A stretch of DNA of 64,000 nt, from positions 1 to 64,000 of the IMG/VR virus record IMGVR_UViG_3300025645_000069; one strand, given 5' to 3'. Origin of the DNA: a virus. Under the pieces are notes generated by a model. The model saw nothing but the letters and a program-made list of their open reading frames with translations, did not search any database and was not told where the DNA came from. Shown piece by piece: positions 1 to 64,000 of this stretch (its first letter is position 1; the number at the start of each line of letters is the position of its first letter). The translations under genes were made by a program, and so were the position numbers.

Positions 1-280
1 TAATTTGATAGTCAAATCTTGCTATCTTTCGTATACCTAATGTAAGAATAACATTTGGTGCGTACTGTGGTGTAAGTTCTACTAACTCTCCATCTACAAA
101 GTTAGGAACAAAGTCATAAGGATTGTCAGGCTCTGTACCCTGAACCATAAAACTAGGAGCTCCTATCTGTGGGGTGTTAGTAGTGTAGCTAGCGTAAAAT
201 GTAGCAAACCTTAAAAGGTTTAACTGCGCTGTAGCAGTTAACGATGTTAAAGTTAATAGTATGAATAATAATTTTTTCAT
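1..280 (-). CDS. Secreted protein with signal peptide, 3' end cut by window edge
   Basis: An open frame of 93 codons starts at 280 and runs off the left edge, so the C-terminus is missing. The N-terminus MKKLLFILLTLTSLTATAQ is a textbook Bacteroidota signal peptide: two lysines, a leucine-rich core, then an ATAQ cleavage region. The visible mature part has no motif I recognise. The start ATG overlaps the TGA stop of the holin-like gene (ATGA), which suggests translational coupling in a lysis or late operon. Export could place it in the periplasm or outer membrane, as a lysis or surface-modifying protein; that role is inference. Confidence 0.75.
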   Translation of the reverse strand, partial: MKKLLFILLTLTSLTATAQLNLLRFATFYASYTTNTPQIGAPSFMVQGTEPDNPYDFVPNFVDGELVELTPQYAPNVILTLGIRKIARFDYQI

Positions 281-489
281 TTCTTAGCAAATTTTTCTAG
301 ACCTGATATACCAAAAGAACCAAGTACTACCCACACAAATGAATCATATACAAACTCGTTTATCACAAGGTCTGTACCAACCCATCCTGTAACTAGATCA
401 GCTACCATTATAAGGCACATTATAGCAAATGCTATAAAGCCTACTATAGCTTTTTCGTTCCAGTTGTTGTCGTTTTTAAAGATTTCCAT
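277..489 (-). CDS. Holin-like small membrane protein
   Basis: A 70-residue protein with two hydrophobic segments (about residues 14-35 and 45-62), a charged N-terminus and a C-terminal EKFAKK. The stretch FVWVVLGSFGISGLEKF resembles the last membrane segment of several small phage holins. Holins form inner-membrane holes that time lysis. The neighbour downstream encodes an exported protein, a plausible lysis partner. No endolysin is recognised in the window, so the assignment rests on size, topology and context. It overlaps both neighbours by a few bases. Confidence 0.6.
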   Translation of the reverse strand: MEIFKNDNNWNEKAIVGFIAFAIMCLIMVADLVTGWVGTDLVINEFVYDSFVWVVLGSFGISGLEKFAKK

Positions 490-623
490 TAATACTTTTT
501 CTTTACCATTTTCTTTTTAACAACCTTAGCTCCTTTTTTAGCGTAGCCCATTTTGTTACGAACTGCTTTAGGTAGTTTACCTAAGCTCTTTTTTTTCTTT
601 GGAGATACTTTCTTTAATGCCAT
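489..623 (-). CDS. Very basic 44-residue protein
   Basis: A short frame encodes 44 residues, of which about 18 are lysine, in runs such as SPKKKKSLGKL and KKKMVKKKY. Its TAA stop overlaps the ATG of the holin-like gene (TAATG). The composition suggests nucleic-acid or membrane binding, such as a packaged DNA-condensing peptide, but nothing identifies a family. The start overlaps the 3' end of the 52-residue frame upstream by 47 bases in another frame. Confidence 0.5.
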   Translation of the reverse strand: MALKKVSPKKKKSLGKLPKAVRNKMGYAKKGAKVVKKKMVKKKY

Positions 624-735
624 TTTTTTCTAATTTAGATTTATTAATTATTTTCTTATTTTTTCTAACTTTGGAAGACGTTTGCTCCCAAATTTCATCA
701 GGCGATAAGACAGACCATTTATAATTTTTACTCAT
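577..735 (-). CDS. Hypothetical 52-residue protein
   Basis: The frame starts at ATG 735, two bases after the stop of the 168-residue structural protein, and encodes 52 residues with a lysine-rich second half. The first half (NYKWSVLSPDEIWEQTSSK) has a globular-looking composition. The tight spacing supports a real gene. The 47-base overlap with the next frame weakens that, since one of the two could be spurious at its end. Function unknown. Confidence 0.45.
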   Translation of the reverse strand: MSKNYKWSVLSPDEIWEQTSSKVRKNKKIINKSKLEKNGIKESISKEKKELR

Positions 736-737
736 TT

Positions 738-1244
738 TTATAATCTTTGTAAACCAATTCTAATTGTTAAAGCTGCAGCTGTATATGAAGGAGTACCGTC
801 AGTATGACCAAATATATATAAAGAAGTTCCGTTATCTGCAGGTTGAACTACTAAATCAATTCCAGTAACAGTAGCAATTGTTGAAGTAGCTAAAGCAACA
901 TAAGAAGCTGCAGGAATTTCTACTTCTCCCAATATAGTTTGATTCTCTGCATGAGTATTATTTTCTGCTGCACCTGAAGCAGCTGTAGCTATAGATTGAT
1001 CTGTAAAAAATAATGAACCTACAATACTTTGAGCATCATCATCTATAACTGTTATAGATTTTATTAAAGCTCCTCTTCCTGCTACAACAGCATTAGGAAG
1101 TTCAGTTGAAGCAAACCAAACATCATTTGCAGAAAATGTTTCTGCTGCTACAGTTGGCTGCAAAGTAAGAACAACAAACTCTTGATTACTAAGTTTATTT
1201 TCTACTCTTGATAGCCCTTGGGCTAAATCTCTCGTTCTATCCAT
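738..1244 (-). CDS. Probable virion structural protein, 168 aa
   Basis: A 168-residue protein rich in Ala, Thr, Val and Ile with alternating hydrophobic residues, typical of an all-beta virion protein. The N-terminal 20 residues are charged and could form a helix, followed by a beta-rich body ending in TIRIGLQRL. Its overall plan (body of small residues, hydrophobic beta end) recalls the 239-residue protein at 20980-21699, but similarity is too weak by eye to call homology. Position among tail and lysis genes supports a structural role. No catalytic motif seen. Confidence 0.5.
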   Translation of the reverse strand: MDRTRDLAQGLSRVENKLSNQEFVVLTLQPTVAAETFSANDVWFASTELPNAVVAGRGALIKSITVIDDDAQSIVGSLFFTDQSIATAASGAAENNTHAENQTILGEVEIPAASYVALATSTIATVTGIDLVVQPADNGTSLYIFGHTDGTPSYTAAALTIRIGLQRL

Positions 1245-1255
1245 TTTATTTTATT

Positions 1256-1573
1256 TTAACATGTTTTACAATTACACAGATCTATAAGCTTTTGTTTATA
1301 CATATCTGTTTTAGTTTTATTTATACCTTTTAAAGACTCTACATAAGATTTATATATTGTATATAGTTTTATAGCTTTTGTAGTTTCTTTATTATTGCAG
1401 TCACCTAGATCTATAGATAATATAGCATTTTCTGCGCAATTATGTAAATCTAACTCTATGCAACTGCCATCATCTATTTCAGCAGCAGAGTTGTAGTTTC
1501 CTGAATTAACATCTGTACACCCTGGAGTATTTAATGAAATAGTAAATGCGTGTACTTTTTTTAAATTTGGCAT
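1256..1573 (-). CDS. Small Cys-containing protein with one GCTD...DDGSC repeat
   Basis: A 105-residue protein. Residues about 18-38 carry one copy of the repeat GCTD-x-NYN-A-x-IDDGSC, the same type found several times in the 2909-residue adhesin-like protein encoded immediately upstream. The second half is Cys- and Lys-rich and ends CNCKTC. It follows the giant gene by one base, so they are co-transcribed. It may be a partner or subunit of the adhesin, or a detached C-terminal piece of it. No signal peptide is visible. Confidence 0.6.
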   Translation of the reverse strand: MPNLKKVHAFTISLNTPGCTDVNSGNYNSAAEIDDGSCIELDLHNCAENAILSIDLGDCNNKETTKAIKLYTIYKSYVESLKGINKTKTDMYKQKLIDLCNCKTC

Positions 1574-1574
1574 C

Positions 1575-4500
1575 TTAAAAATATTTTTTAGTTATTAAAT
1601 CTCCAAATTCTCCTATAAGTTTTATCTCTAATGGAGCATTTAAATTTCCTGGGTTTATATATTCCATTGCAATTTTTACATCTTTTGTTATTGTAAAAGA
1701 GTCTGAGAAAATACTTTTAGCAAACATAGTATTAAGAGTGGCTAAAACTTTATTGTTATCTATATCTATAACACGAACCTTAACTCCTGAATACTCTAAA
1801 AGAGAGTTAGAAGAAGTGGCTGCTTGAACAGTTATAGTTGTATGGTCTTTTGTATCTTCTTTTACATACACCGTACAATTTTCAGTGGTAAGTAATGAGT
1901 TGTTTTCAACACACCCAATACTACAATTTGAATTTAAACTTAGCAAAATAGATCCTGTGTCATTGTACCCAAACCCGTGGTAGATAGAATGATAAACAGT
2001 GTTGTTTGGTCTTATAATTTCCAAATCTGCATGAGCCCATATATTAGACTTTTCTACCCCTAAAGGTAAAAACCATAAACACTTGCTTCCTACAATATTA
2101 TTAATACTAACAACACTAGTTAAAGCTCCTACTGTTTCATGATATTGACTAGCTGCAGGAGAAACTTGTAAAACATTTTGATCTGAATCGTAAATAATCC
2201 AATTAAGTTTTTGTAAATCTTCCGCAGAAACTCCATTAGTATATATAACAGTTTTAATTTTCCAACCTGTTACTACAGGGTCTACTGGATTTACTGGGTC
2301 TACAGGGTTTGGATCTATAGGGTCTCCATCACACTCAAACCCTTCTTCAGCATATGTACAAGAACCATCATCGTATATAGCGTTTGAATCATAGTTACAT
2401 GCAGCAGTATCCATACATCCTTGACAACTATCAAATTCACAGGTACCATTGTCATCTGTAGCTAATGGGTTGTAATTACAAGCGCCAGGAGATGTACACC
2501 CATATATAGGAACATAGTAATTACATTGATTATTATTATCTTCTATGTAACAACAAGCTGTATTGTCGTCAGGAATTCCAAAATAATTAACTGCAGATTG
2601 ATCAGTACAAACTTTTATTGGATTTGAACAATCAGTTTCTACTGTACCTCCTATAACTCCAGTACATAAATAATTACAGTTAGCATTATTTTCACTACAA
2701 GTTTCACACTCTTCTAAACTATCTGGATTAGAATAATTATTAGCTGCAGGATCGCAACATTTAGTTTCGTACCCACCTGGGCAAGGAAGAACAGGACAGT
2801 CTTCACAAATATTACTATTACAAGTAAAATCAGGATTAGTTCCATTTAATATTCCTTCATGTAGTGAAGGAGCAACTGAAGCTGAAGTTCCATTGTCTGT
2901 TGTGTATTGCATATAATTTGGAGCACATTCACTACAGCATACTTCAGTTAAGTCAGGCTCTGGAGTTATAAACTCAGACAAATCAATAACTACTTCTTGA
3001 GTAGTTCCATCGTTATTTTTAACAGGAATAAGTTCATATACTTGAGGAGCACTTATACTACTACCTCCTACAAGATCTAAAATTACTCCTGACTCGTACG
3101 GAGAACCTGAAATTAAAGTTTGAGTAATTCTTAAATCTTTATCGTATACTACTTCTGCTATTGGACTTAAAGCATTTTCAATATAACTTTTTATAGTACC
3201 ATCTTCAGGAATAGCAAGTGTGTATTTAACTATCCTTTGTATTTCTGGATACCTTCCAAATAAATTAGAAGCATCGTAAGTTGTTAAATCTAAATCTTCT
3301 TTTAATGTAAAATAAAATTTTGGACTGTAGTACAATGTACTGTTAGTAGGTAACTGTAAAAAATCTACGCTTGATGTTTTTGGAGTTAAATTTATATTAG
3401 AAATTTGGATAGAATTATCTCCTTCTCCAATTCTGTAATGATAGTATCCTGGCTGTGTTATGTCTACGTTTCTTACATTATAGATAGCTCCTCCACTAGG
3501 CTCTGCACTAAAGTTGTAATGTATTTCTCCATTTTTTTGTGCGTTAGTAGTAAATATTTTAGGAAAGTCTTTACTAACTTTTTGCACTCTATTGCTAAAA
3601 GAAACATTATTAATTTGATCTAAATTAGTAGGGTCAGCTTCGCTACAACTCCCATCTTCTAAACATGCAGGCCAATTGTCTGGCAACGTAAGGTCTAAAT
3701 TATCATAAAAAAATGAATCCTTGCTTATACTAAATATAGGTATTCCGTTTTCAGGATACACTGCAGGTAGAGATACAAGCGAGTGCGTAAAATTAACACT
3801 ACTATTAACTTCTCCATCTTTATCTGGTTCTACATCATAAACTGGAGGTACATAAGTTTCGTACTCACAACATCCAATACAAGGAACTGTATAAGTAGGA
3901 CTGTAATTTAAAGCGTCTTCATCTATACATCCTACACAAGAATTAAAATCAGGGTCATTTACGTCAGTAAAACAATTATCACACTCATCTTCAATAGTTA
4001 GTGTAGTGCTTAAAGGTACACACTCATTTAAACATTGATCAAAATGATTGCCAGAACAACATCCGTTTCCATCTGGCCCTTCACAAGTTCCACATTCAGT
4101 TTCAGGTCCTTGACCGCAACCACATCCTTCATCTATTTCAGGACAAATGTTTTCTTCTAATATGTAAGTTTGTGTGCAATAACAATATTTGTATCCTGGA
4201 CAAGGATTGTTTGGTAATTGCCCAGGCCCATTAGGAACTCCGTGACAATCTAAACATTCATTGTTACCGCAACAAACTCCGCATTGATCTTCTCCATCCG
4301 AACAAAAATCAGGATCATCAAATCCTCCAAGTCTACATTCTCCACATTCGTCATACTCTCCAGCACAATCGTCAGAAGTATCTCCTCCTGTAAAACTATA
4401 ACCTGGTTGAGGAGATAAACTACCATCGTCATTTACTACAGGACAAAGCTGTACTGCAGGAGCAACTCCTAACCCATCCCCGTCACTATCTATGTATTGA

Positions 4501-7500
4501 GACATAGGCATATTATTACAATCACAAGCGTCATCAACATTTACTTGACCTGTACAACCACAATAAAGTCCATGCAATTGTTCTGAAGTTTCTCCCTCAC
4601 AGTTACAAGGTTTTTCAAGATTTTGTTGCAAAATTCCTCCCATATACACTTTTTCTATAGGATCACCATTACAATCACAGTGAGTTCCTACAGGAAGATC
4701 TCCTTCACAACTACAATATTTTCCATCCCAATATTGAGGACTTGTAGAGTTTTGATACTCAGAAAGACTATCGCTAGGTATTACAGCAGCACCTGAACAA
4801 TCACAATAACCTTCTTCTAATCCTTCTTGTAAAAATGTAGCTTGGCCACATGTTCCACAATAATTAGGTAAAAGCGCATTATCACAATCACATCCGCTAA
4901 AAGGGTAGCTACATAAAGAGTCGTCTTGTACCCAATACCCTTGTCCAGAAGGAGTGGGAGTTCCAGGACTTACAAAATTACATGCACTTGAGTTTCCACA
5001 ATAACTATAACTACATCTAGAGTTGTCTTCAACACTAAATCCAAAAACAGGTTCTTCATAATTAGAAGCTTCAGTGTCTGCACAAACCCCACAAGTTGAT
5101 CCAGGGTCAGGAATTTCAGATGCATTTTCTTCTGTGCCTGCTACAAAATTTGTTGCATAACATTCTGAACACTGAGGTTCTATACTTTCTCCACAATCAC
5201 ATTCTACAAAACCTTCTGAAGTGCTGTCTGCTACTGCACCTGTCCCTCCAATTGCTTCAGGTCCGTTATTTGCAGGGCTAACACATCTTGATGGTATCGT
5301 AGCATTACTTATATAATTACAGTTTTCTAATCCTATACTATTGTATTCATCCATACATCCTGTAACCCCAGAGTATGTAATACTAGTTGCAGTAAAATTA
5401 AATCCTGAAACATTTGAAGAAATATCAGGTCCTTTAATTGTAATTTGATCTCTTGTAATATTGTTATCTTGTTGAACATCATTTTTATATGATGTCCAAG
5501 CACTTTCTGCGTCACTAGACGAAGAGTAACTCATAGAAAAAATATCTTTGTAAGATACATCTCCTGCGTTTATAGCAAATAAAGCGTAGTAAGTGTTATT
5601 ATAATTTAAAGGATTTACTATTACACCTAAAGAAGGATATTCATTTTCCCCATTAGCTCCTGCATAATCTGAAGATACTATTTTTCTAGCTGATATATAT
5701 ATACCATAATCTTTTGCTACAAAAATATTATCAATACTAACGGTACTAATATCAGATAATTCTGAATCTACTGAATTTGCTATAGTAAACCTTGGATCAA
5801 AACTGTCAGAAAATTGAGTAGGCAACCCTTCTCCTTGCGTGTCTGGAAAAGGGTCTACATGTTTAACAACTGCTTGAGTCAAAGTACTTTCTAAATTTAA
5901 TAAATTAACTTGCATTAAATAATCACGTACTCTTCCGTAATCGCTACTTTGATTAGTACCTAAAATATATAATGTAAATCCTATAGGATCATAAATTAAT
6001 TTTTTAGGCATTACCTTTGTAAAATTGTAATCTCCTGCTCCTTCTAAATTACTAGCTCTTTGATAGTAAGTAGATAAAGCGTCACAATTTATTAATGTTA
6101 ATTCTCCTAACTCTTTATCAATACTATATACTAAAATATAGTTATCTCCTTGACCTAAATTTATAACAAAAGTTACTGAAGTATTTTGTAAGTCAGAGTA
6201 AGAACTAAAAGTTATATTATTAATTTGCTCTGTAGATAAATTTTCAAAAGAGTTGTTATAAAGTTCTGCTGTTTGTAAATCTGATAATATATATACAAGA
6301 TGAGTCGAGCTAAATTCTATATTAGAATTAGGAAAGTCCCAATTGTTTCCATCATATAATTTTTTTATATAATAAGCATTAAAATTAGTATCTAGTTTAT
6401 TAAATCTTAATGCAACTTTACCAAATTCATTAAGCTCTAGATTTATAATCCAATAACTATTTTCTGTTATTTGAATTTCTCCAAAACCATTTGCTAAATA
6501 ACTAGTATCAGTGCAATTTAAATTTGATACACTTAAAGTACTAGTAGGGTGCGCAGATAATTGATAGTTATTTGAAAAAGCTGTCGAGTACTGAGTGCAA
6601 GTTAAATTAACTGTTCTATCAGTTGGCTTTGAAGGAAAACTAAAAACGTAGTAATGATTTGTAACGCTATCAGTTCTACCAAATTCTCCTGGCCATAAAC
6701 CACGATTATTTACTCCTACTATAGAAGGAGTTATAAAAGGTTTAGCTCCTGTGTTATGATCTGGGTAAACTCTATTTTCTACAGTATAGTTTAAGGCCGC
6801 ATCAAAATATTTAATAGCAATAGTTTCAGCGTTAGATCCATTTGAATCTAATGATACATCATCTTTAGTAGTTCCAATGTAAATACCTGAAGTGTCTGAG
6901 TTAGGGACTATACTATATTTATGATATTGATTTTCAGAACTAGCGTCTACTTTAGATAAAGTTTTTACAAAATGAACAATAGGAGTATCTGCAAAATTAG
7001 TTATAGTATGTGACCCAAAACTATTTCCAGATTTTATTCTGCTTAAGGTACTACCAAAATATCCTGGACTCGCAGGAGAATATTTTAAAGCTGGTGATGA
7101 AGTTACTTGCGCTAAAGTTGACGGCAATTCTATTATAGGAGTAGAAGTAGTAGTTTCATTAATCCACGATTGAATATAAGATACTTCAGGGGATTCTGCA
7201 TTTACATTAAAAGTGTTAGTATTAAAGACAATTTTAGGAACCTTAGAATCACTTATATAGTAAGTAGGAATATCTTGAGAAGTATGTATTGTTATTGCTG
7301 AAGTAGGCACAGTCTCTTCTGCGCTTCTAACCTTATGTCTTCCTTTTTCTAACCAATTATCAAGTTCTATGTTTGAAGACATAGAAGGTAAAAAGTCAAA
7401 ATTAGTAGATGTAGTTTTAACAAAAGCTTTTGTAAAACTTGCAAATTGACTTACAGTAACAGACAATCCTGGCTCAATTATTTTTATATATTCATTTGAA

Positions 7501-10304
7501 TTGTGAGAAAAGAAATACATAGCACCATCATGCCCTCTATCTACTCTAGTTAAATCTCCTGCAAACGGATTTTCTATCATTACAGCGCTATTAGCAATAG
7601 GCAAACTGTCTTCATCTGTTTGCCCTAAAGCTACAGAACTAACATCGTAGATACAAATGTATTTTAAATCAGTGGTTTTAGATTTAACAATTGTATATAA
7701 ATAATTATCATTTTCAGTAAATTGCATAGATACAGGCATATACCCTTTTTCTGTAGCTACATTTTCGTTTGAAATGTCTCCCCCAGGTACAGGCAAATAA
7801 ACACCGTTATCAGTTAGTGGTAAAAATTGCCCATACTCGTTCATGTACATTAATGCAAATCCATGTAAAACTGCATAAGCCATTACATAACAACCTATAG
7901 TGTCTGCAGGTTGATCTGGCATTACTACAAAAGGATTTTGATTTGTATTTCCCATATCAGTTCCAGCAATAGATTTTTTCTTAAAACTAATTGCTGCAGG
8001 ACAATAAGATAGTAATTTAAATAGCTCATCGTCTTTAGAAGTATCAACAACAATTGAAGCTTCTGCTGCTGATAAAGTTGTAGGGTCTTCGATAGAATAA
8101 TCTGTAGATGCTACAAAACCATAAGAACCTCCTGTTTCTGTGTTGTTTTCCCATCCGCTACCAGCAAGTCTTATAATACCATATTGAGAAATATCATTAG
8201 GAGTATTAAAATCAAATCCTTTTATATACATAGTTGTAGGCATAGAAAAAGTATCTGATTGAGTTATAGGCATGTAATAATGATTTCCATTAACTTTACC
8301 ATAAACAGCAGTTCTATTAAAAGGAAGAAGTTCATTGTTTTCTGTCTGCGAATGTCCAGCGTTAAATGAGTACCGCCCAAAAATATTATCTGTAGCAAAT
8401 CTAGAGTTTCCTTCTGGAGATGTAATATCTACTACTGGTAAATTCATAAATTGACTTGTAAATAAATCAAATACAATGTAACTACCTTGCCAATATTTAG
8501 AATTAGTAGAAGTATCTACATATTTAAAATCTCCAATTCCATCATTGCTAATACTAGCGCTAGGAATATTTTCTCCTGTAATTGGAAAATCTGCATAAAT
8601 ATTACTGTGCATAGGAGGTGCAGATTGTATAATAGGTATAATTTTAGAAGTTCTAAGCTTTTGATTAGGATTAGTTCCAGGAGAAAGATTACTATATGTA
8701 GTTGCTGAAAAAGTAGCAAAAGAACTTTCTAGCGGATTACATATGTCTATTTCTAGACCATTAACTGTACTAATACTAGTGTCTTTAGTAGTTAATGGCC
8801 AATACCATTCAGATATATTACCTCCTGCAGCAGTATGTAAAGATTTAAATTTTTCTAAAACATTGTATCCGTTTTTAGAAACATCTTCATTAGTCATGTA
8901 TTGATCAATTCCTCCTTCAGGCTCAAGACTAAATCTTTTTGATCCTAAACTACCGTTTTGTAAATCAGCATCACCAGATACATCTTCAAGCATCCATTTA
9001 GAATAATCAAAAAAATCTGGGTAAACAGAAAAACTGCTTTGGACCGCTACTACTTCTGCAGTACTTCCAAAAGATCCGTTTGAATTAACAACATTACCTA
9101 ATCCATTTTCAGGATTATTACAATCATAAATTTTTTCTAAGTCTGAATTGTAGTTAGGTATATTATGATCAAAAGATAAAAAAGCTATTTCTCTAGGATT
9201 ATAAAATAAAATGCTAGAAACTTTTATTGGTGCTGTTAAAGCATACGAAGATTCTAAAAACCCAGGGTGCGCAGTATTAGATACAGTAATAGAATATAAG
9301 TTACTAGTAGATAATTTTTGCATTCCTTCATTTGATTCGCCTATAGGTACAGGAGTATTTTTTTGTACATTTATAGCAGCTGTAGCTTCTTGTTCTAAGA
9401 ATTTATTACCATTTTTTATAATGTTACCATACCTATCAGATAAATTAAAATATCCAACATTATTTTTATACACAACACATTCTACATTACCAAAGTTATC
9501 AGTTATAAGTAAAGATTCTGTAAAATACATAGTTCCATCACTTAATGCTTTGTTAGGAATAAAAGAAGCTTCATTATTACCTATTTCAAATGTTTGTTCA
9601 TTAAAAACACCTTCAAATTGTTGTCTTAAGTTATAGTAAATTTCTCCTATACTTATATCTACTGCTCCTCCAAAAAAACTAGAACTTGTAGGAATGTAAT
9701 TTACTTCTAATCCTCTAGAAACGTCAGAATATAATACTCTAGGATTTTGTTTAAAATTAAATACAGCTTCTCCTGAATTTTTATTTGCTTGTGGATCGTA
9801 GTTAACCGCGCTTACATTTGTCACACCATATCTAACAGGAGCTGCTGTGCTTGGGCTACCGTATTTAGAAAAAGTTTGACTTTTTAATTTTGAATTTTTA
9901 ACTAATCCATTATCATTTATAATTCCTTTTTTATCTGTAATTAAATTATTATAAAGAATATAATCTCTAGATATAAATTTTGAATCTAAGTTTAAACCCA
10001 ACTGCTTACCTATTTTTTCAATAGTTTTAGCTAAAACATTAACTTCTGTTTTTTTAATTTTAGCAAGTTTTATATCTGAAACCTCCTTGCCTACTTTAGT
10101 AAAATGTAAATCTAAGTTTCCTTTACATTTAAAAGTTGGAGAGTATATAGTATTAAAAAATAAAGCCCATTGATTTAAAGCGTTATCTATAATTATATTA
10201 TTACTTTTTGAAACTGCAACTTTTAAAGTAATTTTAGCAGTGTTCCCTGCTTTAGCTTTAGAAATAGCGTCAAGAAGTTCTTTATTATAATTTAGCTTTG
10301 ACAT
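1575..10304 (-). CDS. Giant 2909-residue tail/adhesin-like protein with Cys-rich repeats
   Basis: The largest gene in the window. Residues 1 to about 1650 are Ser/Thr/Asn/Tyr-rich beta-type sequence with no enzyme motif seen. Residues about 1650-2150 are strongly Cys-rich, in many CxC and CxxC clusters such as CDCxG, including a DSDGDGLG calcium-loop-like segment. A second Cys-rich block near 2450-2660 carries repeats of the form GC(T/M)D-x-A-x-NY-x-A-x-DDGSC, and a beta-rich end follows. Such repeats are common in secreted proteins of marine Flavobacteriia. A tail fibre or surface-attachment role is inferred from size, repeats and the neighbouring fibre genes. The frame is intact throughout. 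Confidence 0.7.
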   Translation of the reverse strand: MSKLNYNKELLDAISKAKAGNTAKITLKVAVSKSNNIIIDNALNQWALFFNTIYSPTFKCKGNLDLHFTKVGKEVSDIKLAKIKKTEVNVLAKTIEKIGKQLGLNLDSKFISRDYILYNNLITDKKGIINDNGLVKNSKLKSQTFSKYGSPSTAAPVRYGVTNVSAVNYDPQANKNSGEAVFNFKQNPRVLYSDVSRGLEVNYIPTSSSFFGGAVDISIGEIYYNLRQQFEGVFNEQTFEIGNNEASFIPNKALSDGTMYFTESLLITDNFGNVECVVYKNNVGYFNLSDRYGNIIKNGNKFLEQEATAAINVQKNTPVPIGESNEGMQKLSTSNLYSITVSNTAHPGFLESSYALTAPIKVSSILFYNPREIAFLSFDHNIPNYNSDLEKIYDCNNPENGLGNVVNSNGSFGSTAEVVAVQSSFSVYPDFFDYSKWMLEDVSGDADLQNGSLGSKRFSLEPEGGIDQYMTNEDVSKNGYNVLEKFKSLHTAAGGNISEWYWPLTTKDTSISTVNGLEIDICNPLESSFATFSATTYSNLSPGTNPNQKLRTSKIIPIIQSAPPMHSNIYADFPITGENIPSASISNDGIGDFKYVDTSTNSKYWQGSYIVFDLFTSQFMNLPVVDITSPEGNSRFATDNIFGRYSFNAGHSQTENNELLPFNRTAVYGKVNGNHYYMPITQSDTFSMPTTMYIKGFDFNTPNDISQYGIIRLAGSGWENNTETGGSYGFVASTDYSIEDPTTLSAAEASIVVDTSKDDELFKLLSYCPAAISFKKKSIAGTDMGNTNQNPFVVMPDQPADTIGCYVMAYAVLHGFALMYMNEYGQFLPLTDNGVYLPVPGGDISNENVATEKGYMPVSMQFTENDNYLYTIVKSKTTDLKYICIYDVSSVALGQTDEDSLPIANSAVMIENPFAGDLTRVDRGHDGAMYFFSHNSNEYIKIIEPGLSVTVSQFASFTKAFVKTTSTNFDFLPSMSSNIELDNWLEKGRHKVRSAEETVPTSAITIHTSQDIPTYYISDSKVPKIVFNTNTFNVNAESPEVSYIQSWINETTTSTPIIELPSTLAQVTSSPALKYSPASPGYFGSTLSRIKSGNSFGSHTITNFADTPIVHFVKTLSKVDASSENQYHKYSIVPNSDTSGIYIGTTKDDVSLDSNGSNAETIAIKYFDAALNYTVENRVYPDHNTGAKPFITPSIVGVNNRGLWPGEFGRTDSVTNHYYVFSFPSKPTDRTVNLTCTQYSTAFSNNYQLSAHPTSTLSVSNLNCTDTSYLANGFGEIQITENSYWIINLELNEFGKVALRFNKLDTNFNAYYIKKLYDGNNWDFPNSNIEFSSTHLVYILSDLQTAELYNNSFENLSTEQINNITFSSYSDLQNTSVTFVINLGQGDNYILVYSIDKELGELTLINCDALSTYYQRASNLEGAGDYNFTKVMPKKLIYDPIGFTLYILGTNQSSDYGRVRDYLMQVNLLNLESTLTQAVVKHVDPFPDTQGEGLPTQFSDSFDPRFTIANSVDSELSDISTVSIDNIFVAKDYGIYISARKIVSSDYAGANGENEYPSLGVIVNPLNYNNTYYALFAINAGDVSYKDIFSMSYSSSSDAESAWTSYKNDVQQDNNITRDQITIKGPDISSNVSGFNFTATSITYSGVTGCMDEYNSIGLENCNYISNATIPSRCVSPANNGPEAIGGTGAVADSTSEGFVECDCGESIEPQCSECYATNFVAGTEENASEIPDPGSTCGVCADTEASNYEEPVFGFSVEDNSRCSYSYCGNSSACNFVSPGTPTPSGQGYWVQDDSLCSYPFSGCDCDNALLPNYCGTCGQATFLQEGLEEGYCDCSGAAVIPSDSLSEYQNSTSPQYWDGKYCSCEGDLPVGTHCDCNGDPIEKVYMGGILQQNLEKPCNCEGETSEQLHGLYCGCTGQVNVDDACDCNNMPMSQYIDSDGDGLGVAPAVQLCPVVNDDGSLSPQPGYSFTGGDTSDDCAGEYDECGECRLGGFDDPDFCSDGEDQCGVCCGNNECLDCHGVPNGPGQLPNNPCPGYKYCYCTQTYILEENICPEIDEGCGCGQGPETECGTCEGPDGNGCCSGNHFDQCLNECVPLSTTLTIEDECDNCFTDVNDPDFNSCVGCIDEDALNYSPTYTVPCIGCCEYETYVPPVYDVEPDKDGEVNSSVNFTHSLVSLPAVYPENGIPIFSISKDSFFYDNLDLTLPDNWPACLEDGSCSEADPTNLDQINNVSFSNRVQKVSKDFPKIFTTNAQKNGEIHYNFSAEPSGGAIYNVRNVDITQPGYYHYRIGEGDNSIQISNINLTPKTSSVDFLQLPTNSTLYYSPKFYFTLKEDLDLTTYDASNLFGRYPEIQRIVKYTLAIPEDGTIKSYIENALSPIAEVVYDKDLRITQTLISGSPYESGVILDLVGGSSISAPQVYELIPVKNNDGTTQEVVIDLSEFITPEPDLTEVCCSECAPNYMQYTTDNGTSASVAPSLHEGILNGTNPDFTCNSNICEDCPVLPCPGGYETKCCDPAANNYSNPDSLEECETCSENNANCNYLCTGVIGGTVETDCSNPIKVCTDQSAVNYFGIPDDNTACCYIEDNNNQCNYYVPIYGCTSPGACNYNPLATDDNGTCEFDSCQGCMDTAACNYDSNAIYDDGSCTYAEEGFECDGDPIDPNPVDPVNPVDPVVTGWKIKTVIYTNGVSAEDLQKLNWIIYDSDQNVLQVSPAASQYHETVGALTSVVSINNIVGSKCLWFLPLGVEKSNIWAHADLEIIRPNNTVYHSIYHGFGYNDTGSILLSLNSNCSIGCVENNSLLTTENCTVYVKEDTKDHTTITVQAATSSNSLLEYSGVKVRVIDIDNNKVLATLNTMFAKSIFSDSFTITKDVKIAMEYINPGNLNAPLEIKLIGEFGDLITKKYF

Positions 10305-10313
10305 AGTTTTATA

Positions 10314-11852
10314 TTATTTTAAAGGTATTATTTGTAACGCGTATACATTAATATCTGTAACAGCAGTAGCTGCTTTTACATCTGCACTAATTGTTATTTT
10401 TGAATCCCAATTTATTTCTAAAGAATTTGTTAAGCTTGTAGTAGTATCATCTTCACCTATCATACAAAAACCAAATGCCATTGTTTTAGCAGTGTTTGAA
10501 TGTAACACTGTAACTTCGTGGTGTATAAATTTGCCACTAGGAGCTGTTGTTCCTGTAGCGCTAGACTCTATAACTTGTGTCCCTCCTACACCAATAGCCA
10601 CTGTTTTTGTATTACCTGTTGCTTGAGCAAAACAATGCGATATAACTTTAAATCCTGTACCTATCGGGTATTCTCTTAAATCAACATCTATAGACATAAC
10701 TGACTCATAAGCACCTGTAGTAGTTGCTCTTTCTCCTGAATTTATATCACTAGTTACAAAAGTTTTAATTCCTGAAGTAGTGTCAGACCCTGAAGAAATG
10801 TTACTTTCTAAATACCATGTTTTTTCTGAATCACAATACAACTTAACAGAAGAAGCATTTGAATTTAAAAGAAAAGTTCTAGCTCCTTCTATAGTATCTC
10901 CACCTTGAGCTACTAACGTAATGTTATTTTTTAAAGAATTACCATACTCATCTTTAATTAAGTATTTAGTAATTTTAGGATTAGAAAGTCTTCCTATTGT
11001 TGGTAAAATAAGTTCAACACTATTTTTTCTACAGTCAACTCCTACTATACCTTTTTCAGATTCTAACAAAGCATGCTTTGAAGTTACTACAATAGTTCTA
11101 TTATATTCACTTCCAGCTTCTAATGCACCTTTATAAGAATTAGGAGTTAGCGCAGAAGTTTCAGAAATTAGTTCTTCTGTTTCTTTGCTAGTAGCTATTT
11201 TTAGTATACCTGGCGAGTCTTGAGTTGCTGTTATTACATTAGTATTAATTATTGCAAACTGATGTCCTACAGCTCCGTGTCTTCCTCCTTTAGAATCTTC
11301 AACACATATAATAATATCTCCCTTCTGAATTTCTGGGCCATCTATTGCAAAAACAGATTGGTCGCTTTGAACTATAAAAGAATCTCCTGCAACAGCTGTA
11401 GGATAACCATCATCTGCTTTTAATTTAGTAATAACTTTAAGAACTTTTTTAAGCTCATTATCTATAAAATTTCTATCTACTAACTCATTAGAACTAAAAT
11501 TACTAGGACTAGATCTATAAGATATAGGTCCAGTTAATTGTGTAGTGCCATCATTTTTAAGTACATTATGCAAGCTAGTATCTACATATCTTTTAGTAGA
11601 TAAATGATTTGAGTTTATAGGGTCTTTCCCCATAACAGGACTTTCAAATTTAGCATGAGCTTTTTGCATTACATCTTTATTAATTTTAGATGATAAGCTT
11701 GTAAATTGAGAAGATAGATTTTTTACAGAAGAACTTAATCCTTGAAGCAAAGATTCTTTTGTTATATTTTTTGTAACCCCATTTTGCACAATAGTTAATA
11801 AATCTGATTTAGTGCTAAAACTTGATTTAGGTAAGTCTTTTATTTTTGTCAT
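10314..11852 (-). CDS. Tail fibre protein
   Basis: A 512-residue protein. The N-terminus (KIKDLPKSSFSTKSDLLTIVQNG) matches the attachment region seen in many phage fibres. At about residues 80-92 lies SNHLSTKRYVD, close to the NHL-TK-YVD repeat of phage tail fibres. The middle includes a 'process VIxATxxxxGILKIA' type segment, also fibre-like, and the C-terminal third is beta-rich. It would form part of the host-recognition apparatus with the giant protein downstream and the protease protein upstream. Spacing to neighbours is about 10 bases. Confidence 0.7.
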   Translation of the reverse strand: MTKIKDLPKSSFSTKSDLLTIVQNGVTKNITKESLLQGLSSSVKNLSSQFTSLSSKINKDVMQKAHAKFESPVMGKDPINSNHLSTKRYVDTSLHNVLKNDGTTQLTGPISYRSSPSNFSSNELVDRNFIDNELKKVLKVITKLKADDGYPTAVAGDSFIVQSDQSVFAIDGPEIQKGDIIICVEDSKGGRHGAVGHQFAIINTNVITATQDSPGILKIATSKETEELISETSALTPNSYKGALEAGSEYNRTIVVTSKHALLESEKGIVGVDCRKNSVELILPTIGRLSNPKITKYLIKDEYGNSLKNNITLVAQGGDTIEGARTFLLNSNASSVKLYCDSEKTWYLESNISSGSDTTSGIKTFVTSDINSGERATTTGAYESVMSIDVDLREYPIGTGFKVISHCFAQATGNTKTVAIGVGGTQVIESSATGTTAPSGKFIHHEVTVLHSNTAKTMAFGFCMIGEDDTTTSLTNSLEINWDSKITISADVKAATAVTDINVYALQIIPLK

Positions 11853-11862
11853 AATTATTTTT

Positions 11863-12648
11863 TTATAGTTCTAAAGCGTCGCCAGATTCTAACGTAAGAG
11901 TTGAAGAATCTCCAGTTATTACGTTTTGATATTGTGTAGGTTCTATTTCAGATGTTGAGTAATTAAATTTAAGCTCTATACTAATAAGATTTAAAATATT
12001 ATCATAGTAATTAAATTCTTCATTAGTTATTTCAGGACAATTGTAGCTAGAGATTCCTCCTAAAACTTCATTCTGAGATAGAGTAAGTCCTTGTCCTGTG
12101 CACTTTATAGATTGCCCATTATACATATCTCCTACGTTAGAAAATGTAAAAGTTATTTTATGAGTTCCTTGCGCACAGCTATTAGAAGAAAACTCAGCTT
12201 TAATACCAGAGTCGCTATTATTATATAAAGAAGAATAGCTGTTGCCAGAATCTATTGCCATTTGAAGCCAAGACAAACAAACAGCATTATCATCTGAAGT
12301 AAGTGCTTGCCCAGTTGAAGGGTTTATACTACTTCTAACTTTAGCTATTGGAACAAACGTATTATTTTTATTTCTAATGTGTATATAACTTTCTACAATA
12401 TCGCTATAAATATCTAAATTACAATTTTCATTTAAATAAAATGTAACAGGAGTTGGGTCTTGACTAGAAGATTGAGAACAATCTTTAATTTTAGTTTCTA
12501 AAATTTCTAGCCAATACGACACAGCTGATATTTTTTTAGATAAATTTTTATCTATATTAGAATTTGAAAAAGAGTCAAACATTTTAGAAGAATACGTTTG
12601 GTATTCTTCTTTTGCTTGTTGTAATTTTAAATATAATATATTAGCCAT
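11863..12648 (-). CDS. Tail-associated protein, 261 aa
   Basis: A 261-residue protein with a helical N-terminus (residues about 1-65, lysine- and glutamate-containing) followed by a Ser/Asn-rich beta-type body holding several cysteines. No catalytic motif or family is recognised. It lies between the tail fibre and the metzincin protein, eight bases from the latter, so a tail or baseplate role is inferred from position only. Confidence 0.5.
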   Translation of the reverse strand: MANILYLKLQQAKEEYQTYSSKMFDSFSNSNIDKNLSKKISAVSYWLEILETKIKDCSQSSSQDPTPVTFYLNENCNLDIYSDIVESYIHIRNKNNTFVPIAKVRSSINPSTGQALTSDDNAVCLSWLQMAIDSGNSYSSLYNNSDSGIKAEFSSNSCAQGTHKITFTFSNVGDMYNGQSIKCTGQGLTLSQNEVLGGISSYNCPEITNEEFNYYDNILNLISIELKFNYSTSEIEPTQYQNVITGDSSTLTLESGDALEL

Positions 12649-12656
12649 AGTGTTTA

Positions 12657-15600
12657 TTATTTTGCAAAACTAACAATTTTTGTTAAATTTTTATGTAATT
12701 TTTCAAACTTTTTAGAAGCTTTTTGTTTTTCGTCTTCCGTAATTTGAGTAGGGTTATAATAATATACCTTAGTAGTAGTTTCTAAATAATTAGAATATAA
12801 CTGACCTTCGTACTCATAAAAATTTCCATAAAGTATAGTTTCTCCCTCAGAAGTAAATAAATTTCCAGCAGTCGAGCTAGTACCTAACCACAAAGAAGCG
12901 TGAACGTTGTTTCCTAAATCAGAACATATTTCTAATGTAGTTTCATTTCCTGAAGCATCGCAATACAAATTAGTATTTGCTGTTGTTACTATGTAATTAC
13001 AAATGCTATTGTCTGGTTTAAAATAACATCCGTGTAATAAATTTTGAGGACATCTTATTTTAGGACCAAAACTGTTATCTGAAGTTGGTAGAAATTGAGT
13101 ATCTATATTTTGAGTTTGAATACTGTTGCATCCTTCAGAGTCTACACATATAGTTATTGGAGTGCTCTCTAAACAATGCCCATTATCACAACTAGTTGTA
13201 TTAGATGTATCAAAGAAAGAATCGTAAAAGTCAAAGTTTAATCCTCCTTCGTCAATATATTCTTGAGGATTTTCTGCTTTTAACAAACAATATTCTATAT
13301 GATTTGCAAATGAGTTTTCTTCTGTATAACTAGCCCTTACATTATTTTCTATTCCAAAGTTTCTAATAGCTTGAAGATTTCCTACATTGTTTTCTATAAA
13401 AGCTCTAGCTTTAAATATTTGCCCAGGAGTCATTGCAGTTCTCCCAAGGTGCAGTCCTCCAGTAGCTCCAGGAACACTTTTCCAATGATCACTTGAACAT
13501 CCCCAACGATTGTTTTTAGTATTTATTAATACAAAACAAGTGTCATCAATGTCTTCTAAAAAAGCTACATCTATAAGATAAGCGTTTAGCCCATATCTCA
13601 TAGTATTATTTAATATTCCAACGTTTATATCTCCTATTGAAGGTGAATGCCTATTTAATAAAGTTTGGGGTTCTCCATTTGCATCTAATACTGTATTTCC
13701 ATAAAAAACTGAAAAATCACTTAAAATAGGATCTACCATTCCTGCACTTCTAAATATTGTAAGATCAGAAGATTTAAATAAATTTAGTCTAAGAGGGTTA
13801 TAATAAGGAGAAGCCAAATCTGTGCTACCAAAAGTATATTTAACATATTCTAATTGAGTACTAGTCTTTCTTCCTCCTGAGTCTGTGTATTGAAGTGTAG
13901 GTAAATCATCTTCACCGTTCCAAAAATAAAGACTATTAAATAAATCAGATTCTATTACATGTGTAAGATCAGCACTAGGTATATAATCTAACCCTGAAAA
14001 ACTAAAACTAGTGTTTGGGCTAGCTGCGTGCTCATCTGCAAAATTTTGCCAGTCAGGTTTAAATTTTTTATATGCACTTCCGTGAGGATTTATTCCAACA
14101 TAAGCAGAACCAAAAGGAGCCATCATATAATGTATAGGATCTGTAGAAGTGTAAGTATCTGTAGAGTATCCTCCAGGAAAAGGTTTATATCCTATAGGGT
14201 AATTTTGAAAAAAATGCCCTTTAGAGTGAGGGTAAGCTAACGCAGAAAGATGAGAATTATGTATTTGATGTCCATTAAACGAACACCCAAAAGACGGATA
14301 AAGTTTTTTTCTATAACTGGATTCACCTCTAACAAATGTATTAATTGGATAACTATTTAAAGAACTATTTATTTGAATGTTATTAGATGGATCTACATAC
14401 ATACTGCTATTATTCCAAGACTCAATTGGAAATCCTGCAGCACCTTCATTATAATTAAAGCCAGACTTTTCTGTATTAGCACCTGCTACATCTTTAGTAG
14501 GATGATCTTTTAAAAAACTATGAGATTGTATTTTATATAATATTTGAGCATCTTCGTTAAGCAAGCTATTAGCATTAGCTTCATTTTCTACCCAATCAGC
14601 CCCTGACTGCCCTTCACCAGGTCTAGCGTAAATTTGACTAGCAGTACCTCCATAAGCAAATGGACTAATGTTACCCTGCACTTCAGGAATAAATCCTGTT
14701 CTACTAGCATTTATAGGAGTGTAGGTTCTTTCTACGCCGTCAATCCATACAGTTTGTTCTGCGTATAAACAAGGGCATAGAGGATCTCCGTTTGCATCAA
14801 ACTCATCATACAATTTAGATACTGGCCAATTTTCTGGATAAGCTCTATTTTTAGGATCTCTCCAATTTATGTTTGCAAACCATACAGGGTCAAAAATATC
14901 AGAAGGTTCATATAGGCCTGTACTCTCATTTAGTACTGGGATACAAAAAGGAACTCTGTTTGTTATTTGAGGGCCTTTCCTGTTTGCAGGTAAAACTTCT
15001 ATACCTCCAGTTACAGGGGGTAGTTCTTCTTCTACTATTTGTGCGCTAGGAACATGAACAGTTCTTACAAGATAACCAAAAGCAGCATTATGTGCACTCC
15101 CACCAACGTCTGATGGGAGAGCGTAAGACGCAGTAGCTCCATCAGGCCTTGAAACCATCCTATTGTCTGTACACCAATAATAAGGAGCAACACTTCCTTC
15201 TCCGTTATCTCTAAACCAAAAAGCGTTAACTCCTTCAGGAGTATACCCTAATTGATAAACTCCTGTAGTTCCAACTTCAGAACAACTTCCTCTCATATAG
15301 TAAAAAGTGTTTTTTTTAATCCCCCAATTTAAAGAAAGATTTCCAAAACCGTCTGGGTCTGGGTTAGGTGCTGCATTGCTTAATAGATAAGCATCATTGT
15401 CTTTATAAAAAATATTTCTAAATGTTTGGTAATCTGCTTGTGAAGGAAGAAACCAATCATTAAATCCATGGTAAGAACCACTACCTGGAAATTGACCATT
15501 TTTAACTAAAGGTATTGACGGGGCATTATATTGCATAGAATCTGAAAGTATAAGAACATTATTTCCTGATTTCTTAATAGCATATCCTCCTAGTTCAGGA

Positions 15601-17585
15601 TAATTACATGCACGTATAGTGTCATAATTAAATTCTCCCTCATTAATATCATTTATAAGATTAATATTTTCTATAGTAAGGTCTCCTTCTTCTTCTTGAA
15701 CTCCTCCTACAGCACCTCCTCCCCAAACAAAATCTCTTGTTGTTGTAAGCATACCATCTATTAAATCTGTTGTAGGATTTACAACAAACTCTGGTTTACC
15801 TCCTGACTCAATATTAACATTATTACCATTATCATCTAATAGTATATAGCTATCTCCCCATAAAGAGTCTAGCCCTAAACACATAGCTAAATAATTATTT
15901 AAAACTGTTTTCCATTTTAGTTGGCTTTTAAGCGCACTTTCAGAAGTATTCTGTATTACCCCTACAAAAGAATCTGCAATAGCAGAATGAAAATGTGAAG
16001 GATAATTGTGATCAAAATAAAAATCATATACAGAAGATCCTGTATTAAAATTAATTTTTCTTTCGTAATTATTTGTTAGGTGTTTAGGTAATGTATTAAA
16101 CATCATTTCTAAATACCCTTGCTCATCTGCAGGCAAATCTTTATAACTTTTAAGAAGACTAACAGTTTCTCCATCTTCGTTGTACCCAGTTTCAGTGTAT
16201 TCAAATGGAGGTATATTAGAATCTGCATTTGAGTACCAAGATTTTTTAGTATTAATAAATGGTAAAAACTTACCTTTAGGGTCAGTTTCCATTATACTTG
16301 TAAAATTTATTGAACTATTAGGACTAGTATTATAACCCTGATGTCCAAAATGAAAAGCGTGATAGCATCCTAAAGTATGCCCTAATTCATGAAACATGGT
16401 AGCCGCAACATCTCTTCTGTCTTGAGTACCTCCATTTGATAGTTCAGCTTTACTCCCATTAGTATTCATATGCCACCCATTTCTTGAAATAGTAAGCAAT
16501 GGACTATCAAGTTGATTAGAAACAGGGAACGAAGCTTGAGAACCTGAGCTACCATAAAACATAAAATAATGCATAGCTGGTATCATTCTGGCCATATTTG
16601 TTCCTTCGCTGTTAAATAAATTTTTTAATATACCTGAATTAGGATAATTTATTTGCCTATGTAATACAGGTCCTTGAGAAAGTAACGTGTCATTATGATT
16701 TATGCTATAAACATCATAGACTTCTCCATCACTAAATGTTTGATAACAATCGTACGCATTTAAATTACTTACATCTAAACTAGCAAGTGAAGCGTTTCGT
16801 AATCTCATTACAGTTCCGTAAGGTCCGCATGTAAAACTACCTACCCTATCTTCAGTGAGATTTGCTATACTTCTACGGCGAGTAGCCATATAATTTTTTC
16901 TTTCAAAAGCCTCAAGAAAAGTTGTGTTGTTTAAAGTGTGATCTGACCAATCTCCTGGCAACTCTTCTCCAGTTCTCATATTTAAAACATCTCCACTTGT
17001 TATAGAAGGAATTGATATAAAAGCTATAGTGTTATCAGTAATATTATCTGTAAAAGGTTTTGCTACTTGGAAAAGAGGATTAAACATGTGTTTAGGAACT
17101 GTAGGCATTAGTCTTAATCTAATACCTGAATCAATTCCGTGATTAACATCATTTTGTGCAGCAACATATGCTCCCCCTGATCTAGGTGTGCCATTATTAT
17201 AAGTTTCAGATTCTGATGGAACATAATCGTAAGTACCTGCTAACATTTCGTTAACCCAATCAATTAATTGACTATATTCTGCATCAGTATAATCTGTGTG
17301 CGCCATATAACTGTCTCCTATCCAAATCATAACAGGAAGATAAATAAGTTCATCTTCTGTATAAGTAATATAAGGTGGAGTTGCGTTTCTTGCAGATTTT
17401 TTTATATTATAATTAACAAGCTGTTTTTGTATAGATTTTTGAATTTCTATCTGAGCAGCTATTGTTAAATTTGTAGGAATTCTTTCGCTTTCATCTATTA
17501 AACACCCTTTATCACTAAAAGTATTGCTATCTTCTTTATAGTTTTGATAAAAATTCTTTGAAAATAAATTATTTGAATCAGACAT
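12657..17585 (-). CDS. Giant tail protein with metzincin metalloprotease and Lcl/DUF1566-like domains
   Basis: A 1642-residue protein. Residues about 65-440 look like a pappalysin (M43)-type metzincin: a YLPVMIWIGDS segment early on, then the zinc site HELGHTLGCYH with ligands H399, H403 and H409 and catalytic E400, followed by a Met-turn SIM at about 432. Residues about 640-870 contain FNDWFLPSQAD and YYWCTDNR, matching the Lcl C-terminal/DUF1566 fold, often seen in surface and fibre proteins. The rest is Asn/Ser/Pro-rich, with a Cys-containing C-terminal part. It probably cuts host surface protein during entry, or matures virion protein. The stop-side neighbour starts eight bases away. Confidence 0.75.
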   Translation of the reverse strand: MSDSNNLFSKNFYQNYKEDSNTFSDKGCLIDESERIPTNLTIAAQIEIQKSIQKQLVNYNIKKSARNATPPYITYTEDELIYLPVMIWIGDSYMAHTDYTDAEYSQLIDWVNEMLAGTYDYVPSESETYNNGTPRSGGAYVAAQNDVNHGIDSGIRLRLMPTVPKHMFNPLFQVAKPFTDNITDNTIAFISIPSITSGDVLNMRTGEELPGDWSDHTLNNTTFLEAFERKNYMATRRRSIANLTEDRVGSFTCGPYGTVMRLRNASLASLDVSNLNAYDCYQTFSDGEVYDVYSINHNDTLLSQGPVLHRQINYPNSGILKNLFNSEGTNMARMIPAMHYFMFYGSSGSQASFPVSNQLDSPLLTISRNGWHMNTNGSKAELSNGGTQDRRDVAATMFHELGHTLGCYHAFHFGHQGYNTSPNSSINFTSIMETDPKGKFLPFINTKKSWYSNADSNIPPFEYTETGYNEDGETVSLLKSYKDLPADEQGYLEMMFNTLPKHLTNNYERKINFNTGSSVYDFYFDHNYPSHFHSAIADSFVGVIQNTSESALKSQLKWKTVLNNYLAMCLGLDSLWGDSYILLDDNGNNVNIESGGKPEFVVNPTTDLIDGMLTTTRDFVWGGGAVGGVQEEEGDLTIENINLINDINEGEFNYDTIRACNYPELGGYAIKKSGNNVLILSDSMQYNAPSIPLVKNGQFPGSGSYHGFNDWFLPSQADYQTFRNIFYKDNDAYLLSNAAPNPDPDGFGNLSLNWGIKKNTFYYMRGSCSEVGTTGVYQLGYTPEGVNAFWFRDNGEGSVAPYYWCTDNRMVSRPDGATASYALPSDVGGSAHNAAFGYLVRTVHVPSAQIVEEELPPVTGGIEVLPANRKGPQITNRVPFCIPVLNESTGLYEPSDIFDPVWFANINWRDPKNRAYPENWPVSKLYDEFDANGDPLCPCLYAEQTVWIDGVERTYTPINASRTGFIPEVQGNISPFAYGGTASQIYARPGEGQSGADWVENEANANSLLNEDAQILYKIQSHSFLKDHPTKDVAGANTEKSGFNYNEGAAGFPIESWNNSSMYVDPSNNIQINSSLNSYPINTFVRGESSYRKKLYPSFGCSFNGHQIHNSHLSALAYPHSKGHFFQNYPIGYKPFPGGYSTDTYTSTDPIHYMMAPFGSAYVGINPHGSAYKKFKPDWQNFADEHAASPNTSFSFSGLDYIPSADLTHVIESDLFNSLYFWNGEDDLPTLQYTDSGGRKTSTQLEYVKYTFGSTDLASPYYNPLRLNLFKSSDLTIFRSAGMVDPILSDFSVFYGNTVLDANGEPQTLLNRHSPSIGDINVGILNNTMRYGLNAYLIDVAFLEDIDDTCFVLINTKNNRWGCSSDHWKSVPGATGGLHLGRTAMTPGQIFKARAFIENNVGNLQAIRNFGIENNVRASYTEENSFANHIEYCLLKAENPQEYIDEGGLNFDFYDSFFDTSNTTSCDNGHCLESTPITICVDSEGCNSIQTQNIDTQFLPTSDNSFGPKIRCPQNLLHGCYFKPDNSICNYIVTTANTNLYCDASGNETTLEICSDLGNNVHASLWLGTSSTAGNLFTSEGETILYGNFYEYEGQLYSNYLETTTKVYYYNPTQITEDEKQKASKKFEKLHKNLTKIVSFAK

Positions 17586-18963
17586 TGTTTAATGAATTAT
17601 TTAAGTTATTTACTATAAGTTCAAAATCTAAAATAGCTTGTGTAGGCACTAAATATGTTTCTAAATAATTAATCCAATCAGAAGTATTACCGCTCTGAGT
17701 ATTTTGTATTTCAGAATAAGTTGTAGTGTATATATTAGTACAAGAAGGTAGAGTTCCAAACCCGTATGTCGGATCTGTAATAGTAATGCTTTCTGCAAAA
17801 TTATGTAAAGAGTGTAATATAAAAGGATTTAAATTAAAATCAATAGGAGTATTAAAAAGCTGTTTTACAAAACTAATGTCGCTTTCAACTAAAGAAGGAC
17901 TAACGTTTGTTGGAAATATACTTGAAAAGCTAGGAGGCTCAAATAAATACAAAGGATCATAGCAAATATAATCAGTGGTTAGTAAAGAATCAGAACAATC
18001 TGAATCAGTTCTTTTATTTAAAACATCTTGTAAACTTACAGAAAGTAAATTTTCTGAAGATTTACAATTACCTTGTCCATTTAAATAAAAACAATCACCT
18101 TCAATTTGACAATAGTTTAAATCATAATTAAAAAAATATCCAGAACCATCAGAATAACTTATAGTAGTATTTCTTTGCATTACACCTAGTGATGTAACTA
18201 AACCTTTTAATAAACTAGAAATAAGTGATTCAGATAAATAATTATGTGTTGCAGATGCATACTCATGAAGATGCGGGTGATCTGTTAGCTCGTAACTATA
18301 AGTGTCTGTTGGATACGCGTTAAAATTTGGAAAAGCCCAATAAGGAATAGTAATTCCAAATAAATTTAGTTTGTCTAATAATTGTGCGCTTATAGGATTT
18401 TCAGCGCTGTAAGGAATTTCTATTGATTCTTTTCCTAAAGCATCTAAACCTTTTAAAGAATTTACAATATAAACGTTTAAATATTTTGTAGTATCCCAAG
18501 CTATTGCATTCTTAAAATACTCTAAAGTCATAGCTTTAGTAGCTTTACCGTTAGCATCTTCTGTAAAATAATGTAACCCATCTCTTACATATGAAACTAG
18601 ATTGTCTCCTCTTCTTTGATCAGGTATAGAATTTCCTTGAATTATATTTACTCCTGGAGTAGCTAAAACCGCACCTTGAGGATCGTTTTCTGCTAACTCT
18701 AAAAGTATATTAAGATTAGTGTTAAAAAAATTTGACATAGCCCTATGAGCCATACTAGGTGTGTTTGGGTTAGGCCCAACAAGTCCTGGAGACTCTATAT
18801 AATGATATATAATTTTTATCCGTTTAAATTCATTTGCCCCAATTGGCTCAGCAGCCATAACTGCTTCATAAAATAATTTTAAATACTGCGCAGAACTTTC
18901 ATACGATTGTCTAAGCAATACTTGAGATGTATCAAAAGGTATGTTTTTAACAGTATTAGGCAT
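17578..18963 (-). CDS. Tail-associated protein, 461 aa
   Basis: A 461-residue protein with mixed helix and strand content, no signal peptide and no enzyme motif seen. It contains a small cysteine cluster (about residues 280-320). The gene overlaps the protease gene by 8 bases and the 216-residue gene by 8 bases, so the three are translationally linked. A tail or baseplate role is inferred from context. I do not recognise the family. Confidence 0.5.
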   Translation of the reverse strand: MPNTVKNIPFDTSQVLLRQSYESSAQYLKLFYEAVMAAEPIGANEFKRIKIIYHYIESPGLVGPNPNTPSMAHRAMSNFFNTNLNILLELAENDPQGAVLATPGVNIIQGNSIPDQRRGDNLVSYVRDGLHYFTEDANGKATKAMTLEYFKNAIAWDTTKYLNVYIVNSLKGLDALGKESIEIPYSAENPISAQLLDKLNLFGITIPYWAFPNFNAYPTDTYSYELTDHPHLHEYASATHNYLSESLISSLLKGLVTSLGVMQRNTTISYSDGSGYFFNYDLNYCQIEGDCFYLNGQGNCKSSENLLSVSLQDVLNKRTDSDCSDSLLTTDYICYDPLYLFEPPSFSSIFPTNVSPSLVESDISFVKQLFNTPIDFNLNPFILHSLHNFAESITITDPTYGFGTLPSCTNIYTTTYSEIQNTQSGNTSDWINYLETYLVPTQAILDFELIVNNLNNSLNNV

Positions 18964-19606
18964 TCTTTAAAGTATGTAATAAAGCATTATACAAAGCTGC
19001 GTCTGCAATATCTTCATCATCACAATCTTCGCACCGTAAATCTATTTGAGTTAAAAAACTATTTATTCTGTGCTCTATATTGCACACTGAGTTATGTTTA
19101 AAAGTATTATGTATTCCTGTTTCTGTATAACCTACATTATCTCCCGTTCCTGGGCTTAATATTGTTGCATGTATGTAATACACATGATCAGGTATAGAAG
19201 TCCATTCTGTTAAGTTATTTAAAACAAAGTCTTTTTCTACAGTAGTTAAACCTAAAGAAATCCAACTAGTCTCTATAGCACTATAAAAATCTAAATACAA
19301 TTGAGAAAATGGAATAGATATTTTTAAGTTTTTAATGTCAAAGCTTTCTTGAAAATTACTATAATCAGCTTGATCACTGTTATATAACAATAAAGGATTT
19401 ATTGTTTTTGTCTCTCCTTCACTATTTATAATTAAAGGAATAAAAGGTTGTACAGCTATTTGAAGTACTTTCCCTTGAGAGGACATAGATTGTAATCCCC
19501 AGCCCCCAGGGTTAGAAACAGAATTATATAATCCTGAGTTCTCAATCATAACTAAATTAGCGCAATCTGCAGATGTGGTTACATCTAGTTTTAATTCAAA
19601 AGCCAT
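18956..19606 (-). CDS. Conserved tail/neck-type protein, 216 aa
   Basis: A 216-residue protein with an NPGGWG turn near residue 35 and a C-terminal CEDCDD segment followed by a helix (ALYNALLHTL). A Cys/Asp cluster before a final helix also occurs, from memory, in uncharacterised structural proteins of Bacteroidota phages. It is the first gene after the terminator at 19618-19647. Function unknown; a neck or tail part is inferred from position between head and tail genes. Confidence 0.5.
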   Translation of the reverse strand: MAFELKLDVTTSADCANLVMIENSGLYNSVSNPGGWGLQSMSSQGKVLQIAVQPFIPLIINSEGETKTINPLLLYNSDQADYSNFQESFDIKNLKISIPFSQLYLDFYSAIETSWISLGLTTVEKDFVLNNLTEWTSIPDHVYYIHATILSPGTGDNVGYTETGIHNTFKHNSVCNIEHRINSFLTQIDLRCEDCDDEDIADAALYNALLHTLKNA

Positions 19607-19617
19607 AGGTAAAAATT

Positions 19618-19647
19618 AAAAAAGGACAGACAGATGTCTGCCTGCCC
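19618..19647 (-). terminator. Intrinsic terminator after the 423-aa gene
   Basis: On the minus strand a 10-bp stem (two G-U pairs) with a 4-base loop, built from GGGCAGGCAG and CTGTCTGTCC, is followed directly by six T residues. It lies 25 bases past the stop of the 423-residue gene and 12 bases before the next start. This is a strong factor-independent terminator shape. It would reduce or end head-module transcription before the tail genes. Confidence 0.9.
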
Positions 19648-19671
19648 TTTAATTATTTAATAAATTATTTA

Positions 19672-20943
19672 TTAATCGCTAGCTAATGCAGTACCTGCAC
19701 CTGTTGCGCTATTAAATAAATCTTCAAAATCTGCCGCATTACCTGCAGAAGCAGCTTCAAAAGCTACAACGATAGTACCTTTAACTTTACCACCATTATT
19801 AATTGCGTGCGGTTGATTGGAGCCAGAAAGAGCATATTCGATAACCATTACATCGTAATCTGTACCGTCTTTTGCTTGTAAATCAGCAAAAGATTGTGCG
19901 CTAGGGAATCCAGTGCCTGTAAAAGAAGCTCCGCCTGGAGTGTCTTGAGATAATCCAAACCATTCCATATCTGCAATAGCTTCGCCGTTAGTGTTACCTT
20001 TAGCTGGAGCTGTACTTGTGTCGGAAGTAGTAGATCCCCATCCATCTAATTGGAATTCAAAAGAAACTACGTGGTAAGGATATAAACCTACCTTGTGATA
20101 TGCAGCTAAAGCTGTTAATTTAATACCACAATCAGCAGCTTCAACAACTGCAGCTGTAAGAGTTTTAGAATCTGCAGCTGTAGCTCCTGCTTCTTGAGAA
20201 GGCATGTCTAAAGTAATGTTATTACCGTTAACTGCTGCAACTTTGTATACAGGAACGCCTGCACCACTAGTTTGACGTAAGTACATACCTACAGCTACAC
20301 CGTGAGATGCAGAAGCAACAACTTGATCAGAACCTCTTGTCCAAGCAAGAGTTGAAGATCCAGAAGTATCTGCTTCAGTAGTAGCTGCTGAAAAACGTTG
20401 AACTGAAATTTTAGCTCTGTTAGGCCCTATTGTAGAACCATCAGCAAATTTCATTTTACCCATTTTTTGAGCAATACCATTTGCAATTTCAATTTGAGTT
20501 GCATTTGCATCAGATACAAACTCAAAAAAGTATTGATCTTTTTGTTTAGAGTAAAGCTCTGTGTCATTAGTAAATTGTAATCGTAAAGTGTAACGATTAG
20601 AGTTTATTGCTTCAATAGAGTTTCCATTGTTAACATCAGTGTAACCAATGTTAGAAATTTGAAAAGCTTCTGATGTTGAGTCTGCTATTGCCTTAACTCG
20701 TACTATATCATCAAAGTCAAGAAGAGGTGTAGAACGAATACTACCATCTTGATGAGGCTGTACAATTCTAAATTTGTCTCCTGATGCTAATGCGGTAGCA
20801 GCTAGTAAAGTACCAAACTCATCAGCTACACCAAACTCACCTGCACCTGCTGTCGCTGATGATGCTAAATCTGCTAAAGTTTCACTAGAGCCACTATCGT
20901 AGTCTCCAATGAATACGTGAAAATTATGTCCGTAAATTGCCAT
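19672..20943 (-). CDS. Major virion structural protein, 423 aa
   Basis: A 423-residue Ala/Thr/Gly-rich protein with long beta-type stretches and few cysteines, typical of an abundant virion protein. It starts MAIYGHNFHVFIGDYDSGS and has a Gly/Thr-rich linker region near residues 310-340. The gene is the last before a strong terminator, consistent with high and separately controlled expression. Candidates are a tail-tube/neck protein or a capsid accessory protein; I cannot choose between them from sequence alone. Confidence 0.6.
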   Translation of the reverse strand: MAIYGHNFHVFIGDYDSGSSETLADLASSATAGAGEFGVADEFGTLLAATALASGDKFRIVQPHQDGSIRSTPLLDFDDIVRVKAIADSTSEAFQISNIGYTDVNNGNSIEAINSNRYTLRLQFTNDTELYSKQKDQYFFEFVSDANATQIEIANGIAQKMGKMKFADGSTIGPNRAKISVQRFSAATTEADTSGSSTLAWTRGSDQVVASASHGVAVGMYLRQTSGAGVPVYKVAAVNGNNITLDMPSQEAGATAADSKTLTAAVVEAADCGIKLTALAAYHKVGLYPYHVVSFEFQLDGWGSTTSDTSTAPAKGNTNGEAIADMEWFGLSQDTPGGASFTGTGFPSAQSFADLQAKDGTDYDVMVIEYALSGSNQPHAINNGGKVKGTIVVAFEAASAGNAADFEDLFNSATGAGTALASD

Positions 20944-20979
20944 TTGTTGTCTATTTTAAAAATTAATTAATTGTTGTTA

Positions 20980-21699
20980 TTATACGTATAAAAATGTCAT
21001 AATAACTTTAATAGTTGTTGCTGCTGTTGCCAGATCAGCTCCTTGAGCTCTAAAGTTAACATGAATATCTCTCGCAGCTGCGCTATATAAAGCTCCTGCT
21101 ACAGTAAGTGCTTCAGAGGTTGCTGGTCCACCTAATGGGCCTATACCTGCAGTTGCAAAATGATTTGCAGCATGTCCATGAGAATTTTCAATAACATATA
21201 AAGGAACATTCGCTGTCCAAGTTACTGCTGCTCCACCATCGTCACATAAAGCTGTTAAATCCAATAACTGATTGCCAGAAGCAGCTGTACCGATTTCAAT
21301 ATCAAAATCGTTTCCAGAACTTCCTCCAGTTACAATGTTTCCAGCTGGAATACATATAACATCTTTAATAATTGTACCAGCTGGTTGTGATATAGCTGGT
21401 ACCGCATAATCTGTATCGTCTGTTACCGCAATTGTAGCTGATGTTGCTGTTGCTGAGGATATTTTAAATGCTCCATCAGCACCAATAGAAACACCACCAG
21501 TTAAGATGTGTGCATCTGTTGTTGCATCACCAACTGTTAAATTGCTGACAATAGACTGAGCATTTGTATCAGACGAACTGATATAATCTCCCGCAAGATC
21601 ATTAAAATCCTGTGCTCGAACGGGAGTATTACCAACTAGTCCTCCTTTATTTTTAGAAGGAGCAACGTTAGCGTTTGTTATTTTTGCTGTTCTTGCCAT
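20980..21699 (-). CDS. Virion structural protein, 239 aa (head fibre or decoration candidate)
   Basis: A 239-residue protein. The first 50 residues look like an attachment region (PVRAQDFNDLAGDY, a pattern common at phage fibre N-termini). The rest is Ala/Thr/Ile-rich and beta-like, with an HGHAANHF segment and a hydrophobic end, IKVIMTFLYV. It lies between the connector-like gene and the 423-residue structural gene. A head-fibre, decoration or neck role fits; the choice is inference. Confidence 0.5.
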   Translation of the reverse strand: MARTAKITNANVAPSKNKGGLVGNTPVRAQDFNDLAGDYISSSDTNAQSIVSNLTVGDATTDAHILTGGVSIGADGAFKISSATATSATIAVTDDTDYAVPAISQPAGTIIKDVICIPAGNIVTGGSSGNDFDIEIGTAASGNQLLDLTALCDDGGAAVTWTANVPLYVIENSHGHAANHFATAGIGPLGGPATSEALTVAGALYSAAARDIHVNFRAQGADLATAATTIKVIMTFLYV

Positions 21700-21704
21700 T
21701 TTAT

Positions 21705-22388
21705 TTATTCTATTTCGTTAAGTTCTATTTTACTTGATTGGTATCGTGGTTGCTCTACATTCTCTAAAGCATCTACAACAGCCATTCTTACGATTTCCTT
21801 ATGCGTATGTTCTGCTAGAGAACAATCTACATCAGGCTCTATAAGCAGAGGATTTTTAATATATCTTAAATGATATTCGCTAACAATTTGATTGTCTCCG
21901 CATATCAATTCAAAATTATTGTCAAATCCTTTTCCTCCAAAATCTAATCTATAAACTGTATGTTTATTAGGTTTATTAAAAGGGTCGTCTATAATTTTAT
22001 TATACCTATCGTGAGTTATTGGTTTTACACCAACTCTAGTAGATCCTGATTGTTCTACTGTTTGAACATTAGCTTCTTCATTTATTGCATGTCTGTAATC
22101 TTCAGGCAACGCAACAAATTGGCCGTTAGGTTTATTGTGTGCTTGATCTACAGCAGAAGGAACAATTACAGCATTACTTATTAATGTTCTTAAATCGTCT
22201 CTACGCTTTTGATCTTCTTCAAAATTTGTACGTCTAGTGTTATTTCCAAATGCACGTTTAGATATAAACTTCTCTTGAGATATATTCAAAAAAGAATCTA
22301 TCTCTTCTTCAAGGAAAGAAGGGGCATCAAAAGAGTCCCCTTTATCCATTAGAAGTTTAAATTCAGCATGCATTTCTATTCTAGTCAT
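21705..22388 (-). CDS. Head-tail connector-like protein, 227 aa
   Basis: A 227-residue, mostly helical, charged protein starting MTRIEMHAEFKLLMDKG, with EEEIDSFLNISQEKFISKR following. Length, helical N-terminus and position after the capsid gene match the adaptor/ring proteins that sit under the portal in podoviruses, including crAss-like ones. The start ATG lies two bases after the stop of the 289-residue gene. I see no catalytic motif. Confidence 0.55.
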   Translation of the reverse strand: MTRIEMHAEFKLLMDKGDSFDAPSFLEEEIDSFLNISQEKFISKRAFGNNTRRTNFEEDQKRRDDLRTLISNAVIVPSAVDQAHNKPNGQFVALPEDYRHAINEEANVQTVEQSGSTRVGVKPITHDRYNKIIDDPFNKPNKHTVYRLDFGGKGFDNNFELICGDNQIVSEYHLRYIKNPLLIEPDVDCSLAEHTHKEIVRMAVVDALENVEQPRYQSSKIELNEIE

Positions 22389-22389
22389 A

Positions 22390-23259
22390 CTATTTTGCTA
22401 TAGACATTTTTCCTTTTAAATCTAAATATACTTCCTGATTATCAGGATTTTGTAAATACTCAATAGCTTGCTCAAGTGTGTATCCTACAACATCTCCACC
22501 AGGAAGTTGATACTTAGTACCATTCTTCACAAGAACTCTTGATGATATACAATCATCAATAAATGCTCTCATTTTAAATGTAGGATCTTCTACAGTATTA
22601 ATAAACGTTTGAGGATCTTCTGTTACAATCTTATCAAGTTGAGACTCAATAAAATCTACAGAAGCTGTATCTCCAGCACGTTTACCCATTACTTTAAGAA
22701 CATCTGCCATTTCTGTTGTTGACATATTACTAAACACTTTGTAAGCTCTTCGCTTAAGTTTAGATTTTTTATTTTCCATTTTAGCTTCTTGCTCAACTGA
22801 AGTCATCACGTATTCTGCAAAAGGAGTGTCAAAACGCTCCATTTCAGAATTAGCAACTCTTTGGTGAGCTTTTAAAACTAAATATTTTACTTCGTCTTCT
22901 GGGCTATTAGTATCTAATGAGATACCTTCTGAAGGAACATCTATTTTAAACATAGTCCAATAATCTCTATTGTACTTTGATAATGTTCCAGGAGACATAT
23001 GCATCTTTCTTTCAAGACGTTTTTCGTCTGCTTCTGTTAACCCAGTATTAAGAATTCCAGTTCCCTTTGTTGCTTGAACGGTTAATCTTTCAAAACATTT
23101 AGAATAACGGAGGCTCCCGTCGTGATCGTCGGGAAGCCATCCGTGCTTCTTTATAGGTTTTAAAGTAACCTTAGTAGTATCAATAACACTTTCTCTCTCC
23201 ACTTGAACAGCTTCTACTACTGCCGAAACAGTTTCTTTTTTAGCTATCTTTTTTGCCAT
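22390..23259 (-). CDS. Head-module protein, 289 aa
   Basis: A 289-residue Lys/Glu-rich, largely helical protein. The N-terminal 30 residues are basic and low in complexity, then comes a folded-looking region with LKPIKKHGWLPDDHDGS. It lies just downstream of the major capsid gene. Similarly placed genes in crAss-like phages encode minor head or cargo proteins, but I cannot identify this one. No enzyme motif is seen. Confidence 0.5.
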   Translation of the reverse strand: MAKKIAKKETVSAVVEAVQVERESVIDTTKVTLKPIKKHGWLPDDHDGSLRYSKCFERLTVQATKGTGILNTGLTEADEKRLERKMHMSPGTLSKYNRDYWTMFKIDVPSEGISLDTNSPEDEVKYLVLKAHQRVANSEMERFDTPFAEYVMTSVEQEAKMENKKSKLKRRAYKVFSNMSTTEMADVLKVMGKRAGDTASVDFIESQLDKIVTEDPQTFINTVEDPTFKMRAFIDDCISSRVLVKNGTKYQLPGGDVVGYTLEQAIEYLQNPDNQEVYLDLKGKMSIAK

Positions 23260-23299
23260 CTTCTTATGTGCTTATATTAATTTAATTATTACTAATTTA

Positions 23300-24751
23300 T
23301 CAAACAGTTGATGAGTAAATCAATTCTGCACAAGACATTGGGTTTTGAATTAAAACACCTTGTTGCGCTTGAGCAAATAATTGATAACCATCTACAGGAG
23401 ATGAAGAACCTGATGAGAACGATGTGTTTGGTCCTAACGGTGAAGTTGAACCAGCAACGTGCCACATTAATTCTTTACGTCCTTTAGGGTATACTCGACG
23501 GATGTTGTTTTCTCCACCTGAAGTACCCATGTTTAGAATAGTGTAACGGTAAGACTCAGTGTATCCACCTTTTGGGTGCGGCACACGGTTACGAATCTCA
23601 TCATCATATAATGGTAAGTGAACTAGAGTAAACTTGATACCTTGTGGTCCCATGTATTCTCTGTACTGACCTTGGAATCCTAGATTTTGTCCATCACCAG
23701 AAATTCTTTTAGAATCTAATGGTTGGAATCTAGCAGCGTGGTTTTCAAGAGCTCTATGGAATTGTACCATACCTCTTTCACCTGTAAACGCTACAAAGTT
23801 ACGTTGATCTTCTGGAAGTAAGTTAATTGAAAGGTTCAATAACACATCTTCTAAATAGTCAATTGTAAAGTCTGTATAGTGGAATTTGTAAGATGGAGAG
23901 ATTTGCTCACGTAAACCTGCACCTTCAACGATAGCAGATCCAGAGTCACCCATCATAGCATAAGCTCCATTAACTTGTTTGTTAGATTTAGAGAACCAAA
24001 GCATACGCTCTTTTTCTTTCATCCACTGACACATAAATTCGTATTCAGCATACTGAGTCCAAATCTTAGTAGATTTGTTAGACTTAGGGTCTAGCATCTC
24101 AATAACTAAAGGACGTTGGTGCATGTTTCCAGGCACAGTGTAAGTCTTAGATAAGAAAGACATTGCATTACGCATTTTAAACGGAGAACTATAATGAGTT
24201 TCACCGTAAGTTCTGTTTAAAGTTCTTTCTTGTGGAGAGTACTCCTTACTTGCTCTAGATCCTGCTGCAATTAAGCTTGGAGGAATAAAGTCTGCAGGAT
24301 TAGAAGTCATCAAAGTACAAGGGTAAACAAAGGAAGCTCCTTCCATAAAAGGCTCTTGCATCACACGAACAGCAGTTTCACCGTCATCTAAAACTAGTTT
24401 ATCAGACATAGCGAAATATTTTTCTGCCATTTTAATATTTACGATAGCACCGAATTGCCCAGGCTTAGCTGCTAAACCTGCATCTGAACTACCTTGTATA
24501 ACCACGGCTTTCTCATCGTCACCTTTTAGGTACCATTCAAAGTCGTTATCTGTGTCAAGCTCTTGCTCTCCACCTCCAACAGATAGGAAGTAATCCATAC
24601 CTGCATATTGATTCATACCAAATACTCTACTAATGATATTTGATACCAGTGTAGGTTCGGCTGCGAATACGCTTCCTAGGTGGTTCTCAGTTGTTAAGCC
24701 AGACCAGCTTTTAGGAGCGTACAATTGTAATGAACTAATTGTGTTTGCCAT
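23300..24751 (-). CDS. Major capsid protein
   Basis: A 483-residue protein that fits a HK97-fold capsid protein in length, composition and place: downstream of portal and scaffold-like genes and upstream of connector genes. The N-terminus runs MANTISSLQLYAPKSWSGLT, and a Gly-rich segment VGGGEQEL near residue 60 precedes a WYLKGDDEKAVV strand. crAss-like capsid proteins are of about this size. Neighbouring base use favours more regulated codons (ACG, CGT) than nearby genes, as expected for a highly expressed product. The leader before ATG is A/T-rich with no Shine-Dalgarno site, as usual in Bacteroidota. Confidence 0.85.
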   Translation of the reverse strand: MANTISSLQLYAPKSWSGLTTENHLGSVFAAEPTLVSNIISRVFGMNQYAGMDYFLSVGGGEQELDTDNDFEWYLKGDDEKAVVIQGSSDAGLAAKPGQFGAIVNIKMAEKYFAMSDKLVLDDGETAVRVMQEPFMEGASFVYPCTLMTSNPADFIPPSLIAAGSRASKEYSPQERTLNRTYGETHYSSPFKMRNAMSFLSKTYTVPGNMHQRPLVIEMLDPKSNKSTKIWTQYAEYEFMCQWMKEKERMLWFSKSNKQVNGAYAMMGDSGSAIVEGAGLREQISPSYKFHYTDFTIDYLEDVLLNLSINLLPEDQRNFVAFTGERGMVQFHRALENHAARFQPLDSKRISGDGQNLGFQGQYREYMGPQGIKFTLVHLPLYDDEIRNRVPHPKGGYTESYRYTILNMGTSGGENNIRRVYPKGRKELMWHVAGSTSPLGPNTSFSSGSSSPVDGYQLFAQAQQGVLIQNPMSCAELIYSSTV

Positions 24752-24796
24752 TTTTAATTAATTTAATTATTACTTGTTGTTTATATAAATAGCTCC

Positions 24797-25948
24797 TTAT
24801 CGCAGAGATTTTCTCATAGTGTCAAAATTAACAGCTTTAGAGGTACCTCTACTTGGTCTGGAACCAGTTTTTTTCGTACTCTTTATTGCGTTAGCCAACT
24901 TACGAGTTGATTTAGTAGTTGACTGACGTTCAAATGCTGAAAAATCCCACTTTAGGACTGTAGCTAAATATGCTATTTTTAAATCAAACTCAGGATCTTT
25001 TTCTCTCATTCTCATGATTTCATTTTTTCCGTTTTTGTCTAACTTAGTTATACCTTTATATAGATTAGTTTTGTCTTTTGGAGACAATGCAAATCCAGGT
25101 AAAATTTCTTCTTTCTTTCCAATATGATCATTTAAGTCTTCAAGCCATTGTTCATGTGCTTGGATTCTTTGTTTTTGATCTTCTTTTTGTTTTTGAATCA
25201 AGTGAGTTTTTTCAGCTTTTTGTATCTCTTTTAAAGATGCTAAAGCTTCCTCAGCTTCTTCTTTCAAAACCCCAGAATCTTCGTATCTATTTAGCTTTCT
25301 AGTAATTCTCTCTTCAGACCAACCACTTTTAACTAATAGATCTCTTACTAACATTTTCTGCATAGAAACATTACTTTCTAAACTTTCTTCTGCTATAGAT
25401 TCGTAAGACTGCTCGCTTGCGCTAGCATTAATTAAATCATATATGTTTACACCTGCTTCATAATTATCTAAAAGATATTTAATCTCTTCAGGCATATTAT
25501 CTTTATATTCAGTTACTTTTTCGTCAATAGTATTTTGAACTTTATCTAGTAACCATTCTTCGTTATCCTCAAACTCTTCATCGTTAAAGTCTATTAACCC
25601 TTTATCTCTTTGCATTTCTGCAAAAATTCTAAGTGGGTTATCTCCTTCTTCTTCTGTAGACTCTTCAGTTTCGCTAGCTTCAATTGTTTCAGAAACTTCT
25701 TCCTCTTTATCTGCTGAAGTATTTTCTGTTTCAATTGCATTTTTATCTTCTAGCTCTTCTACGTTTGTTTCTGGAATTTCATCAACTTCTAGTATTTTTA
25801 ATTCAGGATTAAAAATACTAGGCTCTTCTGCCACTTCTAGTTCTGCTCCCTCAGCTTTTGGCTGATCTTCTTTCTTCTCTGGACTAGTAGTTAGATTATC
25901 TAACACACTTAAGTCCAATCCATCTAAAATGTTGTCTTCTATTGCCAT
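24797..25948 (-). CDS. Scaffold-like acidic protein
   Basis: A 383-residue protein, very acidic in residues about 20-130 (Glu runs such as EETEESTEEEGDN), coiled-coil-like in the middle and basic at the C-terminus (STKKTGSRPSRG). This charge layout and the position directly upstream of the capsid gene are typical of phage scaffold proteins, whose basic end binds the capsid protein during assembly. It is the first gene after the promoter at 25970-25999. Confidence 0.65.
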   Translation of the reverse strand: MAIEDNILDGLDLSVLDNLTTSPEKKEDQPKAEGAELEVAEEPSIFNPELKILEVDEIPETNVEELEDKNAIETENTSADKEEEVSETIEASETEESTEEEGDNPLRIFAEMQRDKGLIDFNDEEFEDNEEWLLDKVQNTIDEKVTEYKDNMPEEIKYLLDNYEAGVNIYDLINASASEQSYESIAEESLESNVSMQKMLVRDLLVKSGWSEERITRKLNRYEDSGVLKEEAEEALASLKEIQKAEKTHLIQKQKEDQKQRIQAHEQWLEDLNDHIGKKEEILPGFALSPKDKTNLYKGITKLDKNGKNEIMRMREKDPEFDLKIAYLATVLKWDFSAFERQSTTKSTRKLANAIKSTKKTGSRPSRGTSKAVNFDTMRKSLR

Positions 25949-25964
25949 AGAGTTTTATTTATTA

Positions 25965-26020
25965 AGTGACAAAAATAATTATTTTAAGTTAGTATACAAC
26001 ACTTTGTCACTACAGTGTTG
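25965..26020. promoter_or_regulatory. Operator-like inverted repeats over the capsid promoter
   Basis: Two inverted repeats overlap the promoter. AGTGACAAA (25965-25973) and TTTGTCACT (26003-26011) are perfect 9-bp complements, and the left arm covers the -7 element. CAACACT (25997-26003) and AGTGTTG (26014-26020) are perfect 7-bp complements, and the left arm covers the -33 TTG. Such placement suggests binding sites for a regulator that blocks or activates capsid transcription. Confidence 0.6.
25970..25999 (-). promoter_or_regulatory. Host-type promoter of the scaffold/capsid genes
   Basis: On the minus strand TTG (25999-25997) is followed after exactly 19 bases by TATTTTTG (25977-25970). 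This matches the Bacteroidota housekeeping promoter (-33 TTG/TTTG, N19, -7 TAnnTTTG). Transcription would start about 15-25 bases before the scaffold-like gene. The intergenic gap (25949-26063) is one of the few over 100 bases in the leftward genes. Confidence 0.75.
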
Positions 26021-26035
26021 GTTAAATTATTTTGT

Positions 26036-26050
26036 TTTTATAGCTAAAAC
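26036..26050 (-). repeat. 15-base motif shared with 29448-29462
   Basis: GTTTTAGCTATAAAA on the minus strand occurs here and at 29448-29462. In both places it lies 34-36 bases upstream of the -33 element of a host-type promoter. A 12-base core, in the opposite orientation to transcription, lies at 35651-35662 upstream of early genes. It could be an upstream promoter element or activator site. Confidence 0.5.
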
Positions 26051-26063
26051 ATAATTTATAAGA

Positions 26064-28523
26064 TTATACTTTTTTGTTTTGTTTCGCTATTTTTGCTTTT
26101 TCTATCCTTTCTTTGGATGCTAACTGCTCTCTTTCTAGTTGCATTTTCTCTTGTTGTAGCTGAGCGTCTTGAGCTACCTTAGCTCTTTCGATGTCTAATT
26201 TAGCTAGATCTACACTATCTCTAACACCGTTATCATTCATATCTTGATCAACAGATTTTCCTAAAAGATTCATTTGTGCAATACGCACTTTAGTTTGGTT
26301 ATCCTCAGTATTTCTTTGATCTTCTCTATTTTCTTTTTCTTGATCCAGCTGTAGTTTAGCTTGCTCAAGTTGCATTTTTTGAGCTTCTACTTCTTGTTGT
26401 TGCTGCATTTGCATTTCTTGCATTTGCATTTGTTGCTGCTGTTGTTGCTCAACTCTTTGCTGGGCTTCTTTTTCAGAACGTTTAAGATTTGTTCGTAAAT
26501 CTGATATAGAGCTTGCGTTATATATTTGTACCACATCTGATAATGTCATTTGTTCGTTCTGAAGCGCGGCATGCGTTAATTGTTTAAGTGCTTCGATTGC
26601 CATATTATCTTTAGCAGAATTAGATATAAATAATCCATACTCTGATTGTGAGAATTGATCTCCATTTAATTTAAAGAATACGTTTGCTAAATCATCTGTC
26701 ATGTACTGAATTCTTTTAGAATTTCCTTTGTACACATCTCTAGACACATTTAATAAAGTTTCTAAAACTCTAGTTTTAGTTTGATTATGAACTTCAAACC
26801 ATTTTTCTGTAATATGCGAAGATTGCACTACAGCTCGCTGTGCATTACCTACTTGTTCAGAATTAGATATTGCTCCCATTCTTTGAGGAGTTACACCAGA
26901 TAATGTATATATTTTTTGTTCTACAAAATCTAATAACTGTACGTGTTGTTGTATATAATTACCAGTTTCCATATCTAACACTTTATTTTGTGTAGATATA
27001 TTACCAGCAAGTTTACCAGTAGATTGTCCTTTCTTACCTTCGTTAAAAGAATCTACAAAACCAAACTTCATTGATTGTGCATAGTACATCCACTTTTCTA
27101 CTTCCCATCCATCGGGAATTAGTGATAAGTCTATTAAAGATATTTTACCTTGGTTAGATGCTATAGAAAGTTCTAATCTATACCACATAGTAATGTACAT
27201 GTACACCCAAGGAACTAGTCTATCCATAAGAGATACAGACTGAGCGTTGTTTGCGTTGTATATTGTTCCAACATACCCAGAACTACATAAAGATAAATTA
27301 TCCATATGTCTAAATTGTTGAGGTCTAACTCTAATGTTTATAAAAGTGTCTTCACCAATTTTAGTTCCTTCCCAGTATTCGTTAACCCACATGTACTCTA
27401 TAGATTCTCCAATACTGTCATTTATTTTATAAGTTTCTCCTACGATAGTTTCTTGTGGAATACCTTGCTCATCAATGTAAGTTAATCTTCCTATCTTACG
27501 CATAGATTTCCAAACTACTTTAGTAACTCTAATGTTACCGTCTTGATCGTAGTAATTAAATATATTTGAGTCTCCTTCAGTTCCTTCTCTATTTTGTATA
27601 AAAAGTTTTTCTTGATTAGGAAAATTTAAAAGACTTTTACTATCTACAGAACCTTTATGCCCTTGTTCTTTTTCTAGTTTATCTATTTGTGCTGCAGTAA
27701 GATCTTCGTAGTAATTATCAATAACTGTATTTATAGACATAAATGTGTCTTCTACGATAACATCAGCATTATCTACATAGTCTTCATTATGCGGTAATAG
27801 AACATAAAACTCTAAAGGATTTACTCTTCTTACAGTAGGTTCATTAGAAACTTCTTCTACACAGTAGATTTCTTCTCCCACTAGCAATGCATCTTCCCAA
27901 CCTTTAGCAAACTTTACTTTTAATTTTTGTTCTCTTTCAAGATAGTTTAAAAGTTTGTTTGCAGTAGATTCATTCATATCTTGAAAATCGTAATCAAAAT
28001 ACTTTTGAACTCTTTTTAATTCTTCAGGAATGTTTGCTTGAGCTTGCTGCATAAACTGTTGAGCTTCTTCTTGTGACGAAGGTTGCCCCATAGATTGCAT
28101 CATTTGCTCTGTAGACTGCTGTATAAGCTGTTGAAATATACCTACAACTTGTTTCTTTTTTTCTTCTTCTTTAGAAGATATAGATTCTTCGTTTATAGAT
28201 CTAACTACATAAGAAAAAGCTCTTTTGGCTTCTTCTCCAAAAAGTAAATTAAATATAGGAGATACTACGTCATAGTACTGCAGCGTAGCAGGAAGCTCTA
28301 AAGAACCTCCTAACCCTAAAGGGTCTGTAACGTATTCTAGATCTTTCTTGTCGAATTTACCATTATAAAGATCGTAGTTCCGCTTCTTTTTAAAGCGAGA
28401 ACTACGTCTTGTATTATCATAAATACCTACTAAGCCTAATCCAGCTTCTATACATTCTTCTCCCCACTTCTGAGTCTTTTTTCTACGACTCAGTTTTTGT
28501 CTAGGAAAATCTAATTTAGGCAT
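26064..28523 (-). CDS. Portal protein
   Basis: An 819-residue protein at the usual portal position, between terminase and scaffold/capsid genes. The length fits portals of crAss-like phages. The first 40 residues are basic, and the body has mixed helix and strand content. Residues about 675-760 form a Gln/Glu/Met-rich coiled coil (EQQQQQQMQMQEMQMQ), likely a C-terminal helical barrel or crown. The portal ring forms the DNA entry and exit channel of the head. The gene ends in the 115-base promoter region of the capsid genes. Confidence 0.85.
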   Translation of the reverse strand: MPKLDFPRQKLSRRKKTQKWGEECIEAGLGLVGIYDNTRRSSRFKKKRNYDLYNGKFDKKDLEYVTDPLGLGGSLELPATLQYYDVVSPIFNLLFGEEAKRAFSYVVRSINEESISSKEEEKKKQVVGIFQQLIQQSTEQMMQSMGQPSSQEEAQQFMQQAQANIPEELKRVQKYFDYDFQDMNESTANKLLNYLEREQKLKVKFAKGWEDALLVGEEIYCVEEVSNEPTVRRVNPLEFYVLLPHNEDYVDNADVIVEDTFMSINTVIDNYYEDLTAAQIDKLEKEQGHKGSVDSKSLLNFPNQEKLFIQNREGTEGDSNIFNYYDQDGNIRVTKVVWKSMRKIGRLTYIDEQGIPQETIVGETYKINDSIGESIEYMWVNEYWEGTKIGEDTFINIRVRPQQFRHMDNLSLCSSGYVGTIYNANNAQSVSLMDRLVPWVYMYITMWYRLELSIASNQGKISLIDLSLIPDGWEVEKWMYYAQSMKFGFVDSFNEGKKGQSTGKLAGNISTQNKVLDMETGNYIQQHVQLLDFVEQKIYTLSGVTPQRMGAISNSEQVGNAQRAVVQSSHITEKWFEVHNQTKTRVLETLLNVSRDVYKGNSKRIQYMTDDLANVFFKLNGDQFSQSEYGLFISNSAKDNMAIEALKQLTHAALQNEQMTLSDVVQIYNASSISDLRTNLKRSEKEAQQRVEQQQQQQMQMQEMQMQQQQEVEAQKMQLEQAKLQLDQEKENREDQRNTEDNQTKVRIAQMNLLGKSVDQDMNDNGVRDSVDLAKLDIERAKVAQDAQLQQEKMQLEREQLASKERIEKAKIAKQNKKV

Positions 28524-28532
28524 AAATTATGT

Positions 28533-28907
28533 TTAGGCTACTTCTAGAATAAGATATTCTACTAAAGGAGTATTGGCAGATGATTTTACATGTACAGTTG
28601 TATTGTCTGCAGACGGGAAGAAGCAGAATTCACCTGCGTCTAGCGTTGCAAAAATAGCGTTACCGTCATCTTCAATAATAATTTTATCTGTAGCGTCTAA
28701 GTTTTTAATGTAAACGTATGCTTTTTTGTTTGTACCTGATAAAGCTTCTACTGCAATACCCATTCGAGTTACTGAAGTTTTTACTACTGTAAGACCTTGA
28801 CGGTTATCACCATCAATTGTTAAAGCTTTAGTCACGGTTTTTGATATATTAACACTATCAAATAAATCATTACTTGATATGCTAAAGGTTGCGTTTAAAG
28901 TTGCCAT
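28533..28907 (-). CDS. Small beta-type virion protein, paralogue of the next gene
   Basis: A 124-residue protein sharing a template with the 140-residue protein upstream and the 148-residue protein at 54609-55055: an MAT-x-T-x-S-x-SS start, a Y-x-K-NL strand near residue 65, an LDAGEFCFFP turn, and a hydrophobic end with VEYLILE. This looks like a beta-sandwich decoration or head-fibre subunit. It is nine bases from the portal gene. Function is inferred from fold type and position. Confidence 0.55.
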   Translation of the reverse strand: MATLNATFSISSNDLFDSVNISKTVTKALTIDGDNRQGLTVVKTSVTRMGIAVEALSGTNKKAYVYIKNLDATDKIIIEDDGNAIFATLDAGEFCFFPSADNTTVHVKSSANTPLVEYLILEVA

Positions 28908-28925
28908 ATTTTTATTTGTTTAAGA

Positions 28926-29348
28926 TTAACCTGCTGCTTTTTCCATTAAGATGTATTCAACTGTAGGGTTACCTGCAGCTGGCTCTAAATCTATAGACTC
29001 GCAATTTGCTAAAGGAATAAATAAAAATTCTCCAGGCCCTAAAACTGCAAACCAGTCGTTTGATGTAGAGTCTGCAGTTACATCAGCTCCACCTGCACGT
29101 CTAGATACTTCTACGTACTCACCTGATGTATTACTTAAATTTTTCATGTATAAATAAGCTTTGTCTCCATCGCCTTCTATTTCTTTTACATGTATGCTGT
29201 CTTCTGTCCCATTTCCTGTTAGGTATAATTTACCTATAACTTGGGAATCTCCCGCAGGAGATAGTGAGTCTGTTTCTGTAAAACTAACTGTTTGCTTTGC
29301 AAACAAGTCAGTACTAGAAAGACTCAGGGTTACATTTACTGTTGCCAT
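28926..29348 (-). CDS. Small beta-type virion protein, decoration candidate
   Basis: A 140-residue protein with the same template as its downstream neighbour: MATVNVTLSLSSTDLFA at the start, AYLYMKNLS near residue 67, LGPGEFLFIPL near 107, and VEYILMEK at the end. It is the first gene after the promoter at 29383-29413, so it leads the portal transcript. A duplicated pair of small beta proteins beside the portal suggests capsid decoration or head-fibre subunits. Confidence 0.6.
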   Translation of the reverse strand: MATVNVTLSLSSTDLFAKQTVSFTETDSLSPAGDSQVIGKLYLTGNGTEDSIHVKEIEGDGDKAYLYMKNLSNTSGEYVEVSRRAGGADVTADSTSNDWFAVLGPGEFLFIPLANCESIDLEPAAGNPTVEYILMEKAAG

Positions 29349-29364
29349 ATTAATATTTTTTTAA

Positions 29365-29376
29365 AATTCGCGAATT
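29365..29376. promoter_or_regulatory. 12-bp perfect palindrome at the predicted transcription start
   Basis: AATTCGCGAATT is a perfect 12-bp palindrome in otherwise almost pure A/T sequence. It begins about seven bases after the -7 element at 29383-29390, so it overlaps the expected start of transcription. This is a typical operator position. Confidence 0.5.
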
Positions 29377-29382
29377 AAAAAA

Positions 29383-29413
29383 CAAAAGTAATAATTTAAT
29401 GTTATCAAACAAA
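29383..29413 (-). promoter_or_regulatory. Host-type promoter of the portal gene group
   Basis: On the minus strand TTTG (29413-29410) is followed after exactly 19 bases by TACTTTTG (29390-29383), a full match to the Bacteroidota promoter TTTG-N19-TAnnTTTG. It lies in the 107-base gap between terminase and the 140-residue gene. Confidence 0.8.
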
Positions 29414-29447
29414 TAATAATCTATAAAATTAGATTTTTAGTTTTTGA

Positions 29448-29462
29448 TTTTATAGCTAAAAC
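29448..29462 (-). repeat. 15-base motif, second copy
   Basis: GTTTTAGCTATAAAA on the minus strand, identical to the copy at 26036-26050. It overlaps the TAG stop of the terminase gene and lies 34 bases upstream of the -33 element at 29410-29413. Confidence 0.5.
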
Positions 29463-31573
29463 CTTGTTTTTCTTTTTGAAAATAAAGATTTACTCCAAAA
29501 ACTTTGGTCGTATATAGTAGTAACTTTAGTTTCTTTAGCTACTTTTATTTTTTTCACTTCTTGTAAATGATACACAACCATCATAAATGCCATAACCCTA
29601 TCAAAGTTTCCTGTATCATTATAAGCTATTAGTTCTTTTAATAAAGGTATACTTCGTATTTTATGTAAATTTAATAATCCTTCTGTACCGTAATCTTCTA
29701 ACAACCACATTTTAATTAGTTCTTCTCCATAGTCTTTTAAAGGTTTAGACATATGCATACCTTTACCTCTATTTACTCTACTATTCTGAACAACATCTTT
29801 TATAATTTCTGGTTGATCAAGTAAAAGATGCGTTTGGTTTTTATACTCTAAATACTGATACATACCTTTACGTTCGTTTTCGTACAAGCATTTAGCGTTA
29901 TAAAACAAAAGCAATCTTCTAACTTTCTCGTAATATTGATTAGCAGTGTCTGGTCTACCAGTGTATTCTGCCACAATACGATTTGTAAGTTTGTTTATAA
30001 TAATAGTAGATCCTAAAGAAGATGTAGTAGAATCATCATGATCGTAAGGATCTGTACCTGCAAGATACATACCATAAGGTATTTTTCCTTCACTATCTTC
30101 ATAAGGCATTTCGTATATCACTACACATCCAGCTAAATCATCACTACCTCTAAGTGGAAAATCTACAATAGGAGATAATTTAGCATTTGGTTTCCATGCT
30201 ATTTTGTTACTCTCTGATTCTACATAAAGATCTCCTACGTAATCATGATTTCTTTCTTTATTAGTGGCTTCTAATTCTGCTAGCCTAGATAACAAATCTG
30301 CTACAGGAAACAAGTTACCTGTGCGCGTAAGGAATACTTCTGAAGGCACAAGAGGTCTGTTTTGTAGTTCTGCATCTAAAGCACTTCTAGAGTTTTTACT
30401 TTTCTTTAGTTTTTCTCTAAACTCGTCTAAATATTCTTTTGCAGGCTGTTCTTGTGTGTTTCCATTATTATCTTTAAATTGATTTAACCCTCTGTAAGCA
30501 GGTACAAAATAAGATATTTTACCTTTATCTTCCCACTCATCATTAAAAGAAATCATATCGTAAACATCTGGATTGTAAAACATATCTCTTGCATCTACAG
30601 TACCTCCACCTTCCATATCACCACCTGTACCCAAGTACATACAGCTTCCAAACTTGTATGCACCGTTTTTCATACATTCTACAGATGCTTCGTGCGAGGC
30701 TTTAAGATTGCTAAACATACCAATCTCCTCCATCACCATTACAGCAGGACGAGTACCATTGGCAGCAAATGCATTGTCTTTAAAGGTACGATGCTTAATC
30801 TTAGATTTACTACCCATAACTTTCCAGGTACCACCAAGTTTCTTTTTATATTCTGCAATAACTTCTTTCCCAGAGTACCAACTACCGCTGTACTGCTTAG
30901 AGAAAGGAGAGGGAAAAAATTTGTCTCCAAGTTCAATACCGCCAGGTAAATTATCCAATCCAAATTGTGTCTTTTTTAATATATCTCCTGAGTATTTAGC
31001 ATCCCCTGCTCCTGCTACAATTTCTGTAGAAGGAGGGTTACCAATATCTTCAGGTTTATATGATTTTGCTCCATCAAATACAAACTCGTGCCCAATAACT
31101 CCTCCTGCAACAGAATAAGATTTACCAAACCCACGACTCCCCATCATCATAAAATTTTTAGCTTCATTCTCCCAAAGAGGTGCTCCCATATTCTTTTTAT
31201 GTGTTCTGCGCATGTATTCTGCTGCAGGCACATAATTTGGCTTATCTATAAAATCTCTGTTACATGTAAACTCTTTATCATCTTCAAACCCAGAAAAACC
31301 CCTAGCCTCACACCAGTTGTAAAAAAACTCCCACTCAAGATCTCTAAGAAATGGTTTACCAGGAGTTTTAGTTTTAGAATGTGCAGTTTTGTTTAATAAA
31401 ATTGTCCAGAAGTTTACATAAAAATATAAATTACCTGGCATCCATACACCGCTAACCCAATACCCTTCAATACACCTTTTCTTTTCTTCTCGCCAAAATA
31501 ATAAGTATTCTTCGCTTGCAGGATGAAATTGAGGTATCTCTTTAAGTAAAAAAGCAGCTTTGTTAACAATCAT
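29456..31573 (-). CDS. terL: Terminase large subunit
   Basis: A 705-residue protein with the two enzyme parts of a DNA-packaging motor. The ATPase shows Walker A MGSRGFGKS at about 142-150 and Walker B VMVMEE at about 265. The nuclease domain shows GTDPYDHDD at about 508, a Tyr/Glu-containing LYENERKG segment near 570, and FDRVMAFMMV near 665. It cuts concatemeric genomes and pumps DNA through the portal. The start overlaps the stop of the 173-residue gene (ATGA). It ends with TAG. Confidence 0.93.
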   Translation of the reverse strand: MIVNKAAFLLKEIPQFHPASEEYLLFWREEKKRCIEGYWVSGVWMPGNLYFYVNFWTILLNKTAHSKTKTPGKPFLRDLEWEFFYNWCEARGFSGFEDDKEFTCNRDFIDKPNYVPAAEYMRRTHKKNMGAPLWENEAKNFMMMGSRGFGKSYSVAGGVIGHEFVFDGAKSYKPEDIGNPPSTEIVAGAGDAKYSGDILKKTQFGLDNLPGGIELGDKFFPSPFSKQYSGSWYSGKEVIAEYKKKLGGTWKVMGSKSKIKHRTFKDNAFAANGTRPAVMVMEEIGMFSNLKASHEASVECMKNGAYKFGSCMYLGTGGDMEGGGTVDARDMFYNPDVYDMISFNDEWEDKGKISYFVPAYRGLNQFKDNNGNTQEQPAKEYLDEFREKLKKSKNSRSALDAELQNRPLVPSEVFLTRTGNLFPVADLLSRLAELEATNKERNHDYVGDLYVESESNKIAWKPNAKLSPIVDFPLRGSDDLAGCVVIYEMPYEDSEGKIPYGMYLAGTDPYDHDDSTTSSLGSTIIINKLTNRIVAEYTGRPDTANQYYEKVRRLLLFYNAKCLYENERKGMYQYLEYKNQTHLLLDQPEIIKDVVQNSRVNRGKGMHMSKPLKDYGEELIKMWLLEDYGTEGLLNLHKIRSIPLLKELIAYNDTGNFDRVMAFMMVVYHLQEVKKIKVAKETKVTTIYDQSFWSKSLFSKRKTRF

Positions 31574-32091
31574 ATTAATCCTTTTTCAGAAGCCGACTCT
31601 TCACCTCCACCTTTAGTAGAGCCTTCGTTAGTTTCTTTATCAACTAGTTTTAAAAGACGTTCATAGTCTTCAAAAAGTTTAACATTAGTTTTAAGAAGCC
31701 CTTCTATTGTATCTGCATTTTCTTCGTATGTAAGCAGATCTAAATATCTTGTTTTTTCGTCCATCTTTTTATTCCAAACTAAAAGTTGCCTTTTAGCAGG
31801 AGTTATAAGAGATGACTCGTAAAACTGCATTGCTTCTTTGTATTTATCCCAATCAAACTTTACATCTTTAAGAAAATCCTTACTAATTATATCTTTTCTT
31901 GTAGGAAAAGATATGTTAGCAAATTTAGAATCAGGATCTACCAAAAGCGCAATAGCCCACATTATCTGTGAGCTTTTGCTTTTTGTTTTGCTTTTATCTT
32001 CTCTATAGATAGAAGCAAACTCTTGGGGGATTTGTAATTGTGGGTGTAATTTCCAAAAGTTTTTGTCAATGTCAAATCCTTCTAGTATCAT
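31570..32091 (-). CDS. Protein upstream of terminase, possible small-subunit analogue
   Basis: A 173-residue, mostly helical charged protein with a Lys/Ser-rich segment (KSKTKSKSS, about 33-42) and an acidic, Gly-rich tail. It sits immediately before terL with a 4-base overlap, the usual place for a terminase small subunit. No helix-turn-helix is evident by eye, so that role is a guess from position. Alternatively it is a conserved packaging accessory protein. Confidence 0.5.
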   Translation of the reverse strand: MILEGFDIDKNFWKLHPQLQIPQEFASIYREDKSKTKSKSSQIMWAIALLVDPDSKFANISFPTRKDIISKDFLKDVKFDWDKYKEAMQFYESSLITPAKRQLLVWNKKMDEKTRYLDLLTYEENADTIEGLLKTNVKLFEDYERLLKLVDKETNEGSTKGGGEESASEKGLI

Positions 32092-32387
32092 TTTACAATA
32101 CCTAATACATCAAACATATTCATTTGGAAATACTCTATCTCGTCTATCATAACCATAAAGCCTTGGCCTTTAGGTATTACAGTGTCTCCAATTTTTACAT
32201 TTTTAACCTCTTGGCTAACTGCTACAACTTTAGCATGCCCGTCTCTTTTACTTTCCTCTTCTTTTAACATTTGTTGAGATTTAATAATCCCACTTTTTGT
32301 CTCTTTCTCTACTGAAGGCATTTCCACTACAATGTGGTTTCCTAAAGGTTCGTATTTAATCATGTTTACCATTTGTTTAGTGGACAA
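32088..32387 (-). CDS. GroES-like co-chaperonin
   Basis: A 99-residue protein matching the GroES (Cpn10) family in length and pattern: IKYEPLGNHIVVEM at the start, the mobile-loop region ETKSGIIKSQQ near residues 31-41, a GHAKVVAVSQ strand, VKIGDTVIPKGQG near 74, and a final VLGIVK strand. GroES caps GroEL and helps fold substrates. T4 gp31 is a known phage version used for capsid folding. Here it lies beside terminase and HU-like genes and probably works with host GroEL. Confidence 0.8.
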   Translation of the reverse strand: MSTKQMVNMIKYEPLGNHIVVEMPSVEKETKSGIIKSQQMLKEEESKRDGHAKVVAVSQEVKNVKIGDTVIPKGQGFMVMIDEIEYFQMNMFDVLGIVK

Positions 32388-32617
32388 TGTGATTTCATTG
32401 ACCTTGTTTTAGCAACTAACGGACACCCGCATTTTGCACACTTACTTTTAACGTTAAATTCGCATTCCCCGCATATAGCAACTCTTGCTTTTGCAATTTG
32501 CTCTACATGTTCGTTAGGAAATACTACATTCTTCCATCCATCAAATATTTCGCTAACTTTTGCAGCTGCAGAAGTAACTAAATCTTTGTTTGTTTTAGGA
32601 TTTTTCTTTTTTTCCAT
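32366..32617 (-). CDS. Zinc-ribbon-like protein, 83 aa
   Basis: An 83-residue protein whose C-terminal half carries CGECEFNVKSKCAKCGCPL and a later CPLNKW. The Cys spacing (CxxC, CxxCxC) suggests a structural zinc site. The N-terminal part is helical. Small proteins of this type are frequent in Bacteroidota phages and are uncharacterised. It overlaps the genes on both sides, so it is translationally coupled. Confidence 0.6.
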   Translation of the reverse strand: MEKKKNPKTNKDLVTSAAAKVSEIFDGWKNVVFPNEHVEQIAKARVAICGECEFNVKSKCAKCGCPLVAKTRSMKSHCPLNKW

Positions 32618-32801
32618 TTTTATAATATTTAAATCTGTTCTTTTTTACTGCGAACATTCCTATGTGTTTAGCTCGCACTGTTTCAAAATTACCTTGCTCT
32701 ATAGTGTCTTTTAAAAGTTTAAATTGAGATTTTACTATTAGATCAATCTTAAACTCACTAATACTATATTTTTTAGCTAGTTTCTTTATTATTTTGTCCA
32801 C
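32595..32801 (-). CDS. HU/IHF-like DNA-binding protein
   Basis: A 68-residue basic protein: a helical first half (ISEFKIDLIVKSQFKLLKD), then GNFETVRAKHIGMFAVKKNRFKYY, which fits the G-x-V-x-IGxF-x-VKxR strand pattern of HU/IHF proteins. It is shorter than typical HU (about 90) and lacks most of the long DNA arm. HU/IHF-like genes are known from crAss-like phages. It may bend DNA in replication or packaging. Confidence 0.6.
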   Translation of the reverse strand: MDKIIKKLAKKYSISEFKIDLIVKSQFKLLKDTIEQGNFETVRAKHIGMFAVKKNRFKYYKNGKKEKS

Positions 32802-33136
32802 GATAACTTATAAGTTATTTCTATTCCTTCAGTTGTAATACTTTTTAAAATACTAGGATTTATAGCTTTGTCAATAATCATTTTCTTTTTTCGTAACATA
32901 GTAATATGATTATTAAAAGAAGCTTCAGACATGTTTATTTGTTTTCTAACTAACTTTCTTACAGGAGTAGAAAATAAAGTTTTATCTATATTTTTATTTT
33001 CTTTGTTAGATTGCCATATAGCTAGAAAGCTAGAAAGTACTTCAATCTCTTTATCCTTTAGTTTTAGTATAGGATTAAGAATTTGTAAATACGCCTTCAT
33101 AGATTTTGGTATGTCAGATTTAATAGGTATTATCAT
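32789..33136 (-). CDS. Winged-helix-like DNA-binding protein, 115 aa
   Basis: A 115-residue protein with helices consistent with a winged helix-turn-helix: VRKLVRKQINMSEASFNNHIT followed by LRKKKMII and a beta wing (IEITYKLSW). The region about residues 55-90 reads like recognition helix plus wing. It could regulate late transcription or act in packaging. Genes on both sides overlap it by 4-13 bases. Confidence 0.55.
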   Translation of the reverse strand: MIIPIKSDIPKSMKAYLQILNPILKLKDKEIEVLSSFLAIWQSNKENKNIDKTLFSTPVRKLVRKQINMSEASFNNHITMLRKKKMIIDKAINPSILKSITTEGIEITYKLSWTK

Positions 33137-33399
33137 AATTCTATTTCAGGAAATAAAACATCTGCTTTGTTTTTATCAATAACAGAGATAGATGCTTTAA
33201 CATATCTTGCTACATCGCGTGCTTCTAATCTTTCTTCTTGATTAGAATCTATTCCTAACTTTGATTGCGCTTTAGCATTCATATGAAGTAGTTTATCTAT
33301 TTGGTATAAATTAGTGTACTTTTCTAAACAATTAGAACATAGTTTAGAATTTAAAGAAAACTTAAAATGTTTTCTCACTGCTTTTTCAATAACGTCCAT
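33133..33399 (-). CDS. Hypothetical helical protein, 88 aa
   Basis: An 88-residue protein with one CSNC pair near residue 21 and otherwise helical, charged sequence. It has no recognised family. It overlaps the winged-helix gene by 4 bases in the same operon. Confidence 0.55.
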   Translation of the reverse strand: MDVIEKAVRKHFKFSLNSKLCSNCLEKYTNLYQIDKLLHMNAKAQSKLGIDSNQEERLEARDVARYVKASISVIDKNKADVLFPEIEL

Positions 33400-33401
33400 A
33401 T

Positions 33402-33620
33402 TTAAGAATATCTATTACTGTTAAATTTACCAGCTATAGTACCGTTAGGCTTTTTAATAATACCTCCAAAGCCTCCGCCTTTAACTCGTATCTCTTTCAT
33501 ATATTTATCGCAACAAATTGCTTCAGGACATACAACTTCTCCGTCCACTATTTTCATAGTATGAGTTCCAAGCTCTAAGTCTTTATTACAATCTGTATCA
33601 ACGCATTCAAATCTTGTCAT
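33402..33620 (-). CDS. Small zinc-finger-like protein, 72 aa
   Basis: A 72-residue protein with cysteines at FECVDTDCN and CPEAICCDKYM, four to five potential zinc ligands, followed by a Gly-rich tail (KGGGFGGIIKK). This is the pattern of small zinc-ribbon proteins, such as FmdB-like regulators. Function unknown. Confidence 0.55.
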   Translation of the reverse strand: MTRFECVDTDCNKDLELGTHTMKIVDGEVVCPEAICCDKYMKEIRVKGGGFGGIIKKPNGTIAGKFNSNRYS

Positions 33621-33638
33621 GCGACAAATATAATAAAA

Positions 33639-34379
33639 TTAATTATAATCTAACATATCTTGCACTTCTTTTCTGTAGTCAGCGCACTTTATAAGCTTAT
33701 ACGTGTCATTTTTTTCATTGAACCATACAATAAAACAATCTTTTATTTTAAGATCTGTTTCGTGCTCTATGATGTATTTGTATGTAGATAATTGTAGGGA
33801 GTAAGTGTTGAATTCACACTCGTCTAGGTGGGAAACAGGTTCAAGCATTTTATTCTTAAACTTGCTTTTGTAATTTAGCTTTTTGTTAGTCTTCCAGTCA
33901 AATATAACTAGAGCATCAAGCGTGTTAGAGTAATATAACTGATCAACCATACCGCATAGTCCAAGTTTTTCTGAGCCAACACATAGCTCTGAACTTATAG
34001 GTACAAGATTGTCTTTTGATTCTTCGTAGAATTTTAAAAAGTGGGATTCGATAGTATCATATGCACTCATATCTATATCGAAGTCATATATTGTATTAGG
34101 TAATATTTTATTATTAATGTAATTTTCAGCGTATGCATGAAACTTACTTCCTTTATTACATGCGCGTAAACTAATAGAATCCCACTTATCTAAAATTTCT
34201 TGTCTTGTTTTACCTTCTTTGTTAGCAGTTTTATCTGCCCAGAACTCTTTTAGAAAAGGTTTTTTAAACTTGCTTATAAACGTGGTAACTGACGTAAGAG
34301 GTTTACCATTTAATGTATAGGTGTGCCCTTCTTCTGTAAATATAACGTTGTTAAACTTGTTCAGCTCCTTGAATATCAT
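33639..34379 (-). CDS. PD-(D/E)XK nuclease
   Basis: A 246-residue protein with the early EEGHTYTLNGKPLTSVTT segment typical of phage PD-(D/E)XK exonucleases, then LGLCGMVDQLYY and LVIFDWKTNKK, which supply the catalytic D and D-x-K residues near 148-170. These nucleases process DNA ends in recombination, repair or packaging. Its place in the terminase arm rather than the replication arm suggests a packaging or maturation task. A second, distinct nuclease of the superfamily lies at 49514-50497. Confidence 0.7.
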   Translation of the reverse strand: MIFKELNKFNNVIFTEEGHTYTLNGKPLTSVTTFISKFKKPFLKEFWADKTANKEGKTRQEILDKWDSISLRACNKGSKFHAYAENYINNKILPNTIYDFDIDMSAYDTIESHFLKFYEESKDNLVPISSELCVGSEKLGLCGMVDQLYYSNTLDALVIFDWKTNKKLNYKSKFKNKMLEPVSHLDECEFNTYSLQLSTYKYIIEHETDLKIKDCFIVWFNEKNDTYKLIKCADYRKEVQDMLDYN

Positions 34380-34560
34380 TTTCTTCTTCTTCGATTAGTT
34401 TTTCTAAATATACAGCTAAATCCATTGCTTCTTCTTGTGCATGTTTTAGCCATTGCAATTTAGTTAAATCTTTTCGATCCATTGTTGTCTTGTACTTCTT
34501 TTTTCCTAACTCAGCTCTTTGAGTTATCTTAGTACAAACCTTATATTCTATTGTACTCAT
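34351..34560 (-). CDS. MazG-like small protein, 69 aa
   Basis: A 69-residue protein: ELGKKKYKTTMDRKDL then WLKHAQEEAMDLAVYLEKLI. The pattern K-Y-x-T-x-(D)-L, W-L-x-HA-EE-x-D-x-YL matches small phage members of the all-alpha NTP pyrophosphohydrolase (MazG-like) group, with acidic EE and D as metal ligands. It would cleave nucleotides or alarmones, or be a degenerate relative. It overlaps neighbours by 29 and 4 bases. Confidence 0.6.
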   Translation of the reverse strand: MSTIEYKVCTKITQRAELGKKKYKTTMDRKDLTKLQWLKHAQEEAMDLAVYLEKLIEEEENDIQGAEQV

Positions 34561-34724
34561 GATCCGCAGTTTTCACAATCTGGGTTATCAATACTGCAGG
34601 CTTCTGGTTGCTCTGCTTCTTCAAGATCTACAATCCAACTATCAAAAGTGTTGTTTTTTGATTCATCTGATTTTTTAATCGAGTCCTTTATAAACTCATC
34701 GTCAAAAATCTTTTTTTCTGCCAT
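34557..34724 (-). CDS. Acidic 55-residue protein with C-terminal CxxC
   Basis: First gene of the leftward operon. It encodes 55 residues starting MAEKKIFDDEFIKDSIKKSD and ending PDCENCGS. The TGA stop overlaps the ATG of the MazG-like gene (ATGA), which supports translation. It has a CxxC pair and acidic composition. No family recognised. Confidence 0.6.
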   Translation of the reverse strand: MAEKKIFDDEFIKDSIKKSDESKNNTFDSWIVDLEEAEQPEACSIDNPDCENCGS

Positions 34725-34749
34725 AGTATAAATATTTAATTGTTAAAAG

Positions 34750-34915
34750 AAAAGTGGCCAAAAGAAAACCAAATTGAAACGCCACTAAATTTCAATTGGG
34801 AAAGTCATTGCTGGTACAACTTTCAAACATCACTGCGAGGATAGGAGTTACCTGGTCCAACAGTCGTCCGCTATTTGTTTATCCTTTCGGTGGGTGACTG
34901 AAGTTTTATTCTCGC
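34750..34915 (+). ncRNA. Structured RNA-like region in the divergent intergenic space
   Basis: Several helices can be drawn. AGTGGC (34753-34758) pairs with GCCACT (34781-34786), and CCAAATTGAAA (34769-34779, one bulged A) pairs with TTTCAATTGG (34790-34799); these interleave as an H-type pseudoknot or two exclusive hairpins. GAAAGT (34800-34805) pairs with ACTTTC (34819-34824). A 13-position stem, 12 paired, joins 34831-34843 to 34880-34892. That stem uses G-U pairs only on the plus strand, which favours this orientation. No reading frame of note. Family unknown. Confidence 0.4.
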
Positions 34916-34920
34916 GAAGG

Positions 34921-34928
34921 CAAACGTA
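34921..34928 (-). promoter_or_regulatory. Possible -7 element for the leftward operon
   Basis: TACGTTTG on the minus strand fits TAnnTTTG and lies about 200 bases before the first leftward gene, just after a leftward terminator. No good TTTG is found 19 bases upstream, so the promoter is weak or activator-dependent, or not real. Confidence 0.3.
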
Positions 34929-34944
34929 CAAAAAAAATTTTTAT

Positions 34945-34978
34945 AAAAAAAAGATCCCCCTTATAAAAAGAGGGATCT
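34945..34978 (-). terminator. Leftward intrinsic terminator in the divergent region
   Basis: AGATCCC (34952-34958) and GGGATCT (34972-34978) form a 7-bp stem. On the minus strand it is followed by about eight T residues. It would stop leftward readthrough before the leftward operon and insulate it. Confidence 0.75.
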
Positions 34979-34979
34979 A

Positions 34980-35200
34980 AACCAAAAAACAAATCAATCG
35001 AAAACAATCAATCGAAAAAACACAGTGGCAATATACAATTTTATTTTTTTAAAAAAAAATTATCTATGGAAATGATGGAGTGTACCACTTAATTAACAGC
35101 ACCCCTTCTATCTTTTGCGGGCTAACACCCCCACAGTTGCAAATTACAAATTAATCCCTAAAACAAGTTTTATGTCCTCAATTTACAATTTACAAAACTT
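34980..35200. other. Candidate replication origin region: AT tracts and tandem repeat
   Basis: No gene is seen here. The stretch holds a 13-base tandem repeat (34992-35018), then a nearly pure A/T tract at 35037-35062 (T run followed by A run), then AT-rich sequence with short repeats of ACAATTTACA type. Placement at the divergence point of the two gene arms, plus iteron-like repeats beside an easily melted tract, suggests an origin or early promoter region. Confidence 0.35.
34992..35018. repeat. Two 13-base direct repeats, period 14
   Basis: AATCAATCGAAAA occurs at 34992-35004 and 35006-35018, one base apart. With a period of 14 it is neither a homopolymer nor a simple microsatellite, and could be a protein-binding iteron. 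Confidence 0.6.
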
Positions 35201-35202
35201 CG

Positions 35203-35220
35203 GTTTCCCCTAAAGGAAAC
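35203..35220 (+). promoter_or_regulatory. Leader hairpin before the 92-aa gene
   Basis: GTTTCC (35203-35208), loop CCTAAA, then GGAAAC (35215-35220) form a 6-bp hairpin ending 15 bases before the ATG at 35236. It lacks a T-run, so it is more likely a stability or translation-control element than a terminator. Confidence 0.5.
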
Positions 35221-35235
35221 ACCACAGTTGTCCTT

Positions 35236-35514
35236 ATGGCCAACTCTACTGTTACCTTTGGAAACTTGCGCCTACAGTCGGTTGTCATGGACAACGCGTT
35301 CTGTTGGCACACTTTCCGCGGAAACCTCGAACAGTCGTTTACTCAACTCCAATCACAGAATGCTGTGATTGAAGTTGATTCACCACTAATTTCCGTCGCT
35401 GACGCTGACGGAAAAGGTGGTGGTAAACTCCTGCTCACACCTAACTCACACCTAAAGGTGTTCGTTAACGGTGAAGAGCAAACGATTGCAGTCGCTAGCG
35501 CTCCTGCATCGTAA
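35236..35514 (+). CDS. Single-gene unit: 92-aa protein with unusual base composition
   Basis: A 92-residue protein starting MANSTVTFGNLRLQSVVM, with a Gly-rich GKGGGKLLL turn and beta-rich character, ending in VASAPAS. It uses many C- and G-ending codons (GTC, CTC, CGC), unlike the A/T-ending codons of its neighbours. It has a leader hairpin before and a strong terminator five bases after, so it is its own transcription unit. It is the first rightward gene. Such features fit a strongly expressed early protein, perhaps an anti-host factor, or a recently acquired gene. No family recognised. Confidence 0.75.
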   Translation: MANSTVTFGNLRLQSVVMDNAFCWHTFRGNLEQSFTQLQSQNAVIEVDSPLISVADADGKGGGKLLLTPNSHLKVFVNGEEQTIAVASAPAS

Positions 35515-35518
35515 TAAC

Positions 35519-35547
35519 AGAGCCCTAACGGGCTCTTTATTTTTTTG
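35519..35547 (+). terminator. Intrinsic terminator after the 92-aa gene
   Basis: AGAGCCC (35519-35525), loop TAAC, GGGCTCT (35530-35536), then a T-rich tail (TTATTTTTTT). A compact 7-bp stem with a U tract, five bases after the stop codon. Confidence 0.92.
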
Positions 35548-35697
35548 GTTGATCTCTTTTGACTACGATACGTTCATTGACGTGTTCCTGTTCAAAAGCC
35601 CACATATTCTCTTATAGTTCACTATCGTTCTAACCTAGTGCATTATAATATATAGCTAAAACAACAAATTAACAAATAAACACAAAAACAACAAATT
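35548..35697 (+). promoter_or_regulatory. Leader/promoter region of the main early operon
   Basis: A 150-base gap without genes. It contains TATAAT at 35644-35649 running into the 12-base TATAGCTAAAAC (35651-35662), the core of the motif upstream of the late promoters, then a long A/C-rich leader (repeats of ACAACAAA type) up to ATG 35698. No TTTG-N19-TAnnTTTG match is seen, so a different polymerase or factor may act here. Confidence 0.4.
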
Positions 35698-36066
35698 ATG
35701 CGAAACACTAAAAACCAAGAAATCTACAATGTTGTAGAGAAAATCTCAAAAAGCCCAGAATTTACATCAATAAGATACAATTCTCACGATGATCCATCAG
35801 AAATCATCAATCTATTAAGACAACATGTATCTACATTACTAGGTGTAATTCACAACCAAAATCAAGACTACAAAGAATTGAGAGAAGTAACTAACATGTT
35901 ACAAAAAATCGAAAAGGCTAAGGCAAGATTTGTAGAAAGAGCAATAGACTCTACTACAAAAGAAGATTACCACGATATTATGCCTTATGGCTTAAGAAAT
36001 AGAGACATAGTAAAAATAGAAAGTAAATCTTCTAGAAAAGTAGGTAAAATAGATTTAGATAGCTAA
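35698..36066 (+). CDS. Early protein of 122 aa
   Basis: A 122-residue charged, mostly helical protein (INLLRQHVSTLLGVIHNQNQ and a coiled-coil-like LQKIEKAKARFVERA). First gene of the long early operon. No motif recognised. Its TAA stop overlaps the ATG of a 42-residue frame (TAATG). Confidence 0.65.
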   Translation: MRNTKNQEIYNVVEKISKSPEFTSIRYNSHDDPSEIINLLRQHVSTLLGVIHNQNQDYKELREVTNMLQKIEKAKARFVERAIDSTTKEDYHDIMPYGLRNRDIVKIESKSSRKVGKIDLDS

Positions 36067-36194
36067 TGTTCTTTGAAGATGCACAATTTGCTTGGGACTT
36101 ATACAATATAAGTCCTGAGCTAACGTGTACTTGTGATGAAGTACACACTTGCCAACAATGTCATGAAGAAACTAAAAAAGAAACCAAGATATAA
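36066..36194 (+). CDS. Small Cys/His protein, 42 aa
   Basis: A 42-residue frame starting MFFEDAQFAWDLYNISPEL, then CTCDEVHTCQQCHEE, with four cysteines and two histidines in a short span, likely a metal site. The start is coupled to the previous stop (TAATG). Too short for family assignment. Confidence 0.55.
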   Translation: MFFEDAQFAWDLYNISPELTCTCDEVHTCQQCHEETKKETKI

Positions 36195-36339
36195 CATAGA
36201 CTCAGTAAATAAACTCATTAAAGACTTTAAACTAAAAAGTAAAACAAATCCATTTAGAAATTATGAAAAAACTAACAACTCCAGAGAAAATCCAAGAACA
36301 GATCTTAAAGACATTCCAAGAAAAGAAAGAGCATTTTAA
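36163..36339 (+). CDS. Lysine-rich 58-aa frame overlapping both neighbours
   Basis: From ATG 36163 the frame encodes MKKLKKKPRYNIDSVNKL and a basic remainder. It overlaps the 42-residue gene by 32 bases and the 138-residue gene by 77 bases in other frames. The middle part, which overlaps nothing, looks protein-like, so a real small gene is possible. The C-terminal third may be accidental. Confidence 0.35.
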   Translation: MKKLKKKPRYNIDSVNKLIKDFKLKSKTNPFRNYEKTNNSRENPRTDLKDIPRKERAF

Positions 36340-36679
36340 AGGTAAAATACCTCAAAAGCTAAAAGATATACCAAAGAAATTTCTACAGCCTTCTTATATG
36401 AAGCAGGTTAGAGATTATGAAACAGGTGGATGGAAGAAAGAAAGAGTAGAGAATATACATTGGACTAAAGCTCGTACTAAAATATCAAATAGTAAAAGAA
36501 CAACTAGAAACACACCAAAGTTTGATACTAATCTAGATGTTACTATTGAACCACGTCAAGAGCGTGTAGATATTAAAGATATTGAGATGACAATTAGTTT
36601 GCCATCTAACATGACTGCAAAAGCTTTTATAGATTTTGTAGCTATGATAAAGAAATCAGGGGCTAAGTATAGCCTCTGA
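36263..36679 (+). CDS. Early basic protein of 138 aa
   Basis: A 138-residue protein with a Lys-rich N-terminal half (residues 1-60), a Thr/Arg-rich middle, and a C-terminal part (DIEMTISLPSNMTAKAFIDF) that looks like a strand plus helix. It may bind nucleic acid. A hairpin made of CAGGGGCT and AGCCTCTG overlaps its stop codon and opens the RNA array that follows. No family recognised. Confidence 0.6.
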   Translation: MKKLTTPEKIQEQILKTFQEKKEHFKGKIPQKLKDIPKKFLQPSYMKQVRDYETGGWKKERVENIHWTKARTKISNSKRTTRNTPKFDTNLDVTIEPRQERVDIKDIEMTISLPSNMTAKAFIDFVAMIKKSGAKYSL

Positions 36680-36682
36680 TAG

Positions 36683-36759
36683 TGCCTGAGAAAGTGCGTA
36701 ACATAGCACGTTGAGTAACTGACGAGTTGCTATTATGTAGTCCTGTTGCACGGCAGGCA
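36683..36759 (+). ncRNA. Multi-branched RNA fold 1 (77 nt)
   Basis: TGCCTG (36683-36688) pairs with CAGGCA (36754-36759), closing a unit of tRNA size. Inside are GTGC/GCAC (36694-36697 with 36706-36709) and a 7-bp hairpin AGTAACT/AGTTGCT (36714-36720 with 36725-36731, one G-U pair, loop GACG). It lacks a T arm of the tRNA type, so it is not a tRNA. Confidence 0.4.
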
Positions 36760-36792
36760 AATATAACAAACAAGAAGTAACGGTGCGGCAAA

Positions 36793-36870
36793 AGGGGATG
36801 TACCTTTCGTTCACGTTGAGGTTTTGCATGCTAGCTGCATATAATATTAAGCCCAAGAAGTGGGTCCCCT
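36793..36870 (+). ncRNA. Multi-branched RNA fold 2 (78 nt)
   Basis: AGGGGA (36793-36798) pairs with TCCCCT (36865-36870). Three hairpins sit inside: ACCT/AGGT (36802-36805 with 36819-36822), ATGC/GCAT (36828-36831 with 36837-36840) and CCCA/TGGG (36852-36855 with 36861-36864). The last stacks directly on the closing stem, as a T arm stacks on an acceptor stem. The result is a cloverleaf-like four-way junction without tRNA loop consensus. Confidence 0.4.
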
Positions 36871-36884
36871 CCTTGTTTGTTTAC

Positions 36885-36959
36885 AAAGTACATGGTGCAA
36901 GAACATTTACTATAAAAACAATAGGTTCTTGGCAGGTTCGATTCCTGCATACTTTACCA
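36885..36959 (+). ncRNA. tRNA-like element 1, no D arm, encoded CCA
   Basis: AAAGTA (36885-36890) pairs with TACTTT (36950-36955). A T arm GCAGG-TTCGATT-CCTGC (36932-36948) has the exact tRNA T-loop consensus, and the 3' end is A-CCA. ATGGT follows the 5' strand, supplying a GG that could meet the T loop. In place of D and anticodon arms is one hairpin, CAAGAAC/GTTCTTG (36898-36904 with 36925-36931) topped by CTAT/ATAG. No T33-anticodon loop is present. Confidence 0.65.
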
Positions 36960-37015
36960 CTAGAAAGGTCGTGATATTCGACGTAATCCTAAGCAAGATG
37001 ACAAAAGGCTTAACT

Positions 37016-37069
37016 AAAGCATATGGTACTAGTGCACTAGTGTAGGTTCGATTCCTACATGCTTTACCA
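37016..37069 (+). ncRNA. tRNA-like element 2, 54-nt minimal form, encoded CCA
   Basis: AAAGCAT (37016-37022) pairs perfectly with ATGCTTT (37059-37065). The T arm is GTAGG-TTCGATT-CCTAC (37042-37058), followed by A-CCA. ATGGT (37023-37027) precedes a short hairpin ACTAG-TGCA-CTAGT (37028-37041). At 54 bases it is far too short for a tRNA, yet every remaining part is paired. Compared with element 1, one T-stem pair and one acceptor pair have changed on both strands together. Confidence 0.65.
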
Positions 37070-37197
37070 ATAGTAGTGAGTTTGTAGTACCTGAAAAAGC
37101 AATAACCGTTGAATACGTAATAGACACGGCCAAAGGCAGCTTGGAGGTAAACAACTTTGCAACAAACAATCAGCAATGAGAGTTGCTACTATATTAT

Positions 37198-37282
37198 AAA
37201 GCAAATGGTTAGAAGAATGAATAAATACTCACAGTAGTCCCTTTATATACTTTTGCAGGTTCGATTCCTGCGTGCTTTACTA
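37198..37282 (+). ncRNA. tRNA-like element 3, no D arm, 3' end CTA
   Basis: AAAGCA (37198-37203) pairs with TGCTTT (37273-37278). The T arm is GCAGG-TTCGATT-CCTGC (37255-37271). The 3' end reads A-CTA rather than A-CCA. ATGGT follows the 5' strand as in the other two. The middle can form ATAAA/TTTAT capped by TACT/AGTA. No normal D or anticodon arm can be drawn. Confidence 0.6.
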
Positions 37283-37338
37283 TGCATAAGCATAAACAAC
37301 AACACAATTATTTATTAATCAGTTAAAAAAACAAAAAA

Positions 37339-38028
37339 ATGGCTGAAACAACTCAAACAACAACAGTAGCTCAAGAAGTTACAAATGCAACACCAGTAAA
37401 AATTCATGGTATTGTCCCAACAGTAAACCCAAATGTATTCCAACTAATTTTACGTTCGGAAAACGAAAAGCCTTCGGCAGCAGGTAGCGGACCAGAAGGA
37501 TTCTCTATGTTTATGAGTACATACTCACAAAACAACGTAGAAAAAAGAGTTAAATATCATGCAGTAGATGCTAACTTCCTAGAAGGTTATAATCTTGCAG
37601 ACGTAACTCGTGGAGCTGATGGTAAAGTACAATCTGTAGACTTAAACAATGTTGACCCTGTGTCAGGTGAAATGATTAGTGGTGCAATAGAATTAAGTAG
37701 TTTAAAAAGAGTTAAGGACATTAAAAATCCTTTAAATGGTAATTCTATTTTACCTGAAACATTACCTGAACACAAACTTGTTCTTACAGAGACTTTTGTA
37801 CAAAAGTTTAACAAAGACAAGAATGATATGATTACTTGGAGTCAAAAGCCTAAGCAGAATCCTTCTACTAAGGAAACACTATGTAATCAAGGTAAACCAA
37901 TTTATAGAAATGTGGATCTTACATTTGACACGGAAAAGCAAGATGTATACATCAAACATGATGGTACAGAGCCTGCAAGTGTAAATGCAGATCCTTTTAG
38001 TACTACTTCAGATGGATTAATGGGGTAG
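37339..38028 (+). CDS. Early protein of 229 aa, separately terminated
   Basis: A 229-residue protein starting MAETTQTTTVAQEVTNATP, with a beta-rich central part and a C-terminal DPFSTTSDGLMG. It has an A/C-rich leader after the RNA array and a strong terminator 11 bases after its stop, so it is likely an abundant product. The acidic, Phe-containing tail recalls ssDNA-binding proteins only loosely. Function unknown. Confidence 0.65.
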   Translation: MAETTQTTTVAQEVTNATPVKIHGIVPTVNPNVFQLILRSENEKPSAAGSGPEGFSMFMSTYSQNNVEKRVKYHAVDANFLEGYNLADVTRGADGKVQSVDLNNVDPVSGEMISGAIELSSLKRVKDIKNPLNGNSILPETLPEHKLVLTETFVQKFNKDKNDMITWSQKPKQNPSTKETLCNQGKPIYRNVDLTFDTEKQDVYIKHDGTEPASVNADPFSTTSDGLMG

Positions 38029-38039
38029 TTTGCAACGAT

Positions 38040-38072
38040 AGACGGAGAGAGTAATATCTCTCTGTCTTTCTT
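38040..38072 (+). terminator. Intrinsic terminator after the 229-aa gene
   Basis: AGACGGAGAGA (38040-38050) and TCTCTCTGTCT (38057-38067) form an 11-bp stem with one G-U pair and a 6-base loop, followed by a T-rich stretch. It ends or reduces transcription before the polymerase operon. Confidence 0.8.
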
Positions 38073-38084
38073 AAACAATAAGTT

Positions 38085-38291
38085 ATGACAAAAAGAACAG
38101 TAAATATTTCAATAGATGAGCTTACATCATTAAAAGCTCACACTGATGATGAAGGTAACATTGAAAACTTTGACAAGTTTATAGAATGCCAATCACATTT
38201 TAGTGATGTTATATTATCAGATGCAGAAACAAGTAACATTAACAAATTTTATAACCAAACAGTAAATCAATCTAAACAAGAGAACTCATGA
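38085..38291 (+). CDS. Small acidic early protein, 68 aa
   Basis: A 68-residue protein starting MTKRTVNISIDELTSLKAH, with acidic and Asn-rich composition. It overlaps the next gene by 4 bases (ATGA). No family recognised. Confidence 0.55.
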   Translation: MTKRTVNISIDELTSLKAHTDDEGNIENFDKFIECQSHFSDVILSDAETSNINKFYNQTVNQSKQENS

Positions 38292-38548
38292 ACATTTTAT
38301 TATTAAGTTTATTCATCCTCGCAGTAGCAACTATTATTAATATGGTTAGCTTAGGAAAATCAGTTAAAAGAACAAGATTGTTAGAACAAAATATTACTAA
38401 CTTACAATCTGCAGAGTTCTATTTTAAAACACGTTTAAGTAAATTAGAACAAGATGTACTTGATTGTACAACTATTGTTAATAAGCCTAAAGCTAAACGT
38501 GGTAGACCTAGAAAATCTAAAGCTGTAGTACATGAGCTCGGAAACTAG
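38288..38548 (+). CDS. Membrane-anchored protein with AT-hook-like tail, 86 aa
   Basis: Residues 1-22 form one membrane segment (MNILLLSLFILAVATIINMV), residues about 28-60 a coiled coil, and residues about 68-80 the basic motif KAKRGRPRKSKA, where GRP within basic residues is the AT-hook signature for minor-groove binding. This layout could tether AT-rich phage DNA to the host membrane. The gene sits directly before the polymerase genes. The role is inference from these three parts. Confidence 0.6.
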   Translation: MNILLLSLFILAVATIINMVSLGKSVKRTRLLEQNITNLQSAEFYFKTRLSKLEQDVLDCTTIVNKPKAKRGRPRKSKAVVHELGN

Positions 38549-38894
38549 AAAGGAGTTTATAATTCGTATGATTATGTTAATCAACGAGTTACCAGAAGAA
38601 AAGAAGCGCGATCAATTTGCGCTTCTAAACTTCTTGGAGTTCCAATTAAAATCTCGAGATCATTTGTTTGTTGAAGAATTTATCACTAATCTTACAGCTA
38701 AAATTAATCGTAACGAAGTATTTTATGGGCAAGCACACATTAAAAGAATTGTTCTTTCGGTCATCGAAAAGTTTGGAGCAGAGAGTGAATATAATTTCAA
38801 GGTTCCAGACTATTACGAAAAGCTCCTGCAACAAGATTTGGGCAGCGAGACAAATAGAGCTACTATTGAGAAAATTAAACAAGAAACTAAATGA
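38532..38894 (+). CDS. Hypothetical early protein, 120 aa
   Basis: A 120-residue helical, charged protein (FIIRMIMLINELPEEKKRD at the start). It overlaps the polymerase gene by 4 bases and the membrane-protein gene by 17. It may be a polymerase accessory, by position only. No motif recognised. Confidence 0.6.
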   Translation: MSSETRKEFIIRMIMLINELPEEKKRDQFALLNFLEFQLKSRDHLFVEEFITNLTAKINRNEVFYGQAHIKRIVLSVIEKFGAESEYNFKVPDYYEKLLQQDLGSETNRATIEKIKQETK

Positions 38895-40771
38895 TACAGT
38901 TCGTAGGAAATCCAAAACTCCTTGATTGCTGTGAAACCACTAACAACATTTGGCCTGTAGTAGAATATTGCAAAACTAAGAAAGTTATTGCAGTGGATAC
39001 AGAAACTACAGGCTTATCCCATACGTCAAGTGACATGATTATGTTACAAATAGGTGATAAAGATCGTCAGTTTGTAATAGACACAAGATATGTTGACGTA
39101 AAGCCACTAAGAATAATATTAGAAGATAGTAATATATTAAAGATACTACACAATGTTAAGTTTGACTATAAGTTTCTTATGAAACATAATATTAGACTTA
39201 ATAATGTGTGGGATACTATGCTAACTTCACAAGTTATACATTGTGGTAAGGATATGAGACACAGTTTAAACTCTGTGCTTAGTAGAGAACTAGAGATTGA
39301 GATGGACAAAACTGTTCGTCTTAATTTCCTACTAAAAGGTAGTGATGAATTTACAGAATCAGAGATAATATACGGTGCTAAAGATGTAGAACATCTTGTG
39401 CAACTATATGAAAAACAGCTTACTAAGGCTCAAAGTCTTGATGTATTACCAACAGTTCAACTAGAGAATAATGCAGCACTAGCGTACGCAGATATTGAGT
39501 ACAATGGTATTGCACTAGATGTAAAAGGTTGGAATAAATTGACAGACAAAGCTACGCGTAAGGTTAAATCTATGGAACTTGTATTAGATGCATACATAGA
39601 ATCTAACGCAGCACTTAATAAGTTTGTAAGTTCTTATATCCAAGGAGACTTATTTATAAGCACTGAAGAAATAAGAAAGGTGAATGTTAAATGGAGCTCA
39701 CCAAAGCAAGTACTAGATGTATTTAAAACATATGGACTTAAGGTAGAAGATGTAAACGGTAAGAACTTACACGTTTATAGTAAAGATCCTTTTGTCAAAA
39801 CATATATTAAATACAAAGAACAAGCTAAACTATCTACAAGTTATGGAACTAAGTTCCTAGACAATGTAGATGATGACGGCAGAATTCGTACTAGCTTTAA
39901 ACAAATACTAAATACAGGTAGAGTTGCATCAGGTAAGCCTAACATGCAACAGATACCTGCAGATAACGACTATCGTAACTGCTTTATAAGCGGATTACCT
40001 GGTTGGGTGTTTGTATCAGGTGACTACAGCTCGCAAGAGTTGTGTATTATAGCCACAGGGAGTAAAGATCCCGTGTGGATTAAAGCACTAGAAGAAGGTA
40101 AAGACCTTCATAGTGTGTGCGCAGATTTAGTTTATGGTAGAGAGTGGTATGAAGCCGCTGAAGAAAACTGTGCTTATTTTGTAGGCGATGCCAAACAAAA
40201 ATGTAATTGCAAAGAACATAAAAGACTGCGTACAAATGTAAAAAGTATAAACTTCGGTTTAGCCTATGGTATGGGGCCACACAAACTAGCTGACACATTG
40301 CTTATCAGTATTAAGGAAGCAGAAAGATTAATTCAGAAATACTTTACAGCATTTCCTGCAATTAAAAATTTTCTAGAGTCTCTTGGTAATTATGGTAAGC
40401 ACAATGGGTATATTAAAACATATGCACCGTACAGACGTATCAGATGGTTTGAAGAGTGGAAGGGTATAAATACAGACAAAGCTATGCTAGGTAAGATAGA
40501 GCGTGCAAGCAAGAACACACCAATTCAAGGTAGTGGTGCTGACATGTGTAAATCTGCACTAGTTATTGTACGTGATTATATCCATGATAACAAATTACCT
40601 GTTAAACTAGTGATGACAGTTCATGATCAAATTGACACTATAGTACACGAAAGTTATAAAGACGAGTGGTGTACTAAACTTCAAGAGCTTATGGAACAAT
40701 CAACACTAGATATTATACCATCAGGGCTACTAAAAGCAGAGACAGAAATATCAACAGTATGGAAAAAGTAA
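38891..40771 (+). CDS. DNA polymerase, family A, with 3'-5' exonuclease
   Basis: A 626-residue polymerase. The proofreading domain has VDTETTGL (D36, E38) and HNVKFDYKF near 92. The polymerase domain has motif A SGDYSSQELCI (about 376-386), motif B INFGLAYGMG (about 451-460) and motif C VHDQID (about 576). It lacks the 5'-3' nuclease domain of bacterial Pol I. It copies phage DNA together with the DnaB-type helicase, primase and SSB-like protein encoded downstream. Family A polymerases occur in several crAss-like phages. Confidence 0.95.
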   Translation: MIQFVGNPKLLDCCETTNNIWPVVEYCKTKKVIAVDTETTGLSHTSSDMIMLQIGDKDRQFVIDTRYVDVKPLRIILEDSNILKILHNVKFDYKFLMKHNIRLNNVWDTMLTSQVIHCGKDMRHSLNSVLSRELEIEMDKTVRLNFLLKGSDEFTESEIIYGAKDVEHLVQLYEKQLTKAQSLDVLPTVQLENNAALAYADIEYNGIALDVKGWNKLTDKATRKVKSMELVLDAYIESNAALNKFVSSYIQGDLFISTEEIRKVNVKWSSPKQVLDVFKTYGLKVEDVNGKNLHVYSKDPFVKTYIKYKEQAKLSTSYGTKFLDNVDDDGRIRTSFKQILNTGRVASGKPNMQQIPADNDYRNCFISGLPGWVFVSGDYSSQELCIIATGSKDPVWIKALEEGKDLHSVCADLVYGREWYEAAEENCAYFVGDAKQKCNCKEHKRLRTNVKSINFGLAYGMGPHKLADTLLISIKEAERLIQKYFTAFPAIKNFLESLGNYGKHNGYIKTYAPYRRIRWFEEWKGINTDKAMLGKIERASKNTPIQGSGADMCKSALVIVRDYIHDNKLPVKLVMTVHDQIDTIVHESYKDEWCTKLQELMEQSTLDIIPSGLLKAETEISTVWKK

Positions 40772-41046
40772 AAGACACAGCAGGAAACGAGTTAACTGCA
40801 GGTGATTATGTTGTAGTACAAGGATGGAGAGGGCTTCAGCCTGCAAAAGTGAGAACCTTCTCATCGTCATGTATGATATGTGACGCTCCTGTATTAGGTT
40901 ATAAGGGCAATAAAAGCATGATGCGGTTGCAACCTTATTTACCTAATCATGCTCACACAGCAAAAGACAAGGATTATCCTGATAGGATGCTAAAAGTACT
41001 TAAAATAACTCAACAGCAATATGACAACTTCGAGCAGAACCTCTAG
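40759..41046 (+). CDS. Small protein with SH3/KOW-like start, 95 aa
   Basis: A 95-residue protein. The segment ELTAGDYVVVQGWRGLQPAKV is like the small beta barrels that bind nucleic acid or protein. It overlaps the polymerase end by 13 bases and the helicase start by 26 bases. A regulatory or accessory role is plausible; no family is certain. Confidence 0.55.
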   Translation: MEKVKDTAGNELTAGDYVVVQGWRGLQPAKVRTFSSSCMICDAPVLGYKGNKSMMRLQPYLPNHAHTAKDKDYPDRMLKVLKITQQQYDNFEQNL

Positions 41047-42196
41047 ACAGATAGAGATAGTTCAAAAGTTTGCTGATAACAAAGGTAGAGGTACATTACT
41101 AGCAGCTACAGGCTTTGGTAAGACTTACACAGCAATCATGGTTATACTACGATTGCTTAAGTCTAGGCCAAACGCTAAAGTTATAGTAGTTGTACCAACT
41201 ATTAATCTTAAAAATCAGTGGAACACAGAGTTACGCAAGAATAAGATTAAACAGTATTGCAATGTAATTGTAATTAACACTGCTTACAAGTCTAAAGCTA
41301 AATGTGATCTATTAATATGTGATGAGATGCATGCTTATGGTGCTGAACAGTTTATTAAAGTATTTAATAAAATTACATATGATTTTATATTTGGTTTAAC
41401 AGCTACAATAGAGCGTACAGATGGTATGCATGAGGTATTGCTAGAATATGCACCTGTTATTGATGAAGTTCCTATCGAGGAATGCCATACAAATGGGTGG
41501 GTAAGCGATTATCTTGTGTACAATCTTGCAGTACCTATGTTAGAAGATGAGCAATCTAGTTACGACAGTGCTAATAAGAAGTTTAGGTATGCAGCAAGTC
41601 AAATAGGTTTTGGAGGTTCGCAATCATTTAATAATGCTAAACGTTATTTAAATGATAAAGACGCAGATCCTCATAAACGTGCAATGGCTGCTATATACTA
41701 CAATTCTATGCGTACTCGTGGTGATATATGTAAAAACTCACAAGCTAAAATACCTGTAATTAAAGAATTACTAGAGAAATTTAATGACCGTAAGGCATTA
41801 TTATTTAGTGCATCAACTAAATTTGCAGATGATGTACAGGAAGAGCTTGGAGATATATGTTTAAGTTTTCATAGTAAACGTACTAAGAAAGAGCAAGCGT
41901 TAATACTTAAGAAATTTAAAGATGGTAGAACAAAACAACGTATAATCAGTAGTGTTAAAGCTCTGAATGCAGGTTTTGACGTACCTGATTGTTCTTTAGG
42001 TATTGTAGCTGCAGGTAGTTCTAAGAAACTTGATAATATACAACGTACTGGACGTATCATAAGATATGTGCCAGGTAAAACAGCAATTATTATTAATCTT
42101 TATGCTCCTAACACACAAGAAGTTTCGTGGCTTAACAAGCGACAAGAAGGACAAATTGTAAAATGGGTGGATAGTGTAGAAGAAATAACAGTTTAA
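41021..42196 (+). CDS. SF2 DNA helicase, UvsW/RAD25-like
   Basis: A 391-residue helicase. Motif I is AATGFGKTYTA (about 28-38), motif II is ICDEMHAYG (about 100), motif III is GLTATIERTDG (about 125), and motif VI is RTGRIIRYVPG (about 350). The short form and the DEMH box fit phage branch-migration helicases such as T4 UvsW. It would remodel forks and recombination intermediates, and has a RusA-type resolvase later in the operon. Confidence 0.9.
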   Translation: MTTSSRTSRQIEIVQKFADNKGRGTLLAATGFGKTYTAIMVILRLLKSRPNAKVIVVVPTINLKNQWNTELRKNKIKQYCNVIVINTAYKSKAKCDLLICDEMHAYGAEQFIKVFNKITYDFIFGLTATIERTDGMHEVLLEYAPVIDEVPIEECHTNGWVSDYLVYNLAVPMLEDEQSSYDSANKKFRYAASQIGFGGSQSFNNAKRYLNDKDADPHKRAMAAIYYNSMRTRGDICKNSQAKIPVIKELLEKFNDRKALLFSASTKFADDVQEELGDICLSFHSKRTKKEQALILKKFKDGRTKQRIISSVKALNAGFDVPDCSLGIVAAGSSKKLDNIQRTGRIIRYVPGKTAIIINLYAPNTQEVSWLNKRQEGQIVKWVDSVEEITV

Positions 42197-42351
42197 ACAT
42201 AGCTAGTGGTAATGTCTCAACAATACCAATAAGACTACAAGCTGTGTAAATTAGGTAAGAGAATTGAGTACCCTCTTTTAAGACCGTGATTCCAGGCGAT
42301 ACTGCCAAACCACATGGCGCCTATTTTATATTATTAACTAAAAACTAAATT
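42197..42351 (+). other. 155-base gap with hairpins and a terminator-like stem
   Basis: No gene is seen. GGTA/TACC and AAGAG/CTCTT pairs can form around 42254-42280. AGGCG (42294-42298) pairs with CGCCT (42318-42322), followed by ATTTTATATT, which resembles a weak rightward terminator. The A-rich leader of the next gene follows. It could be an attenuator or a small RNA. Confidence 0.4.
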
Positions 42352-42627
42352 ATGATTAAAATTATAGCATTAGGTGTAGTATGCCTGATAGGTCTGTACT
42401 TAGTATGGATGATGATTAAAACAAAATCAATTAAAGATGTGCATATAAATGCAACAGCTTATAACTTAAAAAAACACAAAAACAATGGCTCTAACGCAGG
42501 AAGAAAAAATAAACAAAATAGTAGAAGTACTGGAAAAGCACAACAAGGTACACGAAACCATGGAAAGTCAGCTAAAACTAATAGCAGACTTTCTAAACGA
42601 AACGTCAGAACAAGTACTAAAGATTAA
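42352..42627 (+). CDS. Membrane-anchored protein overlapping the next gene, 91 aa
   Basis: Residues 1-22 are a clear membrane segment (IIALGVVCLIGLYLVWMMI). Residues about 45-91 are Lys/Asn/Ser/Gly-rich, low in complexity, and lie entirely within the 60-residue gene in another frame. The N-terminal half is convincing; the basic tail may be a by-product of the overlap or a genuine dual-coding stretch. Confidence 0.45.
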   Translation: MIKIIALGVVCLIGLYLVWMMIKTKSIKDVHINATAYNLKKHKNNGSNAGRKNKQNSRSTGKAQQGTRNHGKSAKTNSRLSKRNVRTSTKD

Positions 42628-42667
42628 AAAACAATTGCTGCGTGATACTACAGAAAGTAACGCGTAA
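42485..42667 (+). CDS. Small helical protein, 60 aa
   Basis: A 60-residue, strongly helical protein starting MALTQEEKINKIVEVLEKHN with heptad-like hydrophobic spacing through residue 50, suggesting a coiled coil. It ends four bases before the likely ATG of the radical SAM gene. It shares 143 bases with the preceding membrane-protein frame. Confidence 0.6.
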   Translation: MALTQEEKINKIVEVLEKHNKVHETMESQLKLIADFLNETSEQVLKIKKQLLRDTTESNA

Positions 42668-42671
42668 ATCA

Positions 42672-43499
42672 ATGTTGATAAGACCATCAGGTCGTAGCAC
42701 AGATTTCATATCTCCGTCATTTGGCTACGGTTGTTTATACAATTGCTCATATTGTTACATGAAACGACACAAACCTGATGGTCTATCAATATCTACAAAC
42801 ACAGGCGACATACTTACAGCAATAAATAACCATGCATATTTTACACCTGTAAATAAACCTAATCAAACGCACGCAGACTATACTACTTACGACATTAGTT
42901 GTAACGAAGACTTTGCACTGCATGCTAAATATCATGATTGGGAAAGGATCTTTGAATTCTTTAGAACTCATCCTGTTGCGATGGGTGCATTTGCTACTAA
43001 ATATGTTAACCCTAATCTAATTAACTTTGATCCGCAAGGTAAAATACGTATTAGATTTAGTTTGATGCCACAGCACATGTCTGACATTCATGAGCCTAAC
43101 ACATCTAAAATCATTGATAGAATTAAAGCTATTGATGCATTTATAGATGCAGGGTATGATGTCCATGTAAACTTTAGTCCTGTCATTGTAGAAGATGATT
43201 GGCTAGAGGATTATGAATATTTGTTTGATATGATGAACGATTATGTTGATTATAAAGATCAAGTACATGCAGAAGTAATATTTTTAACACACAACGAAAA
43301 GAAACATGAAGAGAATCTGAAGAAACACCCTGAAACAGAACTACACCTATGGAATCCTGCAATACAGGAAGAGAAAATCTCGCAGTATGGTGGAACTAAC
43401 ATAAGGTATGCTAAACATTTGAAGCCATTGTATATAGATGCATTTAAGGCTTTGCACGAAAGAGTTATACCTTGGAATAAAATCAGATACATATTTTGA
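42672..43499 (+). CDS. Radical SAM protein, spore-photoproduct-lyase-like
   Basis: From ATG 42672 (a GTG at 42642 is possible) it encodes 275 residues. PSFGYGCLYNCSYCYMKRH carries the radical SAM cluster motif CxxxCxxC near residue 20. The sequence around it matches the spore photoproduct lyase (SplB) branch better than others, in which a 4Fe-4S cluster and S-adenosylmethionine reverse a thymine dimer. It could repair UV damage in phage DNA or modify bases. Other radical SAM families cannot be excluded. It lies among replication genes. Confidence 0.75.
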   Translation: MLIRPSGRSTDFISPSFGYGCLYNCSYCYMKRHKPDGLSISTNTGDILTAINNHAYFTPVNKPNQTHADYTTYDISCNEDFALHAKYHDWERIFEFFRTHPVAMGAFATKYVNPNLINFDPQGKIRIRFSLMPQHMSDIHEPNTSKIIDRIKAIDAFIDAGYDVHVNFSPVIVEDDWLEDYEYLFDMMNDYVDYKDQVHAEVIFLTHNEKKHEENLKKHPETELHLWNPAIQEEKISQYGGTNIRYAKHLKPLYIDAFKALHERVIPWNKIRYIF

Positions 43500-43753
43500 A
43501 AAAAGGATACCACGACTACATTCCTATTGATAAGAAATCATTTCTTTCTAAAGGAAGAGAAACTGAATACTGGAAAGAAAGGCATGCTAAACAAGTAGCA
43601 GCTAATAATAAACCAGGTTTTGTAACTAAAAGCAGTTTTGAATTAATATTTGGGTTTGGATACCCTAAAACGTATAACACACCGAGTGTTATGAAAACTT
43701 ATAAATACCCTAAAAACGACGGAAGCAATGGCAAAGTTAGTAAATTTCGATGA
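43496..43753 (+). CDS. Hypothetical 85-aa protein, TTG start
   Basis: An 85-residue protein beginning at TTG, whose bases overlap the TGA stop of the radical SAM gene (TTGA). It contains KGRETEYWKERHAKQVA and an aromatic, basic C-terminal half. It overlaps the DUF932 gene by 26 bases. No family recognised. Confidence 0.5.
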   Translation: MKKGYHDYIPIDKKSFLSKGRETEYWKERHAKQVAANNKPGFVTKSSFELIFGFGYPKTYNTPSVMKTYKYPKNDGSNGKVSKFR

Positions 43754-44480
43754 TCTTAGTATGATAGCAGTACCTGAACGTACTGAGACTTACATACCAG
43801 TGAGTCACCAAGAGTTAGTAACAAAAGTAAAGAAAGCAGGAATGCTTAAGTATGGTAGAGAGCCTATTTCACAAAAGCTAGAAGTAAATCACAGAGGACA
43901 ACAGATGTTTGGCTCTATGGTATTTCCAAGCAGTGATAAAAACTCTGATATATCCATAGGATTTCGTAATTCGTATGATAAAACATTACCAATAGGCTTA
44001 TGTGCAGGCTCACAAATTTACGTGTGTTCTAACTTAATGTTTGTAGGTGATATTGTAAAATTACGTAAGCACACTCAGAATATTGAGAGTGATATGGATG
44101 CATTGATTGCAGAATTGTTTACACAAACTGATAAACTGCACAACAAAGCTCAAGAAGATGCTAGTTATATGCATGACATACCTCTTGACAACAAACAAGT
44201 AGGTGATTACTTTGGTCAATTGTTTGTAAACGAGAACATTTTAAATGGTTCGCAACTTAAAACAGCTACTAAAGAGTGGTTTGAGTCTGAAGTGTTTAAA
44301 GCTAGAAACCTATGGTCTGCTTACAATGCGTGTACTGAAGCTCTTAAAACTTCACACCCATCAAATGCTTTGGAAAACTACACTAAATTACATACATTTA
44401 CAGAAGAATATATTCTAAATGACTATAAGAAGCATTTTAACAAGCAAATGGCTGAAATGGAAGGATATATTGAAATATAA
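43728..44480 (+). CDS. DUF932-family protein
   Basis: A 250-residue protein. The segment ISIGFRNSYDKTLPIGLCAG followed by VCSNLMF matches the core of DUF932, a family common on phages and plasmids. Its function is not established; its usual neighbours are replication and recombination genes, as here. The C-terminal half is helical (WFESEVFKARNLWSAY). Confidence 0.8.
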   Translation: MAKLVNFDDLSMIAVPERTETYIPVSHQELVTKVKKAGMLKYGREPISQKLEVNHRGQQMFGSMVFPSSDKNSDISIGFRNSYDKTLPIGLCAGSQIYVCSNLMFVGDIVKLRKHTQNIESDMDALIAELFTQTDKLHNKAQEDASYMHDIPLDNKQVGDYFGQLFVNENILNGSQLKTATKEWFESEVFKARNLWSAYNACTEALKTSHPSNALENYTKLHTFTEEYILNDYKKHFNKQMAEMEGYIEI

Positions 44481-44486
44481 TGTAAT

Positions 44487-44714
44487 ATGAAAAACAGTCC
44501 CTACAAAGGAAAAGATTTAAATTTTAATGAAATTTGGCATTTAATACAAATGTTAAAATTCTATTATGAGGACATTATGTTGCTGACTCCCAAGAGTATA
44601 GCAGACATTATAAAGGTAGAATTTGATTGTACAATACAAGAAAATGACGTATCTTTAAACCTCCTTCTAGCACATCGTAGAGACAGTCACGGTAATTTAA
44701 AATGTTATGAGTAA
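44487..44714 (+). CDS. Hypothetical 75-aa protein
   Basis: A 75-residue protein starting MKNSPYKGKDLNFNEIWHL, helical, seven bases after the DUF932 gene. The middle resembles a small helix-turn-helix (LTPKSIADIIKVEF), which would fit a regulator, but this is weak. It overlaps the following 50-residue frame by 8 bases. Confidence 0.5.
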   Translation: MKNSPYKGKDLNFNEIWHLIQMLKFYYEDIMLLTPKSIADIIKVEFDCTIQENDVSLNLLLAHRRDSHGNLKCYE

Positions 44715-44859
44715 TTGTATACAATGTGAAGATGGATTAAAATGTTTACCAGATGAAAGTTTGGTGATCTTAACTGAAGAGGAACTCGATAAATATTTAA
44801 ATTGCGATGAAAGTATCTTTGAACTTAACCAAGTTGAAAGGCAATCATCTCACACCTAG
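44707..44859 (+). CDS. Small acidic Cys protein, 50 aa
   Basis: A 50-residue frame: MSNCIQCEDGLKCLPDES, then an acidic helix and a short polar end. The CxxC plus later cysteines suggest a metal site. The ATG overlaps the previous stop, and the last 53 bases overlap the next gene. Fair candidate for a real small gene. Confidence 0.45.
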   Translation: MSNCIQCEDGLKCLPDESLVILTEEELDKYLNCDESIFELNQVERQSSHT

Positions 44860-45346
44860 CGAATTTGTTTATATGCTTCTTAAAAGTGAAGGAGACAAAC
44901 AAGTTCAAAAGTACTTAGAAATTTTACCCGTTGACAGAGAAAAACTACAGACACGAGGCTTTGTGAAAATAATGCCCGATGAGTCACTTACACTCCGTCA
45001 AAAAGCGTTGGATTTGTTTAAAGTACGAGGTTGCGAAGATTGTTGGAATCAATTTGCAATTGCCTATCCTAGAAAAGATAGAGGTAGGCCTCTCCACAAT
45101 GACATGAAGCGTAATAAGCTTAAATACATAGCATTGATAGAGAGAAAACCAGACTTGCATGAGACTATAATCAAAGCTATTGCAGCAGAACATGAAGATA
45201 GGAAGCAAGCAAGTTACACTAATGATTTTCGTCCGCCGTGGAAGATGATGTCATCATATTTAAACCAAGAAGCTTGGACTATGTATGAAGGCATTGAACC
45301 TGAAGCACCTAAAGACGAACAAAACTATGGAGGAGATTTAATATGA
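44807..45346 (+). CDS. Replication accessory protein, possible helicase loader, 179 aa
   Basis: A 179-residue protein overlapping the DnaB-type helicase start by 4 bases. Its C-terminal part, FRPPWKMMSSYLNQEAWTMY, resembles the end of DnaT/replisome-organiser proteins that load DnaB. The N-terminal half has a helix-turn-helix-like stretch (LTPSEFVYMLLKSEGD). The loader role is inferred from this and from the helicase next to it. Confidence 0.5.
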   Translation: MKVSLNLTKLKGNHLTPSEFVYMLLKSEGDKQVQKYLEILPVDREKLQTRGFVKIMPDESLTLRQKALDLFKVRGCEDCWNQFAIAYPRKDRGRPLHNDMKRNKLKYIALIERKPDLHETIIKAIAAEHEDRKQASYTNDFRPPWKMMSSYLNQEAWTMYEGIEPEAPKDEQNYGGDLI

Positions 45347-46344
45347 GTGAAGAACAAAAGCCATTACCGTGGCGTCACATATCAGAAGCATCTAGTGCAG
45401 CATTACGCTACATAGATGGTAGACGTAAAGGTGAAATTAAATCTCTTGCTACACCTTGGAAAAAGTTTAACAACATTTCTATGGGCGGTATCGAATGGCA
45501 GACTATCACAACTATTGCTGGTATGTCTGGTAGCGGTAAAACCGCAGTGCTAGGTCAACTTGAGACAGGATTGAAAGATCTTAACGAAAAGGATGACTTT
45601 GCAATACTCTCATTTAACTTTGAGATGCTTTCTTCTCGGCTAATTGGCCGTAAACTTAGTAATAAGATGAAACTTACTACACAGCAACTATATAGTGCGT
45701 CAGAAAACTTTAAGTTAAATGACAATTACTATATGAACGCAGTACAAGAAGCACGCAAGTTAAATAAGTATGATATAAACTACGTAGATATACCAGGTAG
45801 TGTTAAAGCTCTAGAAGCAACTATATTAAAGTTTTCTAAAGAGAAAGACAAACCTGTTATAATTATGTTAGATCATACTCTTCTTGTAAAGAAGGTTGGA
45901 GGTGCACAAGATAGAGATCTTCTCTATGATTTGATGGCTATGTTTAATGGATTAAAGAAAGTTATTAGAGTATCATTTATTCTAATATCTCAAATGAACC
46001 GTAACATAGAGAATTCAGAGCGTATCCAAAACCCTGATTTACATTACCCTAAGAAGCAAGACATCTTTGGTGCAGATGCATGTTATATGTATTCTGACAT
46101 TGTAGTGGTAACACACCGCCCAGAGATGCTTGGTATTAGGGCATATGGCCCAAAGAGATGGCCTACAACTAATGCTATATTTTGGCATTACTTGAAGGTC
46201 AGGGAGGGCGAGCCTTGCATTGCACTTATGGAGAATGATTTGGCGCATAATCAAATATTAGATGCTAAACCACCAAACTATTCAGGCAATGAAAGTCAAA
46301 AAGTACGAGAAGAGAGTGTCAGCAATACTACTCAACAAGGCTAA
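45343..46344 (+). CDS. DnaB-type replicative helicase
   Basis: A 333-residue RecA-fold helicase of superfamily 4. Walker A is GMSGSGKTAV (about 65-74), Walker B is VIIMLDHTLLV (about 170), and SFILISQMNRNIE (about 206-218) supplies the sensor Gln. It lacks the N-terminal primase-binding domain of bacterial DnaB (about 450 residues), as many phage versions do. It unwinds DNA ahead of the family A polymerase. Confidence 0.9.
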   Translation: MSEEQKPLPWRHISEASSAALRYIDGRRKGEIKSLATPWKKFNNISMGGIEWQTITTIAGMSGSGKTAVLGQLETGLKDLNEKDDFAILSFNFEMLSSRLIGRKLSNKMKLTTQQLYSASENFKLNDNYYMNAVQEARKLNKYDINYVDIPGSVKALEATILKFSKEKDKPVIIMLDHTLLVKKVGGAQDRDLLYDLMAMFNGLKKVIRVSFILISQMNRNIENSERIQNPDLHYPKKQDIFGADACYMYSDIVVVTHRPEMLGIRAYGPKRWPTTNAIFWHYLKVREGEPCIALMENDLAHNQILDAKPPNYSGNESQKVREESVSNTTQQG

Positions 46345-46585
46345 AGCTAGAGACTGCGATTACGTTCTATATGGTTTTATCTTATTGGCTTACAATATTG
46401 ATATAACAACTCTAAGCACTAGAGATTTTCTAAAAGGTTTACACAGCAAACAATACCCGTCTTTCGAGGGGGTAGGACGTTGTCGACGTAAATTACAAGA
46501 AAAACATCCTGAGCTTAGAGGTACCAAATGGAATGCAAGACACGCAGAACAAGAAAAAGTAAAAACCGAAATAAATTTATTTTAA
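46289..46585 (+). CDS. Conserved phage protein with RRKLQE motif, 98 aa
   Basis: Likely start ATG 46289 (another ATG at 46262 adds nine residues). The C-terminal part YPSFEGVGRCRRKLQEKHPELRG is of a type seen in many phages near replication genes; function unknown. It overlaps the helicase gene and abuts the ATPase gene. Confidence 0.6.
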   Translation: MKVKKYEKRVSAILLNKAKARDCDYVLYGFILLAYNIDITTLSTRDFLKGLHSKQYPSFEGVGRCRRKLQEKHPELRGTKWNARHAEQEKVKTEINLF

Positions 46586-47266
46586 ATGGCACAAGAACTA
46601 TTAATAGTTGGCGCAAGTGGTACAGGGAAATCCACTTCAATTGAAAACCTAAACCCTGAGTCCACATTCATTGTTAACGTAGCTCGTAAGGCGTTACCAT
46701 TCAAAGGATGGAAGACTAAATACCCTACATTCAACAAAGATAATCCTGACGGTAGATTTCACTCTAGTGATGTCCCACACGAGATTCTCAAATGTTTGAA
46801 TTACATTAATGACAAACGTCCTGAAATAAAGACAATTGTTATTGATGACTATCAATACACTATGGCTAACGAGTATATGCGTAGAGCTAACGAAACTGGT
46901 TTCAAAAAGTTTACTGAGATTGCTCAGAACGCTTGGTCGATAATCAATGCAGTTAAATCTATGCGTGACGATTTGCTTGTAGTATTTATGATGCACTCAG
47001 AAGTTACATTCGATTCCCACGGTAACAAAGTTACTAAGGCAAAGACTATCGGTAAAATGATGGACAATGTAGTTACTCTAGAGGGTATGTTTACTATTGT
47101 ATTGTATACAGACGTTACTAAGAGCGAGACAGGTATGGACTATTCATTCATAACACAGAATGATGGTGCTAACACAGGTAAAGCTCCTAAAGACATGTTT
47201 GGGTCTGTTAAAATTCCAAACGATTTAAACTTGGTAGCAGAGGCTATCGAAGAGTATAACAATTAA
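46586..47266 (+). CDS. Phage AAA_24-type ATPase, Sak4-like
   Basis: A 226-residue ATPase. Walker A is GASGTGKSTSI (about 9-18) and Walker B is IKTIVIDDYQY (about 85-92), followed by VVFMMHSEV as a sensor region. This fits the phage nucleotide-binding family AAA_24 (PF13479), which includes Sak4-type single-strand annealing proteins. An SSB-like gene follows it directly, the usual pairing for Sak4. It probably supports recombination-dependent replication. Confidence 0.8.
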   Translation: MAQELLIVGASGTGKSTSIENLNPESTFIVNVARKALPFKGWKTKYPTFNKDNPDGRFHSSDVPHEILKCLNYINDKRPEIKTIVIDDYQYTMANEYMRRANETGFKKFTEIAQNAWSIINAVKSMRDDLLVVFMMHSEVTFDSHGNKVTKAKTIGKMMDNVVTLEGMFTIVLYTDVTKSETGMDYSFITQNDGANTGKAPKDMFGSVKIPNDLNLVAEAIEEYNN

Positions 47267-47289
47267 TTAATTTCTAAAAGAGAGAAAAA

Positions 47290-47844
47290 ATGTACGGAAG
47301 TAACGTAGAAAGTAACAGTACTGGTGGAGTAATGCCAGCAGTAGGTATTCAAGAGAATTGTGAATTAGTAAATGTAACGCTTAACATGGATCAAGGCGGA
47401 AGACTTGACTTTGAGTTTAAGCAATCTAATGGTGCATCAGTGAAGCATGCAGAATTTCCTGCTAACCCAGATTATGGTGATGTAGAAAAGCAAGCAACTG
47501 ATGTATCTCGTCGTGTAAAGCATATTGCTACTAAGTTTATGCCTGAAGCAGATTTTGTTATAGACAATGTAACAACATTTGCAGAGTATGGTAATAAAGT
47601 TATTGCTTTGTTTGGTAAGAAGTATGCAGGTAGAAAGTTTAGAATGCTATTTATCTACAAAGGTAAGTATGTATCTCTTCCTAAATACCCTAACTTTATC
47701 GAGCCTATGGAGATAGCTGCAACTAGCACTAACATCTATATCTCAGAGTGGAACAAGAAGAAACTTGTTAAGCCTGAGCCAGATGCTCCAGTAGGAAACC
47801 CTACAACAGTATTAGCAACAGGAGGATCTGATATGCCGTTCTAA
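47290..47844 (+). CDS. Single-stranded DNA-binding-like protein
   Basis: A 184-residue protein. The middle is beta-rich (LVNVTLNMDQGGRLDFEFK) and the end GGSDMPF mimics the acidic -DxPF tail by which SSB proteins dock partners. It lies between the Sak4-like ATPase and the primase. It is probably the phage SSB; the OB fold itself cannot be verified by eye. Confidence 0.7.
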   Translation: MYGSNVESNSTGGVMPAVGIQENCELVNVTLNMDQGGRLDFEFKQSNGASVKHAEFPANPDYGDVEKQATDVSRRVKHIATKFMPEADFVIDNVTTFAEYGNKVIALFGKKYAGRKFRMLFIYKGKYVSLPKYPNFIEPMEIAATSTNIYISEWNKKKLVKPEPDAPVGNPTTVLATGGSDMPF

Positions 47845-48917
47845 TGTACGGTAGCCGAGTAGTAGAACTTAGTGATGAAGAGATTCTAGGGAGAATTAAC
47901 TCTCTAGACATCTTTTCGTACTACATAGGCAAAGATTTTAAGTATGGGAGAGCTATGTGCTCTCCTTTACGTAAAGACAGATCTCCGTCTTTTACAGTTT
48001 TCAAACATAGTAGCGGTAAGTATTTCTTTAAAGATTTCAGTACGGGTGAGTCAGGCGATTGTTTCACTTTTCTCACTAAACTGTTTGGCTTAAAAAGATT
48101 TGATACTTACAGGTTGATAGACAATGACTTTCAGCTTGGTATTTCTACTAAATCTTTTACAACACCTACTAAACAATATGTAGGTGAGCACATAAAAGAG
48201 TATGAAAACTTAAAACCATCTACTACTACAATACAAATTAAATCACGTCCCTGGAATACCCAAGAGGATAAAACTTTTTGGTCTAAATATGGAATATGTT
48301 GTAAGATACTTAGTAAATATAATGTACGAGCTGCCGCTAATGTGTGGGTTAATGATAACCTTATTGTTAGCAGTAATCGTTATAATCCTATTTATGCTTA
48401 TCATTTCCCTAATGGAAAAATGAAAATATATCAACCATATAGTAAATTTAAATGGTTAAGTAATACTAGCGTGTCTGATCTACAAGGGTTGAGCCAACTT
48501 CCACTTCGGGGGGACACGTTAGTTATTACTAAATCATTAAAAGATGTTATGTGTTTGGATGTATTTGGAATACCCTCTGTGGCACCTTCGTCAGAAAGTT
48601 GTGTCATTCCTGCAGATGTTGTTAAGGACTTAACTGACAGATTTGCAAGAATATACATATTATATGACTTTGATCGCACTGGAATATCTTTTGCTAATAG
48701 ACATAGGAAACTGTATGGATTTATACCGTTATTTTTCACTAATGGAAAATTTAATACCTTTGACTACAAATCAAAAGATTTTTCGGACTTTATAGCTCTT
48801 AATGGAGTTAGGGGTGCGGCCGAACTAATAGAATATGTATGCCAAGAGGAATATTTATACCAGGGAACGTCCCATCAAGCAAGAATGGGAGAAGATGGAC
48901 AGGGAGATACTTTATAG
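47844..48917 (+). CDS. DnaG-like primase with TOPRIM domain
   Basis: A 357-residue protein. The N-terminal part CSPLRKDRSPSFTVFKHSSG and FKDFSTGESGDCFTFL follows the DnaG zinc-domain layout but has too few cysteines for a full zinc site. The TOPRIM part has LVITKSLKDVMCL (about 228) and YILYDFDRTG (about 270). The usual catalytic Glu of TOPRIM motif 1 appears as Lys or Ser in the TKSLKD variant, which I recall from other Bacteroidota phage primases. It makes primers for lagging-strand synthesis. It overlaps the SSB gene stop by one base. Confidence 0.8.
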   Translation: MYGSRVVELSDEEILGRINSLDIFSYYIGKDFKYGRAMCSPLRKDRSPSFTVFKHSSGKYFFKDFSTGESGDCFTFLTKLFGLKRFDTYRLIDNDFQLGISTKSFTTPTKQYVGEHIKEYENLKPSTTTIQIKSRPWNTQEDKTFWSKYGICCKILSKYNVRAAANVWVNDNLIVSSNRYNPIYAYHFPNGKMKIYQPYSKFKWLSNTSVSDLQGLSQLPLRGDTLVITKSLKDVMCLDVFGIPSVAPSSESCVIPADVVKDLTDRFARIYILYDFDRTGISFANRHRKLYGFIPLFFTNGKFNTFDYKSKDFSDFIALNGVRGAAELIEYVCQEEYLYQGTSHQARMGEDGQGDTL

Positions 48918-49225
48918 TATCAAAGCAAACTGCTAGATATTATAAAACGAGTAAGAAATTTTGGGTTGAGAATAAAAAAGACTTTCTAAAATTATTAAAA
49001 GGTAAAGACTCACAAAACAAAAAACCTTATAGAATATCATTTAAATTTATACGTAAAAGTAGGCACAAGTTTGATTACATCAATCCTGCGCAGACTATAC
49101 AAGATGAAATGGTAAAATATGGGTGGATTAGTGACGACAACGCGGATGAGATGATTCCAGTATTTTTAGAATACGAGTATGATAAAGACAACCCAGGAGT
49201 TTATATTAATGTATTAAAATCTTAA
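48839..49225 (+). CDS. RusA-like Holliday junction resolvase
   Basis: A 128-residue protein. IPGNVPSSKNGRRW at the start and KFDYINPAQTIQDEMVKYGW with SDDNADEM match the RusA family, whose conserved Asp residues bind Mg2+ and cut four-way junctions. It probably resolves recombination intermediates before packaging. The first 79 bases overlap the primase gene. Confidence 0.85.
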   Translation: MPRGIFIPGNVPSSKNGRRWTGRYFIVSKQTARYYKTSKKFWVENKKDFLKLLKGKDSQNKKPYRISFKFIRKSRHKFDYINPAQTIQDEMVKYGWISDDNADEMIPVFLEYEYDKDNPGVYINVLKS

Positions 49226-49227
49226 TT

Positions 49228-49539
49228 ATGTCTAAAATTAAAATTAAATATACAGAAGAATTTAAGCTTAATTGCTTTAATTATCTTAGATACTTCATGG
49301 ATATTAGACTATTAACAAATGCCATAGAACATGGTAGAGATAATGTTGTAAGATATTATCTTGAGAGTGCTTTAGATGATCCTGAATTGTATGTTAATCA
49401 TATGGCTGATGAAGGCGACAGAGTAGTAGCTAATGCTAAGATTCACGCACACAAGCAGCGACAGGAGCTGTACAATGAATACATGGAATTATTAATTAAA
49501 ACTGAAGACGAAAATGTCAGAACAAAACTATTACGCTAA
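49228..49539 (+). CDS. Hypothetical helical protein, 103 aa
   Basis: A 103-residue helical protein (EFKLNCFNYLRYFMDIRLL, later HKQRQELYNEYMELL). It lies between RusA and a RecB-type nuclease and overlaps the latter by 26 bases. No family recognised. Confidence 0.55.
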   Translation: MSKIKIKYTEEFKLNCFNYLRYFMDIRLLTNAIEHGRDNVVRYYLESALDDPELYVNHMADEGDRVVANAKIHAHKQRQELYNEYMELLIKTEDENVRTKLLR

Positions 49540-50497
49540 AGAATCTATATCAAATAGTGATTTAGGTACTTTAAAAATTTCTCCAAGACAATTTGTTATG
49601 CGTAAGCAAAGAGAAATGCAAACTAAAAGTGCAGCTATGGAGCTTGGTACTCTTATTCATAAGTTTACATTAGAGCCTGATGAATTTATTATAGCCGATG
49701 TAGAGCCTGTAAAAGGTAAAATGGGAGAGTATATTCAGGCTTATTATGAGTTAGAGAAATCTGGTATGGAAGAAGATAAAATTGCTGAAATGGCGTATGC
49801 GCATGCTCAGTACAAACCTTCTCACTCTAAACCAGAAACTATTCTTAAAAGTTTTAAGAAAAAAGAAGAAAATGTTGCTTACTATGAATTTCTTAAAAAA
49901 GCTGATGGTAAAATTGCGTTAGGAGCTAAAGACAAGCAAGTAATTGAAGGATGTCTTACATCTTTACGAGAACATGCAGTTTCTAATAAATTATTATTTT
50001 CAGAAACTGAAGAAAATGTAGAAGGTTTTAACGAGAAAGAAATATATTTTACTCAAGAAGATGTAGAATGTAAATCTAAATTAGACAGAATTATTGTAGA
50101 CCATAACAATAAAACTGTGACAATTGTAGATCTTAAAACTACCAGCTCTCAAGTTTATGGTGAATGCATTCCTGTAAAAGACAAAACAGGTATTAGCTTA
50201 ATGAGAGATTGGCATGTTACAGGATTTATGTATTCTTGTTTACAATATTCTTATTACAGACAGCTTGCATTTTATACTAATGCAGTTATAGCAGAATACC
50301 CAGACTACACAGTAGAATCTTTTATTATTGCAGTTGACACTAAAGGTACTTACGATGTTGCAGTATACAAACTACCTTCTGAATGGTTAGAAGAAGGTGC
50401 AAACGAAATCAAATGTTTGTTGAGTGAGTATAAGCATTACAAAGAAGGAAACAACTTTAGTATAAAGCAAGGCTATGAAGCTGTAGTAAGTTATTAA
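49514..50497 (+). CDS. PD-(D/E)XK exonuclease, RecE/DUF3799-like
   Basis: A 327-residue nuclease. The N-terminal region (ISNSDLGTLKISPRQF, MELGTLIHKFTLEP) and the catalytic VECKSKLDRIIV with VTIVDLKTTSS (about 188-215) match putative phage exodeoxyribonuclease VIII (PF12684). It resects double-strand ends so that the Sak4-like ATPase and SSB can anneal strands. Confidence 0.85.
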   Translation: MSEQNYYAKESISNSDLGTLKISPRQFVMRKQREMQTKSAAMELGTLIHKFTLEPDEFIIADVEPVKGKMGEYIQAYYELEKSGMEEDKIAEMAYAHAQYKPSHSKPETILKSFKKKEENVAYYEFLKKADGKIALGAKDKQVIEGCLTSLREHAVSNKLLFSETEENVEGFNEKEIYFTQEDVECKSKLDRIIVDHNNKTVTIVDLKTTSSQVYGECIPVKDKTGISLMRDWHVTGFMYSCLQYSYYRQLAFYTNAVIAEYPDYTVESFIIAVDTKGTYDVAVYKLPSEWLEEGANEIKCLLSEYKHYKEGNNFSIKQGYEAVVSY

Positions 50498-50509
50498 AAT
50501 ATTGTTTAG

Positions 50510-51082
50510 ATGGGGAAGATAGATGTTGTGCCGAAACAAATGCTTAACAAAAGCTACACATACATACTTCCAATGCTTAGTACAAAAATAGATATTATAA
50601 AGCAGAATCTTGTTAACGCCTTTATAGGTTCTGACGAGTTTCCTGCTTATAATAATCATATTTTTTTGTTATATAGGTATAGGGGAGATGTAAAGTTTAT
50701 AGAATATGAAGACTATTTAGAAAATACTATTCCTTTTAAAGCAAAATATGACCCAGACAAGTATCATGTCATATTTATATTTGATGTTCCTAAAGAATAT
50801 CAAAAAGATTATGATCTCTTTAAAGAAGGTAGGTATTCTGAATTATCTCATGCGTATAAACTATTAATATTTAAATTTCATAAAATTATTGACGAAAATC
50901 ACAAGGTAGGTAAAGTTCTTTTTAAACATCCTGATTTAAGATTAGATATAGAAGATAGATTAAACATTTCTCTTCCTGACAACTCTGAGTTATCTTCTGT
51001 ACCAGATTTAGAAATAGAAATCTATACAGAAAAGATGAAAATAAAAGATGCTTTAATTCCTCCTGAAAAACCATTTGACTAA
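50510..51082 (+). CDS. Hypothetical 190-aa protein preceding rIIA
   Basis: A 190-residue protein with mixed helix and strand content, including an FLLYRYRGD strand and a long YHVIFIFDVPKEYQKDY region. It abuts the rIIA-like gene with no gap. Proteins of this kind precede rII-type genes in other Bacteroidota phages, from memory. Function unknown. Confidence 0.55.
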   Translation: MGKIDVVPKQMLNKSYTYILPMLSTKIDIIKQNLVNAFIGSDEFPAYNNHIFLLYRYRGDVKFIEYEDYLENTIPFKAKYDPDKYHVIFIFDVPKEYQKDYDLFKEGRYSELSHAYKLLIFKFHKIIDENHKVGKVLFKHPDLRLDIEDRLNISLPDNSELSSVPDLEIEIYTEKMKIKDALIPPEKPFD

Positions 51083-53512
51083 ATGAAACTACAACAACAA
51101 CACCACGTCGATGAAGTAATTGGCGTGCAGAAACAACACAAGTTTAAAATAACGGACGGATCACAGGCTATCATTATGGATAGCCTGATTAATTTATACT
51201 CGGACCCTATTGGTTCGATTGTCCGTGAGATCACTTCAAACTGTATAGATGCAAATCGTGAGCGGAACCTTAAGTTAGAGGGTAAGATTCCAATGGAAGC
51301 AGAGGATAATAAATCTTTCTGGTCTACTAAGCAAACGGTTTGTATCGAATACGTTACGAAGAACACTATCCTAGGCGTGGATGAGTGTATGATATTCCAC
51401 GATAACGGTTGCGGTCTCTCTCAGACACGTGTACAAGATGTATTTACTACATTCGGTGCATCAACTAAGAGAAACAATAACTATGAGATCGGTGGATTCG
51501 GCCTCGGTGCAAAGTCACCGCTGTCATATGCAGATACTTTCTATGTATCTAGTAGATGTAATGGTACTGAAACATATTATATGATTTATCGTAACAACGA
51601 TAATGTTCCGCATATGGATCAGGTGTACCAAGCAGCTACAGATCAACAGAATGGTACTAGTATTATTGTTCCTCTTAAGAATAGGTATGATGCCTCTGAT
51701 TTTAGAGAAGCTATTAATAATCAACTTGCGTACTTTGATAACATTGTATTTAAAAATGTTGAAGAAGGTTTAGGTAACATAAAAAACTACTACAGTAAAT
51801 ATGTTGGTTCTAACGGCGACTCATCTAGAGTACTAGAAGAAACAGAATCGTATGCTATTACTAGTGATGGTTCAGAGCCGTGTCTTCTTGTAGGTAGAGT
51901 TAAATACCCTATTAATTGGGATATGCTTAAAGGTATATCAGAATATGATTATAGAGGTAGTGTAGCTTTTAAGTTTAATATTGGTGTGCTTGATCTTGTA
52001 CCTTCTCGAGAAGAGATACGATACACTCCTAAAACTATTGATCTTATTAAAGCAGCTCTTGACAATGTAAAGAATCAGTTTAAGAAAGACTTATCAGCTA
52101 AGTATTCTGGTATTACAGACTATATTGAATATTTACTTGCTATATCTAATATAGGCTATAGTGGTAATAGATACCGTTCTATTACAAGCACTGATCCATC
52201 AGCTATAAAAGCTAGTATGGCTCAATTATCAGCTTATGATGTAGAGTTTAAACCTAACCCACAACTTTCACCTAGTAATCTAGCAACAGATAATAAAGCA
52301 TTTCATCAATTATTTGATGGTATATCTGTATATCAATGCAAAGTATCTAGTAACTCTTCTGCTATAGGCGGTGAGACTATATACACTAAGGAGTTGTTTA
52401 ACTGGTCTGATTTATTTCAAGCATTGCAAGATGTAGAGCACATGTATTATGTTCAAGCTAATTTTAGTAAACTTAAAAGTTATACTATTATAAATTCTAG
52501 AGAAGAAACATCTTTTGTAGCATTTAAAGCAGATCTACATAAGATAGGTGCTAAACTTGATTCTAAAACTCACACTTTGCTTGATAACCGTTCTGCACTT
52601 TCAAAAAGAGCTACATTTAATACTGTAACTAGAGTTTTAGGGCAGTCTAAATGCATGTTATCGTATGATGATGTAGAAGAAGCAAATCTTGACGAACACT
52701 TTGGTGATGTAGTTGATAACAAGACTCGTCGTAAAGTAAACAAGCAAGTATTTGCTCGTAATGCTGAGTTTAGAGCTGATGGTTATGAAACTAAAATTAA
52801 GTACACTAATCAAGAGTATAAGATTTCAGATTTGCAGGCAATGTTGCACCCTGAAGAAGGAGATCCTAAACTTAAAGCTGTAGTTTATGCTGAAACAAAG
52901 GATCTTGATGAGCTTGAGAAAGTTGTCAAAGTTTTAGGTAGTAGTAGAGCTTTTTATGAAAGCAGCTACAATTATGTATACAAATTTCAGTCAGATTACA
53001 GAGTATTAAAAGTATCTAAAGATGTTGCAAAGCAATTTGCAAACCTTGATGGATTTATAACAGCATATGAGTTTATGAAAGATTCTACACACTTGCAGAG
53101 ATTTGCTACTGCGCAATATATTGGTAAATTTATAGAAAAAATTAGATTTTTACGTTATTTTGAACTTTATGACAAAGATTTAAATAATAAATTTTATAGT
53201 CTAAATAACTTTTATAAAAGCAATACCAACGGATGTTGGCGTTGTGAAGATGATATACAGCCTGTTGTAGAAGAAATCATGAAACTAGATATTCCAGACA
53301 CTGTTAGATACGACATGGAACTAATAGATAAGCTAGAAGAAGTGGTGGAATACTCGCAAGGTTTAGATCTTTTAAACTATGTAGAGTTTAGCTCAAACTC
53401 TAGGAAATCAATTGAAGATTTCTTATCTTTAAAGGGCAAAATGCCTGACAATCAACAAATTAAATTAACATTAACAGCTAAAAATCAAAAAGATGAATTA
53501 CTTAGTAGCTAA
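51083..53512 (+). CDS. rIIA-like protein with GHKL ATPase domain
   Basis: An 809-residue protein. The N-terminal GHKL (HSP90/histidine-kinase-type) ATPase shows REITSNCIDAN (E49, N53, D56), FHDNGCGLS (D107, G109, G111) and GGFGLGAKSPLSY (137-149), the N, G1 and G2 boxes. The remainder is alpha/beta with no known enzyme motif. T4 rIIA guards against superinfecting or lysogenic phages. It is encoded with an rIIB-like partner, overlapping by 20 bases. Confidence 0.85.
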   Translation: MKLQQQHHVDEVIGVQKQHKFKITDGSQAIIMDSLINLYSDPIGSIVREITSNCIDANRERNLKLEGKIPMEAEDNKSFWSTKQTVCIEYVTKNTILGVDECMIFHDNGCGLSQTRVQDVFTTFGASTKRNNNYEIGGFGLGAKSPLSYADTFYVSSRCNGTETYYMIYRNNDNVPHMDQVYQAATDQQNGTSIIVPLKNRYDASDFREAINNQLAYFDNIVFKNVEEGLGNIKNYYSKYVGSNGDSSRVLEETESYAITSDGSEPCLLVGRVKYPINWDMLKGISEYDYRGSVAFKFNIGVLDLVPSREEIRYTPKTIDLIKAALDNVKNQFKKDLSAKYSGITDYIEYLLAISNIGYSGNRYRSITSTDPSAIKASMAQLSAYDVEFKPNPQLSPSNLATDNKAFHQLFDGISVYQCKVSSNSSAIGGETIYTKELFNWSDLFQALQDVEHMYYVQANFSKLKSYTIINSREETSFVAFKADLHKIGAKLDSKTHTLLDNRSALSKRATFNTVTRVLGQSKCMLSYDDVEEANLDEHFGDVVDNKTRRKVNKQVFARNAEFRADGYETKIKYTNQEYKISDLQAMLHPEEGDPKLKAVVYAETKDLDELEKVVKVLGSSRAFYESSYNYVYKFQSDYRVLKVSKDVAKQFANLDGFITAYEFMKDSTHLQRFATAQYIGKFIEKIRFLRYFELYDKDLNNKFYSLNNFYKSNTNGCWRCEDDIQPVVEEIMKLDIPDTVRYDMELIDKLEEVVEYSQGLDLLNYVEFSSNSRKSIEDFLSLKGKMPDNQQIKLTLTAKNQKDELLSS

Positions 53513-54500
53513 AGTAACGCCAAACGACGTTACAGTAATTATTGATGGAAAGCACAAGAGAATCCGAAAGGATTCTCCTGATGCTGAACTAGTTATTGCT
53601 CTCGTAAAGCAATACAATTCGTGTAATATTCTAACTGAGAGGGAAGATATTGTTACAAAGATAGAAGAACTTTGCAATCCTGCAAAGAAAATTGAATTTA
53701 ATTCCGATGGTCGGTTTGAATTTGATGGGAACTCTGCTATGTATCTTAAAGGTACAAGTGACCCAATACCTGAGTTTCTTGCTAAAAAGCTTTTAGAGTA
53801 TATCGACAAAGGTTTGAATGTAGAAGCTCTAGTTAACTTCTGGAAGAACACACTGCTTAATCCTGATAAAGGCGTTAGACAGCAGTTGTTTGGCTTCTTA
53901 GAACACAATGGCCATCCAATAACTGATAAGGGTTATTTCTTAGCTTACAAAGCAGTGAAAGTTGCTCGTAAATATGACGCAGAAACAGGTGAAGAAGTTG
54001 TAAGCATTCGCTACGATGAAAACACAGGTGAGCGTATTGAAGAAACTCTTAACCAGTCTATGACTTTCAAACCGTATCACTCAGGTGCACATGGTATGAC
54101 AGTTAAAGTTGGTGAGCCTATTACAATGCCAAGAGAAGAGTGTGACTCTGATCCTGAAGTAACTTGCTCTGCAGGTTTACATGTAGGTTCTATGGAGTAT
54201 GTACATGACTTTGGTTATAGTGGGGGTGTAATACTAGAAGTACTAGTAAGTCCTCGTAATGTTGTAGCAGTTCCTACTGACTATAACAATACTAAGATGC
54301 GTACTTGTGAGTATTATCCTATTGCTATTACTAACGGCGAGAATGATGCCATCTATTTAGAATCTGATTATGCTTCGTTTGACCATGCTACTATGGAAGA
54401 CGATATAGTAAATTATGAAGAGTCTAAGCGAGATGTAATAAATGAAATTGAAAAAGAATTAGCAGAGCGTAGAGCTGTTGCTGACTCAATACTTCAATAA
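53493..54500 (+). CDS. rIIB-like protein
   Basis: A 335-residue protein. The pattern FWKNTLLNPDKGVRQQLFGFLEHNGHPITDKG followed by YFLAYKAV, and CSAGLHVGSMEYVHDFG near residue 230, match phage rIIB proteins. Last rightward gene of the early arm, just before the double terminator. It probably acts with rIIA. Confidence 0.85.
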   Translation: MNYLVAKVTPNDVTVIIDGKHKRIRKDSPDAELVIALVKQYNSCNILTEREDIVTKIEELCNPAKKIEFNSDGRFEFDGNSAMYLKGTSDPIPEFLAKKLLEYIDKGLNVEALVNFWKNTLLNPDKGVRQQLFGFLEHNGHPITDKGYFLAYKAVKVARKYDAETGEEVVSIRYDENTGERIEETLNQSMTFKPYHSGAHGMTVKVGEPITMPREECDSDPEVTCSAGLHVGSMEYVHDFGYSGGVILEVLVSPRNVVAVPTDYNNTKMRTCEYYPIAITNGENDAIYLESDYASFDHATMEDDIVNYEESKRDVINEIEKELAERRAVADSILQ

Positions 54501-54504
54501 AGTA

Positions 54505-54604
54505 ATTAATTCTCACAAAGTTTTGTGTTGTTGTTACTTGTTGTTGTCTTTGTGAGAAATTAATAGGGGGAGAAGGCTTTGTGCTTTTTCCCCCTTTTTT
54601 TTTC
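54505..54604 (+). terminator. Double terminator at the convergent junction
   Basis: Two hairpins in tandem. The first has TCTCACAAAG (54511-54520) paired with CTTTGTGAGA (54548-54557), extended by flanking A/T pairs. The second has GGGGGAGAAGG (54566-54576) paired with CTTTTTCCCCC (54584-54594), with two G-U pairs, followed by about ten T residues. The second is a strong rightward intrinsic terminator; the first could serve leftward traffic too. It separates early genes from the opposing genes. Confidence 0.92.
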
Positions 54605-54608
54605 TTTA

Positions 54609-55055
54609 TTAATCTTTACAAGCTACAAATAACTCTATCTGTATAACACCACTACTAGATTTAGCAGATATACTATCTATTGCAGCAAAAGTAGGTGCTG
54701 TACCAAGAGATGTGTCTCCATCTTCCATAGCATCCATTACACTATTACCTAATAAAAAATGATCTTCAGGATTTACTTTTACAAAGTATTGTGAATCTGT
54801 CATTTTTATTTTAAGTTCAATATCTGCACTACTATCTAAATTTGTAATACGTAAATATTTTACAGAACCGTCTTTAAACGTTCCTGCTGATGCAGCTGCT
54901 CCAAATTTAATTATTTCTGTATAAGTTGCAGGTACATCCATAATTCTATGAGATACCTCATTTACATCTACGCTCTGCACATTTGTTGTACCTCTATCGG
55001 TACTACCGTCACCCATTGTAACAGCTTCAGTTAATGTTATTGTCAGTGTTGCCAT
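54609..55055 (-). CDS. Small beta-type virion protein, third paralogue
   Basis: A 148-residue protein of the same template as those at 28533-29348: MATLTITLT start, YLRITNLDSS near 73, VNPEDHFLL near 95, and IELFVACKD at the end. It is longer in the first third. Separated from the other two by more than 25 kb, it may be a decoration protein that duplicated and moved, or a part of the RNA polymerase particle. Its 5' end overlaps the 54-residue gene. Confidence 0.55.
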   Translation of the reverse strand: MATLTITLTEAVTMGDGSTDRGTTNVQSVDVNEVSHRIMDVPATYTEIIKFGAAASAGTFKDGSVKYLRITNLDSSADIELKIKMTDSQYFVKVNPEDHFLLGNSVMDAMEDGDTSLGTAPTFAAIDSISAKSSSGVIQIELFVACKD

Positions 55056-55191
55056 TGTCTATTATTATAAAAATTTGTATTAATCCTAAAAAAAATTGTA
55101 CCTCATAGTAAGGTGCATGCTCTTCTGGTTGGAAGTGGCGCACACCAAATACTATTCCTTTTGCCCATGTTAACCCGAATCCTAGTTTCAT
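55027..55191 (-). CDS. Small conserved-looking protein, 54 aa
   Basis: ATG 55191 overlaps the TAA stop of the 1190-residue gene (TAATG). It encodes MKLGFGLTWAKGIVFGVRHF, then EEHAPYYEVQFFLGLIQIF and a polar end that overlaps the start of the 148-residue gene by 29 bases. The aromatic, amphipathic core looks like a genuine small phage protein, possibly membrane-associated. No family named. Confidence 0.6.
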   Translation of the reverse strand: MKLGFGLTWAKGIVFGVRHFQPEEHAPYYEVQFFLGLIQIFIIIDNGNTDNNIN

Positions 55192-58100
55192 TAATTATTA
55201 TTTCCCATTAAAAATTTAAGAGAGTTTTCTACATCTCTATCTAACTGACTTAATACAGGTAATACATCATACAGTTCTTTACCTATCTTAGTTGAACCTT
55301 TTCTTTTACCTCTTGTGTATAATTCAAATCCTTGGCCCATAGCTATTCTTGGTATTTCTTTAAAAAAGAATCTCATAAATAATTCAATTGCATTTTCAAG
55401 CATGCTTATAGATGCTGCAGGACTTCTAAATATTCTTACTATTTCTATAGGATTCATGTAAAAAGATAACTCTGAGTATATTCTACGAACAAAAAATGCA
55501 CCATATAAAATTAATTTCTTTTCATCGTCATTAGGTGCAGCTTTAGCTGCTGCAAGCAGCACAGAACTACTAACTCCTGATAAAAGCATATCTACAATAT
55601 ATATTGTTGCTCTTCGCAGATCACCTTTTTCTCTTTCAGACAAACTATTCCATCTGTCTGCACGTAATTCTGCTTTTAAAAGTTCTCCTTGTTTTAGTAT
55701 TGTACTCAAGAATCTCATTCCTTCTGTAAACGAACCAAATTGAAATTCTTCAGATTGTCTACTAAAATCTAAGTCATCTGCCCGCAAGTCTTCTCTAGGT
55801 GTAAACACTTTATTTGCACCTCTGTATTTTTCTAATCCTCCAGGAATCATCCATCTACGTAAAGAAAACCCTGCCCTACCTATTATATATCTTTGAGCTA
55901 GCGCATTGTTTTTGCTTGTATAGTTACCATTGATGTAATAATTTAATTCAAACAACTGTCTAGTTACTTTAAACTCTGCGTCAACTAAATTATTATTTTT
56001 TACTTTTATAACTCTACCTGTATTAAAAACTAAGGAGCCTACATCTATTCCATCTCTTACTTTTAATTCTTTTTCTTTAGCTTCGTAAACTTCATCAAAC
56101 GACATTGCTTGATTCCTATCTTTTACGACTTTCCCATCTTTATTTATATATTCACCTTTACTATTTTGTACTTTTATTCCGTTTAAAAAAGAATACATTA
56201 ATAAGTGTTGTACATAGTGCTCTCCCATTTGGTGAAACCCGTGTAATGTACTTTTATCTGCAGACTGGCTTAACTTTGTAGCTGCCATAAATTTCTTAGC
56301 TGCAGGATTCCAATCTTGTTCTGCTTGAAATCTTTCTCCTAATAAATTAGTTATTGCTCCAGGCCTAATTACTCCTATATCACCAAATATATTAGGCATA
56401 TCTAAAGCAAATTTTTTCTCTGCATTTATTAACTCTTTCATCCCGTACTCTACATCAAAGTACATACCGCTCATAGCGCGCATAGATTGTATAGTTTTAG
56501 ATTGGAATACAGAAGCTATTGCAGAGTAATAGTTAAATATAAGCATAGTATCTGTTGTCCAAGACATTAAAGTACTAGCTATTTTATTTGCTTTACCTGA
56601 CCCTACATTTTTAACTCCGTACAACCTATCTTCTATTACAGATGTAAGATTTTTGTATACATTAGAAGCCATACCGTCTTCCATTTCAAAAGAAAGTTCT
56701 TCTTTTCCTTTTACTTTTATTTTTTGTGCTTTCTTTTTACCCCAATGGTATTTACCTACTTTACTAGTTCCCACCACTTGTTTTAAAATTTCTAGCTCTG
56801 CTTGAACGTAAGAACTTTCTTCCCAATTAACAGCTCCCCAATAGTCCATTAAAAGTATAGACGGTAAATCATAAGATTGCTCATTTAAAGGCACTTTATC
56901 GTCCTGTCTATAGTACACAGGTATTTTTTGTTGCACTTGTCCGTATTCATTTAAATTTGTATACATCAAAGCTTTTACCTGCTCCCATTTACTTATGTCA
57001 TCTGAATTGTCTTCACCTTTCTCATAGTAATCAATATCATCTGCTGTAAGTGTGAACTTATCTTTATATATTCTTTTTATTGAAGCAATTAAACCGTCTT
57101 CAAAACTAGTTTCCATTAATGTTTTTTGTATTGCAGGTAGTTTTAATCCTCTTCTATTAGGGTACATCTCATCTCTTTCTGTGATCATGTCACGAAAGAA
57201 CCAATACATCTTATACTCTATTTTATTTTTATTAGTTTCGTCTGCAAAGAAATTAAATCTAGGATCTTTCCATTGAGACTTTACATTGTATTTACCAGAA
57301 ACTTTATCTCTACTCTCTACATTGTCGTTATACCATTCTATATATGACTTTTTTGCTTCTATATATTGGTAACTGTTTTGGCCGTATTTATCTTGAGCGT
57401 CTAGCATAGGAGTTAAAAACTTTGTACGCGCTGTCCAGAAGTCAGGTTTTATTTCATCTACTAAAAATTTTGTAAGCTTACCATTTTCTTCTCTACCGAT
57501 CATATCTCCCCACAAACTACGCATGTCTGTAGTACTTTTCCCTTTAATATATTGTTTCCACAATTTTTCAAGCTCCGTAAACTTTTCTATAGTTTTACGC
57601 ATTGTTAGATAATCTTTTTTATCTAGTATTTCTGCAGCTAGAGATATTACATCATCCCCCATATTACGAGCATCTAGCATGTAATGCGCGAACCCAGACA
57701 AATCTTTAGGATTTTCTTTTAAAATACGCATAAAATTATCTATTTCTGCCTGCTTGATTACATCAGCATTACGCTCCATTTGCTCTGCAACAAAAACACC
57801 TCGCTCTTCACTATATCTTTTTCTGCTTTTTGTATTATCTTTTAATGCTCTTGCTTTTCTCCACTGCGTATAAGGAATACCACCTTTTTTTGAATCAGAA
57901 AATGAGTCTGAGTATTTTCTATAATATACTGCAGTCATTTTACCAGGAACAGATCCCCACTTGTTTGCAATAGCTTGTCTTGCTTTAAAGTTAAACTGAG
58001 ACTGTATAGAAGCTTTTTCAGAAAGTATTTTATTGTAATCTACTGCAGTACCTCCTGTATTGTCTTGTGTTATGTATAAATTTAATTCTCTTTCTTTTGA

Positions 58101-58763
58101 TACAAGCTCTATAACTTCATCAACAGTATTTATAAATTTAAGTCTTTGGTCGTATTCATATATTGTAGCTATATCTAAAGCTCCTTGTATATTTAAAACT
58201 TGTTTTGCATTTTTTAATAACAACTCTACAGTTTTTAAATATCCTTTTAACGCAACCTTATCATTAAATTTTTCTAATTGCGCAGCTAACGCTTCTAGAT
58301 CTGTTACGTACTTAGACCGCATGTAATCTATACGTATTTTACGTGCTTCTTCTATAGATGTAGCATTTTGTATCCTAGACTCTAACTCCTCGGCACCATA
58401 CATTTGTATTTTCTTAGCAGTACGTAAGTTTTTTATACGAGACTTAACTCTTTTTATAAGGTCAGTTATTATTTTATCTCTGTTAGCTTCTTCATACTCA
58501 GTTCCTAAGAGTAATGTAGATTCTTGCTGTATTTCTATTTTAATTTCGTTGCTATCAATAATGTCTATAACAGACTCAATAGTAGGATAACCAAACTCAT
58601 CAACTCTAGGATCTTCTTCAGATGTTATTCCTACGTTTGCAAGAGATAACCAGTCGCCAAACAGGTCTATAAACTGAGGCGAATGTACAAAGTCAAATAC
58701 AGCCTCTGAATTGTCTTTAAATCTAGGGTTATTGTCTAGGTCTATTTTTAATTTACATGCCAT
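55191..58763 (-). CDS. Giant virion protein, companion of the polymerase-like protein, 1190 aa
   Basis: From ATG 58763, 3 bases past the upstream TAA, it encodes 1190 residues (a TTG at 58772 is a weaker start). The sequence is charged, helical and alpha/beta mixed, with long Lys/Glu-rich segments. Near residue 1070 is a hydrophobic stretch (MLLSGVSSSVLLAAAKAA). No catalytic motif is evident. It is co-transcribed with the giant DFDID protein, as large virion proteins are in crAss-like phages, and is probably an internal virion protein ejected with the DNA. It could also be the C-terminal portion of a split polymerase. Confidence 0.6.
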   Translation of the reverse strand: MACKLKIDLDNNPRFKDNSEAVFDFVHSPQFIDLFGDWLSLANVGITSEEDPRVDEFGYPTIESVIDIIDSNEIKIEIQQESTLLLGTEYEEANRDKIITDLIKRVKSRIKNLRTAKKIQMYGAEELESRIQNATSIEEARKIRIDYMRSKYVTDLEALAAQLEKFNDKVALKGYLKTVELLLKNAKQVLNIQGALDIATIYEYDQRLKFINTVDEVIELVSKERELNLYITQDNTGGTAVDYNKILSEKASIQSQFNFKARQAIANKWGSVPGKMTAVYYRKYSDSFSDSKKGGIPYTQWRKARALKDNTKSRKRYSEERGVFVAEQMERNADVIKQAEIDNFMRILKENPKDLSGFAHYMLDARNMGDDVISLAAEILDKKDYLTMRKTIEKFTELEKLWKQYIKGKSTTDMRSLWGDMIGREENGKLTKFLVDEIKPDFWTARTKFLTPMLDAQDKYGQNSYQYIEAKKSYIEWYNDNVESRDKVSGKYNVKSQWKDPRFNFFADETNKNKIEYKMYWFFRDMITERDEMYPNRRGLKLPAIQKTLMETSFEDGLIASIKRIYKDKFTLTADDIDYYEKGEDNSDDISKWEQVKALMYTNLNEYGQVQQKIPVYYRQDDKVPLNEQSYDLPSILLMDYWGAVNWEESSYVQAELEILKQVVGTSKVGKYHWGKKKAQKIKVKGKEELSFEMEDGMASNVYKNLTSVIEDRLYGVKNVGSGKANKIASTLMSWTTDTMLIFNYYSAIASVFQSKTIQSMRAMSGMYFDVEYGMKELINAEKKFALDMPNIFGDIGVIRPGAITNLLGERFQAEQDWNPAAKKFMAATKLSQSADKSTLHGFHQMGEHYVQHLLMYSFLNGIKVQNSKGEYINKDGKVVKDRNQAMSFDEVYEAKEKELKVRDGIDVGSLVFNTGRVIKVKNNNLVDAEFKVTRQLFELNYYINGNYTSKNNALAQRYIIGRAGFSLRRWMIPGGLEKYRGANKVFTPREDLRADDLDFSRQSEEFQFGSFTEGMRFLSTILKQGELLKAELRADRWNSLSEREKGDLRRATIYIVDMLLSGVSSSVLLAAAKAAPNDDEKKLILYGAFFVRRIYSELSFYMNPIEIVRIFRSPAASISMLENAIELFMRFFFKEIPRIAMGQGFELYTRGKRKGSTKIGKELYDVLPVLSQLDRDVENSLKFLMGNNN

Positions 58764-58765
58764 AA

Positions 58766-61700
58766 TTAACAAATATCTCTTTCAGGGTTATTATTTGTAG
58801 GTTTTTTATCTACCTTAACTACCAACTCTTTTAAGCTTTGTCTAAACTCTCTATAACTTGCTAGCTGGAATTGTTTTAATTCTATTTTAGGATCATTTTG
58901 CTCAAAGATACTATAATTTGTTTGTTTTTCTGTATATCCTTCAGGATCATATCTATACTCATTTATAGTATTCCCTTTAGAGTCTTTAAAACCTAAAGGA
59001 GATATAACTTCGTATACAGGATTTTTACTCGGCTTCCCATTTACTGTTGTGTATTGTAATCCTATAAGTTTATAAGTTAAACTTCTTACAGCACGAGTTT
59101 TTGTATAAATAGGTGTTCCATCTGCTCTATACCCCATAATCTGCGTAGTTAACTCTCCTAGAACATTACTTTTTATAATAGGTGCGTATATAGTTTTACC
59201 ATTTGCTTTTTTTCTTTTTACAGCTTCTCTGGCTTTACCAGTAAGAGTTATACTAAGCTCTCTTTTAAACGGTACATATTTATTTTTAGAATCTTTAAAC
59301 CCACTATTTTTAATTCCTTTTTGTACTTTTTTAGGTTTTGTACCAAGATCTGTAACCATTCTAGGATTTTCAGTGTTATGTCTTAAAATTTGGTCTACCA
59401 TATCATCTATAGACAACAAACTTAAGTCTTCTAAATTATGCTTTACATAATCCGAAAACCCACTGTTTTTTACCCAAGTCATCGGTATGTAGGTATGGAA
59501 AGAATTCATGTTATTGTTAAATCCAGACACAAAAAACGCCATATTAACTAATTTTATTGCAAATTTTCTTGTTTTTGGGTCTATATATAAATCTTCCCAT
59601 TCTTGAACAGCTAAGTTTTTTATCTCAGAAGGCACACCTTTTAAGCCTCTAGATTTTACATAACTAGGTAATTCATTTTGTCCAAAAGAATTTATTTTAC
59701 TAGTTAGTAGTTTGTTTAATAATATACTGTCAGGATTGCTTTTTTGCATTTCCCTAAACTCTACTACAAACGAATCTGCTTGAGACTTAGAAAATAATAA
59801 ATTTTGCATCCCAAACTCTTCTGTACTTGCTATTTGAAACCCTGAGTACAAATATGTATACATAGTATCTACAAGCTTTTGTCTATTTAGTATGTTATCT
59901 GACATAAGAGTTACATCTAATAATTTATGTAACCCTTCTACCATAAACTCAGACTCAGATAAAAATGTATCTTCAAAAGTTTCTAAGATGTAATCTATAT
60001 ACTGATGCGCTACTCCCATTAAAGTTAGTCCGTCTGCAGTATTGTTTTGGTATTTGCTTCCAAAGTTTATAAATCTAGGATCTTTTTCTAAAGATTCTTT
60101 TTTCTCCTTCCTCATTCTAACTTCTGTTAGATTTCTACCTAAACCTGTAGATATAAGTCTAGACCCTAACATTTGCTCTAACACTGAGTCTCCGTGCTCG
60201 TTTAATCTTAAAAATTCATCAAGAATAAACTTTTGCATTTCAAAATAATTTTCATTAGTGTCTCCAAATCTTAGCAAATCTTCTAATACTGGTACAGTAA
60301 GTTCTTGTGCAATGTTGTCTTCTTCTACAACCACTTCCTCTTCTTCTGCTTCTAACACTTCTTCATCTAAAGCTGCTATCTCATCAATCTCTATTTCAGA
60401 CTCTTCTACTACCTCTTCTACTTTACGTGTTTTAGGGAAGAAATCTTTTTTAGTTTTATTAACTGCTTTTTTCTGTATTGCACTTTTAGTTAATTGTACA
60501 TCTGAAAGAGCTTCACTATCTAAAGAGAATAGATTGTCTACATACTCTCTAATTACAGGTTGTGCTAAGAATCTATTTACCCATTTGTAGTTTACACCTG
60601 AACGTAATAACAAAAATGCTACGTTTACAGTGTGAGTGTTAAAGTTTACATAAGATATGTATGGGTCTTTTTCAATATCCACGTTTGCATTCATATACGC
60701 AGATATAATTTGAGTTATAAGCATATCACTACCTATAACGTCGTTTCTAGACAAGTCAGTGTAAACTGCAGCATCTTTTCCCATACCTTTATGCCCATAA
60801 CCTATATACTCTGTTAACTGTAGCCCTGCTAACGAGGAAGGTATATGATCTACAATGTTGTTTGCTACAGAACCTACCATTTTTTTACCCATTAAAAATC
60901 TAGTTTTTAACGAATCTTGGTATACAGGTCCAAAGAATTTAAGATTAGTCATAATCTTTTCATCACTTCCTTCAAACGCCATGTTATATACATCATTAGC
61001 GTCATCCTTTAAGAAGCCTGTATCTGTAGGAAACAATAATTCATTACTTTTTTCTGCGTTTTGCAGTATAGATTCCCATATTCTTATTCTTTCATTTTCA
61101 AATGCCTCCATAGAGTCAGAAGAATCTAACTCAACTCTTCTTAGTTTACCGTCTATAAATTCTAAATGAGGTACTAGTAAAAATATCTTATCAATATCAA
61201 AGTCACTACCTGTTAGTGTAGTCATACCATCAAATACTACTATAGAATCCCCTGATCCTTTTGGTAGCACACCTGCTATCTCCATAGAAAAGATAGAAGC
61301 TATAGATTGGTTTGGTATACGATACCCTAAAAGACGTAGTGCATCTTTATCTACTAATTGTTTTAACTCTGTATCACTAAGTTGCTCCACTGATCTACCG
61401 TCTTTTGGTTTGATCTTTTCTATAAACTCATACGGTAACAGTATTTGACCAGGTATTATCTTTTTATTTTCTAAATCTAATTGTGGAGCTTTTAGATTTT
61501 TTGCATCTATCATCCACCTGATTCTGTTTTTCTCACTCTTTTTTAACTCAGAGTACCTAGCAGAGTCTTGCCCTAATCCAAATCCAGCTATCTGAACAAA
61601 TTGTCCTCCTAATGCTTTATATAATATAGATTTTCTACTAAGGCCATTTGTTAGTGCGCTTTGTAATCCTCTTCTGTCTTGGAACATAGCATCTAAAGGT

Positions 61701-64000
61701 ATAGTACCGTCTTCCAATCCTTTTATCATATTATCATCTTCTGTATCTAAGTAGCGCTCCATTAACTTTGCATGCAGCTTAGCAGGGTCATTTACTCCAG
61801 GATTTAAAAAGCTAGGATTAATTCCGTGAGCTTGTGCAAATTTTTCTTTTCCTTTGTTTGCTATTATAGATTCATTAGTATAATAATCTTTTAGTAACTC
61901 TGCGCCGCTAGTGTACCCAGGATAAGCTGCATCTAAATCTATATTAGATAATATAATTTGTTTAGGCTGAGAACCTACAATTGTAGAAGTAAACCCTTTA
62001 GAAGGAAGCTCTTGCGCTAACCCCATCATTTCGTGATTTTCTAAAGAGAAATCTAATTCAAAATTATCGTTTATTACACCATTTGTATCTATTTTAGTGA
62101 TACTTTTAGCTCCAGCTTTAACTGCACTTATTACAGCTACTTGCACACCAATAACACCTTTATCTGTAGAGTTTTCCTTTTCAAACGCCACCATTTTATC
62201 ATATAGGTTTTTCAGTGGTGTTGTTTCTACTAAATCAGGCCAAAGCACTACATATGCAGTTTTTTCTATTCTAGGCACATTATATTGCCCTGAAACTTGT
62301 GTTCCTCTAACTGTAAATTTTTGTGGTGTAAAATTAACTTTTTTGTAATCATCTTTTTTAGCTTTTCCACGCATAATACGCTCAAAAGCTTTTTCTTTAC
62401 TATCAGGCCATCTACCTAAACCACGTTCTCTTTGTTTAAATAATTCTGGAGTTATCCAAGTAGTACCATCAGTAAGATCTACTTCTTCAAACATATCTGA
62501 TATACTTTTTCCCAACGCTTTTTTCCACTTAGGATCTGTAAAAAACTCTCCAGGACTCATTATATCATCTACAGTTGCATGATAGTATTTAGGATTTATA
62601 GCCCATTTACCTTTATGCTCATATATTCTAAATCTTTGTGTAGGTGTAGTAAAGTGTCCTGAACGTTTAGGTACATCTTCTATAGATTTATACATTGCAG
62701 GGTGCCCTACAAACATTCCCATAGACTCTCTTGCAGATATTATACTATTAAATACGTAATCCCCAAAAGCTCTTGCAGATATTTGAGACTTAAGAGTGTT
62801 GTTGTCTTTACCTCTTCTAGTTTTAAAAGAATTTATTAGAGTAGCATCAATTGCTTTACTGTACAATACACCTTCTTTATTTTCAAAGTATACATCATAT
62901 TTCTTAGCTAGCTCTAAACTTTTCTTAAACTCTGATATAAAAGCTGTTTTTATCATGCTTTTTATTTCTTCAGAATTAAGAATCTCATCTGTTAAATGCA
63001 TAGGTAAGTTTCGAGTATACTCTGTATCTGATGCAGTTGTATGATAAAGTTTTAATTTTTTTGCTATAGGTTTACCGTATGCTAAGTCAGGAAACATCAT
63101 AGTATCTCCCTTAAACACATTACCTGTAGGTAATTTAGTTTTAGGGTCAATAAATTGTTTCACCCCTTCTTTATCTAATTTATAGTGGTAATTTAAAAGC
63201 AATTGATCTTCAGGTAACTTATTTTTACCAAACACATGATCCCAAGCTTGTCTTTGGGATTCTATATCTGCTTTTATATAATTTTGAAATGTAAACACAA
63301 CTTTATTATTACTAAAAGTAATATCTCCATTTAAATATTCTACACCAGAATCTAAGTTTTCAGGCCCTTGTAAATAATGTTGCGTACTAGATGTACCTGT
63401 AGAAACAGTTGTGTACTGCCCATTTAGTATTCTAGTCATATTATTAATTAATGCATCAGCTCCTGTAAGATACGTATTCTTTTTACCTTCAGATTTTGTA
63501 GAAGTATTCACCATATGAAGAAACTGCTTTATTGCAAAAGCGTTGTCTTCATTTTCTAATAACCAATTTACCCATACAGATGTTTCTGTGTAGGGTAATT
63601 TTTTTAATTGCTCTACGTAGGATTTATCTCCTTTTTGGATCCGTAGTACTGCTGTATGTAAATAAGAATACATACCGTATTTCCAATACAATGTAGCTCC
63701 TGGCCCAAGTACAGTAGTTTCTAATAAATCTGCATCATAAATTCCTTGTGCTGTAGAAAAAGGTTTAATAGCTTTTTCATCAAACATTACAGAATTTATA
63801 TTACCCTCTACATCTTCTAGTAAAGGAAAAGATCTACCTTCTTTTGTTTTATTGTGATTATCAATAAGATTTTGTAATCCTAATGACCCTTTTTTTGTAC
63901 TACCTAAAAATATATATTTAAGGTCAGACATCAAGCTATTAGCTTCTATTGCAGGGTTTTTTCCTTGCTTAAATAGATATTCTAACGCTGTAGAGTCTGC
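58766..64000 (-). CDS. Giant crAss-type virion RNA polymerase-like protein, 5' end cut by window edge
   Basis: The frame is open to the right edge of the window, so at least 1744 residues are encoded and the N-terminus is missing; the in-frame ATG at 63931 and TTG at 63934 are probably internal. About 910 residues after that ATG lies TLTGSDFDIDKIFLLV, at 61190-61204. DFDID is the metal-binding DxDxD motif of the double-psi beta-barrel RNA polymerase in crAss-like phages (phi14:2 gp66). An acidic linker (Glu-rich, near 60300-60420) separates this from the C-terminal third. It would be packaged, injected and transcribe early genes. Confidence 0.65.
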   Translation of the reverse strand, partial: ADSTALEYLFKQGKNPAIEANSLMSDLKYIFLGSTKKGSLGLQNLIDNHNKTKEGRSFPLLEDVEGNINSVMFDEKAIKPFSTAQGIYDADLLETTVLGPGATLYWKYGMYSYLHTAVLRIQKGDKSYVEQLKKLPYTETSVWVNWLLENEDNAFAIKQFLHMVNTSTKSEGKKNTYLTGADALINNMTRILNGQYTTVSTGTSSTQHYLQGPENLDSGVEYLNGDITFSNNKVVFTFQNYIKADIESQRQAWDHVFGKNKLPEDQLLLNYHYKLDKEGVKQFIDPKTKLPTGNVFKGDTMMFPDLAYGKPIAKKLKLYHTTASDTEYTRNLPMHLTDEILNSEEIKSMIKTAFISEFKKSLELAKKYDVYFENKEGVLYSKAIDATLINSFKTRRGKDNNTLKSQISARAFGDYVFNSIISARESMGMFVGHPAMYKSIEDVPKRSGHFTTPTQRFRIYEHKGKWAINPKYYHATVDDIMSPGEFFTDPKWKKALGKSISDMFEEVDLTDGTTWITPELFKQRERGLGRWPDSKEKAFERIMRGKAKKDDYKKVNFTPQKFTVRGTQVSGQYNVPRIEKTAYVVLWPDLVETTPLKNLYDKMVAFEKENSTDKGVIGVQVAVISAVKAGAKSITKIDTNGVINDNFELDFSLENHEMMGLAQELPSKGFTSTIVGSQPKQIILSNIDLDAAYPGYTSGAELLKDYYTNESIIANKGKEKFAQAHGINPSFLNPGVNDPAKLHAKLMERYLDTEDDNMIKGLEDGTIPLDAMFQDRRGLQSALTNGLSRKSILYKALGGQFVQIAGFGLGQDSARYSELKKSEKNRIRWMIDAKNLKAPQLDLENKKIIPGQILLPYEFIEKIKPKDGRSVEQLSDTELKQLVDKDALRLLGYRIPNQSIASIFSMEIAGVLPKGSGDSIVVFDGMTTLTGSDFDIDKIFLLVPHLEFIDGKLRRVELDSSDSMEAFENERIRIWESILQNAEKSNELLFPTDTGFLKDDANDVYNMAFEGSDEKIMTNLKFFGPVYQDSLKTRFLMGKKMVGSVANNIVDHIPSSLAGLQLTEYIGYGHKGMGKDAAVYTDLSRNDVIGSDMLITQIISAYMNANVDIEKDPYISYVNFNTHTVNVAFLLLRSGVNYKWVNRFLAQPVIREYVDNLFSLDSEALSDVQLTKSAIQKKAVNKTKKDFFPKTRKVEEVVEESEIEIDEIAALDEEVLEAEEEEVVVEEDNIAQELTVPVLEDLLRFGDTNENYFEMQKFILDEFLRLNEHGDSVLEQMLGSRLISTGLGRNLTEVRMRKEKKESLEKDPRFINFGSKYQNNTADGLTLMGVAHQYIDYILETFEDTFLSESEFMVEGLHKLLDVTLMSDNILNRQKLVDTMYTYLYSGFQIASTEEFGMQNLLFSKSQADSFVVEFREMQKSNPDSILLNKLLTSKINSFGQNELPSYVKSRGLKGVPSEIKNLAVQEWEDLYIDPKTRKFAIKLVNMAFFVSGFNNNMNSFHTYIPMTWVKNSGFSDYVKHNLEDLSLLSIDDMVDQILRHNTENPRMVTDLGTKPKKVQKGIKNSGFKDSKNKYVPFKRELSITLTGKAREAVKRKKANGKTIYAPIIKSNVLGELTTQIMGYRADGTPIYTKTRAVRSLTYKLIGLQYTTVNGKPSKNPVYEVISPLGFKDSKGNTINEYRYDPEGYTEKQTNYSIFEQNDPKIELKQFQLASYREFRQSLKELVVKVDKKPTNNNPERDIC

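Follow-up and report, generated by a model that had tools for sequence, protein, structure and literature searches.

The window, by which we mean the whole 64,000-nucleotide stretch of DNA that was analysed, comprises positions 1 to 64,000 of the 65,423-base virus record IMGVR_UViG_3300025645_000069. Genes for a terminase, a portal and a major head protein were found in this record, in agreement with the original prediction that the DNA is that of a phage. The locus under study carries a gene of the spore photoproduct lyase (SPL) family of radical SAM proteins, with the following features:

38891..40771, plus strand: family A DNA polymerase with a 3'-5' exonuclease domain, on the same strand and in the same module as the SPL gene
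41021..42196, plus strand: ResIII/DEAD-type helicase, conserved upstream neighbour
42642..43499, plus strand: SPL-family radical SAM gene, GTG start, 285 aa plus stop
42732..42755, plus strand: CX3CX2C [4Fe-4S] motif (C31, C35, C38), placed by position arithmetic from the ORF
42750..42758, plus strand: Y37 and Y39, flanking C38 and equivalent by alignment to Y97 and Y99 of B. subtilis SPL
42900..42902, plus strand: C87, equivalent by alignment to the H-atom donor C141 of B. subtilis SPL (C140 in Geobacillus)
43496..43753, plus strand: 85-aa ORF with a TTG start, overlapping the SPL stop by 4 nt
43728..44480, plus strand: DUF932 protein, conserved downstream neighbour

The plus-strand ORF is uninterrupted at the interval and carries GCLYNCSYCYMK, a CX3CX2C motif, and it matches family profiles at scores far beyond chance, so that the CxxxCxxC radical SAM protein described in the original prediction was recovered. 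The place given there (42672-43499) also held; the start did not, as the ATG at 42672 falls ten residues late. An RKxxxIRx block precedes GRSTD in 79 of the best 80 of at least 593 viral loci, the single locus without it (L061) being cut by a contig end, whereas a Met at the position of the earlier start is found in only 30 of the same 80. A GTG start at 42642 is therefore very probable, and residues are numbered from it. The SPL gene and the 85-aa ORF may possibly be translationally coupled. On the reverse strand the longest ORF overlapping the interval has 84 aa. Only short repeats of no special note occur within 42600-43600, a scan of 41000-46000 gave no Rfam match at or above the gathering score, and no tRNA was found in the window.

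Neighbours of the gene in the window include the helicase, the family A DNA polymerase, a DnaB-like helicase, an AAA ATPase, an exonuclease and rIIA/rIIB-like proteins, as well as a protein with a borderline match to the CHC2 zinc finger (24.6 bits, cut-off 24.9). Over 246 viral loci, many of them short, the commonest neighbour families include the helicase (84), the DnaB-like protein (83), DUF932 (59) and the polymerase (43). Elsewhere in the window, the minus strand encodes a 1642-aa probable virion protein with a metalloprotease-like HELGHTLGCYH (12657-17585; its match to Reprolysin_5 is weak and below the cut-off) and a GroES-like co-chaperonin (32088-32387; Cpn10, above the cut-off).

Family profiles and the predicted fold lead to the same assignment. 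The protein scored 86.5 bits (E 2.1e-24) against Pfam PF20903 (SPL), above the gathering cut-off of 27, while the generic Radical_SAM family gave 20 bits against a cut-off of 29.5. In NCBIfam it matched TIGR03886 (lyase_spl_fam) with 310.9 bits (E 1.1e-92, model positions 68-346 of 346) and TIGR04070 (photo_TT_lyase) with 87.5 bits (E 7.9e-25), scores that lie below the respective equivalog cut-offs of 437.55 and 400 bits, in part because the N-terminal region is missing. A sequence search of the PDB up to E 1 returned only Geobacillus SPL chains (five distinct sequences, best E 1.8e-11). An AlphaFold2 model built from 84 viral sequences (pLDDT 94.7, pTM 0.91) was placed first with SPL entries by Foldseek (E 1.2e-20, TM 0.88 to Geobacillus SPL), and in VIA-align 275 of its 285 residues were superimposed on SPL residues 61-341 (Z 30.6, 2.0-2.1 A), the next family being RlmN at Z 14.3. 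The kinship with SPL that had been suggested is thereby confirmed, SPL ranking first by sequence profile and by predicted fold; the radical SAM profile comparison proposed at that time was run, and the closest profile was that of SPL. Another radical SAM family was ruled out as the identity of the protein by the same profiles and fold. By cut-off and fold the protein belongs to the Pfam SPL family, and it stands outside both NCBIfam equivalogs; what is new is a viral, N-terminally shortened variant of an already known kind of enzyme.

The alignment of the window protein begins at SPL residue 61, the N-terminal 60 or so residues of SPL being absent, and the first 67 or so model positions of TIGR03886 are likewise unmatched. 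In 224 full-length viral loci, two of them cut by contig ends in this measurement, the untrimmed open frame extends past window residue 1 by no more than 37 residues (median 4), as against some 70-80 residues ahead of the GRS block in the long homologues. The viral proteins accordingly lack the full-length SPL architecture with its N-terminal 60-80 or so residues. A separately encoded N-terminal domain was sought in the window with the N-terminal pieces of nine homologues, and the best match had an E of 0.37; as a control, five of these pieces (and L108 on itself) matched the long loci L097 or L108, whereas three canonical SPL pieces matched no control, and for those the search was a weak test.

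In B. subtilis SPL, according to passages of two papers (PMC3742179, PMC5368176), the cluster is bound by C91, C95 and C98, the H donor is C141 and the radical path is formed by Y99 with Y97. By alignment these residues correspond to C31/C35/C38, C87, Y39 and Y37. C87, a position that the search patterns did not cover, is kept in all 92 unique full-length viral proteins found without regard to it. Both Tyr are likewise kept in every one of these proteins, though some of the patterns covered them; of 96 rows found only through the Cys motif, Y37 is present in 95 and Y39 in all. In an alignment of 216 rows (252 before exact duplicates were removed, with partial viral rows and L081, L082, L085, L094-L096, L100, L101, L103, L125, L299 and L306 omitted) the CX3CX2C motif occurs in 188 of 189 unique viral rows, a count that is partly selected since one of six search patterns covers the motif. 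Both the sole Y37 exception and the sole motif exception are L236, which is split by an intein at the motif.

Among the 26 cellular rows of this alignment the H-donor position is occupied by Cys in 17, Glu in 6 and Tyr in 3, the last being remote homologues whose alignment is uncertain. Glu was found in six of the eight long bacterial homologues (L086, L087, L088, L092, L093 and L097), four of which (L086, L087, L088 and L092) are annotated as "spore photoproduct lyase family protein"; L093 is unannotated and nearly identical in the tree to L097, which scores over the TIGR03886 cut-off, as do L108 and L109, the long homologues that keep the Cys. The Glu-bearing proteins probably, to judge from this residue, carry out a different chemistry under the same product name, and therefore membership in the wider family need not imply SPL chemistry. 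In L087 (2299-4420), on a Roseomonas plasmid, two divergent SPL-family paralogues lie in tandem.

Of the systems already known, SplB of B. subtilis and Geobacillus SPL (PDB 4FHC-4FHG, 4K9R, 4RH0) share with the window protein the radical SAM fold, the CX3CX2C motif, the H-donor Cys and the Tyr on either side of the third cluster Cys, but the identity is only about 20% and the window gene lies in a viral replication module rather than in a sporulation setting. The nearest named family is TIGR03886, with about 39-47% identity over the shared region and members in Deinococcus, Methylobacterium, Roseomonas, Streptomyces and some genomes from the phylum of a Flavobacteriales MAG, although its long homologues mostly differ from the viral proteins in the Glu described above. 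Closer still are four short cellular homologues, two from the class of a Rickettsiales MAG (L098, L295) and two from the phylum of the Flavobacteriales MAG (L110, L300), which have 49-53% identity and, like the viral proteins, a short N-terminus and the H-donor Cys, but which differ from them in a CX3CX4C motif (GCAGGCRNSYCYV or GCLGGCRDSYCYV), an unusual spacing for radical SAM proteins. The neighbours of L098 and L110 look cellular.

Relatives of the gene are numerous in viral metagenomes. At least 599 stretches of IMG/VR were matched and at least 593 of these encode a relative, and with more distant queries 45 of 47 and 3 of 5 stretches do so. Two of 50,697 GenBank phage records gave a match, which covers part of the length with 23-26% identity. 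Four of 71 stretches of the genome collection encode a relative (L082-L085), among which L083 and L084 have phage gene content and L085 is remote. In a tree of 73 rows, for which viral rows were clustered at 72% identity and L099, L102 and L113 were additionally left out, all 50 viral rows form one group (98/99) whose sister group is the short cellular forms (94/91); the long homologues (84/64 as a group) and canonical SPL, the latter on a long branch of 4.43 changes per column, fall outside the two. By its sequence, then, the window gene belongs to a widespread, N-terminally shortened viral clade. In a literature search judged by titles, abstract starts and selected passages, no report of a phage- or virus-encoded SPL was found.

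Of 30 gene-bearing viral records, picked mainly for length and many of them fragments, 15 have a match to the crAss-like portal family phrog_6547; incompleteness may explain some of the misses. The terminase of the window has its closest match in Cellulophaga phage phi14:2 (39%), and on this indirect ground the supposition that the host does not sporulate is likely to be right. Since the terminase of L083 matches phages other than those matched by the window terminase, the gene probably resides in at least two phage lineages. Also on the minus strand of the window are a 2909-aa protein (1575-10304) with Cys-rich repeats of the type CNYDSNAIYDDGSCTY, which we take to be a type seen in marine Flavobacteria and a possible hint of the host, and a 1722-aa protein (58766-63934) with TGSDFDIDKIFLL, presumably similar to a motif of crAss-like phage RNA polymerase.

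The gene is under purifying selection, with dN/dS of 0.066-0.122 against seven relatives (seven pairs, nine rows having been chosen and two being absent), the larger dS values being near saturation. It is dispensable. Viral loci selected by their helicase (n=37) carry the SPL gene 0-1583 nt after the helicase match in 31 cases; two others, in which the gene is absent and less than 2,500 nt lie downstream, were left unjudged, so that 31 of 35 judged loci have the gene and four lack it despite more than 8 kb of downstream sequence. In three of these four (L319, L320, L322) the flanking genes are otherwise kept and in the fourth (L325) other small ORFs fill the space, and no substitute repair gene was evident when the ORFs of these loci were compared with the window proteins. 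Among 12 of 77 portal-selected loci, picked mainly for length, the gene is present in four and absent from eight, some being fragments. As an accessory gene it is common in close relatives and becomes less frequent at greater distance. A photolyase partner was looked for as well, and PF00875 was found in none of the 30 viral records described above as against 8 of 14 control genomes.

The window gene itself is without an intein, but 34 other viral loci have the SPL gene interrupted by a split intein directly before the third cluster cysteine, C38. The intein-bearing loci are:

L277:1175-3006, intein-bearing SPL locus
L236:4647-6469, intein-bearing SPL locus
L414-L445, further intein-bearing SPL loci

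In L236 and L277 the SPL gene is in two pieces, the first of which encodes SPL residues 1-37 followed by the N-part of the intein (in L277, CVTPETLI ... GEHPFYT) and the second the C-part of the intein, ending in GILTHN, followed by C38. An ORF on the other strand (285 aa in L277, 294 aa in L236) lies between the two pieces; it shows weak similarity to HNH endonucleases (PHROG E 6.7e-4 and 5.9e-5) and exceeds the cut-off of no Pfam family. Its overlap in L277 amounts to 275 nt with the first half and 35 nt with the second. In Pfam, the first piece gave a match to PT-HINT above the cut-off, and both pieces matched Intein_splicing at scores that fall short of the cut-off for that family. The L277 N-part matches a bacterial intein-like domain in the PDB (E 5.6e-10) and, among split inteins, NrdJ-1 (E 1.2e-7) and weakly gp41-1 (E 0.084), from both of which the present case differs in its insertion in an SPL gene before a cluster cysteine and in the antisense HNH-like ORF that overlaps it. 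The 34 loci came from a pattern scan, and 31 of them contain two gene parts, two intein parts and an antisense ORF, the other three being cut by contig ends; the H-donor Cys is kept in all 34. Trans-splicing of the interrupted SPL protein may be inferred from this arrangement, which resembles the "fractured genes" with split inteins reportedly described by Dassa in 2009. When presence of the intein was mapped on a tree of the post-intein part (a quick tree with SH-aLRT only, in which 26 of the 34 intein rows were kept and L236_vir was omitted from the intein-free set), at least 8 changes were counted by starred branches and 16 on the tree, and presence was clustered to a degree that none of 500 shuffles reached (mean 23.4). 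This is the distribution expected of a mobile element.

What such an enzyme might do for a phage is suggested in part by its cellular relatives. Passages of the respective papers mention a predicted LexA-controlled splB in alpha- and beta-Proteobacteria (PMC3323433) and a UVC-induced SPL-family gene in a non-sporulating Curtobacterium (PMC12029717), and we have found that a photolyase-family gene adjoins a Streptomyces homologue. Together with the complete set of SPL catalytic residues and the setting among replication genes, these damage-linked relatives point to DNA repair. Of the predicted activities, UV repair, which the original prediction had already considered, has the best support, since the window protein retains the catalytic Cys and both Tyr of SPL and its gene has replication genes around it. 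The window gene would then encode a compact, phage-specific SPL-type enzyme for the light-independent, SAM-dependent repair of thymine dimers of the spore photoproduct (SP) type in phage DNA, a proposal that we regard as evenly balanced between right and wrong. The enzyme would act after injection and without light, on incoming or replicating phage DNA, using SAM of the host and an electron donor, its substrate being UV-made thymine-thymine C-C adducts (SP or a close relative). The [4Fe-4S] cluster would cleave SAM, the 5'-deoxyadenosyl radical would take H6 from the dihydrothymine and the methylene bridge would break, whereupon C87 would give back an H atom and Y39, with Y37, would carry the radical back and regenerate SAM.

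Points that weigh against this proposal are the low identity to proven SPL, the long branch that leads to canonical SPL, the scores below both NCBIfam cut-offs, the Glu of most long homologues and the absence of the gene from some of the helicase- and portal-selected loci. A rival explanation bears on its substrate. Passages of three papers state that SP forms chiefly in dry or A-form DNA (PMC3742179, PMC3231322, PMC3949526), and according to one of them (PMC3231322) SP is not observed when DNA is irradiated in its aqueous cell environment; no statement on SP in packaged phage DNA was found in the literature passages searched. For this reason SP-type dimers are given no better than the even standing stated above, and room is left for the same radical chemistry, with its C87/Y39 relay, acting on a different lesion in wet, packaged DNA, such as another thymine adduct or a crosslink. 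Besides the reported absence of SP under aqueous conditions, the missing N-terminal region and the retention of the catalytic residues against so low an overall identity to SPL would be in keeping with a changed substrate, although no recognised gene neighbour suggests another lesion and the fold, as modelled, and the active-site motif are close to those of SPL. We consider a different lesion rather unlikely.

It was also proposed at the outset that the enzyme might alter a nucleotide. More broadly, the SPL scaffold could have been re-used to modify a nucleotide, RNA or protein, whether for DNA hypermodification or for host take-over, and not for repair, given that radical SAM enzymes do many jobs and that other phage radical SAM proteins are present in the viral structure library. 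Yet the H-donor Cys and both Tyr are the very set used in the SPL lyase cycle, and the folds of RlmN, viperin and QueE are much further from the predicted model (Z 14.3 or less). Moreover, 28 distinct other window proteins, a part of the window ORFs (20 scanned by Pfam and 10 by PHROGs, two of them by both), matched no recognised base-modification or hypermodification family; the nucleotide proposal was thus left unsupported and DNA hypermodification was set aside, and re-use of the scaffold as a whole appears distinctly improbable. That the phage picked up the gene recently from a host, or carries it as a passenger that does nothing for it, is a reading for which the patchy occurrence among helicase- and portal-selected loci could be cited, but which is already disfavoured and hardly credible in view of the purifying selection, the single well-supported clade of viral rows, the hundreds of viral stretches that encode relatives, and an intein repeatedly gained or lost at the active site.

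Coming back to repair of SP-type dimers, a wider and more speculative picture may be drawn, which as a whole we hold to be doubtful. SP-type photodimers might form in the tightly packed, partly dehydrated DNA of phage in sunlight, and this phage clade might have evolved a dark, SAM-driven repair of virion DNA, whose constrained active site would repeatedly have lodged a split intein and an antisense homing-endonuclease-like gene at the third Fe-S cysteine, so that repair would depend on trans-splicing there. With the split-intein cases comes an apparent further target of trans-splicing, located at an iron-sulphur cysteine. The known role of SPL is the repair of DNA lesions in dry spores. A large viral clade in which its catalytic residues are kept suggests one of two things: lesions of this kind are of consequence in packaged phage DNA, or the chemistry of SPL is directed at another target. 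Either would bear on the UV survival of phages and on infection without light.
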